NCBI GenBank assembly: GCA_037176845.1 | Contig: JAYKXP010000021.1 | Span: forward strand, 248,001 to 312,000 | DNA length: 64,000 nucleotides | DNA from: Paramarasmius palmivorus | Taxonomy: Eukaryota; Basidiomycota; Agaricomycetes; Agaricales; Marasmiaceae | Reading direction: 5' to 3' | Part shown: in pieces, positions 1-64,000 of the stretch | Layout of the letters: each line of letters begins with the position of its first letter | Position numbering within the stretch: position 1 is the stretch's first letter | Position numbers and translations under genes: made by a program | The notes under the pieces: generated by a model | Seen by the model: only the letters and a program-made list of their open reading frames with translations | Told to the model about the DNA's origin: nothing | The model's database searches: none

Positions 1-1
1 C

Positions 2-1674
2 TTTGATAATGAGGAGGTCACAGATGAATGCGAAGTTGAGTCTTATTGCCTGTGCAGTGCGGCTTCAGACGGCACTATCTCAGTACGTGTTTCGCCACAT
101 ATAGTTTCTCTATGATACTGATATACACTGCTATCTAGGACGATGAAGATGTCCAGGAAATAGATTTTCAGTCGTTCGCCGATGAAGCTGTTAGAAGCCC
201 TGCACAGGAGATTCCCATCCACGATGCAGTCGAGCTTCATGCTCCTGCCACTCTCTCCAGCGCACCCGATGCCACCACCGCCGACCCAGATGACGCCAGC
301 CTCACTCTTACTTCCCTCAATCGCAAGCTCGATATCATTGTTGCCAATATGCCATCTCTCAGCATCTCTTACCCCGAAATCGAGCGCCTCAAGCTCGAAT
401 TAGAAACTCAAGGCAGGCTATTGGCCACAGAGCGTGCACGAACCGCCAGGTTGGAGATAGATCTGCAACTCGAGCTACAGCAATCCCGAGTCAACGCTTC
501 CACTATTCACGACATGGGAGTCAAGTTCGAGGCATTTGCGAAGAATACCGAGGAACTTACCTCCAAGCTGGAAGTCGAAAGGCAAGAGAGACAGGCAATG
601 ATGATGAGTATCGGAGGCCTTACCGCGAAGTTCGGAGCTGCTCTAGAGGCCACACAAGCTCAGGCTGTCGAGGAGAGGCGTGCATTGGAGATTAGAGTCC
701 TGACTGTGAAAGGTCTCAACGCGAAGCTCGAGGCCGATTTAGGAAATGCTCGTGCTGACGTCGTCGGGCTGACCGCCGAATTGCGAGCCGCTGAGGAGAA
801 AGAAACGTCCTTGAAGTCGACAATTGTTGGTCTCCAAGGCGAGCTGAAGGAATCTCGTACACATTCCTCGAAGGCAGCTGAACAGGGGCATGACGAATCT
901 GGAGTCTACGGGGAACAGCTAGCTACCCTCGGCCGTACGAACGGCGACCTTGCCGCCGAGAACGCCAGGCTCAAGGCAGAGTTGCAGGAGGCTCTGAGTG
1001 TTGCTGTTCGTGACGAGAAGACACATCTTTCTGTCATCAAACAGCGCGATGGGCAGATTCAGGCAATGTCGACTGATTTGACTTTGAAAGTACAAGCTCT
1101 GGAAGCTGCCGAGGAAGAAGTCAAAGGTCGGGATGTCAAGATCGCGGCCTTGAAGAGCTCACTTGGATCGGAAAGGGTAACGAGCCTCGCTCGGGATGTG
1201 GAGCTCCATAGGCTTAGCCAGGCTTGCGCCAAAGAGAAGCACGCGGTACAGGCCCTTAGACGCCGAGAGAATGACCTGAACACCGAGGTGGCCGCACTCC
1301 GAACCGACTTGGAAGGTGCTCGTGCTTCACTCTCCGGGCTAGAGAAAGACAAGAGTGCTCTCGAGGGCAAGCTCAAGTCATGGGAGAGAAAGTATGCGAG
1401 GATGAGAGAGGAGAAGGAAAGCAGGCTAGAGGCCCTCGCTCAAGCCACCGAGTCTGAACGGGCTAGGCGTCAGAAGTGCGAAGACCAGATTCGCGTTGCA
1501 GAGGAAAAGCACACGCGAGTGGTCAACGACTTGAAGCTACAGTTCAGCGACCTAGAGACCTCTCATAGCGAGATGAAAGCGGCGGATGAACGTCACAAGA
1601 AGAGGGCTAGGAAGCTAGAGCAGACCGTCAAGTTGTTGGAAGGTCAACTGAACGCAGCAAAAGAACGAGTATAA
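2..1674 (+). CDS. Coiled-coil protein, 5' end outside the window
   Basis: Two exons are visible: 2-82 and 139-1674, joined by a 56-nt phase-0 GT-AG intron (83-138). The first exon runs in from beyond the window edge, so the N terminus is missing. The second exon opens with an acidic stretch and the signature DFQSF, then NRKLDIIVANMPSLS, then about 440 residues of almost uninterrupted heptad-type coiled coil rich in E, K, L, A and R, ending at a TAA at 1672-1674. The same signature (an aromatic D-F-x-S-F block, then K-L-D-x-L-I before the coiled coil) occurs in the genes at 11.9-13.8, 43.2-44.1 and 51.7-52.9 kb, which share the phase-0 intron just upstream. These are therefore paralogues. Function is unknown; a structural or scaffold role is only a guess from the long coiled coil. 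Confidence 0.8.
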
Positions 1675-1821
1675 ATAGATTTATTCTTCGACTATGCCTT
1701 GCGTATACCGGAGATCTAGACACATCGATTGGCATATACGGTTATATACATGGATAATTGATACAGGTACATACTTTTATAACAATGCGTCGAATGCAAA
1801 CCTTGTTTAAACTCTGCAATT

Positions 1822-3771
1822 CTACCTTACAGTTTCCGACGATATGACCGTGGAACTTATTAGCTTAAACTCTAGCAGATATGTCTCTGCAAAGTCCCAA
1901 ACTTTGATCAAGCATAAACCTGCTTCTTCCCTGTTAAGGTGCTAATTAGCCGAGTCCACAACTAAGATTGCGTAGTATGCGTACCCTAGTGTGGCATACT
2001 CCTCACACGTTCTTTCTCGACTATTGAACATCGCCAGCATGTTCTACAACTCAACACGTTAAAAATAGTACACGAACAAGCGGAAGCTATGAGAACGTAC
2101 CACATCTTGATTATAATGTCTAATGTTCCCAGTTCCGTAGTTTGGTAAGAGGGGCGGCGGGGCGCATTCGATGCCAATTGCCATGGTGTCCACCTTTTCA
2201 TTCGTATGCACATGCTTCAAGACAAAGTCATCTATGGTCTCCTTGAGAATGAAAATACCACTTCTTTCATGGTATGTACGTACGGATGAAAAGCCTGCTC
2301 GTCCCGTCTGATTTCATGGCCTTGGCTACATTCTGTAAGATAGATATCACGTCGTTGTCGGGCCAGTCATGGAGGACATGCTTCATCTAAAGGGGAGATT
2401 TCAATGACATACGAGAGCAATTGTACGAATTGAACGGACATAGTAAATGTCTTGCCCTGTCTTGGGAACCTCATTCAAGAAGTTCAACTGAACAAAGTCA
2501 ACTTGACCTTCTTCGATGGATCGAGGATTTTCAGCCGTCCAGAACTTTTGAAAGGCAATAAGACCGATGCAAAGCGTAGTCGACACAAACGTACAGCTTT
2601 AGCAGCAACCAATACTTCTGGAAAGTCCTGAAGTACAACCTTGATGTGTCGGTGCGCGTGAGCAAGTGAAAGAGTTAAAGTCCCGACACCTGATCCAATA
2701 TCGCAAAACGTTGTTTCGGGTTCCAAGTCATTCCATGGGAAGTCTGAATGCGTCAAGTCAGAATCCCATCCTTCAGTGGGAACTCAGATGCGTACTGTTA
2801 ACAATGGAGAGGGAGCCAGTGATACGACTCCACCCTGTCATAGCTCGGTCGAATCGCTGTAAGAAGAGCAGATGGTCAAGCATGAGACGGACAACAGAAA
2901 ACGAAAAGACGTACCTGTCCAATTTTTGGCTTCATCAGAATTCGCACTGTCAGTGGCGTCAATGACTGGCATCCATGGAATACCCACATTGATCTTGTAC
3001 CATTCAAACAAGCTCAGATCACCGTTTCCTTGACCCGCTCCACGAACAGACAACGAAAACGCCGTTCGATCCACTGTGTCGCCAAATGCATAATCCATGT
3101 GTTGCATCGCTTCCGGAAGCATCGTGGCGGCTTTGAGACATTCGTTGGTGTTAAGCAGCACGGTCGCAGAGACGGGATTACTCGATAGTAGCATCAAGGA
3201 GAGGCGATTATTGGCGAATACGTTTTCCGATACTAAAGAGCTTATGTCAATACAATGACAAGACGGGTATACCCCGGGATGGCGAGTGTACATACCCTCT
3301 CTGAAACATCCACGCGTAGCTAGTAGCCTCAAAATTTGGCCAAGTTTCTTCGGATCGAGTCGCGTCTTGGCTGCAATTGCATTGACGTGTAGTCCTGGCA
3401 GACCCTCAAGTACGTCGGCGATCCTCATTTCGACTGCCAGGCGGAGGCAAGGTGCTTCGTACGGCATAGTTCTCTAATTGATCGTAAGCGTCTATCATTC
3501 GTTGAGGTAAAGAAGCGATAAACACGTTTGCGATGGTATGCATGGGTTGCGCCAGGGTAGTGCAAAGGAGCTCGCAAGCACCCTCGAGGACCCTGATGGC
3601 CTTTTTCAAAGCCAACACGTCGGAAGTCGAGTCAAGGGGATGTGGTTTGGTAGAGTCCGGGGAAGGTACGCCGAACCCAGTCTTGTTGTATTCAGCGACA
3701 GCTGATTGTGCGGAGCTTTGGATAAGAGTAAGCAGAGCATCGATGGTTGGGTTTCCCGATTGTGAAGCCAT
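1822..3771 (-). CDS. SAM-dependent O-methyltransferase (COMT-like)
   Basis: Ten exons give about 481 aa: 3526-3771, 3296-3473, 2915-3232, 2796-2843, 2595-2743, 2440-2544, 2284-2386, 2101-2231, 1985-2043, 1822-1930. Introns are 50-71 nt. Seen: a winged-helix dimerisation region (ANRTMPYEAPCLRLAVEMR), the SAM-binding glycine loop FCDIGSGVG near residues 276-284, LHDWPD near 353-358 with the histidine used as general base in plant-type O-methyltransferases, and the C-terminal EEAGLCLIKVWDFAET signature. The family transfers a methyl group from SAM to a phenolic hydroxyl, and fungal members commonly tailor polyketides or other aromatics. The exon 3/4 junction is the weakest call: the acceptor giving the right frame lies 13 nt beyond a nicer TTACAG. 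The exon 6 donor (GTCCGT) and exon 1 donor (GTGTTT) are also unusual. It converges on the coiled-coil gene, with 147 nt between stops. Confidence 0.88.
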
Positions 3772-5525
3772 GGTTGTGGGATAAGAATCCGATTGGGGCC
3801 CAGTCTTTTATCTGCTACACGTGCGAGGCCCGAAGAAAGGGCCGGGCTTCAGGAACTTGAAACTTGTCCTGCTGAGGATTTTGATTGGATTCAAATGTAC
3901 TTGAAAAGTATAGTCCGTTACTCGCGTGTTTAATCTGCTACGCCAATCAGCTGTAACCGAGACTCGTGAGCAGACTACCTGCAGACTCGTGTACATTGGC
4001 GAGCACATGCAGCGGCCAACCTCCATTTGTAGGCATCGTTATCATTCCTTAGGGCTCTGGTATGAGATAGAGTGGGTCCAAACATTTTACGATTCCCCTT
4101 CTCGTAACACCGAAAGAACCGGATCGGCCAATATTGAGCAGGGATCCAATGCGGATAGGATACAGCATACGACACCACAAAGTTACTGCCAGTGTGTGTG
4201 TCTGACCGCCTAAAAATTGTGAACGTTGAATGGCAGATTGCGGAATGTACGGACCACGAAGTCTTTCTTTAACGAGATGAAGAATGGGGTTGCGTGTCTG
4301 ATTCGGTTCATGAAGGAAGCCTTTACTTCTCCCCGCTATCACAAAAATTTATGAATTCATCGATCCTAGGGATACAGTGCAGCATCTAAGCGAGAACGAA
4401 ATTAGCCTCGACATAGCTAAGGAGTCACGAAAATACCTAGCGATTCAATAATCAATCACAATACAATACATAAGAAGGCTGGATGGCACCGGCAGTCCCC
4501 TTCCTAAATGTTCTTTGTCAGATGTGGCGAAAAAACTAATAGTCGTTCACATCGGCGGAGTTCTGGCTTCAACTACTTTGGGATGAGCGTGATGGTCGGC
4601 ACTGCAGAGCTAGCATGAAACACGTGGTGTCATATGCCGTTGACGAAAAGGGATTGGTTGGAGACAGAGCACCGCGATGGACTCATGGAGACTCGCCGAG
4701 CGATGCAATGATGATGGTTAAATGTTGAGTCTAGAGCATAGCATGTGATCTATGATTGGAGGAAGGTCACACACTGTGACCGTCACAATCTTCATCCGTT
4801 TCACCTCAACCAACATCTCTGTCCGTGACAACTCTCGCCCAAAAGGATAATTTGCATAAGAGATTCCTTATGACATTATAAGAAAAGAATTGAGCTGTCC
4901 TGGTAGGTGGTACAACGAACAAGAGAACCCGTACTTTTTGAACGCGCTTGGCGAGGGTTTAAGCTAGTTTGGAAAATCGGGGTATTTTCATCGTGATCTG
5001 AACATGATCGAGCTAACGGCGTTCCTCTTCGTGTCTAGCTTCAAGATACTCCAATGGTGAAATGAAGAGCTGTATTCCACGGACTGTTCTACAGTCATGC
5101 AACTGAACTAGATTCCACCTTGCGGCAATCAGCCTGTCTGCGCTACTAGTATCAAGGCTCTTTACAGAAAGTCACGGCATCCCATGCTAGTTATACCACA
5201 AGAATGAATGATCTCTCTATTGCAAGTCTTCCTAATCAAATCCCAGGCGCTTGGTGTCGATAGTTTTTCCTTCTAGCCTTTACGACGCGCGGCGAATCAC
5301 AACACATATTATTTATCTGACTTTACTGCCAAACAGAATCCCATGCTACCTAACTTGGGATGGATCAAGCCCCCGTTAATGACAGCCCTAGGAGTCTGTG
5401 GATGGAAAGCCTTCAATATACCAGGAATGGGGTCTCACGTTCCAGGACTTTGCATAGCTAAACCAAACGACCAACCACATACATGGAACACGGGGCAATC
5501 ATACGCAGGTGGTTTTGGAATCGCG
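3772..5525. other. Intergenic, no gene seen
   Basis: About 1.75 kb separates the methyltransferase start from the 3' end of the first oxygenase. Open frames here are short, overlap on both strands and show no family resemblance. I see no RNA gene or clear repeat. Confidence 0.6.
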
Positions 5526-6981
5526 TTAATCCCCGGATTTGTCGTATCGAACCTGAACGGACAATCCTTGGAAATTGAAGTGAGTGTCTTCGTCAATGCT
5601 CTCGATGGTCTTCCGATAGTTGTATGCTTTGATGCGATTCTTTAACCATTCTGTGATATGCCAAGATTGATCAACATCAATTCCATGAAACGAAAATGTA
5701 GATACCAGAGCCTGTGACTGGTTCCTCGCTGATCTGTTCCTCCTTGAGCCAGCCGATCCTCCTCAAAAGCGGGCTTGGAACAGGTGCAATTGGAGCACTG
5801 TCCGACATGCGCAGGAAATATAGCAATGCGAGCCTGTCATATTTATCCTGGTCTGGAGGAGGCCGAACGACGCCATGAACAGTCGATTTGAGGTATCCCT
5901 CGGTGATCATCGCAAGCGTGTCTCCAGCCTTGGAGTCGGATAAATTAGTAACGAAAGGGCAACAAAGGTGTACTATATAGTAGAAACTGACATTTACGGT
6001 AATACCACCCGGAACGTATTTGACGTGCTTCCAGCTCCCATCTGGGGTGCGAATCTTGAGCCCAGACACCGTCTGAGAACCAGTAAAAACGAGTGTGAGA
6101 CTACCAAAGTCGGTATCTGTGAAAGTACCATCTGGAAGGACATGTGCTCATAGTCACAGGGAACCATTCACTCACGTCCCGGACGAAACTTGTCCTTAAT
6201 GGCCTCCCATTGCTCATCTGTACGGGCGCGATACAGTTTCTGCGTCATCGCATCAGACTTAATTCTTTGAGACGTAGTAAAATGCTCACGTAGCTGAGAT
6301 AGTCTTCACCCGGCTTTTCGTAGTCATGCATATCCACGAAGTAGTCTTCTGGGAGCTCGAGTGCGATAGCGAGAAGGATGCAGAGAGGCTTAATGACATT
6401 CTCCCAGCACTTGCTCTGGAATGCCCTGATCTCGGAGTCGAAGGGTTTCATGAAGTCATGCAAGGGGAAACGGCAACTCGACTGGGTGAACTTGGCAATG
6501 TTCAACTGTCAGAGGAAACTATGAATCTCAACCATCAAATAAGCTCGGAAAAGAGACATACTGCTTCGTGATTCTCTTTGACATCGGTATCGGCGATATA
6601 GCGCTCAGCGGGACGATATCCCAAATAGCTAGGTGCAGACGTTAGTTAATAGTGCATGCGACGGTCAAATCGTGAATAAGGTTCCACAAACCTGCCATTA
6701 GCAAAATCACACTCGAGCTTTTTTTTCTCCTCGAGAGGAAGCTGATGGAATGCCTGGCCAATGGAGAGTTGTCTGTTGACCTCTTCGTCTGTGATGCCGT
6801 GACCAGTGATAACCCAAAAACCAGTATTGTGCGACGCGTCGATAAGCTCAGCGGCTAGGCGGGCGTTGTCCTCTGGTGAACGGTTGAAAGTACTAACGTC
6901 GATGGTGACGAGATGTGCACAGTCGAGTTTGTACTGCGTAGGAGGTGGAAGAGCATACGAAGGGATGTCTGGAGTGATCAT
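5526..6981 (-). CDS. 2OG-Fe(II) dioxygenase, tandem copy A
   Basis: Seven exons (6692-6981, 6562-6628, 6290-6505, 6176-6239, 5992-6116, 5706-5928, 5526-5650) encode about 369 aa. The N-terminal DIOX_N-type half contains NTGFWVITGHGI. The jelly-roll half carries the iron ligands: the first histidine is rebuilt across an intron to read HTDFGSL (about H213 and D215), the second is in STVHGVV (about H272), and R286 in YDRLALLYF probably holds 2-oxoglutarate. This is the isopenicillin N synthase-like family, which oxidises small molecules using O2 and 2-oxoglutarate; the substrate is unknown. Exon lengths 290/67/216/64/125/223/125 match copy B exactly, so the two arose by tandem duplication. The exon 5 donor is GTCAGT, where copy B keeps GTGAGT, so splicing here may be weaker. 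Confidence 0.9.
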
Positions 6982-7459
6982 GGTGAGTCCAAGTACTGCT
7001 TGTTTCTGGAATTCTAGGATGTCTATGGGTCTCTTTATAAGCAAGATATCCTATGATACCAAAGAAACCAAGACCTGTTGACGTTGACGCTCAACGTGAC
7101 TTTGGCAGATGGGAACTACGGGCGAGAAATCATGGCTGATGGGTAGAAACCCCAGATGTGGGCTCATCATCTGTCACTGGGTCAAAAAACATGCAGTAGC
7201 TGTAGCATTGAATAAGCTATCGCTGATGTATTTGTTGTATTGCAGCTCAATTCATAATGATCCGATTATAGAGTAGATAGGTAGACCAAGGTTGACAGAT
7301 GGCCTGAGACGTGCATTCATGGATTTAGTACCGAGAGAAAAGCATAGAAACCTGAGACGTACTACTCACCAGCTCTTCCCGGCATTCAAGCTTACGGCCC
7401 AATCCATTCGAGCATTAGGACCCAAGGCGGCCAGAAAGGACTGACGCGAGCGCCGTAAT

Positions 7460-7640
7460 TTAATAATAGTTGCTGCGTCGCCCGATCCCGCAGTTTTGAG
7501 GCCAGCCGTTATTCCTCCAACAGTCACCTGTGACTCGCGGGGCATAGGGATTTCTTTATACTGAGCCGACATCGTTCCGAATGAGGAAATTAGACGACAC
7601 CAGCGGTCCACGGCTACGAAAAGGACCCGGAAGTTCATCA
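7460..7640 (-). pseudogene. Remnant of the hydrophobic secreted-protein gene
   Basis: On the minus strand this segment preserves part of the first exon (a piece matching FVAV, then the start of the mature protein) directly followed by GGITAGLKTAGSGDA, which matches GGITAVLKAAGSGNA from the last exon of the gene at 10.5-11.3 kb. The middle exon and the hydrophobic C terminus are missing. It lies upstream of oxygenase copy A just as the intact gene lies upstream of copy B, so it is the decayed half of one segmental duplication. Confidence 0.75.
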
Positions 7641-7700
7641 TGGTCAGGTCTACGAATGCATGCAAGGGAAAAAGACCCACTTCTGTGCTTGCCAACGTCG

Positions 7701-8298
7701 GGAAGATGTGAAAGTTCTTGTTTGCTTGTCGTAAACTTGAAGGGCCGTGACTGTTGTTCTATCAAGACTGCTCAGTGCGAAAAGATAGAAGATGTCAGAA
7801 CTTGAACTTGGTGTCCGAATCCATGGTTTCCGCGTGTTGGTAGCCGTTGTAACTGTAGCAAGTGATGGTGTCGATGAACAAGATCGGGCGTGTGAACAGT
7901 AATCAAGTCGGACAGTCCTGAAGGCCTGACGTCCGTTCTTTAAATTTCGACGTTGGACTGAGGAAGCGACTAAGGCTAAGAGCAATGACCGTGTGACAAA
8001 TCAGATTCTTGACATTGCTAAGCAGAACCACGTGTAAATTTGTTCGGAACTCGGACCAGGTTTGAGCGGGCTGAGCGCTGAGTCTAAAGGTCCTTCACTG
8101 TATGTACACAGTAAGTAGGACGACAAGCATAGAATATTGACACGGGAAACAACCCTAAACCACCACTTAATGTTTACATACATGAATCTCCATTTTGAAT
8201 AAGTCTTTTTTGGAACAGCATTGTTGTACACAGATAAAGAGGAAGATTTCTTTTTTCGGTTTCGGTTTCGGACTCGGATTCAAAATATATAGCGATCA
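7701..8298. other. Intergenic, no gene seen
   Basis: This lies between the secreted-protein remnant and the stop of oxygenase copy B. It includes a pyrimidine and TTTCGG-rich patch near 8245-8280. No convincing coding signal was found. Confidence 0.5.
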
Positions 8299-9744
8299 TC
8301 AAGCCCCGGATTTCTCGTATCGAACCTGGACGGACAATCCGCGAATCTTGAAATGGGTGTCTTCGTCAACGCTTTCGATGGTCTTCCTATAGTTGTACGC
8401 TTTGATGCGACCCCTCAACCATTCTAAGGGTTCGTCAGCATTGAGGAATACAGTGGAGTGTTTGATATGCACATACCGGCGCCGGTGACTGGTTCCTCGT
8501 TGAGCTGTTCTTCCTTGAGCCAGCCGATCCTCTTCAACAGCGGGCTTGGAGCAGGTGCAATCGGTGCATCATCCAACAAACGCAAGAAGTACAGCAAGGC
8601 GAGCCTATCATACTTGTCCTGGTCTGGGGGAGGTCGAACAACGCCGTGGACAGTCGATTTGAGATAGCCGTCCGTGATCATTGAGAGCGTATCCCCCGTC
8701 TGAGAACGACCGATTGAGAACGGTACGAAACGTGTGACTCGGAAGATGGAAACTCACATTGACGGTGATACCGCCAGGAACGTATTTGATGTGCTTCCAA
8801 GTCCCGTCGTCGGTGCGAATCTTGAGGCCAGAGACTGTTTGAGTACCGGTGAAGACGAGCGAGAGGCTGCCAAAGTCGGTATCTGCAAAAGCATTGTTAG
8901 TACTGTGAGACGTAGCGACTGCCACGGCGGAAATGGACTTACGGCCAGGACGGAACTTGTCCTTGATGGCCTCCCACTGTTCGTCGGTACGAGCACGATA
9001 CAATTTCTGCGCCAAAGAAATAAGAAACCGTGATTTAGGTACAGTGATCCACTCACGTAGCAGAGATAGTCCTCGCCTGGTTTTTCGTAGTCGTGAAGAT
9101 TCACAAAGTAGTCCTCGGGGAGCTCGAGAGCCATGGCGAGAAGGATGCACAGAGGTTTCAAGACGTTCTCCCAGCACTTCCTTTGAAACTCCCTGATTTC
9201 GGGCTCGAAAGGCTTCATAAAGTCATGGAGCGGGAAACGGGGGCCGGACTGGGTAAATTTGGCAACGTCCAGCTGTCCAAGATAATAGGTGAGTGGCGGT
9301 ATGTCTACGACCTTAGGCAAGATACATACCGCTTCGTGATTTTCCTTGACATTGGTATCGGCGATGAAACGCTCAGAGGGGCGATATCCCATGTAGCTAG
9401 ATGTAGACGTCAGTAAACGAATCCAATCTAAGCTCAGGAGGAAATTTCACGAACTTGCCGTTGGCGAAGTCACACTCGAGCTTCTTCTTCTCGTCGAGAG
9501 GAAGTGTGTGGAAAGCTTGGCCGATAGAGAGCTGCCTGTTGACCTCTTCGTTCGTGATACCGTGGCCAGTGATGACCCAGAACCCGGTGTTGTGAGAGGC
9601 GTTGACGAGCTCGGCAGCGAGGCGGGCATTGTCCTCCGGTGAACGGTTGAAGTCACTGATATCGATGGTGACTAGAGGTGCGTATTCAAGCTCGTGTTTA
9701 GTAGGAGGAGGTGGGACGTATGGTGCGATCTCTGGGGTGACCAT
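8299..9744 (-). CDS. 2OG-Fe(II) dioxygenase, tandem copy B
   Basis: Seven exons (9455-9744, 9330-9396, 9057-9272, 8943-9006, 8758-8882, 8477-8699, 8299-8423) encode about 369 aa. Every exon has the same length as in copy A, and introns are 50-60 nt with canonical ends. The N terminus MVTPEIAPYVPPPPTK differs from copy A mainly in the first 25 residues. The body keeps NTGFWVITGHGI, the split HTDFGSLSL iron motif, STVHGVVRPP and YDRLALLYFLR. Family knowledge gives a soluble, non-heme iron oxygenase of the isopenicillin N synthase type, often found in secondary metabolism. The C-terminal region through the stop can be aligned at DNA level with copy A. Substrate unknown. Confidence 0.92.
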
Positions 9745-10546
9745 GTTGTTTTCGAGTCCTGTGTGTTTCTGGGATTCTGTGATGCCTATGACTGTGTTTT
9801 TGGTGAGCTTTTATACGAACAAAGAGACCTATGTTATCTAAGAAAGAGGTAGCTTTCGGGAAAAACATGAACGAGATAGGAAGACTCAATGGGTAACGTT
9901 CAATGGAGAAAGAAGTTGGCGCCCGCGCTCAGACTTGAAACGCTCTTGAAAGAAGCTCCACTGTCAGAGGGATATACGCTTGTCAGACTCACATTTAGCT
10001 CTTTTTTTGGTGTGATATTCAACATGGCCAGCCAGGGGAATTTACAGCCAAGGTGGCTGAATGACGATGAGTTGTTGTCTTGTTACACACAGGTCGCGCA
10101 AATGATGGCCCCCTCGGCACCTGTAGGAGCTTGGCGACGTTGGATGCGGGAATCAACACAAGGTGAAGCGTCGTACTGAATAGAAGAACTTACCTGGGCC
10201 TGTCACAATGGTTGTGCATAACATAAATCGGCATAAACGTTCCATCGTTTTCGCAGATAGATATTACCCGCTAGGAAGGCGCAGACGAGTCCTGTTGGTA
10301 CAAGTGGCCTAGAGAAGCCATACTAACGTACGCTCGTGCATCAGCTGCCTATGTGTCAACGGGATTGCAAGCCTGAGCCCTATCACTGACAAAATATTGC
10401 GTTTTTTGATGTAATTGATGTAGCATTCAATTCACAATAGTCCAATAAAGAAGAGACACAACTAGAATGACACGACCTGGAATTTGTATTTAGGATGTTT
10501 ATTCAAGACTTGGCTTGAGAAACATACCAGACTTTCCCCTTTCAAT
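9745..10546. other. Intergenic, no gene seen
   Basis: About 0.8 kb between oxygenase B and the secreted hydrophobic protein gene. A 96-codon plus-strand frame at 9889-10179 has no recognisable features and no splice support. The stretch near 10410-10450 resembles 7210-7260, another trace of the segmental duplication. Confidence 0.5.
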
Positions 10547-11284
10547 CTACTGCCCAATTAACTCTAGAATCTCTTTTATACCCATCTGGAGACCCAAACT
10601 GACCAACTCCGGAATCATTGGGATAAGTGTGGTCAGTAGCCCGACCAACAGCGTTCCCAAGCGGAGGAGCAACGTCACCAACGCCACAACGATCTCTAAT
10701 AGCACTTGGATGACTGCCTCTGCGTTGCCTGATCCAGCAGCTTTGAGGACAGCTGTTATTCCTCCAACGATTACCTGTGATCGGCGGTCATAAGAAAACG
10801 CCTAGACAAAAATGAACAAGCCAGCGGGAGAAGACTTACGCTGACTAAACCAGCAACAGTGACCCCAATCTCTGCTAGCCGCAGTCGCTGAGAGCCACCT
10901 GGTTTATCCGCCAACAGAATATCCAGGTCGACGTTCTGATCGATAAAAAGTTGAATTTGGTCCGTGACCTCGTGAATAGCGTTCGTGATGTCTTTTGCTA
11001 TAGGTCCTAGAGCCTCTGGGGTGATCTTATCAGAAGGTAGGTTCTCTGTCATTCGTGTAAGTCTATCTGCTAATTGTAGGGTGAGAGTAGGAATCTGCAC
11101 TCATTTCATCTATCTTTGGGGTGATTCTATCTTGAAGCTGGGGTATAATGACCGAAAGAGGGGTTTGTTTCGCTTCGCAGAGCCCGCATCGTTCGGAACG
11201 AGGAGATTGGACGACACCAGCGAGCGTGGATGTAGCTAGCACGGCTACGAAGAAGATTCGGAGGAGTGTTTGAAAAGGGGGCAT
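10547..11284 (-). CDS. Secreted protein with hydrophobic C-terminal half
   Basis: Three exons (11101-11284, 10840-11045, 10547-10774) give about 205 aa. Introns are 55 and 65 nt. The first 23 residues form a clear signal peptide (MPPFQTLLRIFFVAVLATSTLAG), followed by a short C-G-L-C pair, a polar helical middle with KITPEALGPIAKDI, and a C-terminal region alternating glycine and long aliphatic runs (GGITAVLKAAGSGN, then VVALVTLLLRLGTLLVGLL). I do not recognise the family. The tail could insert in a membrane or self-associate at the cell surface; that is inference. A broken copy lies at 7.46-7.64 kb, so the gene was duplicated together with the neighbouring oxygenase and then lost on one side. 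Confidence 0.75.
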
Positions 11285-11856
11285 GTTATAGTAGAACTAG
11301 AGCTCTGAGGTACCAGAAATGAGTGTGAGGAAGGTTAGGAAGAGCATCTTACTCACTACAGCTGGTATTTGAGAGGCAGAACATATCAAATGTTCCCCGG
11401 AGTCAATTCGGTACCAGCTCGGGCCCAAAACGAATCCCGAAACTATTCTCCAGGTGCCAAAACAATCCTCTCGAGCGATTGAGTTTGAGCTGTCTATCTT
11501 GAAAGGAGGATAGACTCGAAACAGCCGTGTCGAAAGTTGAGACGTTTCAACGTGAAATTTGGGTCTGAATTCGTTGGTCGCCTTGGGTACCCAGAGAGGA
11601 GGATGGAAAGCCTAGCGCAAAAAGGCTAGACGCAAGTTTTGCATTTCGTGTCATATTCGGAATCGAGGTTAGAAACTGCAGTCGCGGTCGCGGTTAACGT
11701 TGTTGAAATCATCGAAAAGGTCAGGGTGCTGACAAAAATTGCTTAGCGCCCGGCAACGTAATTGGCCCTCACCACTACACGATAACATGATACTATAACA
11801 CCCTGAATAGATATCGAAACACCCAACTACCCGCTAAAAGAATACAGCAATATGAC
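11285..11856. other. Intergenic, no gene seen
   Basis: This holds the likely promoter of the secreted protein gene and the 3' flank of the coiled-coil gene. No open frame or repeat stands out. Confidence 0.5.
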
Positions 11857-13774
11857 TCAGAACCATGAACCTATCGAATAACGTTTATGATAGGTGCGGG
11901 TACTACTGCTCTCCGTCTTTGTGTCTGTCGACGCCAACCGACTCTCTAGTGAACGAACCCGCGCCTCACTGGCCGCAAGTGAGTGTTCCAACTCATGTAT
12001 CCTTGACCTGAGTTTCTCCTCTGCAGCCCTGACCTCGCCATTAGACATCTTCCATACCACCACCTCGTCCTTCAGCTCGTCAATTTCCCGTTGCGCCGTA
12101 TGTGAACGCGCACGTTCAGTTTCCAGCTGGCGTGCAAGTTCGGTGCTATCTTGGGCCTGGGACCTCTGTAGTGCATCCTTCTCTTCCCTCGTCTTCCTGA
12201 GTGTCACCTCAATTGTGTCCTTCTCCTTCGCAGAAGAGGCACGTAAGGCTGCGAGATCTTCCTGGAGCTTAAGAACTTGAGAGGTCCTGTTCGCGACAAG
12301 ACTGTCAAGTTCCTTCTCCCGACGCTTCAACCGTTCCGAGGACCTGCTGAGTTCCTGCCTCTCCTTGCCCCACGACAACTGCGCCTTCCTATACTCCACA
12401 TCAAGTGCATCGTACCTCGTCAGTTGATTCGCCAGGCTGTTGGCCCTCTGCTCCGCTAGCTCGACCGCTCTAGTCTTCGCTTCCAGATCCGCTGAAAGCT
12501 GGGCCATCACTGCGGTGAAAGACTCTAGCTGTCGATTCTGCTCGGTGGCATCACCGCGAACGCGATCGAGATCCGTACTGAGCTTCGCCGCGGATGCCTT
12601 TCGTGCAGAGAGCTCCCTGTCCAGTCTCGCGAGAGACACCGTCTTCTCGTCTAGCTCCAGGCGCAGGGCATCTCTCTCTTCAGCTAGCTGAGAGTTCCGA
12701 GAACCAGCTTCGTCTAACTTGGTCTTTAGCTCCTGGGAATCCCGTTCCTTGGATGCCAACTCCTCGGTTAACCGGGCGACCTTTGCCGCAGAAGCCTCCA
12801 GTTCCTGCCTGAGCTGCTTCCCTTCCAGCACCCGCGCCTCCAATTCACGTTTTTGGTCAACCAGCGGAGATGAGGTACTACGCCGCCGCCCTATCCCCTC
12901 AACCTTCAGTTCCAGTTCTCGTTTCTCCCGTTCTAACCGTGCAGCATGTCTCCTGACCTCCTCAAACTCCCTTCTTTCTTCATTGACTCGGGCCAGTCTG
13001 GCGTCCCGCTCACTGATCTGCATTTTCATATCCACAACCCTCATATCCAGCTGCTCCTTCTCCTCTCTCATCTTCTCTGAGGTACGATGAGCCTCATCAA
13101 GATCTCTTTCCAATTTCGCCGCCCAAGCACGTTCGGTAGCTAGGAATCGGCTATTGGCATCGACGATCCTCTCGAGTTCCTGTATCCGTTTCTGCGACTC
13201 TCCTGATAAAGCGAGGCTAGAGAGCGAAGCAAAGTCGGCAATGAGGATGTCTAGCTTGGTTTCGAGGGTTGACATCGACGTATGCGAGCACGCAAGCGTT
13301 GGGGCTTCGGGTTGAGCCGCCATAGTACTCGGAAATGGTTCAGCGGGGAGGGAGGTAGATGTAGATTCCATATCAACAACGGGGACGGGGACGAGTGAGT
13401 CCTCAACGTGTCCAGCTCCTTCTTCAGCGACGAGCGAGTGAAAATCCGATTCCTGCCGCAACGTGTTGGATGATGAAATGGGTCAAGTGGGCAAAAGAAT
13501 TGCTTACTGAGTATGAGAGGTCACTTTCTGATGATTCGGACTCGAGTGCCGAGACCGATGACGAGTCGTTCTCGTCTTCTGTGTCGTCTATAATTGTGAA
13601 ATGGGGTTCCTGTACCGATAAGAAGATGATACTGTAAGTTGGCTGCCAGGTACTGGAAAGGAAGGAACGTACCGTAGATTTAGAATGGTCTTCGCTATGA
13701 CTATGTCTCCGAATCACTGATAATGGACGGAATACAACGGTTTCGTCGTCTGAAACGGGGATGGGAAGCTCCAT
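11857..13774 (-). CDS. Long coiled-coil protein, KLDxLI family
   Basis: Three exons (13673-13774, 13508-13609, 11857-13452) give about 599 aa; introns of 63 and 55 nt are both phase 0. The first two exons encode short polar and acidic leaders containing DHSKST and IIDDTEDENDSSS. Exon 3 opens with ESDFHSLVAEEG, then a proline/threonine-rich linker, then TKLDILIADFASLSSL, and continues as roughly 430 residues of coiled coil rich in E, R, L and K. It closes with a short basic, serine-rich tail ending SIGSWF. The leader, the DFHS block, the KLD motif and the position of the last intron are shared with the gene at the left edge and with those at 43.2 and 51.7 kb. No enzyme domain is visible and function is unknown. 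Confidence 0.85.
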
Positions 13775-14088
13775 GCGGTCGAGGTTGGTGGTAAAAAAGT
13801 ATGGGGGAGTCGAGTTTTGAAGGTAAATCCTTGTTCTGTTATATCTTGCTATGCATGCCAGTGAGAAAAAGGTTGAAAAGACGATGTTCTAGTCACACAC
13901 CTTGCTATAAATGTTCCGGGTACCCATCGAAAACGTGTTTACACCGTGGTCCTGCAATGTTCCGGACGTACAATAGATTTTTGATGGGCATTGTGCCGGC
14001 AAGTTGGGCAAGCTGATGTACCAGCGTGGTACAGACTGACAGAGAAGCTTTCAAAATCTCCGGCAGAAGAAAATGTTCGAGGAGAGTC

Positions 14089-14160
14089 GAGACATGATAA
14101 AACCTGATCTGCCGATCTCGAGATCTCGACGCAGACACAATGCCTCGAGGTGGAGGTGGC
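14089..14160 (+). repeat. Left target duplication and terminal inverted repeat of KDZ element
   Basis: GAGACATG at 14089-14096 is the target duplication. The core inverted repeat 14101-14160 begins AACCTGATCT and ends GGAGGTGGC. It differs from its partner at four positions, all transitions. Confidence 0.88.
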
Positions 14161-14258
14161 TTCCGCACAGTATGCCAAGTCCCGCCATACCTTCTGCCAC
14201 AATCATCCCATTACCCCTCTTATGCCACTCCTTGGCCGTTGCTCCCTTTAGCCCTCAG

Positions 14259-15291
14259 CCCCAGCCAAAACTAATCGGGTAACAGCAGGCTTCTAAGGGT
14301 ATCTAGCGGCCCAGCCTCTATCTACCTGAATATGGTTAAGGGGCCCCTTGCTACCCGATTTTCGAAGGTGGTTACGGGTGATTCCAGGCTGGTCAAGGCT
14401 GGCAGCGGTCATTGGGGGTATAAACGGGCTTCGAGTAGCACATTAGCTGGCTGGTACCAATAGTGGGTAGATTTCTCTATATTCACGGCTACTGTAGCAT
14501 ATATACATACATGGCGTCGTACAAATAGCGAATATCATAGATAGGGGATGTGGGTTAAACAGGCCTCCAATATGTCACCTTCGGAGCGGCTGGGTCGAGT
14601 CTGGGTAGGTAGTAATGACGAAGGGTGGAAGGATATACTGATTGGGTGCTTCTCATGTGGATCGCTAACAGGCAGAAAAGATGGAGGTCAGTCATGCGCT
14701 TGCAAGAAAAATGGCAATCACATACGATTCAACACCGTAGGCTATCGATACCATCTGTTGAGTACATGCCAGCCAGTCTTTGGGCCATCTAGAGCTATCG
14801 AGCTGCAGAATGAATTAGCGCTGGTTTATATACAAGAAAGAAGGGTAGTACCTGCAGTAAAACTCGTCATAGTGAAATAGGAGACCAGGCTGTGAAAAGC
14901 GTAGATGTAAGACAGTATCCCGTAAAGATTGCGGACAGACACGTACCTGCAACGATTCGTCCAGATCTACGAGATGCTGAATAAATAGAACATGAGAATA
15001 AGTAGAGGAGAGGACGGAGAGTAGAGGATGGTGGTGGAGCGAGAGGAAGTCGCGTCAGGGCAGAGGGTTCTGGGCGGTCCTGTGACGTAGCCCACTTTAG
15101 GGCAGGCCAAGATTAGCTACGTATACGTAGGGCCAAAAAAAAATTGTCAAGTCGCGTCTGTCGCGTTAATGAGCTTCTGTTTCATTATTCCCTGTTCCCC
15201 ATACCGCCATATACCCCTGAGAGCCCGTATTTACCCATATTACCCGCCAATACCCCGCCAGCCCGCTCCTACCCGATAAGTTTTGGCTGGG
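14259..15291. mobile_element. Nested MITE-like element with terminal inverted repeats
   Basis: The left terminus CCCAGCCAAAACTAATCGGGTA (about 14260-14281) is matched in inverted orientation at 15270-15291 with one internal mismatch. No credible transposase frame lies inside. The interior holds many GGGTA or TACCC motifs near both ends and a perfect 14-nt palindrome at 15117-15130. Both sides abut AGCCCTCAG-type sequence (14250-14258, and repeated right of 15291), which may contain the target duplication. It splits the left end of the KDZ transposon, so it inserted later. The termini recall non-autonomous hAT elements, but the superfamily is uncertain. Confidence 0.72.
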
Positions 15292-15292
15292 C

Positions 15293-15325
15293 CTCAGCCC
15301 TCAGCCCTCAGCCCTCAGCCCTCAG
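15293..15325 (+). repeat. Heptamer tandem repeat CCCTCAG
   Basis: Four tandem CCCTCAG units follow directly on the right terminus of the nested element, while its left flank has one copy. Either the target duplication expanded after insertion or the element inserted in a pre-existing short repeat. Confidence 0.8.
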
Positions 15326-16251
15326 ACTTTGTGCAGAGTGACACGTGCGTGGCATTTTCCGCGCTTTATCTCTTAGTTCCGAGATGATTCCGGTCTCGAG
15401 ACCGAAAGTCATCTCGAGACAGAGACAGAGTACATCTCGAGATGGAGAGAGAGGACATCTCGAGACAAAGACGGGGACATCTCGAGACCGAGACCGAGAC
15501 AGAGGCATCTCGAGGCCGCCGCCGGAACAGAGTCCAGAATAGATTCTCAGTACAGTACTCGGGGCAGCATTCTCAGTCACTGAGAACGTTGCCAAGAACG
15601 CCCATCATTACCCTCAAGAGTCAACGTCGTCGCGCATGGACCATCTCTTTTGAAGCCAGATTAGACAAGAGCTTCAGAACAATAAACGTGAACAGGTAGA
15701 CTTATTCTTCCGATTTTCATGCTCAATCTACTGACGCTGTGAGTCTGAATAGGTCGCCTTGAACTCTTGGGTTACACCGCTATGTTTCGCTCAGCGCGGC
15801 ATGTATGCCGATCATGCAAAGTTTACCATGAGAGAATGATAGCCTTAAACATGTTCGAATAACGCTCGAACATGGTGGAGAATGTGAGCGATGTGAAAAG
15901 GGGTGAGTTATGGCCTTTTGGCATCATGGATACTGACCAACGACATTCATAGTTTTCCGCATGATCATATTGCCGCCCGTCGTTGTCCTGATAGCTCTTC
16001 GTCATAAAACTGCCTCTCAAGATCCCATCACCAATCCAGAATACGCAGACACCTTGCGGCACATCGATACCTTACTCGAGCGCTCCCTCACGGCGATTCG
16101 CTTAAGCGTGGGCGTTCTGGAGACAGCTGTCTCCGGGCACATATACTTACATGATTACAATATCTTCTCTTTCGTCCAACTTTTGTTATCCTGACGATAT
16201 ATTGATACATCTTGTTACAAGTATGTGCACCATTGTCCCTGTACAGTTGTA
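15326..16251. other. KDZ left subterminal region, no firm gene
   Basis: Apart from the CTCGAG cluster this holds a plus-strand stretch near 15780-15840 whose translation includes VCRSCKVYHERM, and a 77-codon frame at 15961-16194. I cannot join these into a supported gene. Confidence 0.35.
15390..15515. repeat. CTCGAG palindrome cluster, left subterminal
   Basis: Six CTCGAG palindromes occur here, mostly in the context ATCTCGAGAC, spaced 17-27 nt apart. Two more lie in the inverted repeat itself (about 14117 and 14145). They are candidate binding sites for the element's own proteins; this is inference from their symmetric placement. Confidence 0.75.
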
Positions 16252-17092
16252 CTAGTATAAATCTATAGAAGATCCCAAATAAAAGCCGCTTTCAGCCATT
16301 CGGGCACGGAATGAATCCTTGAAATGAGGTATCGGCATAGGCAGCTGCCGGTGCAGCTCTTCGACATACTTCAAACCCACGGGACAAAACTTCATGTTTA
16401 CCTGAGCAGCAATGCATATTAGCATGCGCCCGTGTACATAGACCGCATGTCCGGGCAGTTCGGCAAACTCCCCCACTTCCGGGATATACATCTGAAGATG
16501 TTTGGTTTTGCAGAGATCAGGAAGTGTAGAAGGGTCGATGATGCTCTTGTTCGATGTGATTTCGAGAATAAATTCGGGGCGTTCACATTTGTTACTCTGC
16601 AGGAAATGCCAGTGAGTGTGAAGGTATCATTGACACTGAACGAGCGACGCACCGTGATGACAACCACTTTAACGCATTCCTCCTGGATGATTTCAGCAGT
16701 CGAAGGGCCAGCAACAGCGTTCTGCTGGGAGCCTGTACGACCCCTCACAGCCTTGCCTTCTCGGTTCCGTCTAGCTTCGGAGTCCCATTTCTTTAGTTGT
16801 CGGCGAAGGATATCCTGTTTCGCCTTCGACATGGGAACCGTGATTGCAAACTTGCAAATACGGCACTACACTTTAGTTAGAAATTGCTGTTTACAGTGGG
16901 AACCAGTCACGACAAACTGACCTTGATTTCAGAATCTCCAAAAGCCGTCTGATTGTTGCGCGATGGGCAATGAAATGTACGGATGTTCTTTTCATGGCGG
17001 CAGTCACGTAGTATGGCATTGTGCAGTAGTGCTTGCTGAATATCCTCTTCTGCAAGGTTGCGAGCATGAATCTGTCTTTCTTCGGTGGACAT
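16252..17092 (-). CDS. KDZ element accessory protein 1, zinc-site candidate
   Basis: Three exons (16922-17092, 16653-16865, 16252-16596) give about 242 aa. Introns are both 56 nt and phase 0. The start is the ATG at 17092; longer frames begin at non-ATG codons. A candidate metal site is formed by C31, H33, H41, C42 and, across the first intron, C58 and C61 (CRICKF). A basic linker (KKWDSEARRNREGK) follows, then a compact C-terminal domain with FILEITSNKSIIDPS and PGHAVYVHGRMLICIAAQ. I do not recognise the family. It is transcribed divergently from the large accessory gene across a 458-bp gap that carries a 12-bp tandem repeat. Being inside the inverted repeats, it probably moves with the element. 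Confidence 0.65.
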
Positions 17093-17221
17093 TGTGGGTA
17101 GACGGTGAAGCAAAGAAGTCAAGCGAAGTGTGATGGACAGTGAGATGATAGTTGGCAGAACTTGAGCTTTTTATCGTATCCATGATTTGTGGCAAAAATA
17201 TCGGTAGCCATCCACAGTAAA

Positions 17222-17257
17222 GTCAAAGCAAAAGTCAAAGCAAAGGTCAAAGCAAAG
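17222..17257 (+). repeat. Three tandem copies of GTCAAAGCAAAR
   Basis: Units at 17222-17233, 17234-17245 and 17246-17257 are nearly identical. They lie in the divergent promoter region between two element genes, with a further GTCAAAGCAAAG near 17470. A telomere-like CCCTAACCCTAAC sits at 17294-17306. A regulatory role is possible but unproven. Confidence 0.8.
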
Positions 17258-17550
17258 GATCAAGTATACTCCGCGGAGAAGTGGGAATTACTACCCTAAC
17301 CCTAACGTGTTCAATTTTCTTGCTTTCGTCTTCCATCTGTCGTGGGCAGCCGGCTCACACCCTAATCCCAATGCATAAAATCTCCCTTATCCTCTAGAAT
17401 TACAAGAACATCAGCTCTCACACTACCCGGGTGGCATTTACTGTTCATGCCAGTGACTCCGAGTCAACGTCAAAGCAAAGCTATCGTCGGTTCAAGCAAC
17501 ACTGGTTCAAGCAGGTGTCCAAGCGTACTCATATAAATGTCCCTCTTGGT

Positions 17551-20500
17551 ATGTTCAAGTCCACCCAATCGATAATGAAGAACTCAAGCAATGCTCCCAA
17601 AGCTTACACACTCTCCGAAGAAAGCATCCGACAGTTGGAGGAGGCCAAGAAGGTGTACCGTGACGAGTTCAAACAACGGAATCCTCATGGCGTCAAACTC
17701 AGTCAGCTGTCGAATTCCTGTCAAACGGAACTTCGAACTCTTCGTGCACAGGCTGCAAACCGTCTTTTGGAACTATCTTGCCTGAAAGACGATATGGGCA
17801 AAACAACGGAGAATCGTGATAATTGGCACAAGGTGCGTTGGATTGACTATCCTTATCGAAGTACAACACTGAAATCAGTATCAGTCTCTTACAAAAAGGC
17901 TTGAGCGTCATCACGACAAATGGGCGGAGGAAATCCGAAAACTTGCAAACACAAGTAGCACTACGTCCAACCCTTCTCCGCCATTGGACCCAGCCCCAAA
18001 CACCACGATCAAAGCACCCAACAAGAAGGTTATGAACAAGATTGTCAACAAGATACTGGGCATCAGCAGCGGCCGGAATCTCTTCTCTGAAGAGATGTCA
18101 AAGGACGTCGATAGTCGAGCGAAGGTTATCCAGACTATGGATGGAATGCCGGATGAGTTCGTCGCTGCGAGGTCAATTGCACTGTCGGAGCTCTGGCATT
18201 GTCTCAAACCACACGAGCAGCAGGAATGGAATGACAAGGCCAAGTCAGAGGTCCACGAGTGAGTCCTATTAACGATAGATGACTGGAGCCATCTCATGCT
18301 GTTATCAGCCTCCCACCGGAGTTACTCGAGGGCATCCTTCGGGGTACCCTGGACTTACTTGGCCCAGCTGTGATGACGCTGATCTTTGCAAAGGTCAACA
18401 ATGAGGGGCAACCACAAGCATTTGTGTGAGCACCGTTTACGGTAACATGTTCACTTGCTAATCTAAATCTCTCTAGCATGGACCTTTCCTCTCTAGATGA
18501 CCGCTTCAAGATTAGCAATGCTATTCAGGCGAGGCTAGCTGAGAGTAGTATCTGCGCTATAGCGAATCGCGTAGCGGTAGATATGTTTGAAGGTATGTAA
18601 TTTGTCATGACTTGGTTTCTTCTGCTTATTCTCAGCCTCCAGAGCTCAACTCGCGGAAATCTCATGCGCTCCGCTTTGACAGGAATGTGGATGAGTTTGA
18701 CATGGAACTGCCTGAAGGATGTGCTGTCGTTTACAACTTCTTTCAAGAAGTCTGGGGTAAGCTTTCTTTTGAGTTCATATATATTGGCACTAAAAACAAT
18801 CTAAGGCTCCGACGACATCCCTTGGGATGAAATTGACCGCTATTATGACCATACTCTATGGGATTTTCCACGTGGTCTTCATGACCCTCGACAGTGTAAA
18901 ACATGGCCCGAGCTCATGGATATCGTCAATTGCTTGAAGGCTAGCGCATCACCGTTCTCCTTTACATTTCAAGACAATCCCCAACCTTCCTTCTCAGGTC
19001 AGTGATGTTTGGACTAATTGAGCCTGTTCTGACTGCATGTAGATTTGATTCCTCGTTTCACGCATAATCCTACACCAGAAACATCTACAGCTAAGAAAGC
19101 ATTGGAGTGTATAAAAGAGTATATCCTGTCTTTATGGCGTACGTTGATTGACAATGCACCTGTTAATTCTGATTGACATACAACGCAGGCCACTTCTCCG
19201 CGGATATGCCTTTGCCATCCGAGACTTTTCATGGATATCATGACACCAAACGTTGGCCGTTTCCTGGTGGTGGTTCACTTTCAAGGCCCGATCATCTACG
19301 GAAGTGGGAAGACTTGCAACAATTTATCCATTTTTTCAAGCTACACAGTGGTCCCGATGCCCAGGATCCATTTCATTTCATTCATATCACCCCCTCACAT
19401 CAGCTGCCTACTTTTGATAATTCAGATTTGTCGTCGTCCCAACCGCCACAAGATGAGATTTCACCAGAGCGGCAATCTCTGCCTCGAGGCTCTCAGACGC
19501 CACTACTACAAGGGTCAGTTTCACCTCCTTCATCTCGACCTCCCGAGGAGGTCCATCAGATGCCTCCATCTTGGCCCCAATTGTCTCCATTACCACTGTC
19601 TCAACCTTCTCTGGAGAAATCATCTCGAGTGTCACCACCATCTCAGGATGACACGTTTCGAGAGCGACCACCTCTGCCTCAGGGTTTGGAAGCTTCTCAA
19701 GTCTTGCCGCTACTACCTCCGACTTGTGGAGAGCGACCACCTCTACCCCCGGTTTCACAAGGATCTCAAGAGATGCCACCGCCTCCAACTTTCCCCTCAC
19801 CACCATCTCGAGATGAATCATTTCGAGACCAACCTCCTCTGCCTCGGGTTTCGCAAGTTTCTCGAGGCGAGGCATCTCGAGTCCCGCCACCACCACCGCT
19901 TACTTCTCGAGATGATATGTCTCGAGAGCAACTACCTCTACCCCAGGTTTCGCAAGGCTCTCGAGACAAGGGACCTCGAGAGATGCCACCGCCTCGAAGT
20001 TCTCCGTCACCACCATCTCGAGAAGACTCGTTTCGAGACCAACCTCCTATGCCTCAGGTTTCACGAGTTGCTCGAGGTGAGGCATCTCGAGTCTCGCCAC
20101 CACCACCACCACCAACTCCTCTATCACCACAATGTCGAGACGATGGGTCTCAAAAGTTGCCACTTCTGCGTCACGGCTCACTGTCACCGCTGTCTAGAGT
20201 GTCAATGCCATCACCTTTGGCTTCTCTATCATCACAGCCTCCATATTTGCGTCAAGGTTCTCCATCACCACCGTCATCACAGTCTCAAGGTTCTCGAGAT
20301 CCCTCATTCTCACCTCCAACATCTCCGTCACCACAACCTGAAGGTAACTTGTCTCAAGTATTGTCAGATACACATCGAAATTCTCTGTCAAGACCGTCTC
20401 ACAACCTGCCCAAGGAAAACCAGAACCGTCTGGTTATTCGGCTTCCCACCCGTAAGGCTCCATCGATAGTCGCAAACAACTCTCCGGCTCCAGATGACCA

Positions 20501-21026
20501 GGATTCTGAGTCAGAACTGTTTGATCGCGGAACCTATGTCGGGCATTTGATATTGGATGGTCAGGGTGACCAAGATGAAAATGAAGAATCCGATGAAAGT
20601 GATGTAGCGCAGTGAGTCCTCATGCACCTATTGTCAAATCTGATAATCATTGACAACAAAAGTGACGGACCTGAAACATCCTTACCGGCTAAACGGCGAA
20701 GAACAGCAGAAAGGTATGTGCTCGTCGTGATGTTGAGCATCGCTAACTTTCTCTTTGTTCAGACCTGAACCAGCCAAGCGAACCAAACGTAATGCAGAGC
20801 ATGATACTATCATCGCCCCGGCTAATAGAACTACTGGCACAAGTGCCGTTTATCGCCAGTAAGTCGACTTCTGGTCCAATTTTGGTTTCAAATTATCTAA
20901 ATTGCATGTAGTGCCAGTGCTCGATATGTCGACACACATTCTCCACCAGCAAAGAAGGAGTTCAAGGCCGAGATACTAGATGGAAAACGGAGATGTCATG
21001 GTCGTCGCCGCGATGAGGATCCCTAA
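17551..21026 (+). CDS. KDZ element accessory protein 2, proline-rich repeat protein
   Basis: Eleven exons (17551-17832, 17906-18258, 18309-18425, 18477-18592, 18643-18756, 18806-18997, 19043-19138, 19189-20611, 20663-20713, 20763-20858, 20912-21026) give about 984 aa from the ATG at 17551; 17575 is an alternative start. The N-terminal third is helical and includes ALSELWHCLKPHEQQEWND, reminiscent of the last helix of HMG-box proteins. The middle has WDEIDRYYDHTLWDFPRGL and WPFPGGGS. Exon 8 encodes a long disordered region of repeated PPLPQVSQGSR and FRDQPPLPRVSQ units with proline runs. The tail is acidic, then basic with nuclear-localisation-like AKRRR and AKRTKR. I do not recognise a catalytic domain. 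Its DNA carries about a dozen CTCGAG palindromes, the same word that marks the element ends. The gene ends 108 bp before the next element gene. Confidence 0.72.
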
Positions 21027-21134
21027 TTGTTTTATTTGTACTTTACACTTTCCCGTTGTCATTTCTATGCTATGACCAAGTTCCAAATGTATTTATATGA
21101 GTTGTACACTCTATCTGTATCTACAAATACTTCC

Positions 21135-22100
21135 ATGGCCCCCAATCGTACTACACGTCTTACCGAGATCATGAAGACTCAGGTCGAATACACAGCTGTC
21201 GCAGAGGAAATGCGTAATGTGCGATGTGGTATCTGTGATACCTATATGCTCCAATTCCGGGTCCTTGTTGGTCGAGATAACGAGGATGATTTCGGGGCAT
21301 GTACATGGACGGTATGTTCTAGCTCACAAAACAAACCATGACAATCATTGATCATTGTGTTAGTGTACACTGTGTAAAAAGTATGTGCGCAAGATTCAGC
21401 TCTCAGAGGAGAGGCGAGCAGCCGTTCGCGCCTTGTTGGATGATGTAGCTCCGGGTGAGTTGTTAAGCACAGCAATTATAAACGAAATTCAATAATTGTG
21501 TACATAGTGGCCCCAACAGTAGCCAGCAAGGGCAAAGCACGAGCGCGAAGCACCAGTCTCTCTGTGGCTGAACCGCAGGATGATCAGTTGAAGACGACGA
21601 CCATTACCATCTATCATTTTGACTCGGTGAGTCGCACTACAACAGAGTTTGTCAAATACCTAACATGCTATCAGATCAATGACGAGCCTGGAACATTTGA
21701 ACACACTATTCAGAACAGAGAAATCATCCTTTCGGAACATGATATCTTTGCCCAGGCTGAATACATCACCGTGTATATACCCAGTGCACGCAAGTTCCTG
21801 AAACTCAAGCCAACAAAACGTCTCCATATTGATGGGAACATGTTGATCACATTGCACACCGACGTGCATCCTTGGCAATGCCTTGGTCTAGGTGATACCA
21901 TGCAACGTTTACACGACCAACCTTCTTTACCTTTCGATCTACCGATTATTATGCCCCAAGGGCCGAAGAAAGTGGAAGAAGGGGCAAGTGATGGGTCTTC
22001 CAAATTGAAACGCAAAAAACGAAATGGCTCAGAGTCGGATCCGGAGATTGAGTACATGGGAATGATTACCAAGAAGAGTAAACTGTCCAGTGATCCGTAA
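21135..22100 (+). CDS. KDZ element accessory protein 3, four-cysteine zinc finger
   Basis: Four exons (21135-21311, 21364-21454, 21508-21626, 21675-22100) give about 270 aa. The third intron is an in-frame 48-nt interval with a good CTAAC branch site, so an unspliced form would also read through. C31-x2-C34, C56 and C60-x2-C63 form a likely zinc-binding cluster (CGIC, then CTLCKKYVRK). A globular C-terminal half follows with ITIYHF and PWQCLGLGDTMQRL, then a lysine-rich nuclear-type tail (KLKRKKRNGSE). The arrangement suits DNA or transposase binding, but that is inference. It sits between accessory gene 2 and the transposase with gaps of 108 and 75 bp, which is unusually tight for this window. 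Confidence 0.7.
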
Positions 22101-22175
22101 TTGTACCTCTTGTTTCCTTCCAGTATCTATAAAGTCTTTCAAATCACAAATCTATTGTTTTGTGCTATTTCCGCA

Positions 22176-25100
22176 ATGAATCGAAAGCAGCGAAGAAACG
22201 CAAACCGTTCCACAGTTTCCTGGAGCAATGAAGTCGCACCTACTCAGCCTGCTGTTCCGGAAGGCGGTTCTATAACACCACCCAATTCATCAATGATGAC
22301 ACCTGTCCCAGCCATTGGATCATCCTCATCAGCTAATACCGACTCTCAAACTACCGCAAATCATGATGAGCTTGGGAAAGAGAGGAAAGACGGTACAGAT
22401 GAGTTTGAGCGGGATGGGAAAACGAGAACCAAGGTGCGTTAACTCTATCCCTGTCTGAGAAACCCACTGGTTAACGAAGTTTCAAGCGTGCTGCACATCT
22501 TCAAGATTATCTTCACAACGAAGCAACACTCCTTGAAGAGCTGATCGCTCGCAACTGGGATCCTGGATTTGGAAGGTCATGTCAAAGATGTAGCAACGGA
22601 ACACCTGCTATCTGGAAGTGCCTCGAATGTCTGCAGTATCACCCGACCTGCGGCAGATGTTTCATCGACACACATGGATCCCAAAACTTCCTTCACTGGG
22701 CAATGAAAGGCGACCCACAGCGAGGTTTGATGGTCAAGCATGACATCACCTCAGTTGGGGATTACGCTTTGAATTTGGGTCACGGCGGTCAGAGATGTCC
22801 AAATGCACGAACGTCTCATCAGATTAGTATTACTCATACAAACGGAATACACAGCACTCGTGTTTACTGGTGTCATTGCACGGATACCAGCACCAGCAAG
22901 ATACGTCAACTCATGCAAGCCGGACTGTTTCCCGCTACGGTCACCAATCCCAAAGTTGCTTTCACAATGGCAGCAATGAAGGATTTCAGTTTACTGCAGA
23001 TGGAGGGAAAGATGAATGCTCACGACTATATGGCGACGCTTTTGCGGAAAACAAGTATTTTCCCAAGTGATATAGCGGTGCGTGCGATATACTTTACCTG
23101 ATAAGTGTTGCTGAAACAATAAGTTAGTCCACCGTTGAACAGTTCACAGATGCTATGCGTATCTGGCGTTTGCTTAAAACAAAGATTTGGTCTGGTCAAG
23201 CTTCGGGTATCGATCAACTACTCATGCGCCGTCCGGCGCAAAATCTAGCGCTGTTCTGTCCCGCTTGCCCGGAGCCTGGTTTCAATGATCTAAAGCTCAA
23301 AATTACACACCCAGAGCTACGGTAAGTGGCCAGTCGAATAACGTTTTACTAGCTCATGAACTCGGTAGTTATCAGTCACCTATGCCAGGTGCAATGGACA
23401 TTTGATGGCAACCATCACTTGAACAAGTTGCGAAAAAACACCAATCCAGACGATATATCTCTTTTTTCATCAAGCTACTTCCCGTCGGATACAGAATACA
23501 ACTCCTACCTGGGAAAGTCAGACAACCCACAGACGGTATTTACATTGTTTCTTCTGTGATACATATTCATCATGTTCAATGGGTAGAAATCAACATGTAA
23601 CTATCTCAAAGTGGTCAACAATCAGAACCGAAAGAAGTTTCATAACATGCAGGTCACCGGCGTCGTGAACTGCCAGTGCAGTCATGTTTTTATTATCTCC
23701 TCTGTTGATCTACCGTTTGGTGAACAGTGAGCGTTTTCAATGATATCTCTCTCGGCTATCTTTCAATTTAAGTAATTCAGGTTTCCCAATGCTGACTATG
23801 CATTATTAATGGCGCTTTTGCGTTACATCGACAAAGAAAAGCCAGGTGACTGTCTCGGGTTGGATGAACTCGAAGGGACAATGTCATATGACATCATGTG
23901 CGCTTATGCTGCTTTACTACTGTCGCGATTCGAGAAAATCTTCCAAAACGGCTTCATTACCCAAAACCAGTACATCGCTATCAAGGGCTTTCTCAAACGA
24001 GCAGAAAAGATTGTTCCGGATGTTCACATACAGGGTCATAACGAGAACTGCATGTACCATTGGGGCAGTGCGTACACACTCTGCGCTGGTCACTTTCATG
24101 GAGAAACATCTGAGCATTACTGGCCTGAAGCCAACCAGATCGGTCCACAGACAGCTCAGATGAACAATGGACCACGCCAGGAGGTGATTAGCTTTCATCA
24201 CGGCAATTGGAACTTCAAGAAACTTCTGTCGCTACGTATGTTCTCCGCATACTTTGTCGGACAAGTCAACTTACACCCATCCAGATACCCAGCTATCCAA
24301 GGATATTTCGGAATCGTTCCAGTTGTACCTTGATAAATTGGACGATTTTGTGTCGCTTTGCTACTTATATTCCGACCAAATTAGCCGGTGGATAAACCAA
24401 TGGCCTTCAAGAAAATCAAGCGATAATGGTGCATCAAGTCGCTACCGTATGCGGACTACGCTTTGTAAGTCATCATTTGTGTTGCTAAGATTGATATACA
24501 ACTAATGGACACGTAGTGCCTTCACAGAAACAGATATACGAATCGTTAGCTGCAAAAATAGATGTTACTCCAACAAGAAATGGTGCCCCAGGCACGGACA
24601 CCCCCAGCATCCTGAGCCTTGTCGATCTAGGTCTAGAAATTGAACATGGACAGTGAGCATTCTCCCTTTCCCTCGAGTGCTATCTAAGCTCACAAGGTAA
24701 TACTAATGACAGACATGAACTGCTTGCTAAATACAAAGATCAATTGGCAGGTTCCGATTCCAAGGCTATCACATCTTCCCGGAAACAAATGCGTCACCAA
24801 ATACAAAGATTCTATGAGTTGCAATCACTACTCTTACCATTGACACTGCTCAAGGATGTAGAAACAGCAGTATCAGAGCCGGAACGTGAACCATTACGCT
24901 TACCATCTTCCTGGCCAGCTTCCGAGCGTTCACGCTTAGGACTCACAGAACAGGTTCTGGAAACTGAGTACCAGTTACGTCAAGGGTCGATAAACAACGC
25001 TTACCTGAACATACGACGAATAGCAGAATCCATCAGTGTCTCTCGCATTCACAGTCATCAGACCAAGGGGACGAAGGCCAAGACACGCGCACAGAAACGG

Positions 25101-26155
25101 GAGGAGGCTCAGGTGAAGCAGTTGGCCATGGCTCTGGATGAATACAATAGGAATCGTCAAGCACAAGAACAGTTATTCCCACAAAGAAGTCACTGGTGGT
25201 CATCACTCAGTCGTGAAGACACCATGCGGAAACCTATTGCATTGAGAAGACAGCTTGGCGACTCACGAAAGTTGGAGTCAGCATTATTTTCAACGCGGGA
25301 ACGAGGTGGACATTCGGGACTGGGGATGTATACGAGCCAGGCCACGCACCAACGGGCGGAAGTAGGTACACAGATGGCGTACCGTGAAGGCGAGCATCAT
25401 CCAGCAATTGGGTCATACTCATACTCACGCTATCATAGGTGAAAAACCGGGTCCAAAACCGGGAACCAAGCGCAAACGAGAAGCAGATCCAGTCATCCAA
25501 GCACCTGATAAACGGAAGTGTACGTCAAGTGAGGAGCAATTCTACAATGACTGTGTAATGACACACTTCTTAGTGCACCCAGAAGGTCGTATATGGTCAC
25601 AACTTCCAGGAAGGCCTCAAGATACCGAAGAATGGGTAAATGACTGTAAGCTCACTTTATGTCTTATCGCGCACCTCAAGAACTAAATCACTGGCAGCGA
25701 ATCGTGTTCACTTTTTCCGAGCTGAAGCTGAGCTCGAACGTTGGAGAGAGCAATGGGAAATGAAGGTGGTGGAAATGCTTCGAACAAGGAAGACCTTCTT
25801 GAAATATGAAGAAGTCTGGAATGAATTGGCTATTCGTCGACTACCAAATACTGGCGCCAAAGCGGTCTGCTTGCGCACTGCACAGATCTTCAAGGAGCTT
25901 ACGCACCGGGTTGACACTGAGCTCGATGTCCTTCAAATGAAGGCAACACCCCGTACGGAACTCGAGGATGCAGACTTGGTGGAACGGCAAGCTTTGAAGG
26001 CCTTGAGTGTGAAGAGGATCTGTGATGCGGTAGCGGCTGAAACAAATGCACCGGGAACATTGGAACAAGAAGTGATGGCGTTGAGGAGAGAGATGAAGGA
26101 GCGAGCGGAAAAATATTTGCATAATGCATTGGATTCAGCAGCGGACGAGATGTAG
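22176..26155 (+). CDS. KDZ transposase with CxC2 cysteine cluster
   Basis: Eleven exons (22176-22433, 22487-23077, 23128-23321, 23376-23535, 23587-23726, 23781-24235, 24285-24464, 24517-24652, 24713-25383, 25439-25645, 25698-26155) give about 1149 aa with no stop or frameshift. A CxC2-type cysteine cluster lies near residues 118-144 (CQRC, KCLEC, CGRCF), then LFCPACPEPG near 325. The RNase H-like core has the expected three acidic residues: D near 357 in WTFDGN, D near 485 in MSYDIMCAY, and E near 556-559 in HGETSEHYW. The C terminus is a long helical region. KDZ transposases are known from fungal, especially basidiomycete, genomes and cut and paste DNA. Exon 4 uses an acceptor 7 nt past an earlier AG, chosen to keep frame. 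With both ends present this copy could be active. Confidence 0.92.
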
Positions 26156-26404
26156 ATACACAATGTAGCATTCTCTAAGACTGAACTTTCATTAAAGCAG
26201 CGGTATAATTTAGCGAAGAGGAAAGTGACGAATAGCGAGTGACGCACTGTTTTTGTTTCGCTTATACATGATTAGACTGAGGGAACACGACGTTCAGGTC
26301 GGAATGAAACAACAGGAAACGTGTTCAAATTCGGCCGTTCCGAGTTGCGGCCGGCTCTCGAAGTTATCTTGGTTCGCCTCCTTCATCTCCTTACTCCTGC
26401 TTCG

Positions 26405-26495
26405 AGATGACCTCGAGGTCGGACCTTTCTCGAGGCTATCTCATCTCGAGAGTCCCCCTCTCCTGACTCCTGCTTCGAGATGATCTCGAGACCCG
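26405..26495. repeat. CTCGAG palindrome cluster, right subterminal
   Basis: Four CTCGAG palindromes with interspersed TTCGAGATGA sit just inside the right end of the KDZ element, and two more lie in the inverted repeat (about 26641 and 26668). This mirrors the left end. Confidence 0.75.
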
Positions 26496-26629
26496 CGATG
26501 GCGAGACGTGGAGTTCGGGCCCCACAACTATTGTGGCATCAACAATGAAATGCCAAGACTCTAGAACGTGGCATTTGGGCCACCGTAGTAAGGTGTGGCG
26601 GATTGTCCTTTATTGTTCAATTCTCTCGG

Positions 26630-26700
26630 GCCACCTCCACCTCGAGGCATTGTGTTTGCGTTGAGATCTCGAGGTCGGTAGATCAGGTTCTTGAGACATG
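26630..26700 (-). repeat. Right terminal inverted repeat and target duplication of KDZ element
   Basis: The reverse complement of 26630-26689 matches 14101-14160 at 56 of 60 positions. The second GAGACATG copy is at 26693-26700. Weaker similarity to the left end continues inward, including a CCGCCAYACCTT-like stretch. Confidence 0.88.
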
Positions 26701-27287
26701 GAGCTAGACGTGAGGGAAGAGAAAAAGTTTTCTGGTGGTGAGAACAATTTACTTGATTCGCCTCGGGCGCTTACTGAGCGCTTCGACTAGAAACGGTTGC
26801 GAAGGCGGCTTCATTTCCGTTAAGCTACTGTACAAAGCATCTTGTTTATGTACTTATGGCCTTACCCCTTCGTAATCCTTCAACATACCCCTCTCTGCCT
26901 CCAATAGTTATGATTCTCCAAGTTCCCTGGTGTTCACCTGTTCCTTCGGCGGTGTGGGTGATAGCAAATCATAGCATGGATCCTGTCGACCGTTCTGGTG
27001 TCTAGGTAGACATTTCGCCAGCGGACGCGAAGGCTGAGGCCCCAAGGCACTCACCGTGCCGACTATGGGAGGAAAGAGTAAGCACGCAGCAACAGCATGT
27101 GAAACGGAAATCGAAACGCGTACTTCATTGTTGCCAACACATACTCAGCCTACTGAGCAATGAAGGCTGAAGCCAAGCCCAGCTTTGCTCGGAAATATCA
27201 ACACGCTACACATATCCCGACCGAACACGAGCAGCAAGGACAGGCAAGAACCCGTTCATCACAACTGGTAGGCGAAGCGATATGTCT
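26701..27287. other. Intergenic right of the KDZ element
   Basis: No gene was recognised between the target duplication and the reductase remnant. Sequence is mixed, with no repeat seen. Confidence 0.45.
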
Positions 27288-27940
27288 CTAAACATCATCG
27301 GCGGAGTTAAGGCGACGGCATCGAATTTGAGCTAGGATTTGTGCTCGTATCCAAGCAGCTATACATACGTGATAACACACAGTCAACGAAGGACAGAAAA
27401 GAAACCGACCTCTCTTAACCAAAGACTTGTTGACACAATACTCCCAAATGAAGCATTTCCCCCTTTCCTCGACTTCCTGGATGGCTTGGTCATCCCAGGC
27501 ATTTTTATGGGGAACCATAGGTTCAAGGTAAGCGTTCGCGACAGAGAACATGGACGAAGTGATGACGACTCGGCGAACGTAGGTTCTATTCGTGTTACAT
27601 ATATCAGTACCACCATCTAATGACTGTGTACGGGCGACATACTCGAATTACGAATATACTCGAAGATACCAAATGCACCATTGACAGCCGGCTGAATGAA
27701 TTCTATAAAACGTTCATTAGCTTCATTTCTTGTGCACCGAGAAAGGGATGAAGACCTTGAGGATTATCTGCGTTGAATCGGAAGGGACTGGCAACATGTG
27801 GGGTGACATTGATATTCTTCACAGCTTCGCCAAAAGCAGCGGCCTGAAATGTACGTTTAGCACCTGGAGTGACACGCAAAATCTCTCAGTGACATACCTT
27901 CGCGACGACCACCCAAACCGCTCCTTTCCATACTAAACTC
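27288..27940 (-). pseudogene. Decayed NAD(P)-dependent reductase, remnant 1
   Basis: Minus-strand fragments align in order with the intact reductase at 50.2-51.5 kb: AAFGEAVKNINVTPHVASP (matching AFDEAVKGVDAVQHIASPF), FIEFIQPAVNGAFGIFEYI (matching ELIEPAVKGTVGILESV), and AWDDQAIQEVEERGKC (matching DWNDQSIQDVEEKGRN). The nucleotide-binding N terminus and the C-terminal exons are missing, and the fragments lie in different frames. Traces of introns (a GTATGT donor near 27890) show this is decayed genomic sequence, not a retrocopy. Confidence 0.75.
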
Positions 27941-28837
27941 ACACAGCACTCGGGCCACTCGCTTGAAATGACTTCTCGTAGTTCTAGCGACCTTATTATT
28001 CATTTTGAGAAACACCCAGGCAAACCGTGCACGGATGTAACTGCTTCCTAGTGCGATAGTAGGCGTTAGTCATGAAATTTCGATACGTCGCAACAATACT
28101 CACGTTTTACCCATAATCACAAAACTGACATTATAGATCTCAGCGTCATGTCCGCTGCTGTTAGATTCCGATTAGCCTTGAGGCCTTGAGGGGGGTGCCG
28201 ATGCACTACTCGAAGATGTATCTTTGGTCGAGTGCTGGTTACAAAGTTCAACTATTCGACCTGATATGGTTAATTATGATCAGGAGAGGTTTTCGTTGGT
28301 TGCTGAGAGGGGATAGCGAGGTTTTATGCCTTATAGCAGTGACGAAGCCATCGTAAAATCTAGGTAAATAGCGAGTAGAATCGTTGATGTCGTCTCGATC
28401 AGGAGTGCACTTTGATCCATAAATTAGGGCTATGGCTACAGACTTAATGTTTGGATGACCTACCTGGTGTTTTATTCTGGGAATCCTTGGAGCAACTTTG
28501 GAGGCGACGGAGCGATGGCTGGTGGTGGTTGGTGATTGAGATTGGGCGACGAGTTCTAGGCCTGGTAGTTGTATTTCCATTCCGGGAAAACTTTCTCCCA
28601 CAAGTTACCTCCATGTCATTGTTTGTCGACGACATGGAGAGCGATAGCAAGGTCAGGGAACTCTTTGGTTGGTATGGACATACATGACTAGGCTAAAGAA
28701 TACTTACCCTTTGTTGAGCCGCAAACGAATGATACAAAAAAGTGTCGGCCCTTGGTTGACTCCCTTGATACTAAGTACATGTCCGAGTCCACGATATGAT
28801 CAGCGCTACCTCCTCAACTATCAGTCCATCCACACTC
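27941..28837. other. Intergenic, no gene seen
   Basis: About 0.9 kb between the reductase remnant and the first F-box-like gene. Short overlapping frames on both strands give no recognisable product. Confidence 0.45.
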
Positions 28838-30523
28838 TCAACCACTTCTTTCAATAACAACCATTCCTTGAGAAACCAGAGCGTCTAATCTCTTGCGTGA
28901 TGATTGATCAGTAATCCTGCGATCCAGAGACACGAAGCATAAGCGACTCGCGCCACTAGTGTCTTCTGCGTCCCGATTCCGCCGATGTGCCAGCATATCA
29001 ATCATAACAGAATCATCATAGGATCGGTACCAGTACCATGACCCCGTACCCGAGCTCCGAACGATGGTCAGCTTCTCGAGGTTCGGAACCACTGGCGATG
29101 TAAAGGTCGATATGTGGTCATTCCCTGCACCCCCTACGATACCTATCTCGAGAGTCTTTAGATCCGGCAAGGAAGACAATACATCATTCAAGATCTTAGG
29201 AGATAAGGACTGGGACTGTGGGATCGTCAAAGTGGTCAGTCTGCATTGTGACTGTCTGATGAATATGAGTAGTTCATCCCAACCAACAAACGGAGATGCG
29301 ATCTGGAGATGAGACAATCTCGGCGTGGAAATTCCTTCCAAGAAATGCGGGATTACAGCGTGACCGGTGGACTCCGTGGAAAGGTCCCCTGAGAACATCA
29401 AAGCAGTAAGATATCCCATCACTATCTTTGGCTTTCCAGACTTTCCCGGCGTCTGCATTGCGGCCTTCATGTCCGAAACTGAGAAACCACGATCAAAGAA
29501 GAGGTCGCAGATTTGTACGTTCTTCAGGTGTCTGATAATATCATAAAATCTGGATGAATCTGTGTCCGAGACCGGCGCAAATGATGAAGATGGCCGTGAT
29601 GGTATTGACCGACGGTTGAAGCGAAAGCGCTGAATCTGGTTCCATGGCAATTTTATCAAGGTAACTGTGTGCAAAGAGATGGACGTTAACTGGGGAGCAA
29701 ACTCGAAGCAAGCGGTCGCTTGATCGGGAGTCTCGTCCAAGTCCATAACCAACCACTCTAACCGGGGCAAAAAACCTCGAGTAGAGAACACACGTTGCAC
29801 ACCTTGGGAGCTACCCTTGAGGTGTAAGTACTTCCACCTCTCCGAAAAAGAGCACACCAGGACTAAAAATGGATGAATGTCAAGCAATGTCTCCGATGTG
29901 ATGCGTAGCGACCCATTGCCTTGGAGCTTCACGTTATCGCTAAAGATCGAGACGATCAAAGGGAGATCTTGCGAACGGTGAAGCTGTAACCCTAGACGCT
30001 GAACGTCGGCGGATATCGATTCGCGTGAAAGGCCCTCGATTTGTCGAATTTCGAGGGATATAGTGTTCCAAAGCTGCGGTGTATATAACACAAGGTCTCT
30101 CCAACTTCGGCAGATTTGGCCCAGGACCCAAGGCATCCGAGAAGGCGTCAAGGAGCTGGGAGGCAGGTCTACCTGTCCCTCGATGCGATCCACACAGAAA
30201 TCAAATATCTGTCGGAGAACATCTGCTGGTGCAATGCGGATGGGGTGTAGAATGACTTTGTATTTCTCCACGATTCCTTCAAGTCGCTTCTTCTCCGCCT
30301 CAAGCAAAGCGATCGTTGCTCTCAATTGATCGAGACGAACTTTGGCTGCTTTGTGCTCCTCCTTATAAGGGCTGGCCCCATCGGGGTAGCGGTTGCTACG
30401 TTTGAGGTCTTTGTATAACGTGTCCGGAGGACCACGGATGGTGCTCCTAGATATCTCCACATCTGCTTTGCAAGTTGCACAACAGCCGAAATCGAGGAGC
30501 GAAGTCGAGTTTCTGGAGCCCAT
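28838..30523 (-). CDS. F-box-like/LRR-type protein 1
   Basis: A single open frame of 561 aa from the ATG at 30523. The order is a cysteine knot-like start CCATCKADVEISRSTI, a conserved YPDGAS segment, a coiled coil (RATIALLEAEKKRLEGIVEK), then the F-box-like segment ILHPIRIAPADVLRQIFDFC and ICRSWRDLVLYTPQLW. The rest is leucine-rich and repeat-like, ending SLDRRITDQSSRKRLDAL. F-box proteins of this type are greatly expanded in agarics and usually present substrates to SCF ubiquitin ligases; this target is unknown. It is the first of five same-strand paralogues and the least damaged along with number 5. Confidence 0.85.
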   Translation of the reverse strand: MGSRNSTSLLDFGCCATCKADVEISRSTIRGPPDTLYKDLKRSNRYPDGASPYKEEHKAAKVRLDQLRATIALLEAEKKRLEGIVEKYKVILHPIRIAPADVLRQIFDFCVDRIEGQVDLPPSSLTPSRMPWVLGQICRSWRDLVLYTPQLWNTISLEIRQIEGLSRESISADVQRLGLQLHRSQDLPLIVSIFSDNVKLQGNGSLRITSETLLDIHPFLVLVCSFSERWKYLHLKGSSQGVQRVFSTRGFLPRLEWLVMDLDETPDQATACFEFAPQLTSISLHTVTLIKLPWNQIQRFRFNRRSIPSRPSSSFAPVSDTDSSRFYDIIRHLKNVQICDLFFDRGFSVSDMKAAMQTPGKSGKPKIVMGYLTALMFSGDLSTESTGHAVIPHFLEGISTPRLSHLQIASPFVGWDELLIFIRQSQCRLTTLTIPQSQSLSPKILNDVLSSLPDLKTLEIGIVGGAGNDHISTFTSPVVPNLEKLTIVRSSGTGSWYWYRSYDDSVMIDMLAHRRNRDAEDTSGASRLCFVSLDRRITDQSSRKRLDALVSQGMVVIERSG

Positions 30524-30752
30524 GTATGTTCTAAATAATGTCACTTAATGACGCATGACTTTTTACCTGCACAAAACTCACATGCCTGTCCGCGTGTGTT
30601 CGGTGAGGCTTCGAGGTCGAAGTATCAGAGAGAAAGAGGACGTGTGAAAAAACCATTTGTAAGGGACTTTTCCCACACTCAAGTACTCTTATCTGAGGTA
30701 AGTTACGAAATTTCATGTCTCTGGTACAAAACTATATACGGTGACATCCGGT

Positions 30753-32425
30753 TCAAGCGCCACCCTCAGTGATGACCATTCCCTGGCCGATTAAAGTCTC
30801 CAACCTCTCGCGTGTAGAATCGTCGGTGATTTTGCGATCCAAGGACACAACACGCAACTGACTCACGCTGGCAGTGTCCTCTGTGTTCCACCGATATTCC
30901 AATACATCAGCGACGATAGAATCTTCATATGACGAGCCTCTCTCGCTGGGAGCTCGAACTATAGAAAGCTTTTCGAGATGTGGAGCAAGTAGCGACAAGA
31001 ACACCGCGATGTGATCGTTCGTCGTACCCCCTACAAAGCCCAGCTCAAGGACTGTCAGATCCTGTAAAGTAGACAGCACCACTTTGAGGGTTTGTGGAGA
31101 TAGTGAGTCTGCCGTTGGGATGATCAAGCTCGTCAGTTGACACTCCGAGCGCATCACCAACGAACATAGCACATTCCAATTAGAAAATGGGGATGTGATC
31201 GTGATGCAGGTCAGCTTCGGTGCTACCAATCCTCGCATCAAGATTTCAGTGGCTTGGTGATTTTGTTCGTGGTTTGCAAGAACCAACGTCGTGAGCCTAT
31301 CCAAGCGCAATCCCTCTGTCTCGATCCTGGAAGATAGCAGTGGGGCCGATATAAGGACGTCGAAAGATATCTTACATTGTTCGACGTTAGTCTCGGCCTT
31401 GAGAGTGTTCCATAATCCGTTGGTGTCTTCAAAGTTTGGTAAAGGACCGCCCCACGCGTTTTGAGGTATGATAGGATTTCGTTGGAAACGTAGGTAATTA
31501 TTTGTTGCCACGGCAGTTTCGTCGAAACATAGTTGTGAAAGGAAACAGATGTCAAACGAGGTGCAAACTCGAAGCAATCTGCGAGTAAGCCGCTCCGTGC
31601 CTCTCTTTCCCATATGGGTATACTGCTCCCAACGTCCAGTCCAATATACAGACTCTCTAATTCGGGAAGTAGACCCCGAATGAAAGCCATGCGCCCCAAC
31701 CTGGTCTCTAGATGTCCTTCGAGGCGTAGATGGCGCCATCTGCGCGAAGATGCGCAGAGTAGAACCAACAATGGATTGTTCTCATCCAGGACAGGGTCTG
31801 GACGATCATAACTCGGAGCATTTGGACAAGAAATCGTTACAGTCAACGGAAGGTTCTGCGAGCGATCGAGTTGCAAGCCCAGGCGTAGGACGTTGGAAGA
31901 GATTCTCTGCTTCGCGCTGTCGGGCTGCCAAACATCGATAGATACAACGGTCCAGAGTTCTGGTGTCGATAAAACAAGTTTACGCCAAGATTGGCACACT
32001 TGTCCCAATACCCATGGCATCTCCTTTGGTCTCAGCGAGCTTTTCGCTGAGATCGGTACCGCTTCATCCAAAATTTCCTGACCCTGGTCCCGACCCGAGC
32101 AAAAACGGAAAACATGCCGGAGAACGTCTGTAGGTGCGGCGCGGATTGGGTGCAGGATGGCCTGGTACTGCTCCACAATCTCTTTGAGACGTCTCTTCTC
32201 CGCGTTTAGCAAAGCGATCGTTGCGCTCAGACGATTGAGTTGAATCTTCACTAATTCCCACTTCCTCTTGAAAGCACCGGCATCATCGGGGTAGCCATTA
32301 TTACGAGTGAATTGGTCGTATACATCCGCTGGGGGACCATTGATGGCGTTCCTCGACGTCTCGACGTCAGCTTTGCACATTGTACAACAGCTGGGATCGA
32401 ACGAATCGGTGTTTTCATTGGACAT
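30753..32425 (-). pseudogene. F-box-like protein 2, frameshifted
   Basis: The frame from 32425 runs through CCTMCKADVETSR, the coiled coil, the F-box-like HPIRAAPTDVLRHVFRFC and the first leucine-rich part to STKLPWQQI. It then leaves the family alignment near 31495. A second frame overlapping there continues the family (NYLRFQRNPIIPQ through SLDRKITDDSTRERLETL) to 30753. The switch is one nucleotide with no room for an intron,so this is a frameshift or a sequencing error in an otherwise full-length gene of about 557 codons. The first frame alone would give 395 aa with an unrelated tail. Confidence 0.8.
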
Positions 32426-32640
32426 TATGACGATGAACTGGAGAATCCATCAGTAACTCGACATATCGTGAATGCAAGAACTTACGGTCCGATAAGAGTG
32501 TCGTGGAAGTAGCAAGGAAAGATCGACGTGTGAGGACTGACATGGACATGCAATCGTCACGAGGCTACTCGGAGTCGTAGAAGAGCAAAAAATATGTAAT
32601 GCATAACGATAAGTAAGACTGTCTATTAGTATACCCAAAA

Positions 32641-33165
32641 GCGAACAAGGAACAACCATTTCCTGAGAGCGCAAAGCCTCCAATCGACTACATCGACGCA
32701 GGATCGGTAATCTTCCTATCAACAAAACGTGACCGGTGTATCCCTTTCTACATACCGGCACTACAAAGAATCAAGCAAGAATGTCACTTTACGTAGAATT
32801 TGACAGTGGTCAGGTTCTCGAGATACAGCACTACCGGCGATGAGGACAATGAGGTGTGGTGTCCACGCGGTACCGCTGCCAGAACCTGCAAATTCGCTTC
32901 CTGGAAGTAGCGATTCGGTACGACTTGACTGGGCAGCATGAATCGCCAGCATATCCTGGTTACATGACGAACGTGAAACGAAGGACAGTAACTGATCCCA
33001 GCTACTTATTGTACGGTATAGTGATTTCGAGATGGGTCCGGCGATGACCCAGCTGAAGAAGGTAGTGGGTACAAGCGGCGGCGGTAAGGCGACTGCGAGG
33101 GTTTATTTTGCATACTTCGACGTGGGGATCTTGCTGAGGATGGCCCAATTTGGAGTAGCTCAAAG
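32641..33165 (-). pseudogene. Decayed copy of F-box-like protein 5
   Basis: DNA-level resemblance to the 3' part of gene 5 (38.4-39.1 kb) is clear in several blocks: CTGAGAGCGCAAAGCCTCCA near 32660, CACTACCGGCGATGAG near 32830, GCTGCCAGAACCTGC near 32876, and TACTTCGACGTGGGGATCTT near 33115. Insertions, deletions and stops break every frame. Only the C-terminal leucine-rich part is represented. Confidence 0.75.
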
Positions 33166-33204
33166 CGGCCAAAGGTACAAGGGTAACAGCCTCCTCCAGC
33201 TAAT

Positions 33205-33780
33205 AGCTTGCTAGCATGATACTTCGTAGCTGGCGAAACGTTGCCCTTCTTTGGCTGCCTGATCACCCCAGGTGTTCTCGTCGCGAACAAGTGGTTTAGG
33301 ATGGGTGTTCGTGAGAGAGGAGACGGATAAAGTAACAGGGATGCATGGAATATCAATTCTACTCATGTATCAGTACTGCTCGCAAGTAAAAGTACGCGAC
33401 AACATACCCGAACTTTGAAGCACTTTCCAAAATCCCAGTAGCGTTCGTGAAGAACTAATCAACCGAGGACTATGTATGATGATCATGAGCCCAACAGTGG
33501 CACAGAAGGCAAGGTAAAGACTTTACGCGTATGGGTCATCAGCATTGTAATGAAAGGAGCGACATGTACGACATAGAGCGTTGATGTTCTTCATTGGTTC
33601 ATCGAACACACTGGTCCAAAGCGATCGCTCAGCATGTGATTGCACGACAAGAGCTAGTACAGCGACACACCTTTGCAGTATTCTGAACAGACGAACGCCT
33701 AAAACTTTGACACTCCTTGGCTCCAGCAACGGCATTTGCATATTCAAGAAGACCCGGAAACCTGGCGATCCATGAGCCAT
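33205..33780 (-). pseudogene. Decayed NAD(P)-dependent reductase, remnant 2
   Basis: Minus-strand fragments match the intact reductase at 50-51 kb: VFDEPMKNINALCRTC then FHYNADDPYA (matching AFDEAVKGVDAVQHI and FHMNADDPNE), NATGILESASKFG near 33420, and KPLVRDENTWGDQA near 33280. Frames are broken and the N and C termini are gone. It directly abuts the F-box remnant at about 33.2 kb, so two unrelated dead genes are joined. Confidence 0.72.
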
Positions 33781-34476
33781 AACGAGGAAGGCCTAGGTGG
33801 TATTGTTAGCTGCGTTAGCTAGGTAAATGGCACGTATGTCACTCACGTCCATACCCTCAAAGACAGGATAACATATTCCGACAAGGCTGTCGTCATGATC
33901 TTGAGCTGGAAATTATCGAGCCCCGTGGTATCGTTCGAGGGTCGATATCTTTTGGACAACTGGGTTCTTTTTGCCATTTTTCGACACTCCGTATCATTAA
34001 GAGCTTTTGTGGTGTGGGGAAGGATGGATGCCTTGATACGCGACAGAACAGAGACGTCCAGGAAAACGGGCAATGACAATTTGAACCGACGTTCAACGTT
34101 CAACCGAGGATCACATGCTCACCAAGGAGCCTATGACGTCACCAAGACAATTTGTCTTTTGACGCGTTACAAACGCGTTCCACGCCTTAGAAAACGAATT
34201 ACAGGCTATATGCGAAAAATTGAGCCAAGAACCTTTCTGTAATCATGAATGGGCGAAAACATCCCAGGAGAGAGAAAGAAATGCCCGCAAATACAATGAC
34301 CCTGACGCGCGACTCGAACGTAACGGGCTGCACTCAGGGGCTAGCATGAACCGGTAGAACGCTTCTTTAATTTTGCATATACATCGCCAAATTTTAAGAG
34401 AAAGCATGTATGCAGCTCGAGCAGCTATCGACCCTTCGTTCCATACCTTCTCAACTCCCAATCCATCCGTACACAT
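33781..34476. other. Intergenic, no gene seen
   Basis: About 0.7 kb between the reductase remnant and F-box-like gene 3. Open frames are short and on both strands. Confidence 0.4.
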
Positions 34477-36161
34477 TCATCCATCATGTTCATCAATAGC
34501 CATCCCCTGAGCTATCAAAGCATCCAATCTCTCGCGTGAACGTTTATCGGTTATCCTACGATCCAAGGATACGAAGCGTAGGCGGCTTGCACCACTCGCA
34601 GTATCCTCAGCTAGCTTCCATCGATATTCCAATGCATCGACCAAAACTGTGTCTGCGTAGGACAGCTTATGTTTGGGGTGTCGAACGATGGAGAGCTTCT
34701 CAAGGCGTGGAACCTCCGGCGATGAAAAGGTCCTTATGTGGTTATCCGAAATATTCCCTGCCATTGCTGTTGCAAATCCTATCTCCAAAGTCTTCAGATA
34801 CGGTACGGTGGACAGTACTTCGCTCAGGGTTTCGGGATATAAGGATCGGGCCAGAGGAATTATCAGAACAGTCAATTTGCATCCTGACCGTCTTAACAGC
34901 GAGAGAAGTTCGTCCCAACCAGCAAAAGGAGATGTGATTTGGAGATTGGATAATCCGGGTGTGGAGATGCCTTCCAAGAAATGTGGAATTACAGCGTCGC
35001 CTCGATCTCGACCGGTGCCCGGATCCGTGGAAAGGCTCCCTGAAACCATCAAGGTAATAAGATGTGTCGTTATTCTTCCCGACGTCGATGTTGCCGCCAT
35101 CATGTCCGATACCGAAAAACCAGGGTCAAAATCGAGCTCGCAAACTTTTACGTTCGAAAGCCCTCTGATGATAGCGCATAGCTTATCCGAGTCTGTCAGG
35201 GGGTTTCTCCTGAACATCACTAACCGGCGTCTGAAGCGAAAGTGCTGGATCTGGCCCCATGGCAATGTCATAGAGCCGAGAGCGTGCAAGGAAATGGACG
35301 TCAACCGGGGGCGAACTCGAAACAAGTTGCAAGGTCACTCGCTTGGTTGGGAGTCTCGTCCAAGTCCATGATCAAACACTCTAACCGGGGAAGGAGTCCT
35401 CGCGTAGAAAATACACGTTGCACGCCTTGGGATTTACCCTTGAGCTGCAAGTGTTTCCACCTCTCCGAGAAAGCACACAGCAGGACCAACATTGGATGGA
35501 TGTTGAGCAATACTTCCGATGTGATATGTAGGGGTCCACTGGCAGTGTTGTGTTGTAGTTTCACCTTCTCGCTAGAGATTGACACGATCAAGGGGAGATT
35601 TTGTGAACGGTGAAGTTGTAATCCCAGTCGGTGGACATCAGCGGTCATCGATTCCTGTGAGATGGCTTCGACTTGTCGAATGTCGAGGGACACACCGGTC
35701 CAAAGCTGTGGCGTCGATAGTGCGAAACTTCTCCAGCCTCGACAAATCTGACCCAGGACCCAAGGCATCCGAGAAGGCACCAAGGAATTCTGGAACTCGG
35801 GCGGTAAGTCTACATGTCCGTCAGTACGATCTACACAGAGATCGAATATGTGCCGTAGGACATCGACTGGAGCAGTGCGAATGGGGTGTAAGATGACTTT
35901 GTATTTCTCCACGATTCCTACAAGTCGACTCCTCTCCGCTTCAAGCAACGCAATCGTTGCGCTCAATTGTTTGAGGCGGGATTTTGCTACGTTGAACTCC
36001 TCCTTGAAAGGGCTGGAATCGTCTGGGTAACCATTGACGCGGGTGAGATGGGCATACAGGTCATCAGGAGGACCATGAATGGTGTTCTTCGACATTTCCA
36101 CATCGGCTCTGCATGTTCTACAACAGCTGGAATCAGACGAATTGGTATTCTGGGAGGCCAT
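34477..36161 (-). pseudogene. F-box-like protein 3, frameshifted
   Basis: The upstream frame (36161 to about 35312) carries CCRTCRADVEMSKNTI, the coiled coil and HPIRTAPVDVLRHIFDLC, and reads to CFEFAP before a stop. The downstream frame (from about 35310 to 34477) resumes with RLTSISLHALG and continues to SLDRRITDKRSRERLDAL. The join falls in a run of five G on the plus strand (35307-35311); one extra base would restore APRLTS, as in F-box-like genes 1 and 2. It is closest to gene 1, sharing the LHRSQNLPLIVSI and QGVQRVFSTRG stretches. A homopolymer sequencing error is a real alternative to pseudogenisation. Confidence 0.8.
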
Positions 36162-36420
36162 GAAGGTTCTGGGTAGCTTTTTAGAGGACTACAATGCTTG
36201 ACTTGGACTGTACTCACGACTATATTGATGTTGCTTCTTCTGAGCGCGTTAGACGGTTGAAGTACCGGGTAGAGGAGAGAGCGTGTGAAAAAGCCAGTTG
36301 CATCCGAGTCGTGACTTTTCCCCGCTCGAGCGCTTAAATTCAATCTTGTTGGCGGTAAGCGGTCGAATTTTTTTCATTCCTTACTCATGATATAAAACGA
36401 CTACTATATACATGCACTAT

Positions 36421-38133
36421 TCAAGTATTTAAGTGGCACCACGCTCTTCGATGACCATCCCGCTGAGCGATCAAAGCGTCCAATCTCTCCCGTGTGGATG
36501 TACTCCTGATTCTGCGGTCCAAGGACACGAAGCGCAACCGACTTATGCCTGCGTCTTCCAGTATGTTCCATCGATACTCCAATACACCAGCAATCATAAA
36601 ATCGCCATAGGATGGACTCCGGCCAGTAGTCGGAACGATCGAAAGCTTTTCGAGGCATGGAACAACTGGCGACCAGAACACCGCAACGTGATCGTTATCC
36701 ATACCCTCCACAAAGCCCAACTCAAGGGCTGTCAGATCCCGTAAGGTAGACAGCACCTCACTGAGGGTTCGTGGAGATAGTAACTCCGCTGCTGGAATGA
36801 CCAAACTTGTCAGTTTACACTCCGAGCGTGTAACCAACAAGCGTAGGGCATTCCAGTCAGAAAATGGGGATGTAATCGTCATGTATGACAACATCGGTGC
36901 TAACAACACTCGCATTATGGATGCGGTGGCTTCGCGGGTTCGTTCGCTATTTGCAAGCGCCAATGTCGTGAGGCGACTGAAATGAAGTTCGCCTATCTCT
37001 GAGCCTATCGCCAATATGAAGTGGTCGAAGAATAAACTGCATTCTTCGACGTTTGCCAAAGCTTCGAGAGTTTTCTGTAGGATCCCGGTGGATCGCCCGT
37101 TATCGGAGAGTTCCCAGGAAGTGGTCCGCCGGTGTACTATGGAACCTCGGTAGAGAGAGAAGGTGCTTATTTGTCCCCATGGTAGTTTCAACAGAACTGG
37201 AATGAGTCTACTGAAAGAGACGGACTTCAGACGAGGAGCAAACTGAAAGCAAGTTTCCAATGGAGAGGTACGATTGACCCTCTCATACTCGGAAAGCTTG
37301 TGATCCAGCTCCAACGCAATCGTCAGACTCTCTAATTCGGGAAGTAGTCCGCCAACGTATGTCATGCGCGCTAGCATGGTTTCGATGTGACCTTCGAGAC
37401 GCAGATGGCGCCACCTTCGCGAGCATGCACACAGCAGTACCAGCAGTGGATTATTTTCGTCCAAAATATACTCTCCGTCACGGTAATTATAAGTGTTGTG
37501 GGAACCGTCCACCTTTGGACAATAAATCGTCACAGTCAACGGATGATTTTGTGAACGATCAAGTTGTAAACCGAGACGTAGAACGTTGGAAGAGATGGAC
37601 CTCCTCACGCTTTCAGGGTGCCGAACGCGGATCGATACAGTGGTCCAAAGCTCTGGTGTTGATAAAACGAGGCTTCTCCAAGATAGACACACCTGGCCCA
37701 AAACCCAGGGCATCTCCTTGGGTATCAGCGAATCCTTCGTGACGAGCGGAGTTGCCGTATGCGAGTCTTCCTCGGACTGAATTTGGAGGTGACCCGCGCA
37801 ATAACCAAAAATGTGGCGTAGAATATCCGCTGGTGCGGTTCGGATCGGATGCAGAATGACCTTGTACTTCTCCACAATCTCTTCGAGACGTCTTTTCTCT
37901 GCCTGTAGCAAATCAATCGTCGCGCTCATACGATCGAGACGAATCTTCGCTGATTCAAATTCCTTCTTGAAAACACCGGCCCCATCGGGATAGCCGCTAC
38001 TCCGAGCGAGAGTTTTGTATACTGCATCCGAAGGGCCATGGATGGTATCTCTCGATATCTCTACATCAGCTTTGCACGTCGCGCAACAGCTGGAATCGAG
38101 CGAATTTGTCGAATCAATGTTCAGGGTGGACAT
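36421..38133 (-). CDS. F-box-like/LRR-type protein 4, altered C terminus
   Basis: A single frame of about 570 aa from the ATG at 38133; an in-frame ATG at 38190 would add 19 residues. It has the family layout: CCATCKADVEISRDTI, coiled coil, HPIRTAPADILRHIFGYC, VCLSWRSLVLSTPELW, then leucine-rich repeats. It resembles gene 2 most (shared LRLGLQLDRSQN, DENNPLLVLLCA). The last ten residues depart from the family after LDALIAQ. In the +1 frame the DNA there would continue GMVIEERGAT and stop at 36429-36431, as in the paralogues. A one-base change near 36460-36468 therefore seems to have replaced the C-terminal tail. The protein is probably still made and stable, but its end is not ancestral. Confidence 0.82.
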   Translation of the reverse strand: MSTLNIDSTNSLDSSCCATCKADVEISRDTIHGPSDAVYKTLARSSGYPDGAGVFKKEFESAKIRLDRMSATIDLLQAEKRRLEEIVEKYKVILHPIRTAPADILRHIFGYCAGHLQIQSEEDSHTATPLVTKDSLIPKEMPWVLGQVCLSWRSLVLSTPELWTTVSIRVRHPESVRRSISSNVLRLGLQLDRSQNHPLTVTIYCPKVDGSHNTYNYRDGEYILDENNPLLVLLCACSRRWRHLRLEGHIETMLARMTYVGGLLPELESLTIALELDHKLSEYERVNRTSPLETCFQFAPRLKSVSFSRLIPVLLKLPWGQISTFSLYRGSIVHRRTTSWELSDNGRSTGILQKTLEALANVEECSLFFDHFILAIGSEIGELHFSRLTTLALANSERTREATASIMRVLLAPMLSYMTITSPFSDWNALRLLVTRSECKLTSLVIPAAELLSPRTLSEVLSTLRDLTALELGFVEGMDNDHVAVFWSPVVPCLEKLSIVPTTGRSPSYGDFMIAGVLEYRWNILEDAGISRLRFVSLDRRIRSTSTRERLDALIAQRDGHRRAWCHLNT

Positions 38134-38421
38134 GTCAACACTAAACAACCCATTAGTTGATCGAACTGCTCGTGAACGTGAAGGACTCACAGTTGTATGA
38201 GATGTTGCATTCTGAGGCGGCTGGTTATCTTGATGGAAGTAGCAAGGAAAGAACGAGGTGTGAGAAAATTTGACATGCCATCGCCATGAGGAGGTTCTTC
38301 GGACCGTGAAAGGACGAAAAGAGTAAAAACGATAATTTAGATGTAACGATACATAACGATGAATTCCATTAGCCTTTCTATAACCATGATTCCCAAAATA
38401 AGAACAAAGAAAATGCTCTCC

Positions 38422-40050
38422 TCAATTCTCCTCTACAACAACCAATCCCTGAGAGCGCAAAGCCTCCAGTCGACTACACGACGTAGGATCAGTGACCTTC
38501 CTATCCAACCTGACGAACCGTAACTGATGTACACCCTTGGACGTCTCTGGAGTGTTCCATCGGTACTCCAAAGCATCGAGCAAGACAGTGTCACTGTACG
38601 CTGAACGAGATGTAGAGTACTGGACAATGGATAGGTTCTCGAGATGCGGCACTACCGGCGACGAGAACACCGAGATGTGATAATCCACCGCTCCTCCAAC
38701 GAACCCCAATTCGAGGGACGTCAGATCCGGTACTGCTGCCAGAACCTGCTTCAATGTATAATCATTTCCTGGAAGCAGAGATTCGGTATTGCCCAGTGAC
38801 TGGGCGGCATGAATCGCCAGTGTGTCCAGCTTGCACGACGAGCGTGAAACAAAGGAAACTAGCTGACCCCAGCCATTGTATGGTGTAGCGATATCGAGAT
38901 GGGCCAACTTGGGCGTGATGAGCCAGTTGAAGAAGTTGGCGGCTGCAAGACAGCCTTGACGACCATCAGTGGATAGTGTGAGGCTGGTAAGGCGATCAAA
39001 TTGTAAGGGAAGGAGGTTGCCGCTACCCCATGGAACGGAGGCTGAGGCAGGTATACGAAGTGTAAAGTCGAAGTTTAGGTTACATACTTCGACGTTGGGA
39101 ATCTTGCTAAGGACGGCCCAGAATTTGTCGGTAGTAGGGGGTAAAGTGAGTAAGCTTTGCCCTGGGGCATTCGCTGCAGGGTCTCGGTCAAAGGTGAAGT
39201 CCGTGATCTGGTGCCAGGGAAGTTTCATCGAGGATGAAGTGAACCCATGAAGGGATATGGTCCGCAGCTGGGGACAGTAGTCGAAGAACACCTCTTCCTC
39301 ATCGATAGAGGCTATGATATCCGAGTCGACGGTGAGGTGTTCTAAGGCAGGAAGAAGGCCTCGGACGAGAGACAAGGATTTGAGAACACTTTCGTGACCC
39401 CCAAGACGAAGGTTTCTCCATTGTTCTGACCGAGTACAGATGAGAATCATCAACGGATGGTTGAAGTTGTCCCTCTGGGCATGTATCGTGACGTCAAGAG
39501 GGATGGTCTGCGAACGATGAAGCTGCAAACGCAGCCGCCAAGCCTCCGATGCCAGCCGTTGTGGGTGCATGGTTCCCAAAGGCCGAATATCGAGTACGAC
39601 TGATGTCCAAAGACAGGGAGTAGATAATGCTATTGACCTCCACGAGCGACAAACCTGGCTCACAACCCAGGGCATACCGGAAGGTAGTAACGAAGTTGTA
39701 AGTGTCTTGCTGCCGTCATCGGGTTCTGCGCAGATGGCAAATATCCTCCGCATGATTTCTGGAGGAATGACACGAATTGGATGTAGGATAACCTTGTACT
39801 TGTCCAGAATCTGGTTGAGACGTGCGCGCTCCGTGTCGAGCAGTGCAATGGTAGCATCCAAGCGCTCCAGATGTGCCTGAGCCGCCTTCATTTCCTTCTT
39901 CAAAGCATCTCCATCCGCGGGATAGTCATTGCCACGAGCAGAGCTCTGATAAATCTCCTCCTCGGGACCATGGACTTGCTCCTTTGACATCAGAACGTCA
40001 TCTCTGCAAGAAGAGCATGGTGAATCGGATTCGGAAAGCCGAGAGAACAT
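38422..40050 (-). CDS. F-box-like/LRR-type protein 5
   Basis: Uninterrupted frame of 542 aa from the ATG at 40050, chosen because the other members start about 11-20 residues before the cysteine motif; the frame continues upstream to an ATG at 40200. The most divergent member: PCSSCRDDVLMSKEQV, coiled coil with DATIALLDTERARLNQILD, then HPIRVIPPEIMRRIFAIC and VCRSWRSIALSTPCLW, and a leucine-rich body ending LDRKVTDPTSCSRLEALRSQ. The predicted role is substrate recognition for an SCF-type ubiquitin ligase, by analogy. A decayed copy of its 3' part lies at 32.6-33.2 kb. Confidence 0.85.
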   Translation of the reverse strand: MFSRLSESDSPCSSCRDDVLMSKEQVHGPEEEIYQSSARGNDYPADGDALKKEMKAAQAHLERLDATIALLDTERARLNQILDKYKVILHPIRVIPPEIMRRIFAICAEPDDGSKTLTTSLLPSGMPWVVSQVCRSWRSIALSTPCLWTSVVLDIRPLGTMHPQRLASEAWRLRLQLHRSQTIPLDVTIHAQRDNFNHPLMILICTRSEQWRNLRLGGHESVLKSLSLVRGLLPALEHLTVDSDIIASIDEEEVFFDYCPQLRTISLHGFTSSSMKLPWHQITDFTFDRDPAANAPGQSLLTLPPTTDKFWAVLSKIPNVEVCNLNFDFTLRIPASASVPWGSGNLLPLQFDRLTSLTLSTDGRQGCLAAANFFNWLITPKLAHLDIATPYNGWGQLVSFVSRSSCKLDTLAIHAAQSLGNTESLLPGNDYTLKQVLAAVPDLTSLELGFVGGAVDYHISVFSSPVVPHLENLSIVQYSTSRSAYSDTVLLDALEYRWNTPETSKGVHQLRFVRLDRKVTDPTSCSRLEALRSQGLVVVEEN

Positions 40051-40200
40051 CCTAGGCGAAATTCTGGTGAGTTTGAAGGGCTTTCCCGTCAAATACGATG
40101 AGAAGCTCACGCTTGTAAGATCTAGCGACCAAAAGGATCCTGAATTATCCCAACTGACCATGGGTTGAGGGCTTAAGTAGCACGGGGGAAAGTGGGACAT

Positions 40201-41467
40201 GGTGGTATCGGTTCAGGAGCGGTTCAAGAGCGGCGCGGGAAAATCAACCGAATCTGGCTGGCCCCGACTGAATCCCGATTTCGAACCCGTCATTGCATTG
40301 TAGTCAAGTGCAAACTCACCTGTTCTCAAGAAACACCCTTTTTCGAGTCGGAATCCCTGTATCAATGGACTCTTACTACTTTAGTGCTCTTTGACTCAAT
40401 CCATAAGCCTCAATTTCGTCAAGACAGATTATTACACGGCAATGATTAGGAAGTTGGGAAATTTTTGCATGTTGAGATGTGGACAGGATGTGGATGCTGG
40501 AGCACTGGAGTTCAATATACAGCAGGAATGCTTTTTTTGGGATCCCTGTACGTATCGCTTTTCTCTTTGGCCTCAAAATAGAACAGTATTGACTAAAACA
40601 TCTATTGCTGCAGGTGTCAGGAACTCGCAAAACTGCGAGCGGTGGACGTGCCGGGCTAAATAAGCCAAAGAAGGCCCAGAGGATACCCAGAGGAGGCCAA
40701 AGAAGCTCAGGAACGAAATTGAGTCGGTCAAAAGGTTCAGAATATAGGCTCAGATGTGTGGCTCTGTGAGGTACGTCAATGTCGTTCTGTAGCTTTCCTG
40801 GCGACTTACATCCTTTTTTTCGGTCTTGTCTGTTCAGCTTCCAGCGGACGTAGCCCCGAGCCTTTCAACTGCAATGTATATACAAGGACAAGCACTTGTC
40901 GACCTATTAAACCATTGTCAACAACCTTATATATCAGACCTGGGAACACTCTTCTGCGGTCCGTTGGATTATGGTGCAAGGTGCAACGATTTCAAGTCAT
41001 CAGAACGAAACTATACATAAACTGACCGAGAACTCCCAGATTATGTGTGCTACCCAGCGCCGTTTTCCGATTATCTTCCGTCTCCCATTACCCTTTCCAA
41101 ATACCGGACATTATCCGATTCTCTCATCTCTTCGAGCCGCAAAACCACATGTCCTATGACCCATTTACGGAAATGTAGCACGCTTGCGAGGAACATTTCG
41201 GTGATTTGTCCAGGTCCAAGAGCGCGATACCAGGCGATACCTCTCGTTACCATTCCCAGTCAAAGAATCAAGTGACGTCGGGATCCGCCTCGTCTGTTTC
41301 CCCACTTGCGTCAATTTGGGTTAACGTGATCATACCTTGGTCTCTGGAGGCGAGAATTCTCCATGACACGTCGCTATACTTACTCCTGTTGTCTATCACC
41401 CGGCCTGATATAACAAGGCTTGTTGGTTCTTGAGCGCCTCTTGGTGGACTCCGACTCCAGCGCCAGG
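40201..41467. other. Intergenic, no gene seen
   Basis: About 1.3 kb between F-box-like gene 5 and the mutarotase. Small frames near 40.2-41.3 kb lack any recognisable motif, and no splice model gives a longer product. Confidence 0.5.
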
Positions 41468-42920
41468 ATGTTTCCTCTCAAAGCTCTCGTAGGACTTCTT
41501 TCCGTGTTCAGCTTGACAAATGCACAGAAGAATGGCGAATGGGTGAGCATTCCTTTACTCGCCAATGTACTCGTTATCTGACCACCTCCCAGCCTTTCGA
41601 TCTCACCACGCTCTCTGCTAAGGATGGCTCTATCACGGCCTCCTTCGTATCGTTTGGCGCCACTCTCACCGAGCTTTGGGTGAAGGACAGGACTGGGAAG
41701 AAGAGGGATGTCATTCCAGGATACGACGACAACGTAGGTCTCGTTATCTCGCGCCAAGCACCACCGACCTGACCTCGTTGTACAGAGTAAACTCTTGACT
41801 GATCCTGATCACCCTGTCTTCAACGCTATTGTCGGTCGTTACGCCAACCGGCTAAAGAATGGTACTTGCCCCTCATTTTGTCCTACTACTCGGCTGACTA
41901 TTCATACGAAGGAACGTTCTCCATTCCTATCTCGAAGGACCCTCCACCCAACGGACCCAATGTCTATCACATCCCTACTAACGACCATGATGGCCAAGTC
42001 ACCTTGCATGGTGGTATCTATGGCTGGGATCGACGCAACTGGACCATTGTCACACGTTCACCCACCAGCGTGACATACAAACACGTCGATGATGGGGACG
42101 AGAACTGGCCGGGCAAGGTCACCGTGTTCGCTACTCATTCCGTTCAGAACGGTGGTATCCTAAAGACCGAAGTTAAGGCGACCGCGACAGAGAAGACTCC
42201 GATTATGGTTACGCAACACATCTACTGGAACCTGGATGGGTTTATCGACTCGGAGAACATTCTGGACCACCATTTACAAGTACGTGTCTAGCCGTTGAGC
42301 TCGATAGTGAAGTTATTTGAAACTAACCTTGACTGCTACAGGTCGGCGCTTCTCGCGTACTTGCACTCGATTCGAATGCTATCCCTACCGGAGAACTCAT
42401 CAACGTCACCAGTACACCGTACGACTTTAGGAAAGAGGCAAAGATCGGAGCGAGATGGGCTGATACGCAAGATATTTGCGGATCTGGATGTCAGGGTTAC
42501 GATAACTGCTGGATCTACGATGGTGACGTGAGCAAGAAGGCCGGAACAAGTCTTTGGAGTGACAAGTCTGGTATACGGTAGGATCTTACCCGACCATGCG
42601 GATATACGAGACTGATACCCCTCTCACAGAGTGGACATAACCACGGACCAGCCCGCGGTCCAGGTGTACAGCGCCTTCTGGCTCAATACGACCGCCAAGG
42701 CTGTGCATGGCGGACCGAGCAGGCGGTATGGACGATGGAGCGCTGTTGCGATTGAACAGCAAGGCTGGGTCGCTGCTGTGAATACGCCAGAGTGGGGCAT
42801 TGACCAGATTTGTGAGTTGTGTGCTTTGAGCGTCGATACTTATGACTAAAGATCTTCACAGATGATCCTGACAGAGACTTTTCATGGAGTACACAGTACA
42901 AGTTCTCGACAGTACCATAA
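41468..42920 (+). CDS. Secreted aldose 1-epimerase (galactose mutarotase)
   Basis: Seven exons (41468-41542, 41593-41733, 41786-41861, 41912-42279, 42342-42577, 42630-42811, 42862-42920) give about 378 aa. The first 19 residues are a signal peptide (MFPLKALVGLLSVFSLTNA), so it acts outside the cell or in the secretory route. Family landmarks are GATLTELWV, NAIVGRYANRL, LHGGIYGWDRRNW (H130), TQHIYWNLDG (H200, the probable general acid) and AVAIEQQGW (E341, the probable general base). The enzyme interconverts alpha and beta anomers of hexoses such as galactose and glucose. Length is typical of fungal secreted members. All introns are canonical and frame-keeping. No related sugar gene lies next to it here. 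Confidence 0.93.
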
Positions 42921-43174
42921 GCTTAACGTGTTATACAATTAGCGTGTACAGTAAACGGAATGATATTGAATCGAGAAGAAATGGAGTCATGTAATGGTAC
43001 GGATGAAGGGTTCAAGGGCTACCGCGAATGGCGGCGATTCTGCTTCCGCACATGGAACATCTCGTTATCCGGCCTCCCATCCTTTGCTTTAAGCGCGTAA
43101 GCTTCGGGAAGTGGCTCGACCGCCGTCTCCTGAGAAGACAGAGGTTTCGGGGTTGCGATCTTCCAAGTGCCTCG

Positions 43175-44088
43175 TTAACCCACTGATAACTCCGAGTGCT
43201 TCAAGGTACCAGGCGGCATGGTAATAAATGCCCTGCTCGCCTCTTCGCCGTCTCGACGCCTTTTCTCCCTAGCATGAAGAGCATCAATCTTCTGCAGCAG
43301 CTCCACACGCGCTGCTCTCCCGAGATTAAGTATCTCCTTGAGACACGCGCCCCTCTCATCGGCCAATTGTCTAGCGTCTTCTAGCTCGCACATATACCGC
43401 GATACTGCATAACGCAGGTTCAAAATCTCTGTTTCCTTCTTCACCAGCAAGGCTGCGTTACTCCAGTTTGAACGCTCCAATGTTCGTTTCTCCTGAAGTA
43501 GGCTGGCGAGTTTGCTTTCGAGAATGTGGACTTTGCCTATTAGGGCACGTTCCTCTTTGTGTAGAGCTTCCAAAGCGTCAACTCGAAGAGAGAAGACAGA
43601 GTTCTCTTGGGTGAGTTAGGATATCTCATCTTCGAGATTCTGGACTTTCTCTGCTAGGGCGCAGTTATCGTCAGAGAGGAGAGTGACCAACGCACGGGCC
43701 TCTTCGAGTTCAGCACCGTCCGTTTCAGAGAGAATACCTCGAATGGTCAAGGAAGCCATGTCGCAGATGAGGAGGTCTAGTTTGGTTTCGATGGATGAGG
43801 ATGTGTCCGTAGTCGACGTGGTTATGACCGAGGAGCCGAAGGAAAAGAGCGAGATAGAATCGTTTTCTCGTTCCGAGTCGTACTGAGATACCTTTTCAGC
43901 CCGTAATGCACAACGTAGAAGTCAGATTGGCGTACCGAAACGTCATTTTCGTCCGATAGACTATGATCAGCGACTTCTGAGCCATGTTCGCTCTCTACAC
44001 TGGCCTGACAAGAGATATGTTATTAGAATGTAGTTGCTTGAGTCCTCATGGAATAGCGTACAGCTTGTGAACGTATTTCTTCAATCAT
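43175..44088 (-). pseudogene. Coiled-coil KLDxLI family gene with in-frame stop
   Basis: Exons 44062-44088, 43936-44004 and 43175-43882 follow the family plan: a short start, an acidic exon containing DHSLSDENDVS, then exon 3 with SSIETKLDLLICDMASL. After EDEIS the frame meets TAA (43616-43618) and then continues, same frame, through 147 more codons of good coiled coil (LTQENSVFSLRVDALEALH onward). One C-to-T change from CAA would explain the stop. As it stands the product is about 120 aa; unbroken it would be about 267 aa. An upstream in-frame ATG at 44304 would add 72 unrelated residues. It may be a recent pseudogene, a truncated functional protein or a readthrough case. Confidence 0.72.
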
Positions 44089-44304
44089 GATGCCAAACGG
44101 GCTGCAGAGTGGTCCTAGGTCGTGAACTAGCTTCCAACTGGTTACTTTCTGGCCTTTATACCCTTCCACGAATAGCGAAGTGGCCATAGCACCCATCGTA
44201 CAACAATGCCTTTGAGAATGACCGAGAAGGGTACTGATAGGGCAATTCATGAATGGTTGGCTGACGGGACGCGATTTTCTGGCTGCGGCTGTTGAGGCTT
44301 GCAT

Positions 44305-44685
44305 CTTTGGATATCCTGATATCTAAGGAAGCTTAGTACCAGTTAGATATCTTAAGGAAAAATTACTTTGGAGCTTTTTGCTTACCTTCAAGTACCATAA
44401 AACTATGCTTTTCTCCAGTCCTTTCACTCGTTGCTAAACCATCGTATCTGTCTCTTTTTTCGCCCGGACATTCTTCAGTGTGTCATTTTCGAGAAAGGAT
44501 TTGACATGGTCCTCAAGAAGAGATAGCGCGTACGATGCCAGGAAACGAGCACGTATGGAAAAGGTGAAAGACGAGTGATGCGAAAAAAGGTTCCACGCTG
44601 AGATTGAAAATCAATGCTTGTCCTGTCAAACCTAGCGGTTACAAAAGAAAGAATCATAACGATAGTAGATATAATACATCATCGA
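44305..44685. other. Intergenic, no gene seen
   Basis: A short A/T-rich gap between two coiled-coil genes, with nothing recognisable. Confidence 0.45.
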
Positions 44686-45569
44686 CTAGCTAAACATGTC
44701 TTGGGTCCAATATAGAGCCTGGCAACCCACACAACATAATAAACCATAGCACACATAACGCATCTTCTTTCTCTCCTGGTCCAGATGAGCAACTGTCTCC
44801 AACGCCGCGGCTAAAGCTCCTTCATACCCACGAATCAGCGTTTCCATCTCCTTCTTCTCTGCTTCACGTTTGGCTCTGACCAGAGGGCGCTCCCCATGTC
44901 GGGCAGTGGCTTCAAGTTCGGCCAGCTCCCCTGCTAGAAATTGACTCCTACGCACTTCAGCGATATAGTGTGTGTTGAGCTCGTTGAACTTCGTCTCGAG
45001 CTCATGGATGCGGACCCGGCTTTCATTGACCTCGCGGCCTAGAGCCTTAGCCTCCGAATCTAGCTGTTGAGCACGGGTTTCCTCCTTCTTTGCTAGCGAA
45101 GCGAGCTGCGCGATCTTCTTGTTCTTCGCCACGAGGATAGACTCGTCATCGATCTTGACCTTCTCCAACTCGGCTCTACTGTCCTTCAATTGCTTCGCAA
45201 GCGTAACCTGAGATGCTTCCAGGTCAAAGACTTTGTCCTCCAGGGAAAGGTTGGCCTCGCTAAACCGAAATGCCAATGTACGCAGCTCCTCCAAGTTCTT
45301 CGAGTTTTGGAGGATCATGCGAGCTTCTATATAGTGCAAGTCTGCAGCTGATGGTTCGATGTGGTTGAGATGATCGATGGCGAAGTCTTGAGATGCATGA
45401 CCGCGTTCGAGGTGAACGGCAGCGATGGTTCCAGGCAAGGAGATACTTTGTAGTGTCGGACTGGTAAGTTCCGTGTGAGCCTATAGTCAAAACGACGTTA
45501 GCAAGGACGTGAATGAATAACGTCAGGTAAAACGCTTACAGTATAGCACTCAGTGTTAGGCGTGGACAT
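44686..45569 (-). CDS. Coiled-coil protein with hydrophobic C-terminal tail
   Basis: Two exons (45540-45569, 44686-45480; 59-nt phase-0 intron) give about 274 aa starting MSTPNTECYT. After a polar leader with HIEPSAADLHYIEAR there is a coiled coil of about 170 residues (ANLSLEDKVFDLEASQVTL onward). The final 19 residues or so, YVCYGLLCCVGCQALYW, are strongly hydrophobic and cysteine-rich, preceded by RKKMR. This resembles a C-terminal membrane anchor, possibly palmitoylated, which would place the coiled coil on the cytosolic face of a membrane. It lacks the KLD signature of the other coiled-coil genes but keeps their tiny-first-exon design. Function unknown. Confidence 0.75.
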
Positions 45570-47101
45570 CCTTTAATTGCGACGTTGAGGACGTTGTGGC
45601 TGAGGAATGAAGGTAGAAGGGAACGATGGCGGCTTCTCTCCGTTACACCCAGAAGACTTTATATTCGTCGAGGAGTGCCACTCGAAGCCATGCCAGAGAC
45701 AATGGGAAGACCTTTGTTAATTATGAATGTTGGCAAGTGGCATGATGAAGACGATAGCCAACGCTTCGCAGTGCAAGGCCCTGCAAATTGAGACCCGCAA
45801 GAAAGTGATGCGTCGTCCCGCAGGGGAACACCAACGAGCTGAAAGTTCCAAGTGGTAGAGCACTGTGATGGAGTAGGAAGATTGGACTGAGATAGCTCGG
45901 TGGTCTTGGCTTCAATGTATAGGGTGGCATTTGAGGATGATGTTGTCTTTTAAGCATGCTTGCCCTTGTTGAGAACGAGGATGAAAGGCATTGAAAGTGA
46001 ATCTGTCGTCCGAAATCGTCATTTAGGTACTGAAAGGCCCCCGACACCATGCAAGATAGACGACACACCTGAGGGTGATATGTTGCTTTCGGGGCATCCC
46101 AAGACGTTCCATGTCGACGATGAGATGCTTTCTGCCCTGTCTGCAGGCCATTAGAGGAATTATTGGATGACTGGATCAATTTACTTTTAGTTTCTGGATA
46201 CTCCGGTCAAGAAAAGTAACGCACCAGGAGTGCCTTTCAGCATCTATATTCTCCATATTCGTCCCGATGATACGATGTCCAGCTTCCTTGGGGTATTTTT
46301 GAGGTATACATGAGTCGGGGGATGGGAGGACATGAGTGTCGGAAGGAAAGATGGAAACGACCGCCCACCGCTTAGCTTCGTCTCAACGACCACCATCAAT
46401 GGGCATCTTCCTCCTATTGCATGCCCTTCATATTCTCTGGTATGTGTATCTTTCACTTCAGTCTTATACTTTCATATTGAACGTCTCCTTTCCCTCTTGA
46501 CAGCGGCCTCTACCCATAGAGTTCTTCCAATGTGCAGCTCAACACAGGAATGCTGCAACGGTCTACTTGACTCTCCAAAGCAACTGCCTGCATGGCATTT
46601 TCGATTTCAAGGAAAATAATATTAATGCCAGAGAAACGAATGGATCGAGGGCATCTAAAGGAACGTTTTCAAGTTTTCAAGGCGAGTTGCCCTCGTTCCT
46701 CTTCCTCGATATCCTTGAAACTGATACTACTGTTAGGATTGTCTGTGCACATCGTCGTCTCAACTTGGCTCGTATACCATCTTTGATCACGGAGAAGGAC
46801 GCTACATAACATCGACAAGTTAAAAATTTTCACCCACACCATCGTATTCATACACGCGTGTGTCACCGGGCTGCCAGTTGGGTCACTACACCTCGCAACT
46901 CCACGGCCTCTTCATTGTCTCTAGTCAAATATGAAGCTTGCAGAGGAACAATAGTCATAGCCAGCCTCGTTTTTGCCTAATGCGGTTGTGGGACCAAGCA
47001 TCGGCCACGGGCCACAATCTCAGGGCTTTAAAAGCACAACGAACAATGCTCGCTGCTCATCTCTCAACGACTTCTCTACCGAACCCGATCTCCAAACACA
47101 C
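45570..47101. other. Intergenic, no gene seen
   Basis: About 1.5 kb. A 152-codon minus-strand frame at 45721-46179 is rich in H, S and P but overlaps plus-strand frames, shows no motif and has no splice support. Confidence 0.45.
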
Positions 47102-48252
47102 ATGATCATGAAGCCATCTTCCAGCCCTCAAGTCTTCAACGAGGAGCTCATCCCGACTAACGTCGATGATAATGAATCCATCGTACGTTGCCACTGCCCC
47201 TTCCGCCTTCAAGCTCCATATCTGACTCATAATTATTTTCACAGACCTCAGCGTTCCCCGAGACACAAGAACCAGACCCAGTCGACCAAATCTACCTCAG
47301 CCTCGGTAAACAAACCCACAAACTCATGCAATCCGAACTCTCCAACGACCACCTCCATCGCGCTCTGGCCGACTTACGACGTAAACTCGCCAAAACCATT
47401 GCAGAGAAAAACCGACTCCAGGCCGATGTTCAGCATTATAAAGACACCATTGATGCCTTCGAGGAAGAGGTCGGGGAGCTGGCTGAGGAGAATACGAAGC
47501 TCAAGGAAGATGTAGGCGAGCTAGCTGAGGAGAACGCAAGGCTAAAGGAGGATATCGGTGAACAAGATGCGATTCTCAGAGATCTCAACGAGAAGAGTGA
47601 TGCGCTGACGGAGGAGCGAGCTTGGAGAACAGAGAAGGATATCGAGAATCGCGAGTTGAGGAAGGAGCTGAAGGAGAAGAACGAAGCTATGAAGGCGTTG
47701 AAAAGGGAGAACGAGGCGCTGAACAATGCCCTAGAGGAGAAGAACGCGGCCATCGAAGAGAAGAGAGCGGCAAGGCTGAATGTAGAGCCGCACGAGATAC
47801 CGGGACGCAACGAAGAGCTGAAAGGGGATCTAGTTGACCAGGTTAAGGCTCTCATTGAGGTCTCGCCTCCGGACTACTCTGACGAAGTGCGTACGTTGCT
47901 ATGCACTGTCTCGTCGGTGTTTGCTGTCATGGATGGAGACGAGGCTAGGATCACTAGACTGGAGGAAGAAAAGACCGGATACGAGGACCGTCAGGCGAAA
48001 GCACTAGCTTTTCTCGAGGATGTATCAGCTCCGCCCAGTCCTGACGTTCGTCGGACTGCCGAGGCGGTGGTTCAGACGACAAATGAGCCAGAGAAGGACA
48101 AGCCACTCTTCGGTATCGCTCCTTCCACATACAGTGTCAAAGGCTTTAATTTTCGGTTTCAATCATCTCCTGTTCGCTCCGAGTTTCCCGACCTTCCTCA
48201 GCCTCCACAGAATGTTTGTCGATGGACTTTCAAATTACCAAATCCCACTTGA
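47102..48252 (+). CDS. Coiled-coil protein
   Basis: Two exons (47102-47182, 47245-48252; 62-nt phase-0 intron) give about 362 aa starting MIMKPSSSPQVF. The acidic leader (NVDDNESI, then FPETQEPDPVDQIYLSLG) precedes a coiled coil of about 200 residues with a near-duplicated block, VGELAEENTKLKED then VGELAEENARLKED, and many E-K pairs. A shorter helical part (VDQVKALIEVSPPDYSDEV) and a proline/aromatic tail (KGFNFRFQSSP) follow. It shares architecture with the minus-strand neighbour at 44.7 kb but faces the other way. Function unknown. Confidence 0.82.
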
Positions 48253-48919
48253 TTGGAATATTGACTTTGCTACTTATCATCTTTGTCTATATGTTCTCTT
48301 CGTTCCGGTCTTTATCCTATTAGAATGGATGTATTGTAATGGTGATGCTGTATGCACTATGTAATGTTTTGGGGAATTCGTTTTTGCAGTGCTTTTTGGG
48401 CGCTTGACACTGACCCGGCTTCGACCCGAACTCCCACCATTGCTCTATGTAGCACATTGATCGACTCAGGCAAGACAGACACAGAGGATGATGGATTCGT
48501 TGGTAGGCTATAACGATCTTTATAGGTTGTTTGTACTCCAGATTCTACTACTCCAGAATCTACCGTCAGTTCTGAAGATCTGACAGCCGCCTGGGCTCTG
48601 ACGCAACCCACGAAGATGAACTTTGAAGGACAACCCGTCATCCCTCAAAAGCGCACTGGATTCGGTGTGATCTTTCATACAAATAAAGGGCTCAAATCAG
48701 GAGAAGAAAACATCGTTGCAAGCGAGGACAAAGCGTTGGAGACCTGTGTTGTACGTCAACATGCATGCGAGGTGTGTTCAACCTATTTGCCTTTGTCCTT
48801 CACAGAGTGGCTCATTCATCTCGAGAGCTTAAAACAGGTGTGATGACGCCCCGTAAAACATCAGACCAAACTTGAAGCTCCCCGCCCATTTCCCAACTTC
48901 CGACTAAGTCTTTCACGAA
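48253..48919. other. Intergenic, possible unassigned exon
   Basis: A plus-strand frame at 48616-48843 contains two C-x2-C-like elements (CVVRQHACEVC) but has no supported partner exons. I leave it unassigned. Confidence 0.35.
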
Positions 48920-49260
48920 ATGATGCAACAAACCAATAACGATCACAGTTTGGTACGTGCTTTGTGAAGCATTTCTACCCCGAATCAGTTGTCCTAAGAT
49001 GACTGGATACACAGCAAATCAATCTGCTCAGGGAAGAGCTAAGGCGCGAGAGGCGGATTCAAGAGCTACTTCTTGGCTACATCAATCAACGAAACACGGA
49101 GTTGGCACTACTTCGCTGGCAGCTTCACGTCTGTGAAACGGAGCTGGCAAGTGTCAAGGAAGAGAATGAAAGATGGCATACGCTGTCTTTGGAACGGGGG
49201 TACTACCTCCACCAAATGGCCTCAACGTTGGATGAATGGAGGAAAAAGGAAGGTCTTTGA
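48920..49260 (+). CDS. Small coiled-coil protein, 92 aa
   Basis: Two exons (48920-48952, 49015-49260; 62-nt phase-0 intron) give 92 aa starting MMQQTNNDHSL. The whole of exon 2 is one amphipathic helix (REELRRERRIQELLLGY, then LRWQLHVCETELASVKEEN), ending WRKKEGL. The tiny first exon and phase-0 intron match the other coiled-coil genes of this cluster. It might pair with one of them; that is inference. Confidence 0.62.
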
Positions 49261-49568
49261 GGGCTGTTGATCAGTACGACAGGCGGGTGGACAGTGGGGT
49301 ATGATTCCTTTCTTCTGATTTACCATATCGTTAATCGTTGTTTCAAAGGTTCCCAATGCTCATAATTACTGTGGACATGTATTCTTTGGGCGTATCATGA
49401 TCTTGCCTTGACACGGCGATCGAGTCCTCTATGTATTGTCGTTGCCATGTATAGTTAGCTATCTAACTCTATTCTCATTTCTCTTAACGCGACTAAGCGT
49501 TCACGAAAGGGGTTCGGATTCTGTACCATGTGAGACATCGTCCTCTTCCTCCCACTGTCATCTTCATC
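49261..49568. other. Short intergenic gap
   Basis: About 0.3 kb between two small coiled-coil genes; nothing recognisable. Confidence 0.4.
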
Positions 49569-50069
49569 ATGGAGAACCCCCATGAAGCAGTGCATTCTGT
49601 AGACGAAGTTCGTTCCAAAGCTCTTTGGGCCTTCTTCTAATATCATTCACATAGGACTCAGGAGGAACCATTAAAAGCACAGGTCCCGAATACGAGAACG
49701 TAGAAATTATATCCCTACTGGTGTGTTGCCCATTTCCTCCAGCTGTTCAAGGAAAGCTAACCATACCAGAGCGCCGACAGAGAATACATCACTCAATTAG
49801 AAACCGAGAACAACGCGTTGAAAGCCAGAATACACGAACTGGAACGGAAGAAAGCCGACTCAGACGCAAAGATCATCAAACTCCAAGAAAAACTCGACAA
49901 GGCAAACGAAAGTAGGCAGAAAGCGCGTCAGATACTGGACGATAAGCTGGCCCAGCTATCATTGAAGAAGCGACACATGAAGTATGGGAGCCAGGAGTCA
50001 TCGACGAGTCAGGAGAGCGAACGTGAAAGTGGGCGTGTCTCAATCGAAAAGGTCGGCGGAGTTGTTTGA
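49569..50069 (+). CDS. Small coiled-coil protein, 131 aa
   Basis: Three exons (49569-49598, 49655-49720, 49770-50069) with phase-0 introns of 56 and 49 nt give about 131 aa. The leader is MENPHEAVHS then DSGGTIKSTGPEYENVEII. The body is a coiled coil (REYITQLETENNALKARI, then KIIKLQEKLDKANESRQ), and a serine/glutamate-rich tail follows (YGSQESSTSQESERESG). The splice model keeps frame across two introns. It ends 88 nt from the stop of the convergent reductase. Confidence 0.65.
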
Positions 50070-50157
50070 CGCGCCGTATCGTATACACATGTCCCATTCG
50101 GAGCCTAATAATACACTTCCTTTCTTTATTCTATCCGGTTATTAGGTTGTGACGCAT

Positions 50158-51452
50158 CTACCATCCTCGTTCAGCGAAATCGACCAGTAGATCCTTGGTC
50201 GTCTCTTCTTTGGTTCTATACTTCCACTCTCCTTCACCTTTTTCTCCTCTACCTGCTGCATCATTTGAAATACTAAGAAGTTGCTTCCCTTTCTCGTTCT
50301 TGTACACGACATGTGGGCTGACATCTTTTTGGGAACCAGGTGCACCTTTCGCGAATGGGTGTTTGGTGTACGGAGATGGTGTCAATGAGTTGGCGATATC
50401 GACTGTGTCGAAGGTGCGTCAGGAAGAGTGTAAGTGAACGAAGTAGACAGAACACGTACGCCAATCCTGCCAGCAGGTATCACCTGCAGAGACAATAATC
50501 CTGTGACCGCCAGCTGCTTCTCTCTCCAACGCACGAACGTGTGCCTCTCCAAGGTCTCTGACATCGATCCAGCTAGTGGCCTTCGCTGATAAAGCAGCGT
50601 GTGGTTTCCCTGCTGCATCTGCAACCCAAGTGAGTCATCTGTTGAAAAGAGGGGAGCATCGGGTAGACGACATACCAGGCTCGTAGGTCATGACGGTCTT
50701 GTACCAGTCTCCAGCCGAGGTACCCAAGTAGTCGGGTGTAGGAACATGGTTTGTTGCAGGGCCAAAGACAAAGGGCGGGTTGATGGTAACCAGATCCCAT
50801 TTCAATTCAGGGTTTTCCTTCATAAACTTCCACGCAGCTGTACAAGAACCAGTCAGTCCACATACTCCATACCAACACGCCCATACTACTCACCTTTCTC
50901 GGCCAACGTCTTACTAGCTCTGTATTTTGTGATGTTCGCCGCGTTCCTCCCCTTCTCCTCGACGTCTTGAATGCTTTGGTCATTCCAATCCTCTTCGCTA
51001 AACACCTTCGGCTCGGGCGAGTTGTGCATAACACTCGCACAAGAAGACGTAACCACGACTCTCTTCACCTTGTCCCCACCAAACTTTTTCACGCTCTCCA
51101 AAATGCCCACGGTACCCTTCACAGCGGGTTCAATCAACTCGTTTGGATCATCTGCGTTCATATGGAACGGAGAAGCGATGTGCTGAACCGCATCGACGCC
51201 TTTGACAGCCTCGTCGAATGCACCTGGTTTAGAGATGTCTGGAACGATGACAAAGTCGAACTGGCCGGGCTTGTATCCAGGAACTCGCTTGGTAAACTCT
51301 TCGACGAGCTCCTTCCCTTTAGATTCTGAGCGAACGGTACCGCGAACATGATGTCCTCTTTCGAGGAGAACGCGAGCTACCCAGGCAGCGATGTACCCAG
51401 AAGCGCCGGTAACGAGGACGAGAGATTGCGAAGTGGGAGAGACGACGGGCAT
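50158..51452 (-). CDS. NAD(P)-dependent reductase (DFR/GRE2-like)
   Basis: Four exons (50894-51452, 50676-50837, 50460-50618, 50158-50402) give about 374 aa. The N-terminal Rossmann fold is LVLVTGASGYIAAWVA (glycine motif about residues 16-22). VVVTSSCASV follows, and the catalytic Y-x3-K is in TKYRASKTLAE (about Y177 and K181), split just before exon 2. INPPFVFGPATN and SWIDVRDLGEAHVRAL are typical of the dihydroflavonol reductase/methylglyoxal reductase branch of extended SDR enzymes. These reduce aldehydes or ketones with NAD(P)H in the cytosol; the substrate is unknown. Introns are 56-57 nt. Two decayed relatives lie at 27.3-27.9 and 33.2-33.8 kb. Confidence 0.92.
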
Positions 51453-51718
51453 AGTTGATGCGACGTTGATGAGAGATAAGAAAAGCTGACGCGACAGAAT
51501 GAGAGTTTTAGTGCAACTACCGGAGTTCCGCCGGACCGCCGACGCGTTTGTGACCAATGACCATTTTGCTGACGAATCGCTCCCGAAAGCCGATTCCTCA
51601 TCGGACAACTTTTCCGGCTCTTGGGTTGATACAGGTATAGTGCTGCCTACAGGATATGGGTGTGAAAGTATCCAACGTATAGGGACGAAAACGTATCCAG
51701 AAGATGAAGTACAATTAG

Positions 51719-52942
51719 CTATGGCCTTGGAGGAAGGTTCTGGTTCGACATAAATGGCACCCTGCGGCTACCAGGGCCCCAAGCCACAGACGGATAGTAC
51801 GCGAGCACCTCACGCGAAGGCACCCTTGCATGCCCTTGCACTTGCTGCAACATCTCCAGCGAAGCAATCTTGACCACCGCATCGTGCTGAACCCTGGACT
51901 TGTAGCTAGCGTTCTCAGCTGCCAACTTCCCATGCGATACCCTCCAAATCTCAATGTTGGCCTTCAAAGCAGCGATCTCCTGCTTTCGAGCCTCCGCTTT
52001 GGCCCGTTCCATAGCCAGGAGACGTGCAGTCTCCAACTGCGCTTCGGCCTTCTCTTTCTCCAACCCTTTCGACCAAGCCTTCATCATGTTCCTCTCCTTC
52101 TCCAGTCGAGTCACCCTGGCGAGGAGTTCAGCTTCCCGACACCTCAGGTATTGCACCGTCTCCTTCTCCGTGGTATACGCGTCATTGGTTCTCTGTAAGT
52201 CGGTATGGAGAGATCGCCTTTTCGCCTTCTCGGCATCGACCACCGTTGCCAGATGGGCCACTTGAGCCCTCTGTGTCGACAACTCTGTTCTGAGCTCGGA
52301 CACTAGCTTGCCTTTCTGCTCCTTGAGCGTCTTCTCCTGCTGTACAAGCCGGCGGGATTCCTCTAGCTCTGACACTCGTTTGTCAAGAGCAGCCTGAAGC
52401 TCGACTTTCTCCTTCTTGAGGATAGAGAGCAACTCCTTGCGGGGAGTTTCTCGCAAGGCGTGGTTTTCCTTGGATATCTGTGAAACCGTTGCCTCGGCTG
52501 TCTTCAGGACTGAAATGGAACTGAGCCGACCAGCAGACCTGGGCAGCGACGAGATAAGGATGTCGAGTTTCTTTTCGATGGATGAGACTTCAAAAGGAGG
52601 AGAGCTTGTGCTGAGCTGAGCGATGGATAGCGTGTTTATAGTGGATAGGATATCGTCGATGCCTTCTTCTGTGAATGAGTGGAATTCGTATACGTCGGCC
52701 GAGTCTTCGTGGTCGACCTGTCAGGATATGAGGCTCTATAGCGTGAAAATGGATGGCAGGGAACTCACTACGATAGCTTTACTATGTGTCGGAGTTCTAG
52801 CTTGAACGTTCCCTTTGGAATGGTCGTTTACATGAACCTATTGCATACCGCCTATTAGTATCAAGCCGTATTCGAGAGAGAAAAGAGTTTTACGCACAGC
52901 GGGTTGTGTTTCACTCTCTTTCAGGGTAAGTGGAATAGTCAT
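51719..52942 (-). CDS. Coiled-coil protein, KLDxLI family
   Basis: Three exons (52898-52942, 52769-52837, 51719-52717) with phase-0 introns of 60 and 51 nt give about 370 aa. The leader MTIPLTLKESETQPA and a second exon with VNDHSKGNVQARTP precede exon 3, which opens VDHEDSADVYEFHSFTEEG and carries SSIEKKLDILISSLP before a coiled coil of about 220 residues. Leader, DHSK, the E/D-F-H-S block, KLD motif and intron phases match the genes at 11.9 and 43.2 kb. The tail is glycine/proline-rich (SVAWGPGSRRVPFM). Function unknown. Confidence 0.85.
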
Positions 52943-54666
52943 GTTGTTGTTGGGTTAGGGAGAGGAAAAACGATCGGTTTCCGACGATTCGGCTTTTTTC
53001 ATGGCTCTTGAGGGCTCTTGTCCATTCATGGAGCAAATTTTCTATGTGAAGAGGTCGATATTGCAGTACTATGAGCAGAAATTCCTAAACAATGAGGGTG
53101 AGTCGTTGTTTTCTTTCAAAGCTTTCTTTGCTCACCACTGCAGCACCCAGCATGAATTCTTTCTCTTCGCTGGGAAGAGTCCAATCCCCAGGATCCTAAC
53201 TTATCAAATCCGCATTCCTGTGGGTACTTGGGTCTTGAGAACAATACAACCCCATAAATGTACGTCCAACGATGTCCGAGTCGGATGTTCTCGGAGACTA
53301 GTTGTCTTTCTACCGTCTACGGCTCGTTCAAGGCTCGTTCCTCCAAGTTCGAACCTCGAACTCAAGACATCTGAAGGCAGGGCAAAGGTGAGAAAATGCC
53401 TTGCAGATAATTCTGAAGGTCCAAGTTTGTGATGGAAGTCCTGGGAAGGGGTTAAAGTTTGGCCATCGTCAAGCAGCGCGAAGACCAACCCCGTTCCTAG
53501 CCGTCATCATCATCGTTACAGGGCTCCCTTGGTTCTGGCACATCATTGAATGCATTCGGTAAGCTCAAATTGTTTTACAAAAAATCGACTTCGTGGCATT
53601 GTTCTGATAACTTCCTCGTCAGGACTTTGGCTCCTGGTTCCTCAGTTAGCCTTTTACAGCAGGACCGTTGCGGGGCATCGATTGAATATGAATAGAGGGC
53701 ACGTTGTAAGCTTGCAGCAGCCGTAGGGGCTCAATGTTTGCCATCTAACCGGATTAACCGTTGCAGATCTTGTGTTACGTCGACCCCGCAATTTTTCATT
53801 CATTCGGTCTTGGGTAATCCCTGGTTCTCTATCAGCGGATATGTATTACTAGGGAGAGCGGCGAGGTAGGATGCTTGAGATACGACAGTCAACCCTCCGG
53901 ATTTGGAAGTAGGTGCTTGTTTCTCCTCGTCCGACGGCTAGTCGTGTCCTTATTCCAAACAAAGTGCAGGACAAATCGGACGGAGCTCTCACTGGGCTTA
54001 AGGCTGAGCTCGGGTCGGGCTCAGGAGTCAGGACTAGTCAGGCGGAGTCAGGCGGAGTGCTCGGGCAAACATTCAGAAAAATTGCGCCTCCAACGCCAGG
54101 ATATTACAGGCACGGTTACGGTTTCACCACCCAGGCCGAGGCATACATCACATACGCGTCATGGAAACACCATTCGGTTTGAACGCAGCATACATACGAG
54201 GCGCGTTCCGCTCGACATCATAATTGTTCTGACACAGCACTGGGCAAAGCAATGAAACTGATATCTCATCAGGCACTCTGACACTGCATGGCGTCGGGAG
54301 TAGATCAATCTCCACCTTAGCCTCGCGTTGCTCGGTATGATCCAGGTTGTTAGGAAGGAGCTCGGATCATTACTGATGTTTTGTTTACTTGCCGTCAATG
54401 AATGGCTAGGTGAATGGTCTTGTCACGATCCGTTGAAGAGATTCCTTCGGTTCTCACAGGCCATCAGCTCGTTCGCGGGAACGTGTATACGATGTAACAA
54501 GGTGCTTTATTATAGGGTGTATTCCGGTCAAGTGGTTCTACGCTACGATTGGATGGTACACTGATAAGGTAAGTAAAAAATAAATATGGCTACTGCTACA
54601 GTTCAAAAACGTCCGTCAAGGCGTATACACGAGTCCAATAGATAGGATGTTCTGGTTCCAAACTTC
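52943..54666. other. Intergenic, no gene seen
   Basis: About 1.7 kb. A 143-codon plus-strand frame at 53001-53432 has no motif and no paralogue in the window. There are short CAGGCGGAGT repeats near 54040. Confidence 0.45.
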
Positions 54667-54993
54667 TCAGCAACTGAGACATCGACCGCCCACGCAAATG
54701 ACGCATCTGGGCTCGAGGGTTTGGTCCTCGTTCTTCAGATGGCTATTAGTGATCGTGTCATCTTGGATAAAAGACAAGTTGGGCCTCACCTCGGCCGTAG
54801 ACGTCTGCACCGCGTCCGGGACTTTGGATTGGGGGACCTGGGAGGTCGCGACGCTGTAGGGAATGTCATTCAGTATTATTTTCCTGTCAAGAGAGCCTAT
54901 AAAGACATACTCGTTCGACGACGATGCCACCGGAAGTGCTAATGCGAAGGTGGCAAGAGACAAAGTAGAGAGGAATAAGGAGGTGAGCTTCAT
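54667..54993 (-). CDS. Small secreted Cys-rich peptide A1
   Basis: Three exons (54911-54993, 54790-54853, 54667-54732) give 70 aa. The signal peptide is MKLTSLFLSTLSLATFALA; the short polar linker is followed by a tail RCVICVGGRCLSC that ends the protein, so cysteines are spaced C-x2-C-x4-C-x2-C. Both 57-nt introns are in frame, so the unspliced sequence would also be open (108 codons), but exon lengths 83/64/66 match A4 (83/64/90) and A3 (83/61/66), which supports splicing. Predicted to be exported; four cysteines could form two disulfides or bind metal. No known family recognised. Confidence 0.78.
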   Translation of the reverse strand: MKLTSLFLSTLSLATFALALPVASSSNEYVFIGSLDRKIILNDIPYSVATSQVPQSKVPDAVQTSTAEVRPNLSFIQDDTITNSHLKNEDQTLEPRCVICVGGRCLSC

Positions 54994-55913
54994 AGTCGAT
55001 TTGGTTGTAGAGTTTAGTCTGAGCGAGCTTGGATAGATTGGAAAGAATGGTTTGCTTCAAAGCGTCGAGCTCTACTTAAACGTTGCAAAAATACGACGGT
55101 CGTATCTCGATCGGTGGTATGGACCCGTGCAATCCAGCCGCGACAGGCACACCACCACTGCAAAGCTGGCTTCGGTACCGATGTATAGTTGTCGTGATGA
55201 GTAGGCCAACAATGACCTCTGCATAGGCACAGCCAAATTGAGAAAGATATGTGACCACTTTCTTGGTTGGAGGCTAGCAGCGATTCCGATCGGACTCAGT
55301 TGTCGCACGAAGCAGCCTTTGTCGTTGTGTAACCGTTTCTTAATTATTGGAGACCATTTTTGTTTCTCATTTGTTTCCAGAGAAACTCAGACGCCCATCT
55401 AAGCACTTAAGTGATGCACGATCCCCTTTCCGAACGAGGAAAGCTGGGGTTAACAGGGCTTTGCAGCAGGAGCCACTGTCCCGTAGTCAGTAGTCAAATC
55501 GAGTCATTCGTCAGTATTGATACAGGCCCTCAGATTCTTGATTGCAGCTGCGACCCGAAGCACAGCTAGCGAAAAGAAGACTTCTTTGATCTCGAAACGC
55601 AAGCTTGAGATTGTTTCTTTTGATGGAGGTCTGGTGGCTGAACGGGTTGGTGCATTGCCTTCAGCGCCTCGGATTCGGGACGGGCAATTTCGTGGTCAAG
55701 ATAAACACATCTGATGAGAAATGTCCCGTATTGATCCAGACCTCCGGAGCACAAGCAGGCCCCTCACCGAGCCCTCAGCCTATGGGCTTTCCAGCACAAT
55801 TTCACTGTCGGGATATAGTTTACTAAATTATTTACAGGTAAGATAGTTAATCGCGTCTTGAAAGCCACTAATTCTAGGAATATGAGCCCGCCAGCTGGAG
55901 ATGTTTTCCATCT
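54994..55913. other. Intergenic within the peptide array
   Basis: This holds the A1 promoter (a weak TTAAA near 55076) and about 0.8 kb of unassigned sequence. Confidence 0.4.
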
Positions 55914-56233
55914 TCAACACATAAAACATCCTTGGTTAGGGTAACAGATAATGCATTGAGTAATAGGGCGCCGGCCCTTCACGAGAGGGCGCATCAGCTG
56001 CTATGGTCGAGGACTCAGGGAGGTACGTACCTGAATCTGGGGTTCCGAAACGGTATTGACGCCAAAAGTCTCTGAGACGGAGGTAGGGACAGATGAAGCC
56101 CTGCAAATTTGACCATGAGCTTGCAGTCTGCGTGAGACAACCATGAGACTTACCGATCCGTTTGAGAGGTTACTGGATGGCCCAAGGCGTTAATGGCAAA
56201 GAGGAGGACCGCTAAAAATAGTGTAGTATTCAT
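55914..56233 (-). CDS. Small secreted Cys-rich peptide A2
   Basis: Three exons (56154-56233, 56031-56100, 55914-55976) give 70 aa. The signal peptide is MNTTLFLAVLLFAINALG; a serine/threonine-rich middle follows (SSVPTSVSETFGVN); the tail is CIICYPNQGCFMC, spacing C-x2-C-x5-C-x2-C. Introns are 53 and 54 nt. The second acceptor (GTGAAG) was chosen over a CATAG that would leave only 30 nt; A1 also uses a GAAG acceptor there. Phases 2 then 0 match the other type A genes. Predicted extracellular peptide of unknown role. Confidence 0.78.
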
Positions 56234-57103
56234 GATGGTGTGGAAGGTAGTCTTGTGGGCGTAAAAGAATTGATTATGAGTCTATGGTTCGTCCGACGCC
56301 CTTTTTAAACCCGTAATGTTTGCAGTAAAAGCCAAAGCGTACATTTGGAAGAATTGCAGTGAATACAGCATCGCTCCAGAGGCTGCATTGCTTGAGGATG
56401 TCTTTAATGGAAATTCAGATACCATTGGATCCTGACTGAGCATAGCCAGGCGCCGGAGAGAAAGTTGTAGATCTCATACAAAATGGATATGGGAGAGAGA
56501 GGCGAGACTGACGAGCCACCTGTGAGTCAATGTATAGCATCTTTGAAGTGGTAATAATGGTGTATCCTCGTATCTTCTCGCGATCTTGGGATAAATGCAC
56601 CGCGATAAACCTCGCCTTTCAGAGGTGCTAGCGCATTTTGAACTGGATGCAAGTGTTTGACGACGCAAGAGTCACAACCAAAACCAGTGAGGGGCACTCT
56701 AGCCAGGAAGGTGAGAAACTGTACACAAAGGGATTTTTATTAGAGTCTGAGAATGCCTGGAAACGCGCTATCGATGGTTTGCGTTGAAGAGCGATTCGAG
56801 GAACTACGGCGCTGCAAAACTTTATTGAAGGACATCGCATGGTTGTAGATTCGCCATCGAGATCATGGTTCGTATGGTTCGTCGTTAAGGTAGTAATAAT
56901 CTGAAAATTCCATTCCCGACGCCGGATAATCGGCATCCTCCGAAAATTATAACAAACATTAAGATGGGATACTATTGTATGGTAGATAAATAGTGACACA
57001 GACTCGGAGGCTAGGGTCGGGTCAATTACTATGTCTTTATTGTAGACCTTCGAGTCGGTGCCGCCACTTGTGCAATCGACTCGAGTGCACACCTAGAACG
57101 ACT
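56234..57103. other. Intergenic within the peptide array
   Basis: No further peptide gene recognised; longer minus-strand frames here lack a signal peptide followed by a cysteine tail. Confidence 0.4.
56304..56309 (-). promoter_or_regulatory. TTTAAA box upstream of peptide A2
   Basis: TTTAAA lies 71 nt before the A2 ATG. Comparable boxes precede the other peptide genes. Confidence 0.5.
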
Positions 57104-57391
57104 TCAACAAGGGAAACATTGTCCAGCAGGGTTGCAGCAGATCGCTCGCCCTTTAATTTGAACTCTCCGTGTCTGGAATTCGTCTCGAAACTGTGAATGA
57201 ACAACACCGGACTTGACAGTATCTGTCTCAACCAGATGACTGCTAGTACAATCTTCAGCGATGGAACAAGCGTGGTAGATTGACATAACTTGCCTGCTGT
57301 TCAAGTCTAACGCTTTCAAGCTTGGTGAACGGGTAGGACTACCGATTGTAGTAGCAACGAGAAGTAGTGCCAGGAATAGGGAACGGAACAT
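57104..57391 (-). CDS. Small secreted Cys-rich peptide B1
   Basis: Two exons (57294-57391, 57104-57239) give 77 aa. The signal peptide is MFRSLFLALLLVATTIGSPT. The tail ICCNPAGQCFPC ends the protein. The 54-nt intron starts with GC (AG then GCAAGT) at phase 2, exactly as in B2, B3 and B4, while a GT choice gives no family-consistent product. The linker SHLVETDTVKSGVVH matches B3 (SHLAGPDPVEAG). Predicted extracellular peptide; family unknown to me. Confidence 0.8.
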   Translation of the reverse strand: MFRSLFLALLLVATTIGSPTRSPSLKALDLNSRQVMSIYHACSIAEDCTSSHLVETDTVKSGVVHSQFRDEFQTRRVQIKGRAICCNPAGQCFPC

Positions 57392-57427
57392 TGTAATGAA
57401 ATGACCTTATCCATGTCGGGTCTGGGA

Positions 57428-57438
57428 TTTAAAGCCTC
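57428..57438 (-). promoter_or_regulatory. TTTAAA box upstream of peptide B1
   Basis: GAGGCTTTAAA on the coding strand, 37 nt before the ATG. B3 has the identical word. Confidence 0.6.
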
Positions 57439-57932
57439 GAAGGATGCGCTACAAACGCAGTTGAGCAGAAAGCTATCTCTTCCGAGTCATAGTTGTTTGC
57501 ATAGCCGATCGCAACGTAGATGCATAACATCCTGATCCCTTTGGTGCATAACAAAGCTCAGACTGAATATATATATTCACTTCAAAAGGAAGTCGAAATA
57601 TCAATATCCTATCCTATTTTACTTGCACGCAACCGCAAACATATAGGATTTACAGGTCCCGGATAAGACCGTACTGTTCGCAAAGAATCAGGGAAGAAAT
57701 TTCCCCTGCAGGATGCTAGTTTCGGCTCTAACAATGAAAGAAAGACGACAGGAATTCCAATGATTGAAACCACTAGGAAAGGACCATTACCACCGTCTCA
57801 TGTTGATTTGAAGCGATGTGAGAAATATAGGATAGCCACCCGAATATTATTCTTGATAAGAATCATTGAAAAGCATTGCGCCTCGATAGGACCGCCTCGA
57901 GGGTGTTGGTAGTCAAGTTCGGATGGTGGCCA

Positions 57933-58000
57933 TGGTGGTTCATCAACAAGGCCTAGATGTGGGAACGTTTTCCATAGCCTTCGGCTTTTTCCGAAATCGG
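57933..58000. repeat. Duplicated 3' block, copy 1
   Basis: A segment with GGTGGTTCATCAAC, GTGGGAACGTTTTCCATAG and TTCGGCTTTTTCCGAAAT lies about 200 nt downstream of B2. Related segments follow B3 and B4, marking a tandem unit. Confidence 0.7.
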
Positions 58001-58203
58001 GTGTGCCGAAAACGGCTTGGGGTGATAATCATATAGTTTTAGTTTTGGAAATTGGATGCACTCTTGTCCGGGTACAACCACCTCAACCACTATTTACGCT
58101 AAGCACAGCACAGACTCCTGGCCGCATATCTGTACTCCACAGAAGCAAGCATTTATTGCACCAAAATTACATCCGATCGGCCTCAAGCTTCCACATTTAT
58201 TCC

Positions 58204-58490
58204 TCACTCTCGGCAAGGTGAACAACGACCATCAGGGCTGCAGCAGAGTGCTGCCTCGCTTCGCCGCCCAATTCGTATTTTCCTTGCCCATGATTTGCCT
58301 TGAGACGCTGGAGGAGAAACACCAGCTTGAGCAAGTTCGGCCGTATCACTGTAAGTGCAAAGCTTAGCGTTGAGTCATTGTAGACAAGTTTTAACAGAAC
58401 TTGCCTACTGTTTGATGCTTTCGACGAACTTACAGGAATTCCAAACGCAGTAGCGACAAGAAGTAGCGTCGAGAGTATGGGTCGAAGCAT
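58204..58490 (-). CDS. Small secreted Cys-rich peptide B2
   Basis: Two exons (58405-58490, 58204-58348) give 76 aa. The signal peptide is MLRPILSTLLLVATAFGIP. The 56-nt intron uses a GCAAGT donor. The mature region AQAGVSPPASQGKSWARK is close to B4, and the tail is ALCCSPDGRCSPCRE. Two residues (R-E) follow the last cysteine, as R-K does in B4, whereas B1 and B3 end on the cysteine. Confidence 0.82.
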
Positions 58491-58529
58491 CGTACCGAAA
58501 TGAGTCGATTTATGGCAGCGAGATGCCGC

Positions 58530-58538
58530 TTAAAACCC
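58530..58538 (-). promoter_or_regulatory. TTTTAA box upstream of peptide B2
   Basis: GGGTTTTAA on the coding strand, 40 nt before the ATG. Confidence 0.5.
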
Positions 58539-59398
58539 TGGACAATGGGATACCAATTGACCGTGTGATTATTCTCACAGCCGAATAGAGTACGCGATAT
58601 ATTTGCGACGATCTTCTTATACAATAGCTCGCTCAGACTCCGAGTCGTCCTCGGAATAGGAAGCCAGTAACGCACAGTGTACCTTGTCGTCAGTAGCATA
58701 CGAGCATTATAATTTATTCTCAAGTTGAAAGTATGCAATGCGCATTGGCATAAGATCTATCTGCAAAGATAGGATAAGTGCAGATAAGTGCTTTTTATAA
58801 GTAGGCACAAACAGGGGAGAGCTCGAATTTACTCACAGTCAAGACTCGCTTATTGTAAGGCGCCCGACGCGCCGAGTCCAATACGAGCAGGGCTTGGTAC
58901 CCTTCCGAGGGTACCACTCCCTGAGTAGGTAGAAATAGAGGTGATAGACAAGGCCAACGGCCGAGTGAGCACGTCAAATACGTGGATTGTGGTGGTAAGA
59001 AAGACTCAAAGATATTCTACGTGGCATAATCGGCTACATGTAAGGAATGGCACCCCAGGTACCTAGGGCGCCTAATTAGACCCGTGACACTTATTGTCAC
59101 GGTTCTTGATTGATTTGGCAACCGGGTCATTGACCACATCTGAGATTCTGAACGCGATCCCGGCATTATAGGTGCATTGTGATGTGCAAAGCATTACTTT
59201 GCACAGACACCTCGAATCCATTGAAAGGTGTACTGAGATATCCTGTTGATAAACCATCTGAGGGTTATATCATTGTATGGTATGGCTGATATGGTGTATC
59301 CGTAGGATTTCAATACTTACATACATCGAGCGAATACTTTGGTACTTACCCTGTGAGAGACCAAAGGTAGAACTGCCGTATCAAAGGAAATGACCGTG

Positions 59399-59480
59399 GC
59401 GGTTCATTGTCAACAACCAGAGGTGGGAACACTTTTCCATAGGAATTCCCGTAGTGGCGCGTCGGCTTTTCCCGAAATTG
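59399..59480. repeat. Duplicated 3' block, copy 2
   Basis: Contains GGTTCATTGTCAACAACC, GTGGGAACACTTTTCCATAG and CGGCTTTTCCCGAAAT, about 240 nt downstream of B3 and similar to 57933-58000. Confidence 0.65.
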
Positions 59481-59717
59481 CTTGAAGGACATATACAGTA
59501 GCTGCAAAATTGGAATAGCAATACACTGGCTAGATTACAGATAACAATTAAAGTGGGATAGCATTATACTAGAATGAAATTAATGATAGTAGGGTGATAC
59601 TAGTAATATAAGGCGATAAACGTTCAATAAGGTAGTCCCAATTAGTTGGTCTTAGTGTAGAGACCTCGGTACTTTCACGTTTCCCATCTACACGAAAGTA
59701 TTGCACACAGACCGACT

Positions 59718-60002
59718 TCAACAACTAACGCAACCAGTTCCGTCAGGGTTGCAGCAGAGGGCTCGTCGCTCGGGTTGAACATTCCGTGTCCAAGATTTGT
59801 CTCGCGGCACAATCGGAAAAGTGCCGGCCTCGACAGGGTCAGGCCCAGCAAGGTGGCTGCTTGGAATGCAATCTTTAGCCAAGCATTAAACAAGGCAGAT
59901 AGATTATACTTGCCTGTTCAATTCTGATGTTTTCGTAGTGCGTATAGGTCCGCCGATAGCAGTAGCGACAAGAAGTAATGTCAAGAATAGGGAACGGAAC
60001 AT
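59718..60002 (-). CDS. Small secreted Cys-rich peptide B3
   Basis: Two exons (59914-60002, 59718-59856) give 75 aa. The signal peptide is MFRSLFLTLLLVATAIGGP, nearly that of B1. The 57-nt intron again has a GCAAGT donor. The tail RALCCNPDGTGCVSC ends the protein, with one extra residue between the third- and second-last cysteines compared with B1 and B2. Predicted extracellular. Confidence 0.82.
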
Positions 60003-60047
60003 GGTAGCTATGGGATGATGATTCTGTTCGAACTGAGTGCAGGGGAC

Positions 60048-60058
60048 TTTAAAGCCTC
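60048..60058 (-). promoter_or_regulatory. TTTAAA box upstream of peptide B3
   Basis: GAGGCTTTAAA on the coding strand, 46 nt before the ATG, identical to the B1 box. Confidence 0.6.
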
Positions 60059-60580
60059 AGATGAGTGAGATATAGCCGCCGTTGAGTAGAAGATAATCTC
60101 CTTCGAGTCAAGTGATCCCGTGTACAGCCCATCACTGCATACATGCATGGCATTCTGAATTTTGATCCTTTTGAGACGCGAACTTCAACGGAGATGTTTA
60201 CTCAGTGAAAGGAAGGCTGAATACATGTAACAATCAGTGTACTGGTTCAGTGCCTGGAAAGGACGACCGCTTGTAACCATTGGAAAATTCGCGACCGCGG
60301 TGATCTGCGGATTTCCCGATTTGCCAGACCCACTGTTGGTGAGTAGTCGGGTACTCATTCATTGCAGATAGCTGTTAATGATTTGTATCCAGGAATACTA
60401 CCAGTGCAAGATGCGACGAGAATTTCGAGTCATCGGAGTGCTTGGACCATTCATTCAATCTGACTTCGATGAGATTTTGCGTTGATTTGCATAAATGCGA
60501 GAAATCCAGGATATCCATTTGAATAAAGGCTTCAAGATGGCTCACATAGTGCATGTCAGTAGGGCCACGTCGAGGGTTCA

Positions 60581-60665
60581 TGGTGGTTCATCACGAAGCG
60601 CAAAATGTGGGAGCAGTTTTCCATCGTTGCCCGAGTCTTTAATTTCTTTCGGCTTTCTCCGAGAT
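60581..60665. repeat. Duplicated 3' block, copy 3
   Basis: GGTGGTTCATCACGAAGC, GTGGGAGCAGTTTTCCAT and TTTCGGCTTTCTCCGAGA, about 280 nt downstream of B4, resembles the blocks after B2 and B3. Confidence 0.65.
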
Positions 60666-60946
60666 GAGCTAGTTATCCCCGAACTTATCACTGTTGCTAT
60701 CTCCATGTAGAGTGAAGGCACGAGGCTTAGCAGGGCTTAGCGAGGCTCTGAGATACGAGGTCGTTTGTAGTCGTTTTCCATATTACACAACTTCGGATTT
60801 TTCGCCTTGATAAGATGTGCTCCCAATCACATATGTAGGTAATCTAGATAACAAGTATATCAATCCAGTCTAAAGTGAATATTCGGTTTCTTTCGTTGGC
60901 TTTAGCCGCAACGCTACACCCAATCGACCTCACTAGATCGTATGCT

Positions 60947-61245
60947 TCACTTTCGACATGGCGAACAGCCTGAACCGTCGGGGTTGCAGCAAACGGCTGC
61001 TTTACTTCGCTGCCTCAATCGACCTCTACGCTCCCAAGAGTTATCCTCGGACTCGGGAGGAGAAATACCAGCCGCGTTTTCGAGCTGAGTGAGACTCCCA
61101 TTGCTAGCAAGACGAATATGAGGAATTGTGGTCAAGATAAAGGAACAATGGGCACTTGCCTACTTGGCGCGTGCTGCAAGCGTGCCATTGTAATTCCGAA
61201 CGTAGTAGTCAATAGAAGGAGCATCGAAAGCAAGGAGCGAAGCAT
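60947..61245 (-). CDS. Small secreted Cys-rich peptide B4
   Basis: Two exons (61160-61245, 60947-61103) give 80 aa. The signal peptide is MLRSLLSMLLLLTTTFGI. The 56-nt intron has the family's GCAAGT donor. The mature peptide LTQLENAAGISPPESEDNSW then a basic stretch (ERRGRLRQRSK) leads to AVCCNPDGSGCSPCRK. It is closest to B2. The basic pair before the cysteine domain might be a protease site; that is a guess. Confidence 0.82.
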
Positions 61246-61767
61246 TGTAGTGGATTGGATACTTCCGCAGTAGGGACAGACTGGTTAAAACCTCAGCTAG
61301 TGAGATGTAAACGCACACGAGACTAGAAAGTGCAGCACAGAGCCGATAGTCATCGCACAGCCGAGTAAGACATCCGTGTACGACGTTCCTGTGTGAAATA
61401 GTATCGCTTTGGCTCTCGAAATAGAGCGTGAGAGACACAACATACAGTGACAGGATCCAGGTGAGCGGTGAAAGATGCTACAGTCATTCAATCGAGCTGG
61501 AATACTAGATTAGTGACTTCATGTATGGGACGCATAACACGGCACTCTGGACTCAACGAATTTACTCACGGTACGGTCTCAAGAGCGATATGGTATAAGA
61601 TCAACGTAGACACCTGTGCATTTGAAAGACAGGGACAAGCTTTGCACATGCCGTGACATGCGACGGTATACAGTGGTTTCTGGGGCGAGTAAAACCATAT
61701 CTTGATATTGCATCTGTCGAGTACACGATAACAACAAGAAACCGCTTAGCAGCATGTTTCATACTCG
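61246..61767. other. Intergenic within the peptide array
   Basis: No gene recognised between B4 and A4. Confidence 0.4.
61285..61294 (-). promoter_or_regulatory. TTTTAA box upstream of peptide B4
   Basis: GAGGTTTTAA on the coding strand, 40 nt before the ATG. Confidence 0.55.
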
Positions 61768-62115
61768 TCAACCCATAGAGATCGCATTTGTGGGAGAACA
61801 ATTCAGGCATCCCAGTTCTGGAAGGCAGATGACGCATGTTCCGCTCGGCGTGTGACTCTGTGCAAAATACATCACTCTCCCATCAGTTGAAAACGACGAG
61901 AGTCACTTACTTTGGCGGAGCTAGATTGCGTCGATGAAGTCGAAGATTCGATTTGAGTTGATGTGATAGCTACACTATGGGGCGGTACCTGAGTACGGAC
62001 ATAAGGCTCATTGTCCTATTAGGATTGCTCACCTGCTGAACATCTCCGTGGTCGGCACACCCAAAGCCAAAGGTGCGAGAAGAAAAGCAGACATTAGACT
62101 AAAGACAATGAGCAT
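61768..62115 (-). CDS. Small secreted Cys-rich peptide A4
   Basis: Three exons (62033-62115, 61911-61974, 61768-61857) give 78 aa. The signal peptide is MLIVFSLMSAFLLAPLALG. The serine/threonine-rich middle is TSTQIESSTSSTQSSSAK. The cysteine motif CVICLPELGCLNC (C-x2-C-x5-C-x2-C) is followed, unlike other type A members, by 11 extra residues (SPTNAISMG at the end). Introns are 58 and 53 nt. Exons 1 and 2 have the same lengths as in A1. Confidence 0.78.
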
Positions 62116-63475
62116 AGTGAAAGATAACATTGGGAATATTGAGACTCTGTTTAAAAGGCGTACGAGTGCTGTGTTACTGTGGCTTGAATTCCAAATTTGA
62201 ATATACGGCCGAACGTCAAAGACTACTAGGCTCCTATCTGACGAAAGTCAAGGTATATTCCCCGCATCTACTGGAATGAAGGTTGACAGCAAGCGGGGAG
62301 TATGAGGAGCTTGGCGACTTGATCGATCACGGAATCTATACAAGCCGTCAGTGAAGCGCGGGACCGATATGTTAACGATAGGCACCGCCATTTAGGTTCA
62401 GGCACAGTCTTGAAGTAGATATCGCACTATAAGCCCTGCGACAAGGTTCACGACACGGAAAGAATGCCCTACTGCCCTAAGATGAGAGCGCACATGGTAG
62501 TCGTGATCAAAAGAGAAGTGTGGGAAAATGTTGCCAGAAGGCCCGTCACGTTCAACGCGTCACTCGTGACATGTGACTTTTCAAGAGGTTTCTAACGCTG
62601 CGCTTCGTCTTCTGAGTCTTTACTCGATAGACTTCTGAAATTTGTGTTCTGGTCAATCTACGGAACCGAGTCAAAATGAATTTTCAGAGAAGGCCCATCG
62701 ACAGGTGATCAGGGGGAAGGACGATGCCAGGCATTAAGTACCAGCGATGTGACAATTTAAACAAAGGAACTTCTTAGGGACTACTGAAGAGATGGGATGG
62801 TTGAATTGTGCGTGTGCTCACCATTTTCTCCTCTCCTTCTCTGACACGGCTATTGTTTCAGCTCCAGTCTACTCCTGTTGTAATTCACGAACCACGAACT
62901 TTCTACGACCTTCATCACCGAGCCTCCGAGCCCAAAATCCGTCAGAACACGAACAAGATCATGAAGACTGATACGCTATACCTACTCAGCCATAAGAGGA
63001 ATACCACCGATTACTGGTACACCCCGCGGCTCTACAGGATACGACAATACAATCATGCCATGGGTCACTGTCTATTTGGTCACTGCCAACCCGCCATCAA
63101 TTTCGTGGTTCTTATCAGTCGACGTCTTGGAATGGTATACCGCTTCCACTGCCTTTGCAATATTCAATCCTCTTTGCGGGAACCTCAGGTGTTCCCGCCG
63201 ACCGGTCAAATCGCCAGGCACCAGCTGCGTTTTATCATCAAGGTACGATTCGCTCGCGGGAAATATATGCTACATCATCAAGATGAAAAGGCACAAAATG
63301 GGTATGCGATTAAACTGGTACTAACTACAGGTTGAGTACAAGTATGATGTATAATGTCAAATACGAGAGGTGTATGATAATAGAGGGCTATGGCTACATG
63401 GTCAAGGTCGATTAGATGGATATAAGATTCCGGTATTCCTGATAAATAGACGATAAATAAGACTGTGATCCATGC
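62116..63475. other. Intergenic, no firm gene
   Basis: About 1.36 kb. A 175-codon plus-strand frame at 62808-63335 overlaps another frame and shows no motif; I do not call it. Confidence 0.4.
62150..62155 (-). promoter_or_regulatory. TTTAAA box upstream of peptide A4
   Basis: CTTTTAAAC context, 35 nt before the A4 ATG. Confidence 0.5.
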
Positions 63476-63791
63476 TCAGCAAGACGAGCAGTTGCCGTTG
63501 GCATCGCATATGGTGCACTTTTCAACGAGTGTATGGTGAGTCTAGATGTAATCTCTGAGCGCCTTTCATCGTACAGGGCAAGAAAGGCGCCTTACCTCCG
63601 TGGTCTCTGAGGCGGTGTCGTTAATTGGTTGAATTTGCCGAACACGGGCAACATCACTGAGACGTAAGTGAGTACGTTTCTGAAAATGGGTTATTCGCAT
63701 CAACTTACCTATCTGACGTCGACTCTATGGGTAACGCCGCTGAAGCAGCAGTGAGAATGAACAAGGAAAGAACAACGGTGGCAAATTTCAT
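63476..63791 (-). CDS. Small secreted Cys-rich peptide A3
   Basis: Three exons (63709-63791, 63596-63656, 63476-63541) give 69 aa. The signal peptide is MKFATVVLSLFILTAASAA. The linker VARVRQIQPINDTASETTE precedes TLVEKCTICDANGNCSSC, which ends the protein; compare TLEPRCVICVGGRCLSC in A1. Introns are 52 and 54 nt with canonical ends. Exon lengths 83/61/66 match A1 (83/64/66). Predicted extracellular peptide of unknown role. Confidence 0.82.
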
Positions 63792-63870
63792 GACGGTAAT
63801 TGAGTGCTGGGGATGAGATAGTGGGTGCGAAGCGGATGATAATGTCTTCTCTAGGTTCTCGAGGAAGCCT

Positions 63871-63876
63871 TTATAG
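63871..63876 (-). promoter_or_regulatory. TATA-like box upstream of peptide A3
   Basis: GCTATAAAGG on the coding strand, 80 nt before the ATG. Confidence 0.5.
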
Positions 63877-64000
63877 CATGGCTACATCGTCGAAGTTTCA
63901 GCTCGAATTGTGTCCTTCGGGAGTTTGGCAATACAATAATGACTCTGTGCCAGCGTTTAGTCCAGTTGCTAGGATGAGGAGTTGCAGCCGTGTTCCCGCT

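Follow-up and report, generated by a model that had tools for sequence, protein, structure and literature searches.

A candidate family of secreted, disulfide-stapled hairpin precursors encoded by very small genes in Paramarasmius palmivorus

The window, by which we mean the whole 64 kb stretch of DNA analysed here, carries eight small genes whose predicted products bear a cysteine motif at or close to the C-terminus. Judged from sequence and structural modelling, the chances seem to us about even that these genes encode secreted precursors giving disulfide-stapled hairpins that act extracellularly, probably on other organisms. They appear from their sequences to belong to a family of duplicating genes that is thus far known from one genome, the DNA-level search having covered that same genome.

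The eight-gene array

All eight cysteine tails reported in an earlier note on this DNA were confirmed in the window, on the minus strand at 54667..63791. The gene models are as follows.

g1, 54667..54993, minus strand: CxxC subfamily; exons 54911-54993 (signal), 54790-54853 (spacer) and 54667-54732 (tail CVICVGGRCLSC)
g2, 55914..56233, minus strand: CxxC subfamily; exons 56154-56233, 56031-56100 and 55914-55976 (tail CIICYPNQGCFMC)
g3, 57104..57391, minus strand: CC subfamily; exons 57294-57391 and 57104-57239 (tail CCNPAGQCFPC)
g4, 58204..58490, minus strand: CC subfamily; exons 58405-58490 and 58204-58348 (tail CCSPDGRCSPC-RE)
g5, 59718..60002, minus strand: CC subfamily; exons 59914-60002 and 59718-59856 (RR-AL-CCNPDGTGCVSC)
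g6, 60947..61245, minus strand: CC subfamily; exons 61160-61245 and 60947-61103 (tail CCNPDGSGCSPC-RK)
g7, 61768..62115, minus strand: CxxC subfamily; exons 62033-62115, 61911-61974 and 61768-61857 (tail CVICLPELGCLNC plus SPTNAISMG)
g8, 63476..63791, minus strand: CxxC subfamily; exons 63709-63791, 63596-63656 and 63476-63541 (tail CTICDANGNCSSC)

The description of these peptides as ending in the cysteine motif holds for most of them, but g4 and g6 continue for two residues past the last cysteine and g7 for nine. The coding sequence is split into short exons in all eight, as had been claimed, by two GT-AG introns in the CxxC genes and, in the models adopted, by one GC-AG intron in the CC genes (g3 to g6). 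The g1 introns (GT-AG, phases 2 and 0) are 57 nt each and free of stop codons, so that the unspliced frame is open too; those of g7 likewise have phases 2 and 0, with an ATG at 62130 as an alternative start codon. The GC-AG intron of g3 is in phase 2, and for g4 a GC-AG model was adopted for its resemblance to g3, g5 and g6, despite an alternative with a higher score. Across the family, all 17 adopted models have a phase 2 first intron directly behind the signal exon, and the second intron is in phase 0 in all nine two-intron models, counts for which higher-scoring alternatives were set aside in g4 and g9 and g10 was positioned by hand. Intron size is 50-58 nt in the 13 genes measured. In g11 and g12 a third intron interrupts the last cysteine codon and the peptide end is still CxxC followed by a stop; the splice is possible in g12 as in g11, and public annotation supports it for g11 only. 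A TATA-like hexamer lies at -76 in g2 and at -84 in g8, and 15 of 18 genes have one no more than 90 nt from the ATG (16 genes at up to 160 nt), against a background of 6% per 90 nt for a motif that was picked after inspection.

A scan for cysteine tails before a stop codon returned eight matches in the 64 kb, seven within the array and one unrelated at 27198; g7 escaped it, having nine residues past its last cysteine where the pattern permitted four. Forty shuffles of the window gave a mean of 0.3 tail matches and a maximum of 2. The claim of eight minus-strand cysteine-tail genes in 9 kb is therefore borne out, as all were located and shuffled sequence fails to reproduce them. Requiring a hydrophobic signal exon upstream of the tail left 17 matches in 224 kb (the window and other pieces of the genome), as against 0-3 in 12 shuffles and one in the reversed sequence; this filter was defined only once the family was known, and it played no part in finding the eight genes of the window. 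Tails lacking a signal exon, at 27198 in the window, at L008:3718-3765 and on the plus strand at C3:269204, were not taken into the family.

Family size and selective constraint

The family occupies three contigs of the P. palmivorus genome and amounts to 20 loci plus one copy that seems to have decayed. The array continues past the window edge with four further genes on the same contig (C21), reaching C21:388 kb, and there are two genes on C6 and six on C3, the latter together with the apparently decayed copy near C3:274.4 kb. Gene g3 aligns with the two C6 copies over about 0.5 kb at 73-76%, and the weak matches elsewhere in the genome, on C9, C28 and C110, were without a family tail in the 3 kb stretches examined.

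It might be supposed that these are decaying duplicates without function, as suggested by the decayed C3 copy, by c3c, which has no ATG at the position where neighbouring copies start, and by a dN/dS of 0.99 for the pair g3 and c6a. We find this scarcely credible, as coding indels between the compared copies are multiples of three in nine cases of nine, compared with 31 of 108 in non-coding sequence (Fisher p 3e-5), dN/dS is 0.26-0.67 in five of the six pairs compared, introns are shared, and the terminal cysteine codon is preserved across an intron. Between g3 and c6b the coding indels are all in frame, a pair that alone is not significant (0.15), and dN/dS for g4 and g6 is 0.35 overall and 0.08 in the tail. 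The earlier note had named broken frames with no sign of purifying selection as counter-evidence; in the comparison made, of CC-clade paralogues in one genome, the coding indels keep the frame and dN/dS is mostly below 1, an outcome that favours the genes. Conservation of non-cysteine tail residues is no higher than that of the spacer (0.39 vs 0.37).

The cysteine module and its predicted fold

A core near C-x-P-[DN]-G-x-C-x-x-C is common to both subfamilies, which differ in whether the first cysteine stands three residues (CxxC) or one residue (CC) ahead of the second. The turn loop contains G in 22 of 23 modules and [DN]G in 16 of 23. Modules are 10-17 residues long, one per precursor and at most two per locus, the c3e and c3f precursors on C3 carrying CC and CxxC modules in tandem. 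By their sequences both subfamilies are one module with two cysteine registers, and the division into two subfamilies stands and can be extended, the two being variants of one hairpin module that are able to share one precursor.

AlphaFold returned the same beta-hairpin for both subfamilies, with strands at pLDDT 84-88 (84-85 for the tail hairpin of g5 exon 2) and a disordered spacer at about 50. The pTM of 0.22-0.26 is low because only the tail is ordered, over some 13 residues. What the models contain is strands, not disulfide geometry; hairpin formation is predicted for the modules, and the disulfides we infer rather than see. In the scheme that we favour the module would fold in the secretory pathway as a beta-hairpin whose turn is typically P-[DN]-G, with Cys2-Cys3 stapling the strands beside the turn and Cys1-Cys4 closing the open end, Cys1 being displaced two residues toward the turn in the CC form. 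Cysteines that are fixed and loops that vary would make a rigid frame presenting variable residues to extracellular targets, and the likeliest use of such a frame would be against or on other organisms of the shared substrate, such as the host plant, competing microbes or small animals. To our knowledge, gene-encoded stapled hairpins so short are rare.

The earlier note left four roles open, namely effectors, defence peptides, cell-surface signals and metal binding. The CxxC form, with its two neighbouring CxxC pairs, would bring four thiols close together, and the tail of g8, at residues 56-66, matches the iron-sulfur binding region PF10588 below threshold (E 0.009; 16 bits vs a cut-off of 27). 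These observations would accord with metal handling, whereby a single ion of Zn, Cu, Cd or Fe is bound by four reduced cysteines in the wall or outside the cell, a role that we nevertheless consider quite unlikely, since precursors with signal peptides would take an oxidising route, the CxxC spacing is broken in the CC form, and no metal-binding family scored above cut-off in the 17 proteins scanned. A short, four-cysteine predicted hairpin also recalls the animal disulfide-laddered beta-hairpin antimicrobial peptides, which are cationic and amphipathic. The mushroom tails are near neutral (about -2 to +1, read from sequence), which disfavours a membrane-lytic defence peptide and makes membrane-active hairpins of that kind very improbable here.

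Precursor layout and processing

The 18 models are 52-96 amino acids long with at least four cysteines each, and their signal peptides were assessed by hydrophobicity alone. We infer that the precursors are secreted and cleaved. Each would comprise a signal peptide, in most cases a disordered, fast-changing spacer that is more basic near its end, and one module, sometimes two on C3, usually at the extreme C-terminus. Lysine and arginine make up 19% of the 12 residues preceding the module as against 6% elsewhere in the spacer, and g2 has RR a short way upstream of its tail. A protease acting at or near basic residues probably releases the hairpin in some members, many being without a dibasic site. 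Release by Kex2 is not general, because eight of 18 genes (six if RK is not counted) have a basic pair no more than 12 residues away from the module, and c3e and c3f have no such pair and nearly no spacer.

Precursors of small size that combine a signal exon with basic residues ahead of the module could serve self-signalling, in which a membrane receptor would read the hairpins as peptide hormones or as signals by which hyphae of the same fungus recognise one another, and sections of a survey of KEX2-processed repeat proteins (PMC6339444) suggest that some peptides secreted by fungi have hormone-like roles. The many divergent copies with changing loops are a poor fit to one conserved receptor, and matches to the receptor STE3, 36 in all, fall on C22, C100 or C64 and none on C21, C3 or C6; we hold self-signalling to be unlikely. 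Basidiomycete mating pheromone genes lie near the STE3 receptor gene, and their precursors lack a signal peptide and end in a CaaX box. The CxxC end resembles CaaX outwardly (X being Cys), the models begin with a hydrophobic exon, which the later scan filter required, and the lack of STE3 near the family genes disfavours a mating pheromone. In dikaritin-type RiPP clusters a UstYa-family oxidase adjoins the precursor gene. UstYa has at least 36 matches in the genome, and among those listed none is on C3 or C6 and the nearest one on C21, at 163 kb, lies some 139 kb away from g1; a dikaritin reading is disfavoured, none of the listed matches lying beside the family genes.

Database and literature searches

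Against the protein database, the CC alignment (A1) drew 51 candidates, all of them worse than E 10, the CxxC alignment (A3) drew 1102, the only relative being the fungus's own VNI00_006825, and the C3 alignment (A4) drew 24, none of them a relative. Such absence is weak evidence, because a tail-only relative hardly reaches E 10 in 5.8 billion sequences. PDB profile searches with A1 and A4 returned nothing, and A3 gave 16 weak matches, with E from 0.17 upward; most of them fell on the signal end, and those to viral capsid chains were taken as chance. No Pfam family matched above cut-off in 17 proteins; sub-threshold matches include MF_alpha_N (residues 1-37, E 0.008), M35 peptidase and Meg for g1 and FeoC for g6, and there are others. 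The view that the tail belongs to no named family is upheld in these searches, with no Pfam match above cut-off and no convincing relative in the PDB or the protein database. The literature yielded no paper on conotoxin-like peptides in basidiomycetes, searches for the family's tail strings matched unrelated subjects only, and papers on small secreted, Kex2 and CXXC families, judged by title or the start of the abstract, did not describe such a fungal family.

The public protein VNI00_006825 equals the g11 model down to the last residue, including the third intron within the final cysteine codon. It was the one return from protein-database searches for 15 query genes, which supports the expectation that gene finders would miss most of these genes. 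If the peptides are made, mushrooms would possess a library of ultra-short disulfide peptides that annotation has largely missed, and any secretome survey that starts from predicted genes would undercount them. The two cysteine registers, the shared intron phases and the split terminal cysteine codon offer concrete search rules for other agaric genomes.

Comparison with known systems

Moniliophthora belongs to the same family, Marasmiaceae. Its small cysteine-rich candidate effectors are, in the portion of PMC6029071 that defines them, secreted proteins of at most 150 residues with above 3% cysteine, and the 18 models, with signal peptides judged by hydrophobicity, share all three properties. 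That class is an operational one, the main text of PMC6029071 does not contain the term "CxxC", and no Moniliophthora protein was returned by A1, A3 or A4. With the KEX2-processed repeat proteins the family shares a secreted precursor in which basic residues may mark the release of a short peptide. These proteins are delimited, in the relevant part of PMC6339444, by similar motifs, three or more in number, with KR, RR or KK between them. The mushroom loci have at most two modules each, six of 18 genes have KR, RR or KK no more than 12 residues away from the module, and the published pipeline would pass over them because it requires at least three repeats.

A close parallel in design is with the T-superfamily framework X conotoxins of cone snails, which share the pattern of CC, loop, C, two residues and C, and the precursor plan of signal, pro-region and short C-terminal cysteine peptide. 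T-superfamily genes have three exons that roughly match signal, pro-region and peptide, according to passages in PMC4278219 and PMC3862624. Their introns exceed 3 kb, in contrast to 50-58 nt in 13 mushroom genes, and the mushroom family differs further in its second form, with Cys1 three residues off, and in its two-module precursors. No conotoxin family appeared in Pfam (17 proteins) or PDB profile searches as a sign of sequence relation. The framework X disulfides, I-IV and II-III, are compatible with the modelled hairpin. More tentatively, and at somewhat less than even chances, we propose that Marasmiaceae evolved a conopeptide-like system independently of animals, in which a double-disulfide hairpin module of 10-17 residues with two registers, single or paired, behind a dispensable spacer and a signal peptide, would have been duplicated across three or more contigs to form a variable peptide library directed at other organisms. 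The loop is 5-6 residues long in six of the seven CC modules, unlike framework X, and the first module of c3f is the sole exact match to the framework X pattern CC-x4-C-x2-C.

Gene models and family extent

At each of the eight loci (g1-g8) splice combinations were enumerated and one model was then fixed, giving genes with one or two introns of 52-58 nt, in agreement with the earlier note's array of eight genes whose coding parts are split into short exons. In the adopted models g1, g2, g7 and g8, the CxxC subfamily, carry two GT-AG introns each, and g3-g6, the CC subfamily, a single GC-AG intron with donor GCAAGT, at these positions:

57293, minus strand, GC-AG donor of a CC gene
58404, minus strand, GC-AG donor of a CC gene
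59913, minus strand, GC-AG donor of a CC gene
61159, minus strand, GC-AG donor of a CC gene

For g4 this model was adopted by likeness to g3, g5 and g6, although a GT-AG alternative scored higher. No open frame of at least 90 codons between 53 and 64 kb of the window stands out as a competing gene. Both introns of g1 are 57 nt long and stop-free, so that an unspliced 129-codon stop-to-stop frame is open at 54667-55056; the unspliced frame of g3 is likewise open, and intron retention in either gene would yield longer variants.

The genome of Paramarasmius palmivorus (Agaricales, Marasmiaceae; 68.3 Mb in 393 contigs) holds at least 20 loci of the family, 18 of them modelled, and one apparently decayed copy. 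The count is a lower bound, because the sequence covered outside the window's contig, C21, was limited (40 kb taken by position plus 3 kb pieces around matches) and single-protein genome searches scored best candidates only. The window spans C21:248001-312000; the loci beyond it are:

C21, 315 kb, g10
C21, 317 kb, g9
C21, 361 kb, g11
C21, 388 kb, g12
C6, 981 kb, c6a, nearest relative g3
C6, 985 kb, c6b, nearest relative g3
C3, 269-278 kb, six loci, c3a-c3f
C3:274354-274452 (L053:3354-3452), apparently decayed copy of a two-module gene, sequence read by eye

The intron rules used gave no model for c3a, while c3c lacks an ATG at the start position of its neighbours. The decayed copy hints at birth and death within the family.

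Cysteine tails near a stop number eight in the window, seven of them in the array; 40 first-order Markov shuffles average 0.3 and reach 2 at most. When an upstream hydrophobic ATG exon is also required, a filter defined only after the family was known, 224 kb (window, flanks, C6 and C3 pieces) contain 17 matches, against 0-3 in 12 such shuffles and one in the reversed sequence. Of 18 genes, 15 have a TATA-like hexamer no more than 90 nt from the ATG, and a span of 160 nt raises this to 16, the misses being g1 and c3b; the hexamers were picked post hoc, and their background is 6% per 90 nt.

Shared descent and two cysteine registers

In 17 of 17 adopted models (c6a, spliced by homology with c6b, being left aside) intron 1 has phase 2 and comes directly behind the signal exon, and intron 2 is in phase 0 in all nine two-intron models, including c3b. 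Model scoring ignored phase, and the adopted model was top or tied-top in 14 of the 17; lower-scoring family-like models were chosen for g4 and g9, and g10 was placed by hand. Position and phase point to shared descent of the family. The donor GCAAGT recurs in 6/6 CC-gene models on C21 and C6, whereas the CC-containing c3e and c3f have a GT donor.

In g11 and g12, 27 kb apart and diverged, a possible third intron in phase 1 lies inside the last cysteine codon (in g11 at L010:9587-9642; the g12 counterpart in L023), giving a cysteine and an immediate stop; without it both frames run on. Its acceptor has a chance expectation of about 0.01 per 45-nt span, the intron having been searched for only once the public protein was known. 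That protein, VNI00_006825, a P. palmivorus hypothetical protein found as a database match, shares the exact end of the g11 model and begins at a later methionine. Counting this intron, cysteine is the last residue of all modelled precursors but g4, g6 and g7 (15 of 18). It may be an old shared intron, or the terminal cysteine may have been recovered repeatedly.

Comparison of 23 hand-typed modules (g1-g12, c6b, c3a-c3f) gave a core near C-x-P-[DN]-G-x-C-x-x-C, with the loop glycine in 22, [DN]G in 16 and proline at loop position 2 in 14. The loop between Cys2 and Cys3 spans 4-6 residues, with one exception of 9 (g10). An extra cysteine stands three residues ahead of the core in the 16 CxxC modules (e.g. 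C-V-I-C) and immediately ahead of it in the seven CC modules (e.g. A-I-C-C). The residue directly before the second cysteine of CxxC, or before the CC, is hydrophobic (I, V, L, once F). The two subfamilies proposed earlier are registers of one module: c3e and c3f contain both, the CC module first and the CxxC module after it, with a linker of the type REVKQDVPTFEPG in between that by eye resembles the g1 spacer end DQTLEPR, and the c3e protein matches g6 (E 0.002) and g5 (E 0.01) in the genome search.

Constraint

Broken frames with no sign of purifying selection had been named beforehand as evidence against these genes; the comparison of CC-clade paralogues speaks for the genes. Coding indels are multiples of three in 9/9 cases against 31/108 non-coding ones (Fisher p 3e-5; c6a-c6b plus g3-c6b), the contrast being weak for c6a-c6b alone, where 9/16 non-coding indels likewise have lengths divisible by three. 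Five of six pairs have dN/dS of 0.26-0.67.

Nei-Gojobori dN/dS of CC-clade paralogues (6 of 15 possible pairs), with Fisher p from rounded site counts where calculated
c6a-c6b: 0.26, p 0.048; tail, zero replacements
g3-c6b: 0.67, p 0.15; tail, 0.68-0.81 across the g3-C6 pairs
g3-c6a: 0.99; tail, within the same range
g3-g5: 0.40, p 0.001; tail, 0.37
g4-g6: 0.35, p 0.0003; tail, 0.08 (tail p 0.001)
g5-g4: 0.43; tail, 0.17 (tail p 0.024)

Identity within the clade, cysteines excepted, comes to 0.57 for the signal, 0.37 for the spacer and 0.39 for the tail; the tails keep their cysteines while the loops change.

Predicted fold and processing

AlphaFold2 was given g5 exon 2 with three paralogues, and VNI00_006825 alone. 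In both models the spacer is disordered (pLDDT about 50) and the tail ordered (g5 block means 84-85; g11 88 over the last ten residues, 70 before), with two strands flanking a P-D-G turn (g5 residues 33-35 and 42-44; g11 59-61 and 67-69); overall pTM is low, 0.26 and 0.22. By reading of register, the CxxC form is predicted to face Cys2 with Cys3 and Cys1 with Cys4 as a two-rung ladder, and the CC form to place Cys2 opposite Cys3, with Cys1 and Cys4 offset.

Signal peptides were called from hydrophobicity. Lysine and arginine account for 19% of residues in the last 12 positions ahead of the module (40/208) and for 6% in other spacer (29/483; p 6e-7, inflated by relatedness). A basic pair (KR, RR, KK, RK) lies within 12 residues of the module in 8/18 precursors, or 6/18 without RK, and c3e and c3f have hardly any spacer; release of the module by a basic-residue protease is therefore likely in some members, and would not be general.

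Identity and possible roles

Pfam gave no match above cut-off for the 17 proteins scanned, in line with the view that no named family has this tail. Of the 15 genes used as queries, 14 did not come back in protein-database searches, which rely on annotation and shared five-residue words; this supports the view that gene finders miss most of them. The most informative match below cut-off, between the g8 tail and an iron-sulfur binding region (E 0.009), counts for metal binding by the hairpin cysteines, though this reading seems improbable.

Several known systems were considered. A dikaritin-type cluster is disfavoured by the distance of UstYa matches (36 genome-wide) from the peptide clusters: none lies on C3 or C6, and the nearest on C21 is about 139 kb from g1. 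The KEX2-processed repeat proteins (KEPs) require three repeats, and these precursors show one or two modules. Lytic hairpin peptides are cationic, unlike these tails, which read as near neutral. STE3 matches are confined to C22, C100 and C64, with none on peptide-bearing contigs; self-signalling by the hairpins is an unlikely role, if somewhat less so than metal binding.

In form, the closest parallel is conotoxin framework X (T superfamily), described as CC----C--C with pairing I-IV and II-III (PMC4278219), in genes whose exons roughly match signal, pro-region and mature peptide, the mature exon evolving fastest (PMC3862624). The likeness lies in cysteine pattern and exon division. The fungal modules differ in their introns, mostly longer loop, second register and two-module precursors, and evolution of their tail is no faster than that of the spacer; Pfam and PDB profile searches found no sequence relation. 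The comparison is one of likeness, not membership. The peptides also fall within the operational class of fungal small cysteine-rich candidate effectors (PMC6029071), a label that implies no function.

Tandem and dispersed duplication, with loops changing on fixed cysteines, and, weakly, the lack of a relative found elsewhere (the DNA-level search covering the fungus's own genome) argue for secreted stapled hairpins that would act outside the cell, most probably on other organisms, a reading given about an even chance. P. palmivorus is reported among the causes of cacao thread blight (PMC11053350; PMC8581569).

Other features of the window

2838-3467, O-methyltransferase dimerisation domain
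23809-24333, fragment of a KDZ (Kyakuja-Dileera-Zisupton) transposase
28838-40200, minus strand, several long, mutually similar frames
50886-51608, NAD-dependent epimerase/SDR exon

Nothing indicates that the O-methyltransferase and epimerase/SDR pieces belong with the peptide genes. Two of three tested frames from 28838-40200 match the F-box-like domain PF12937, one above cut-off.
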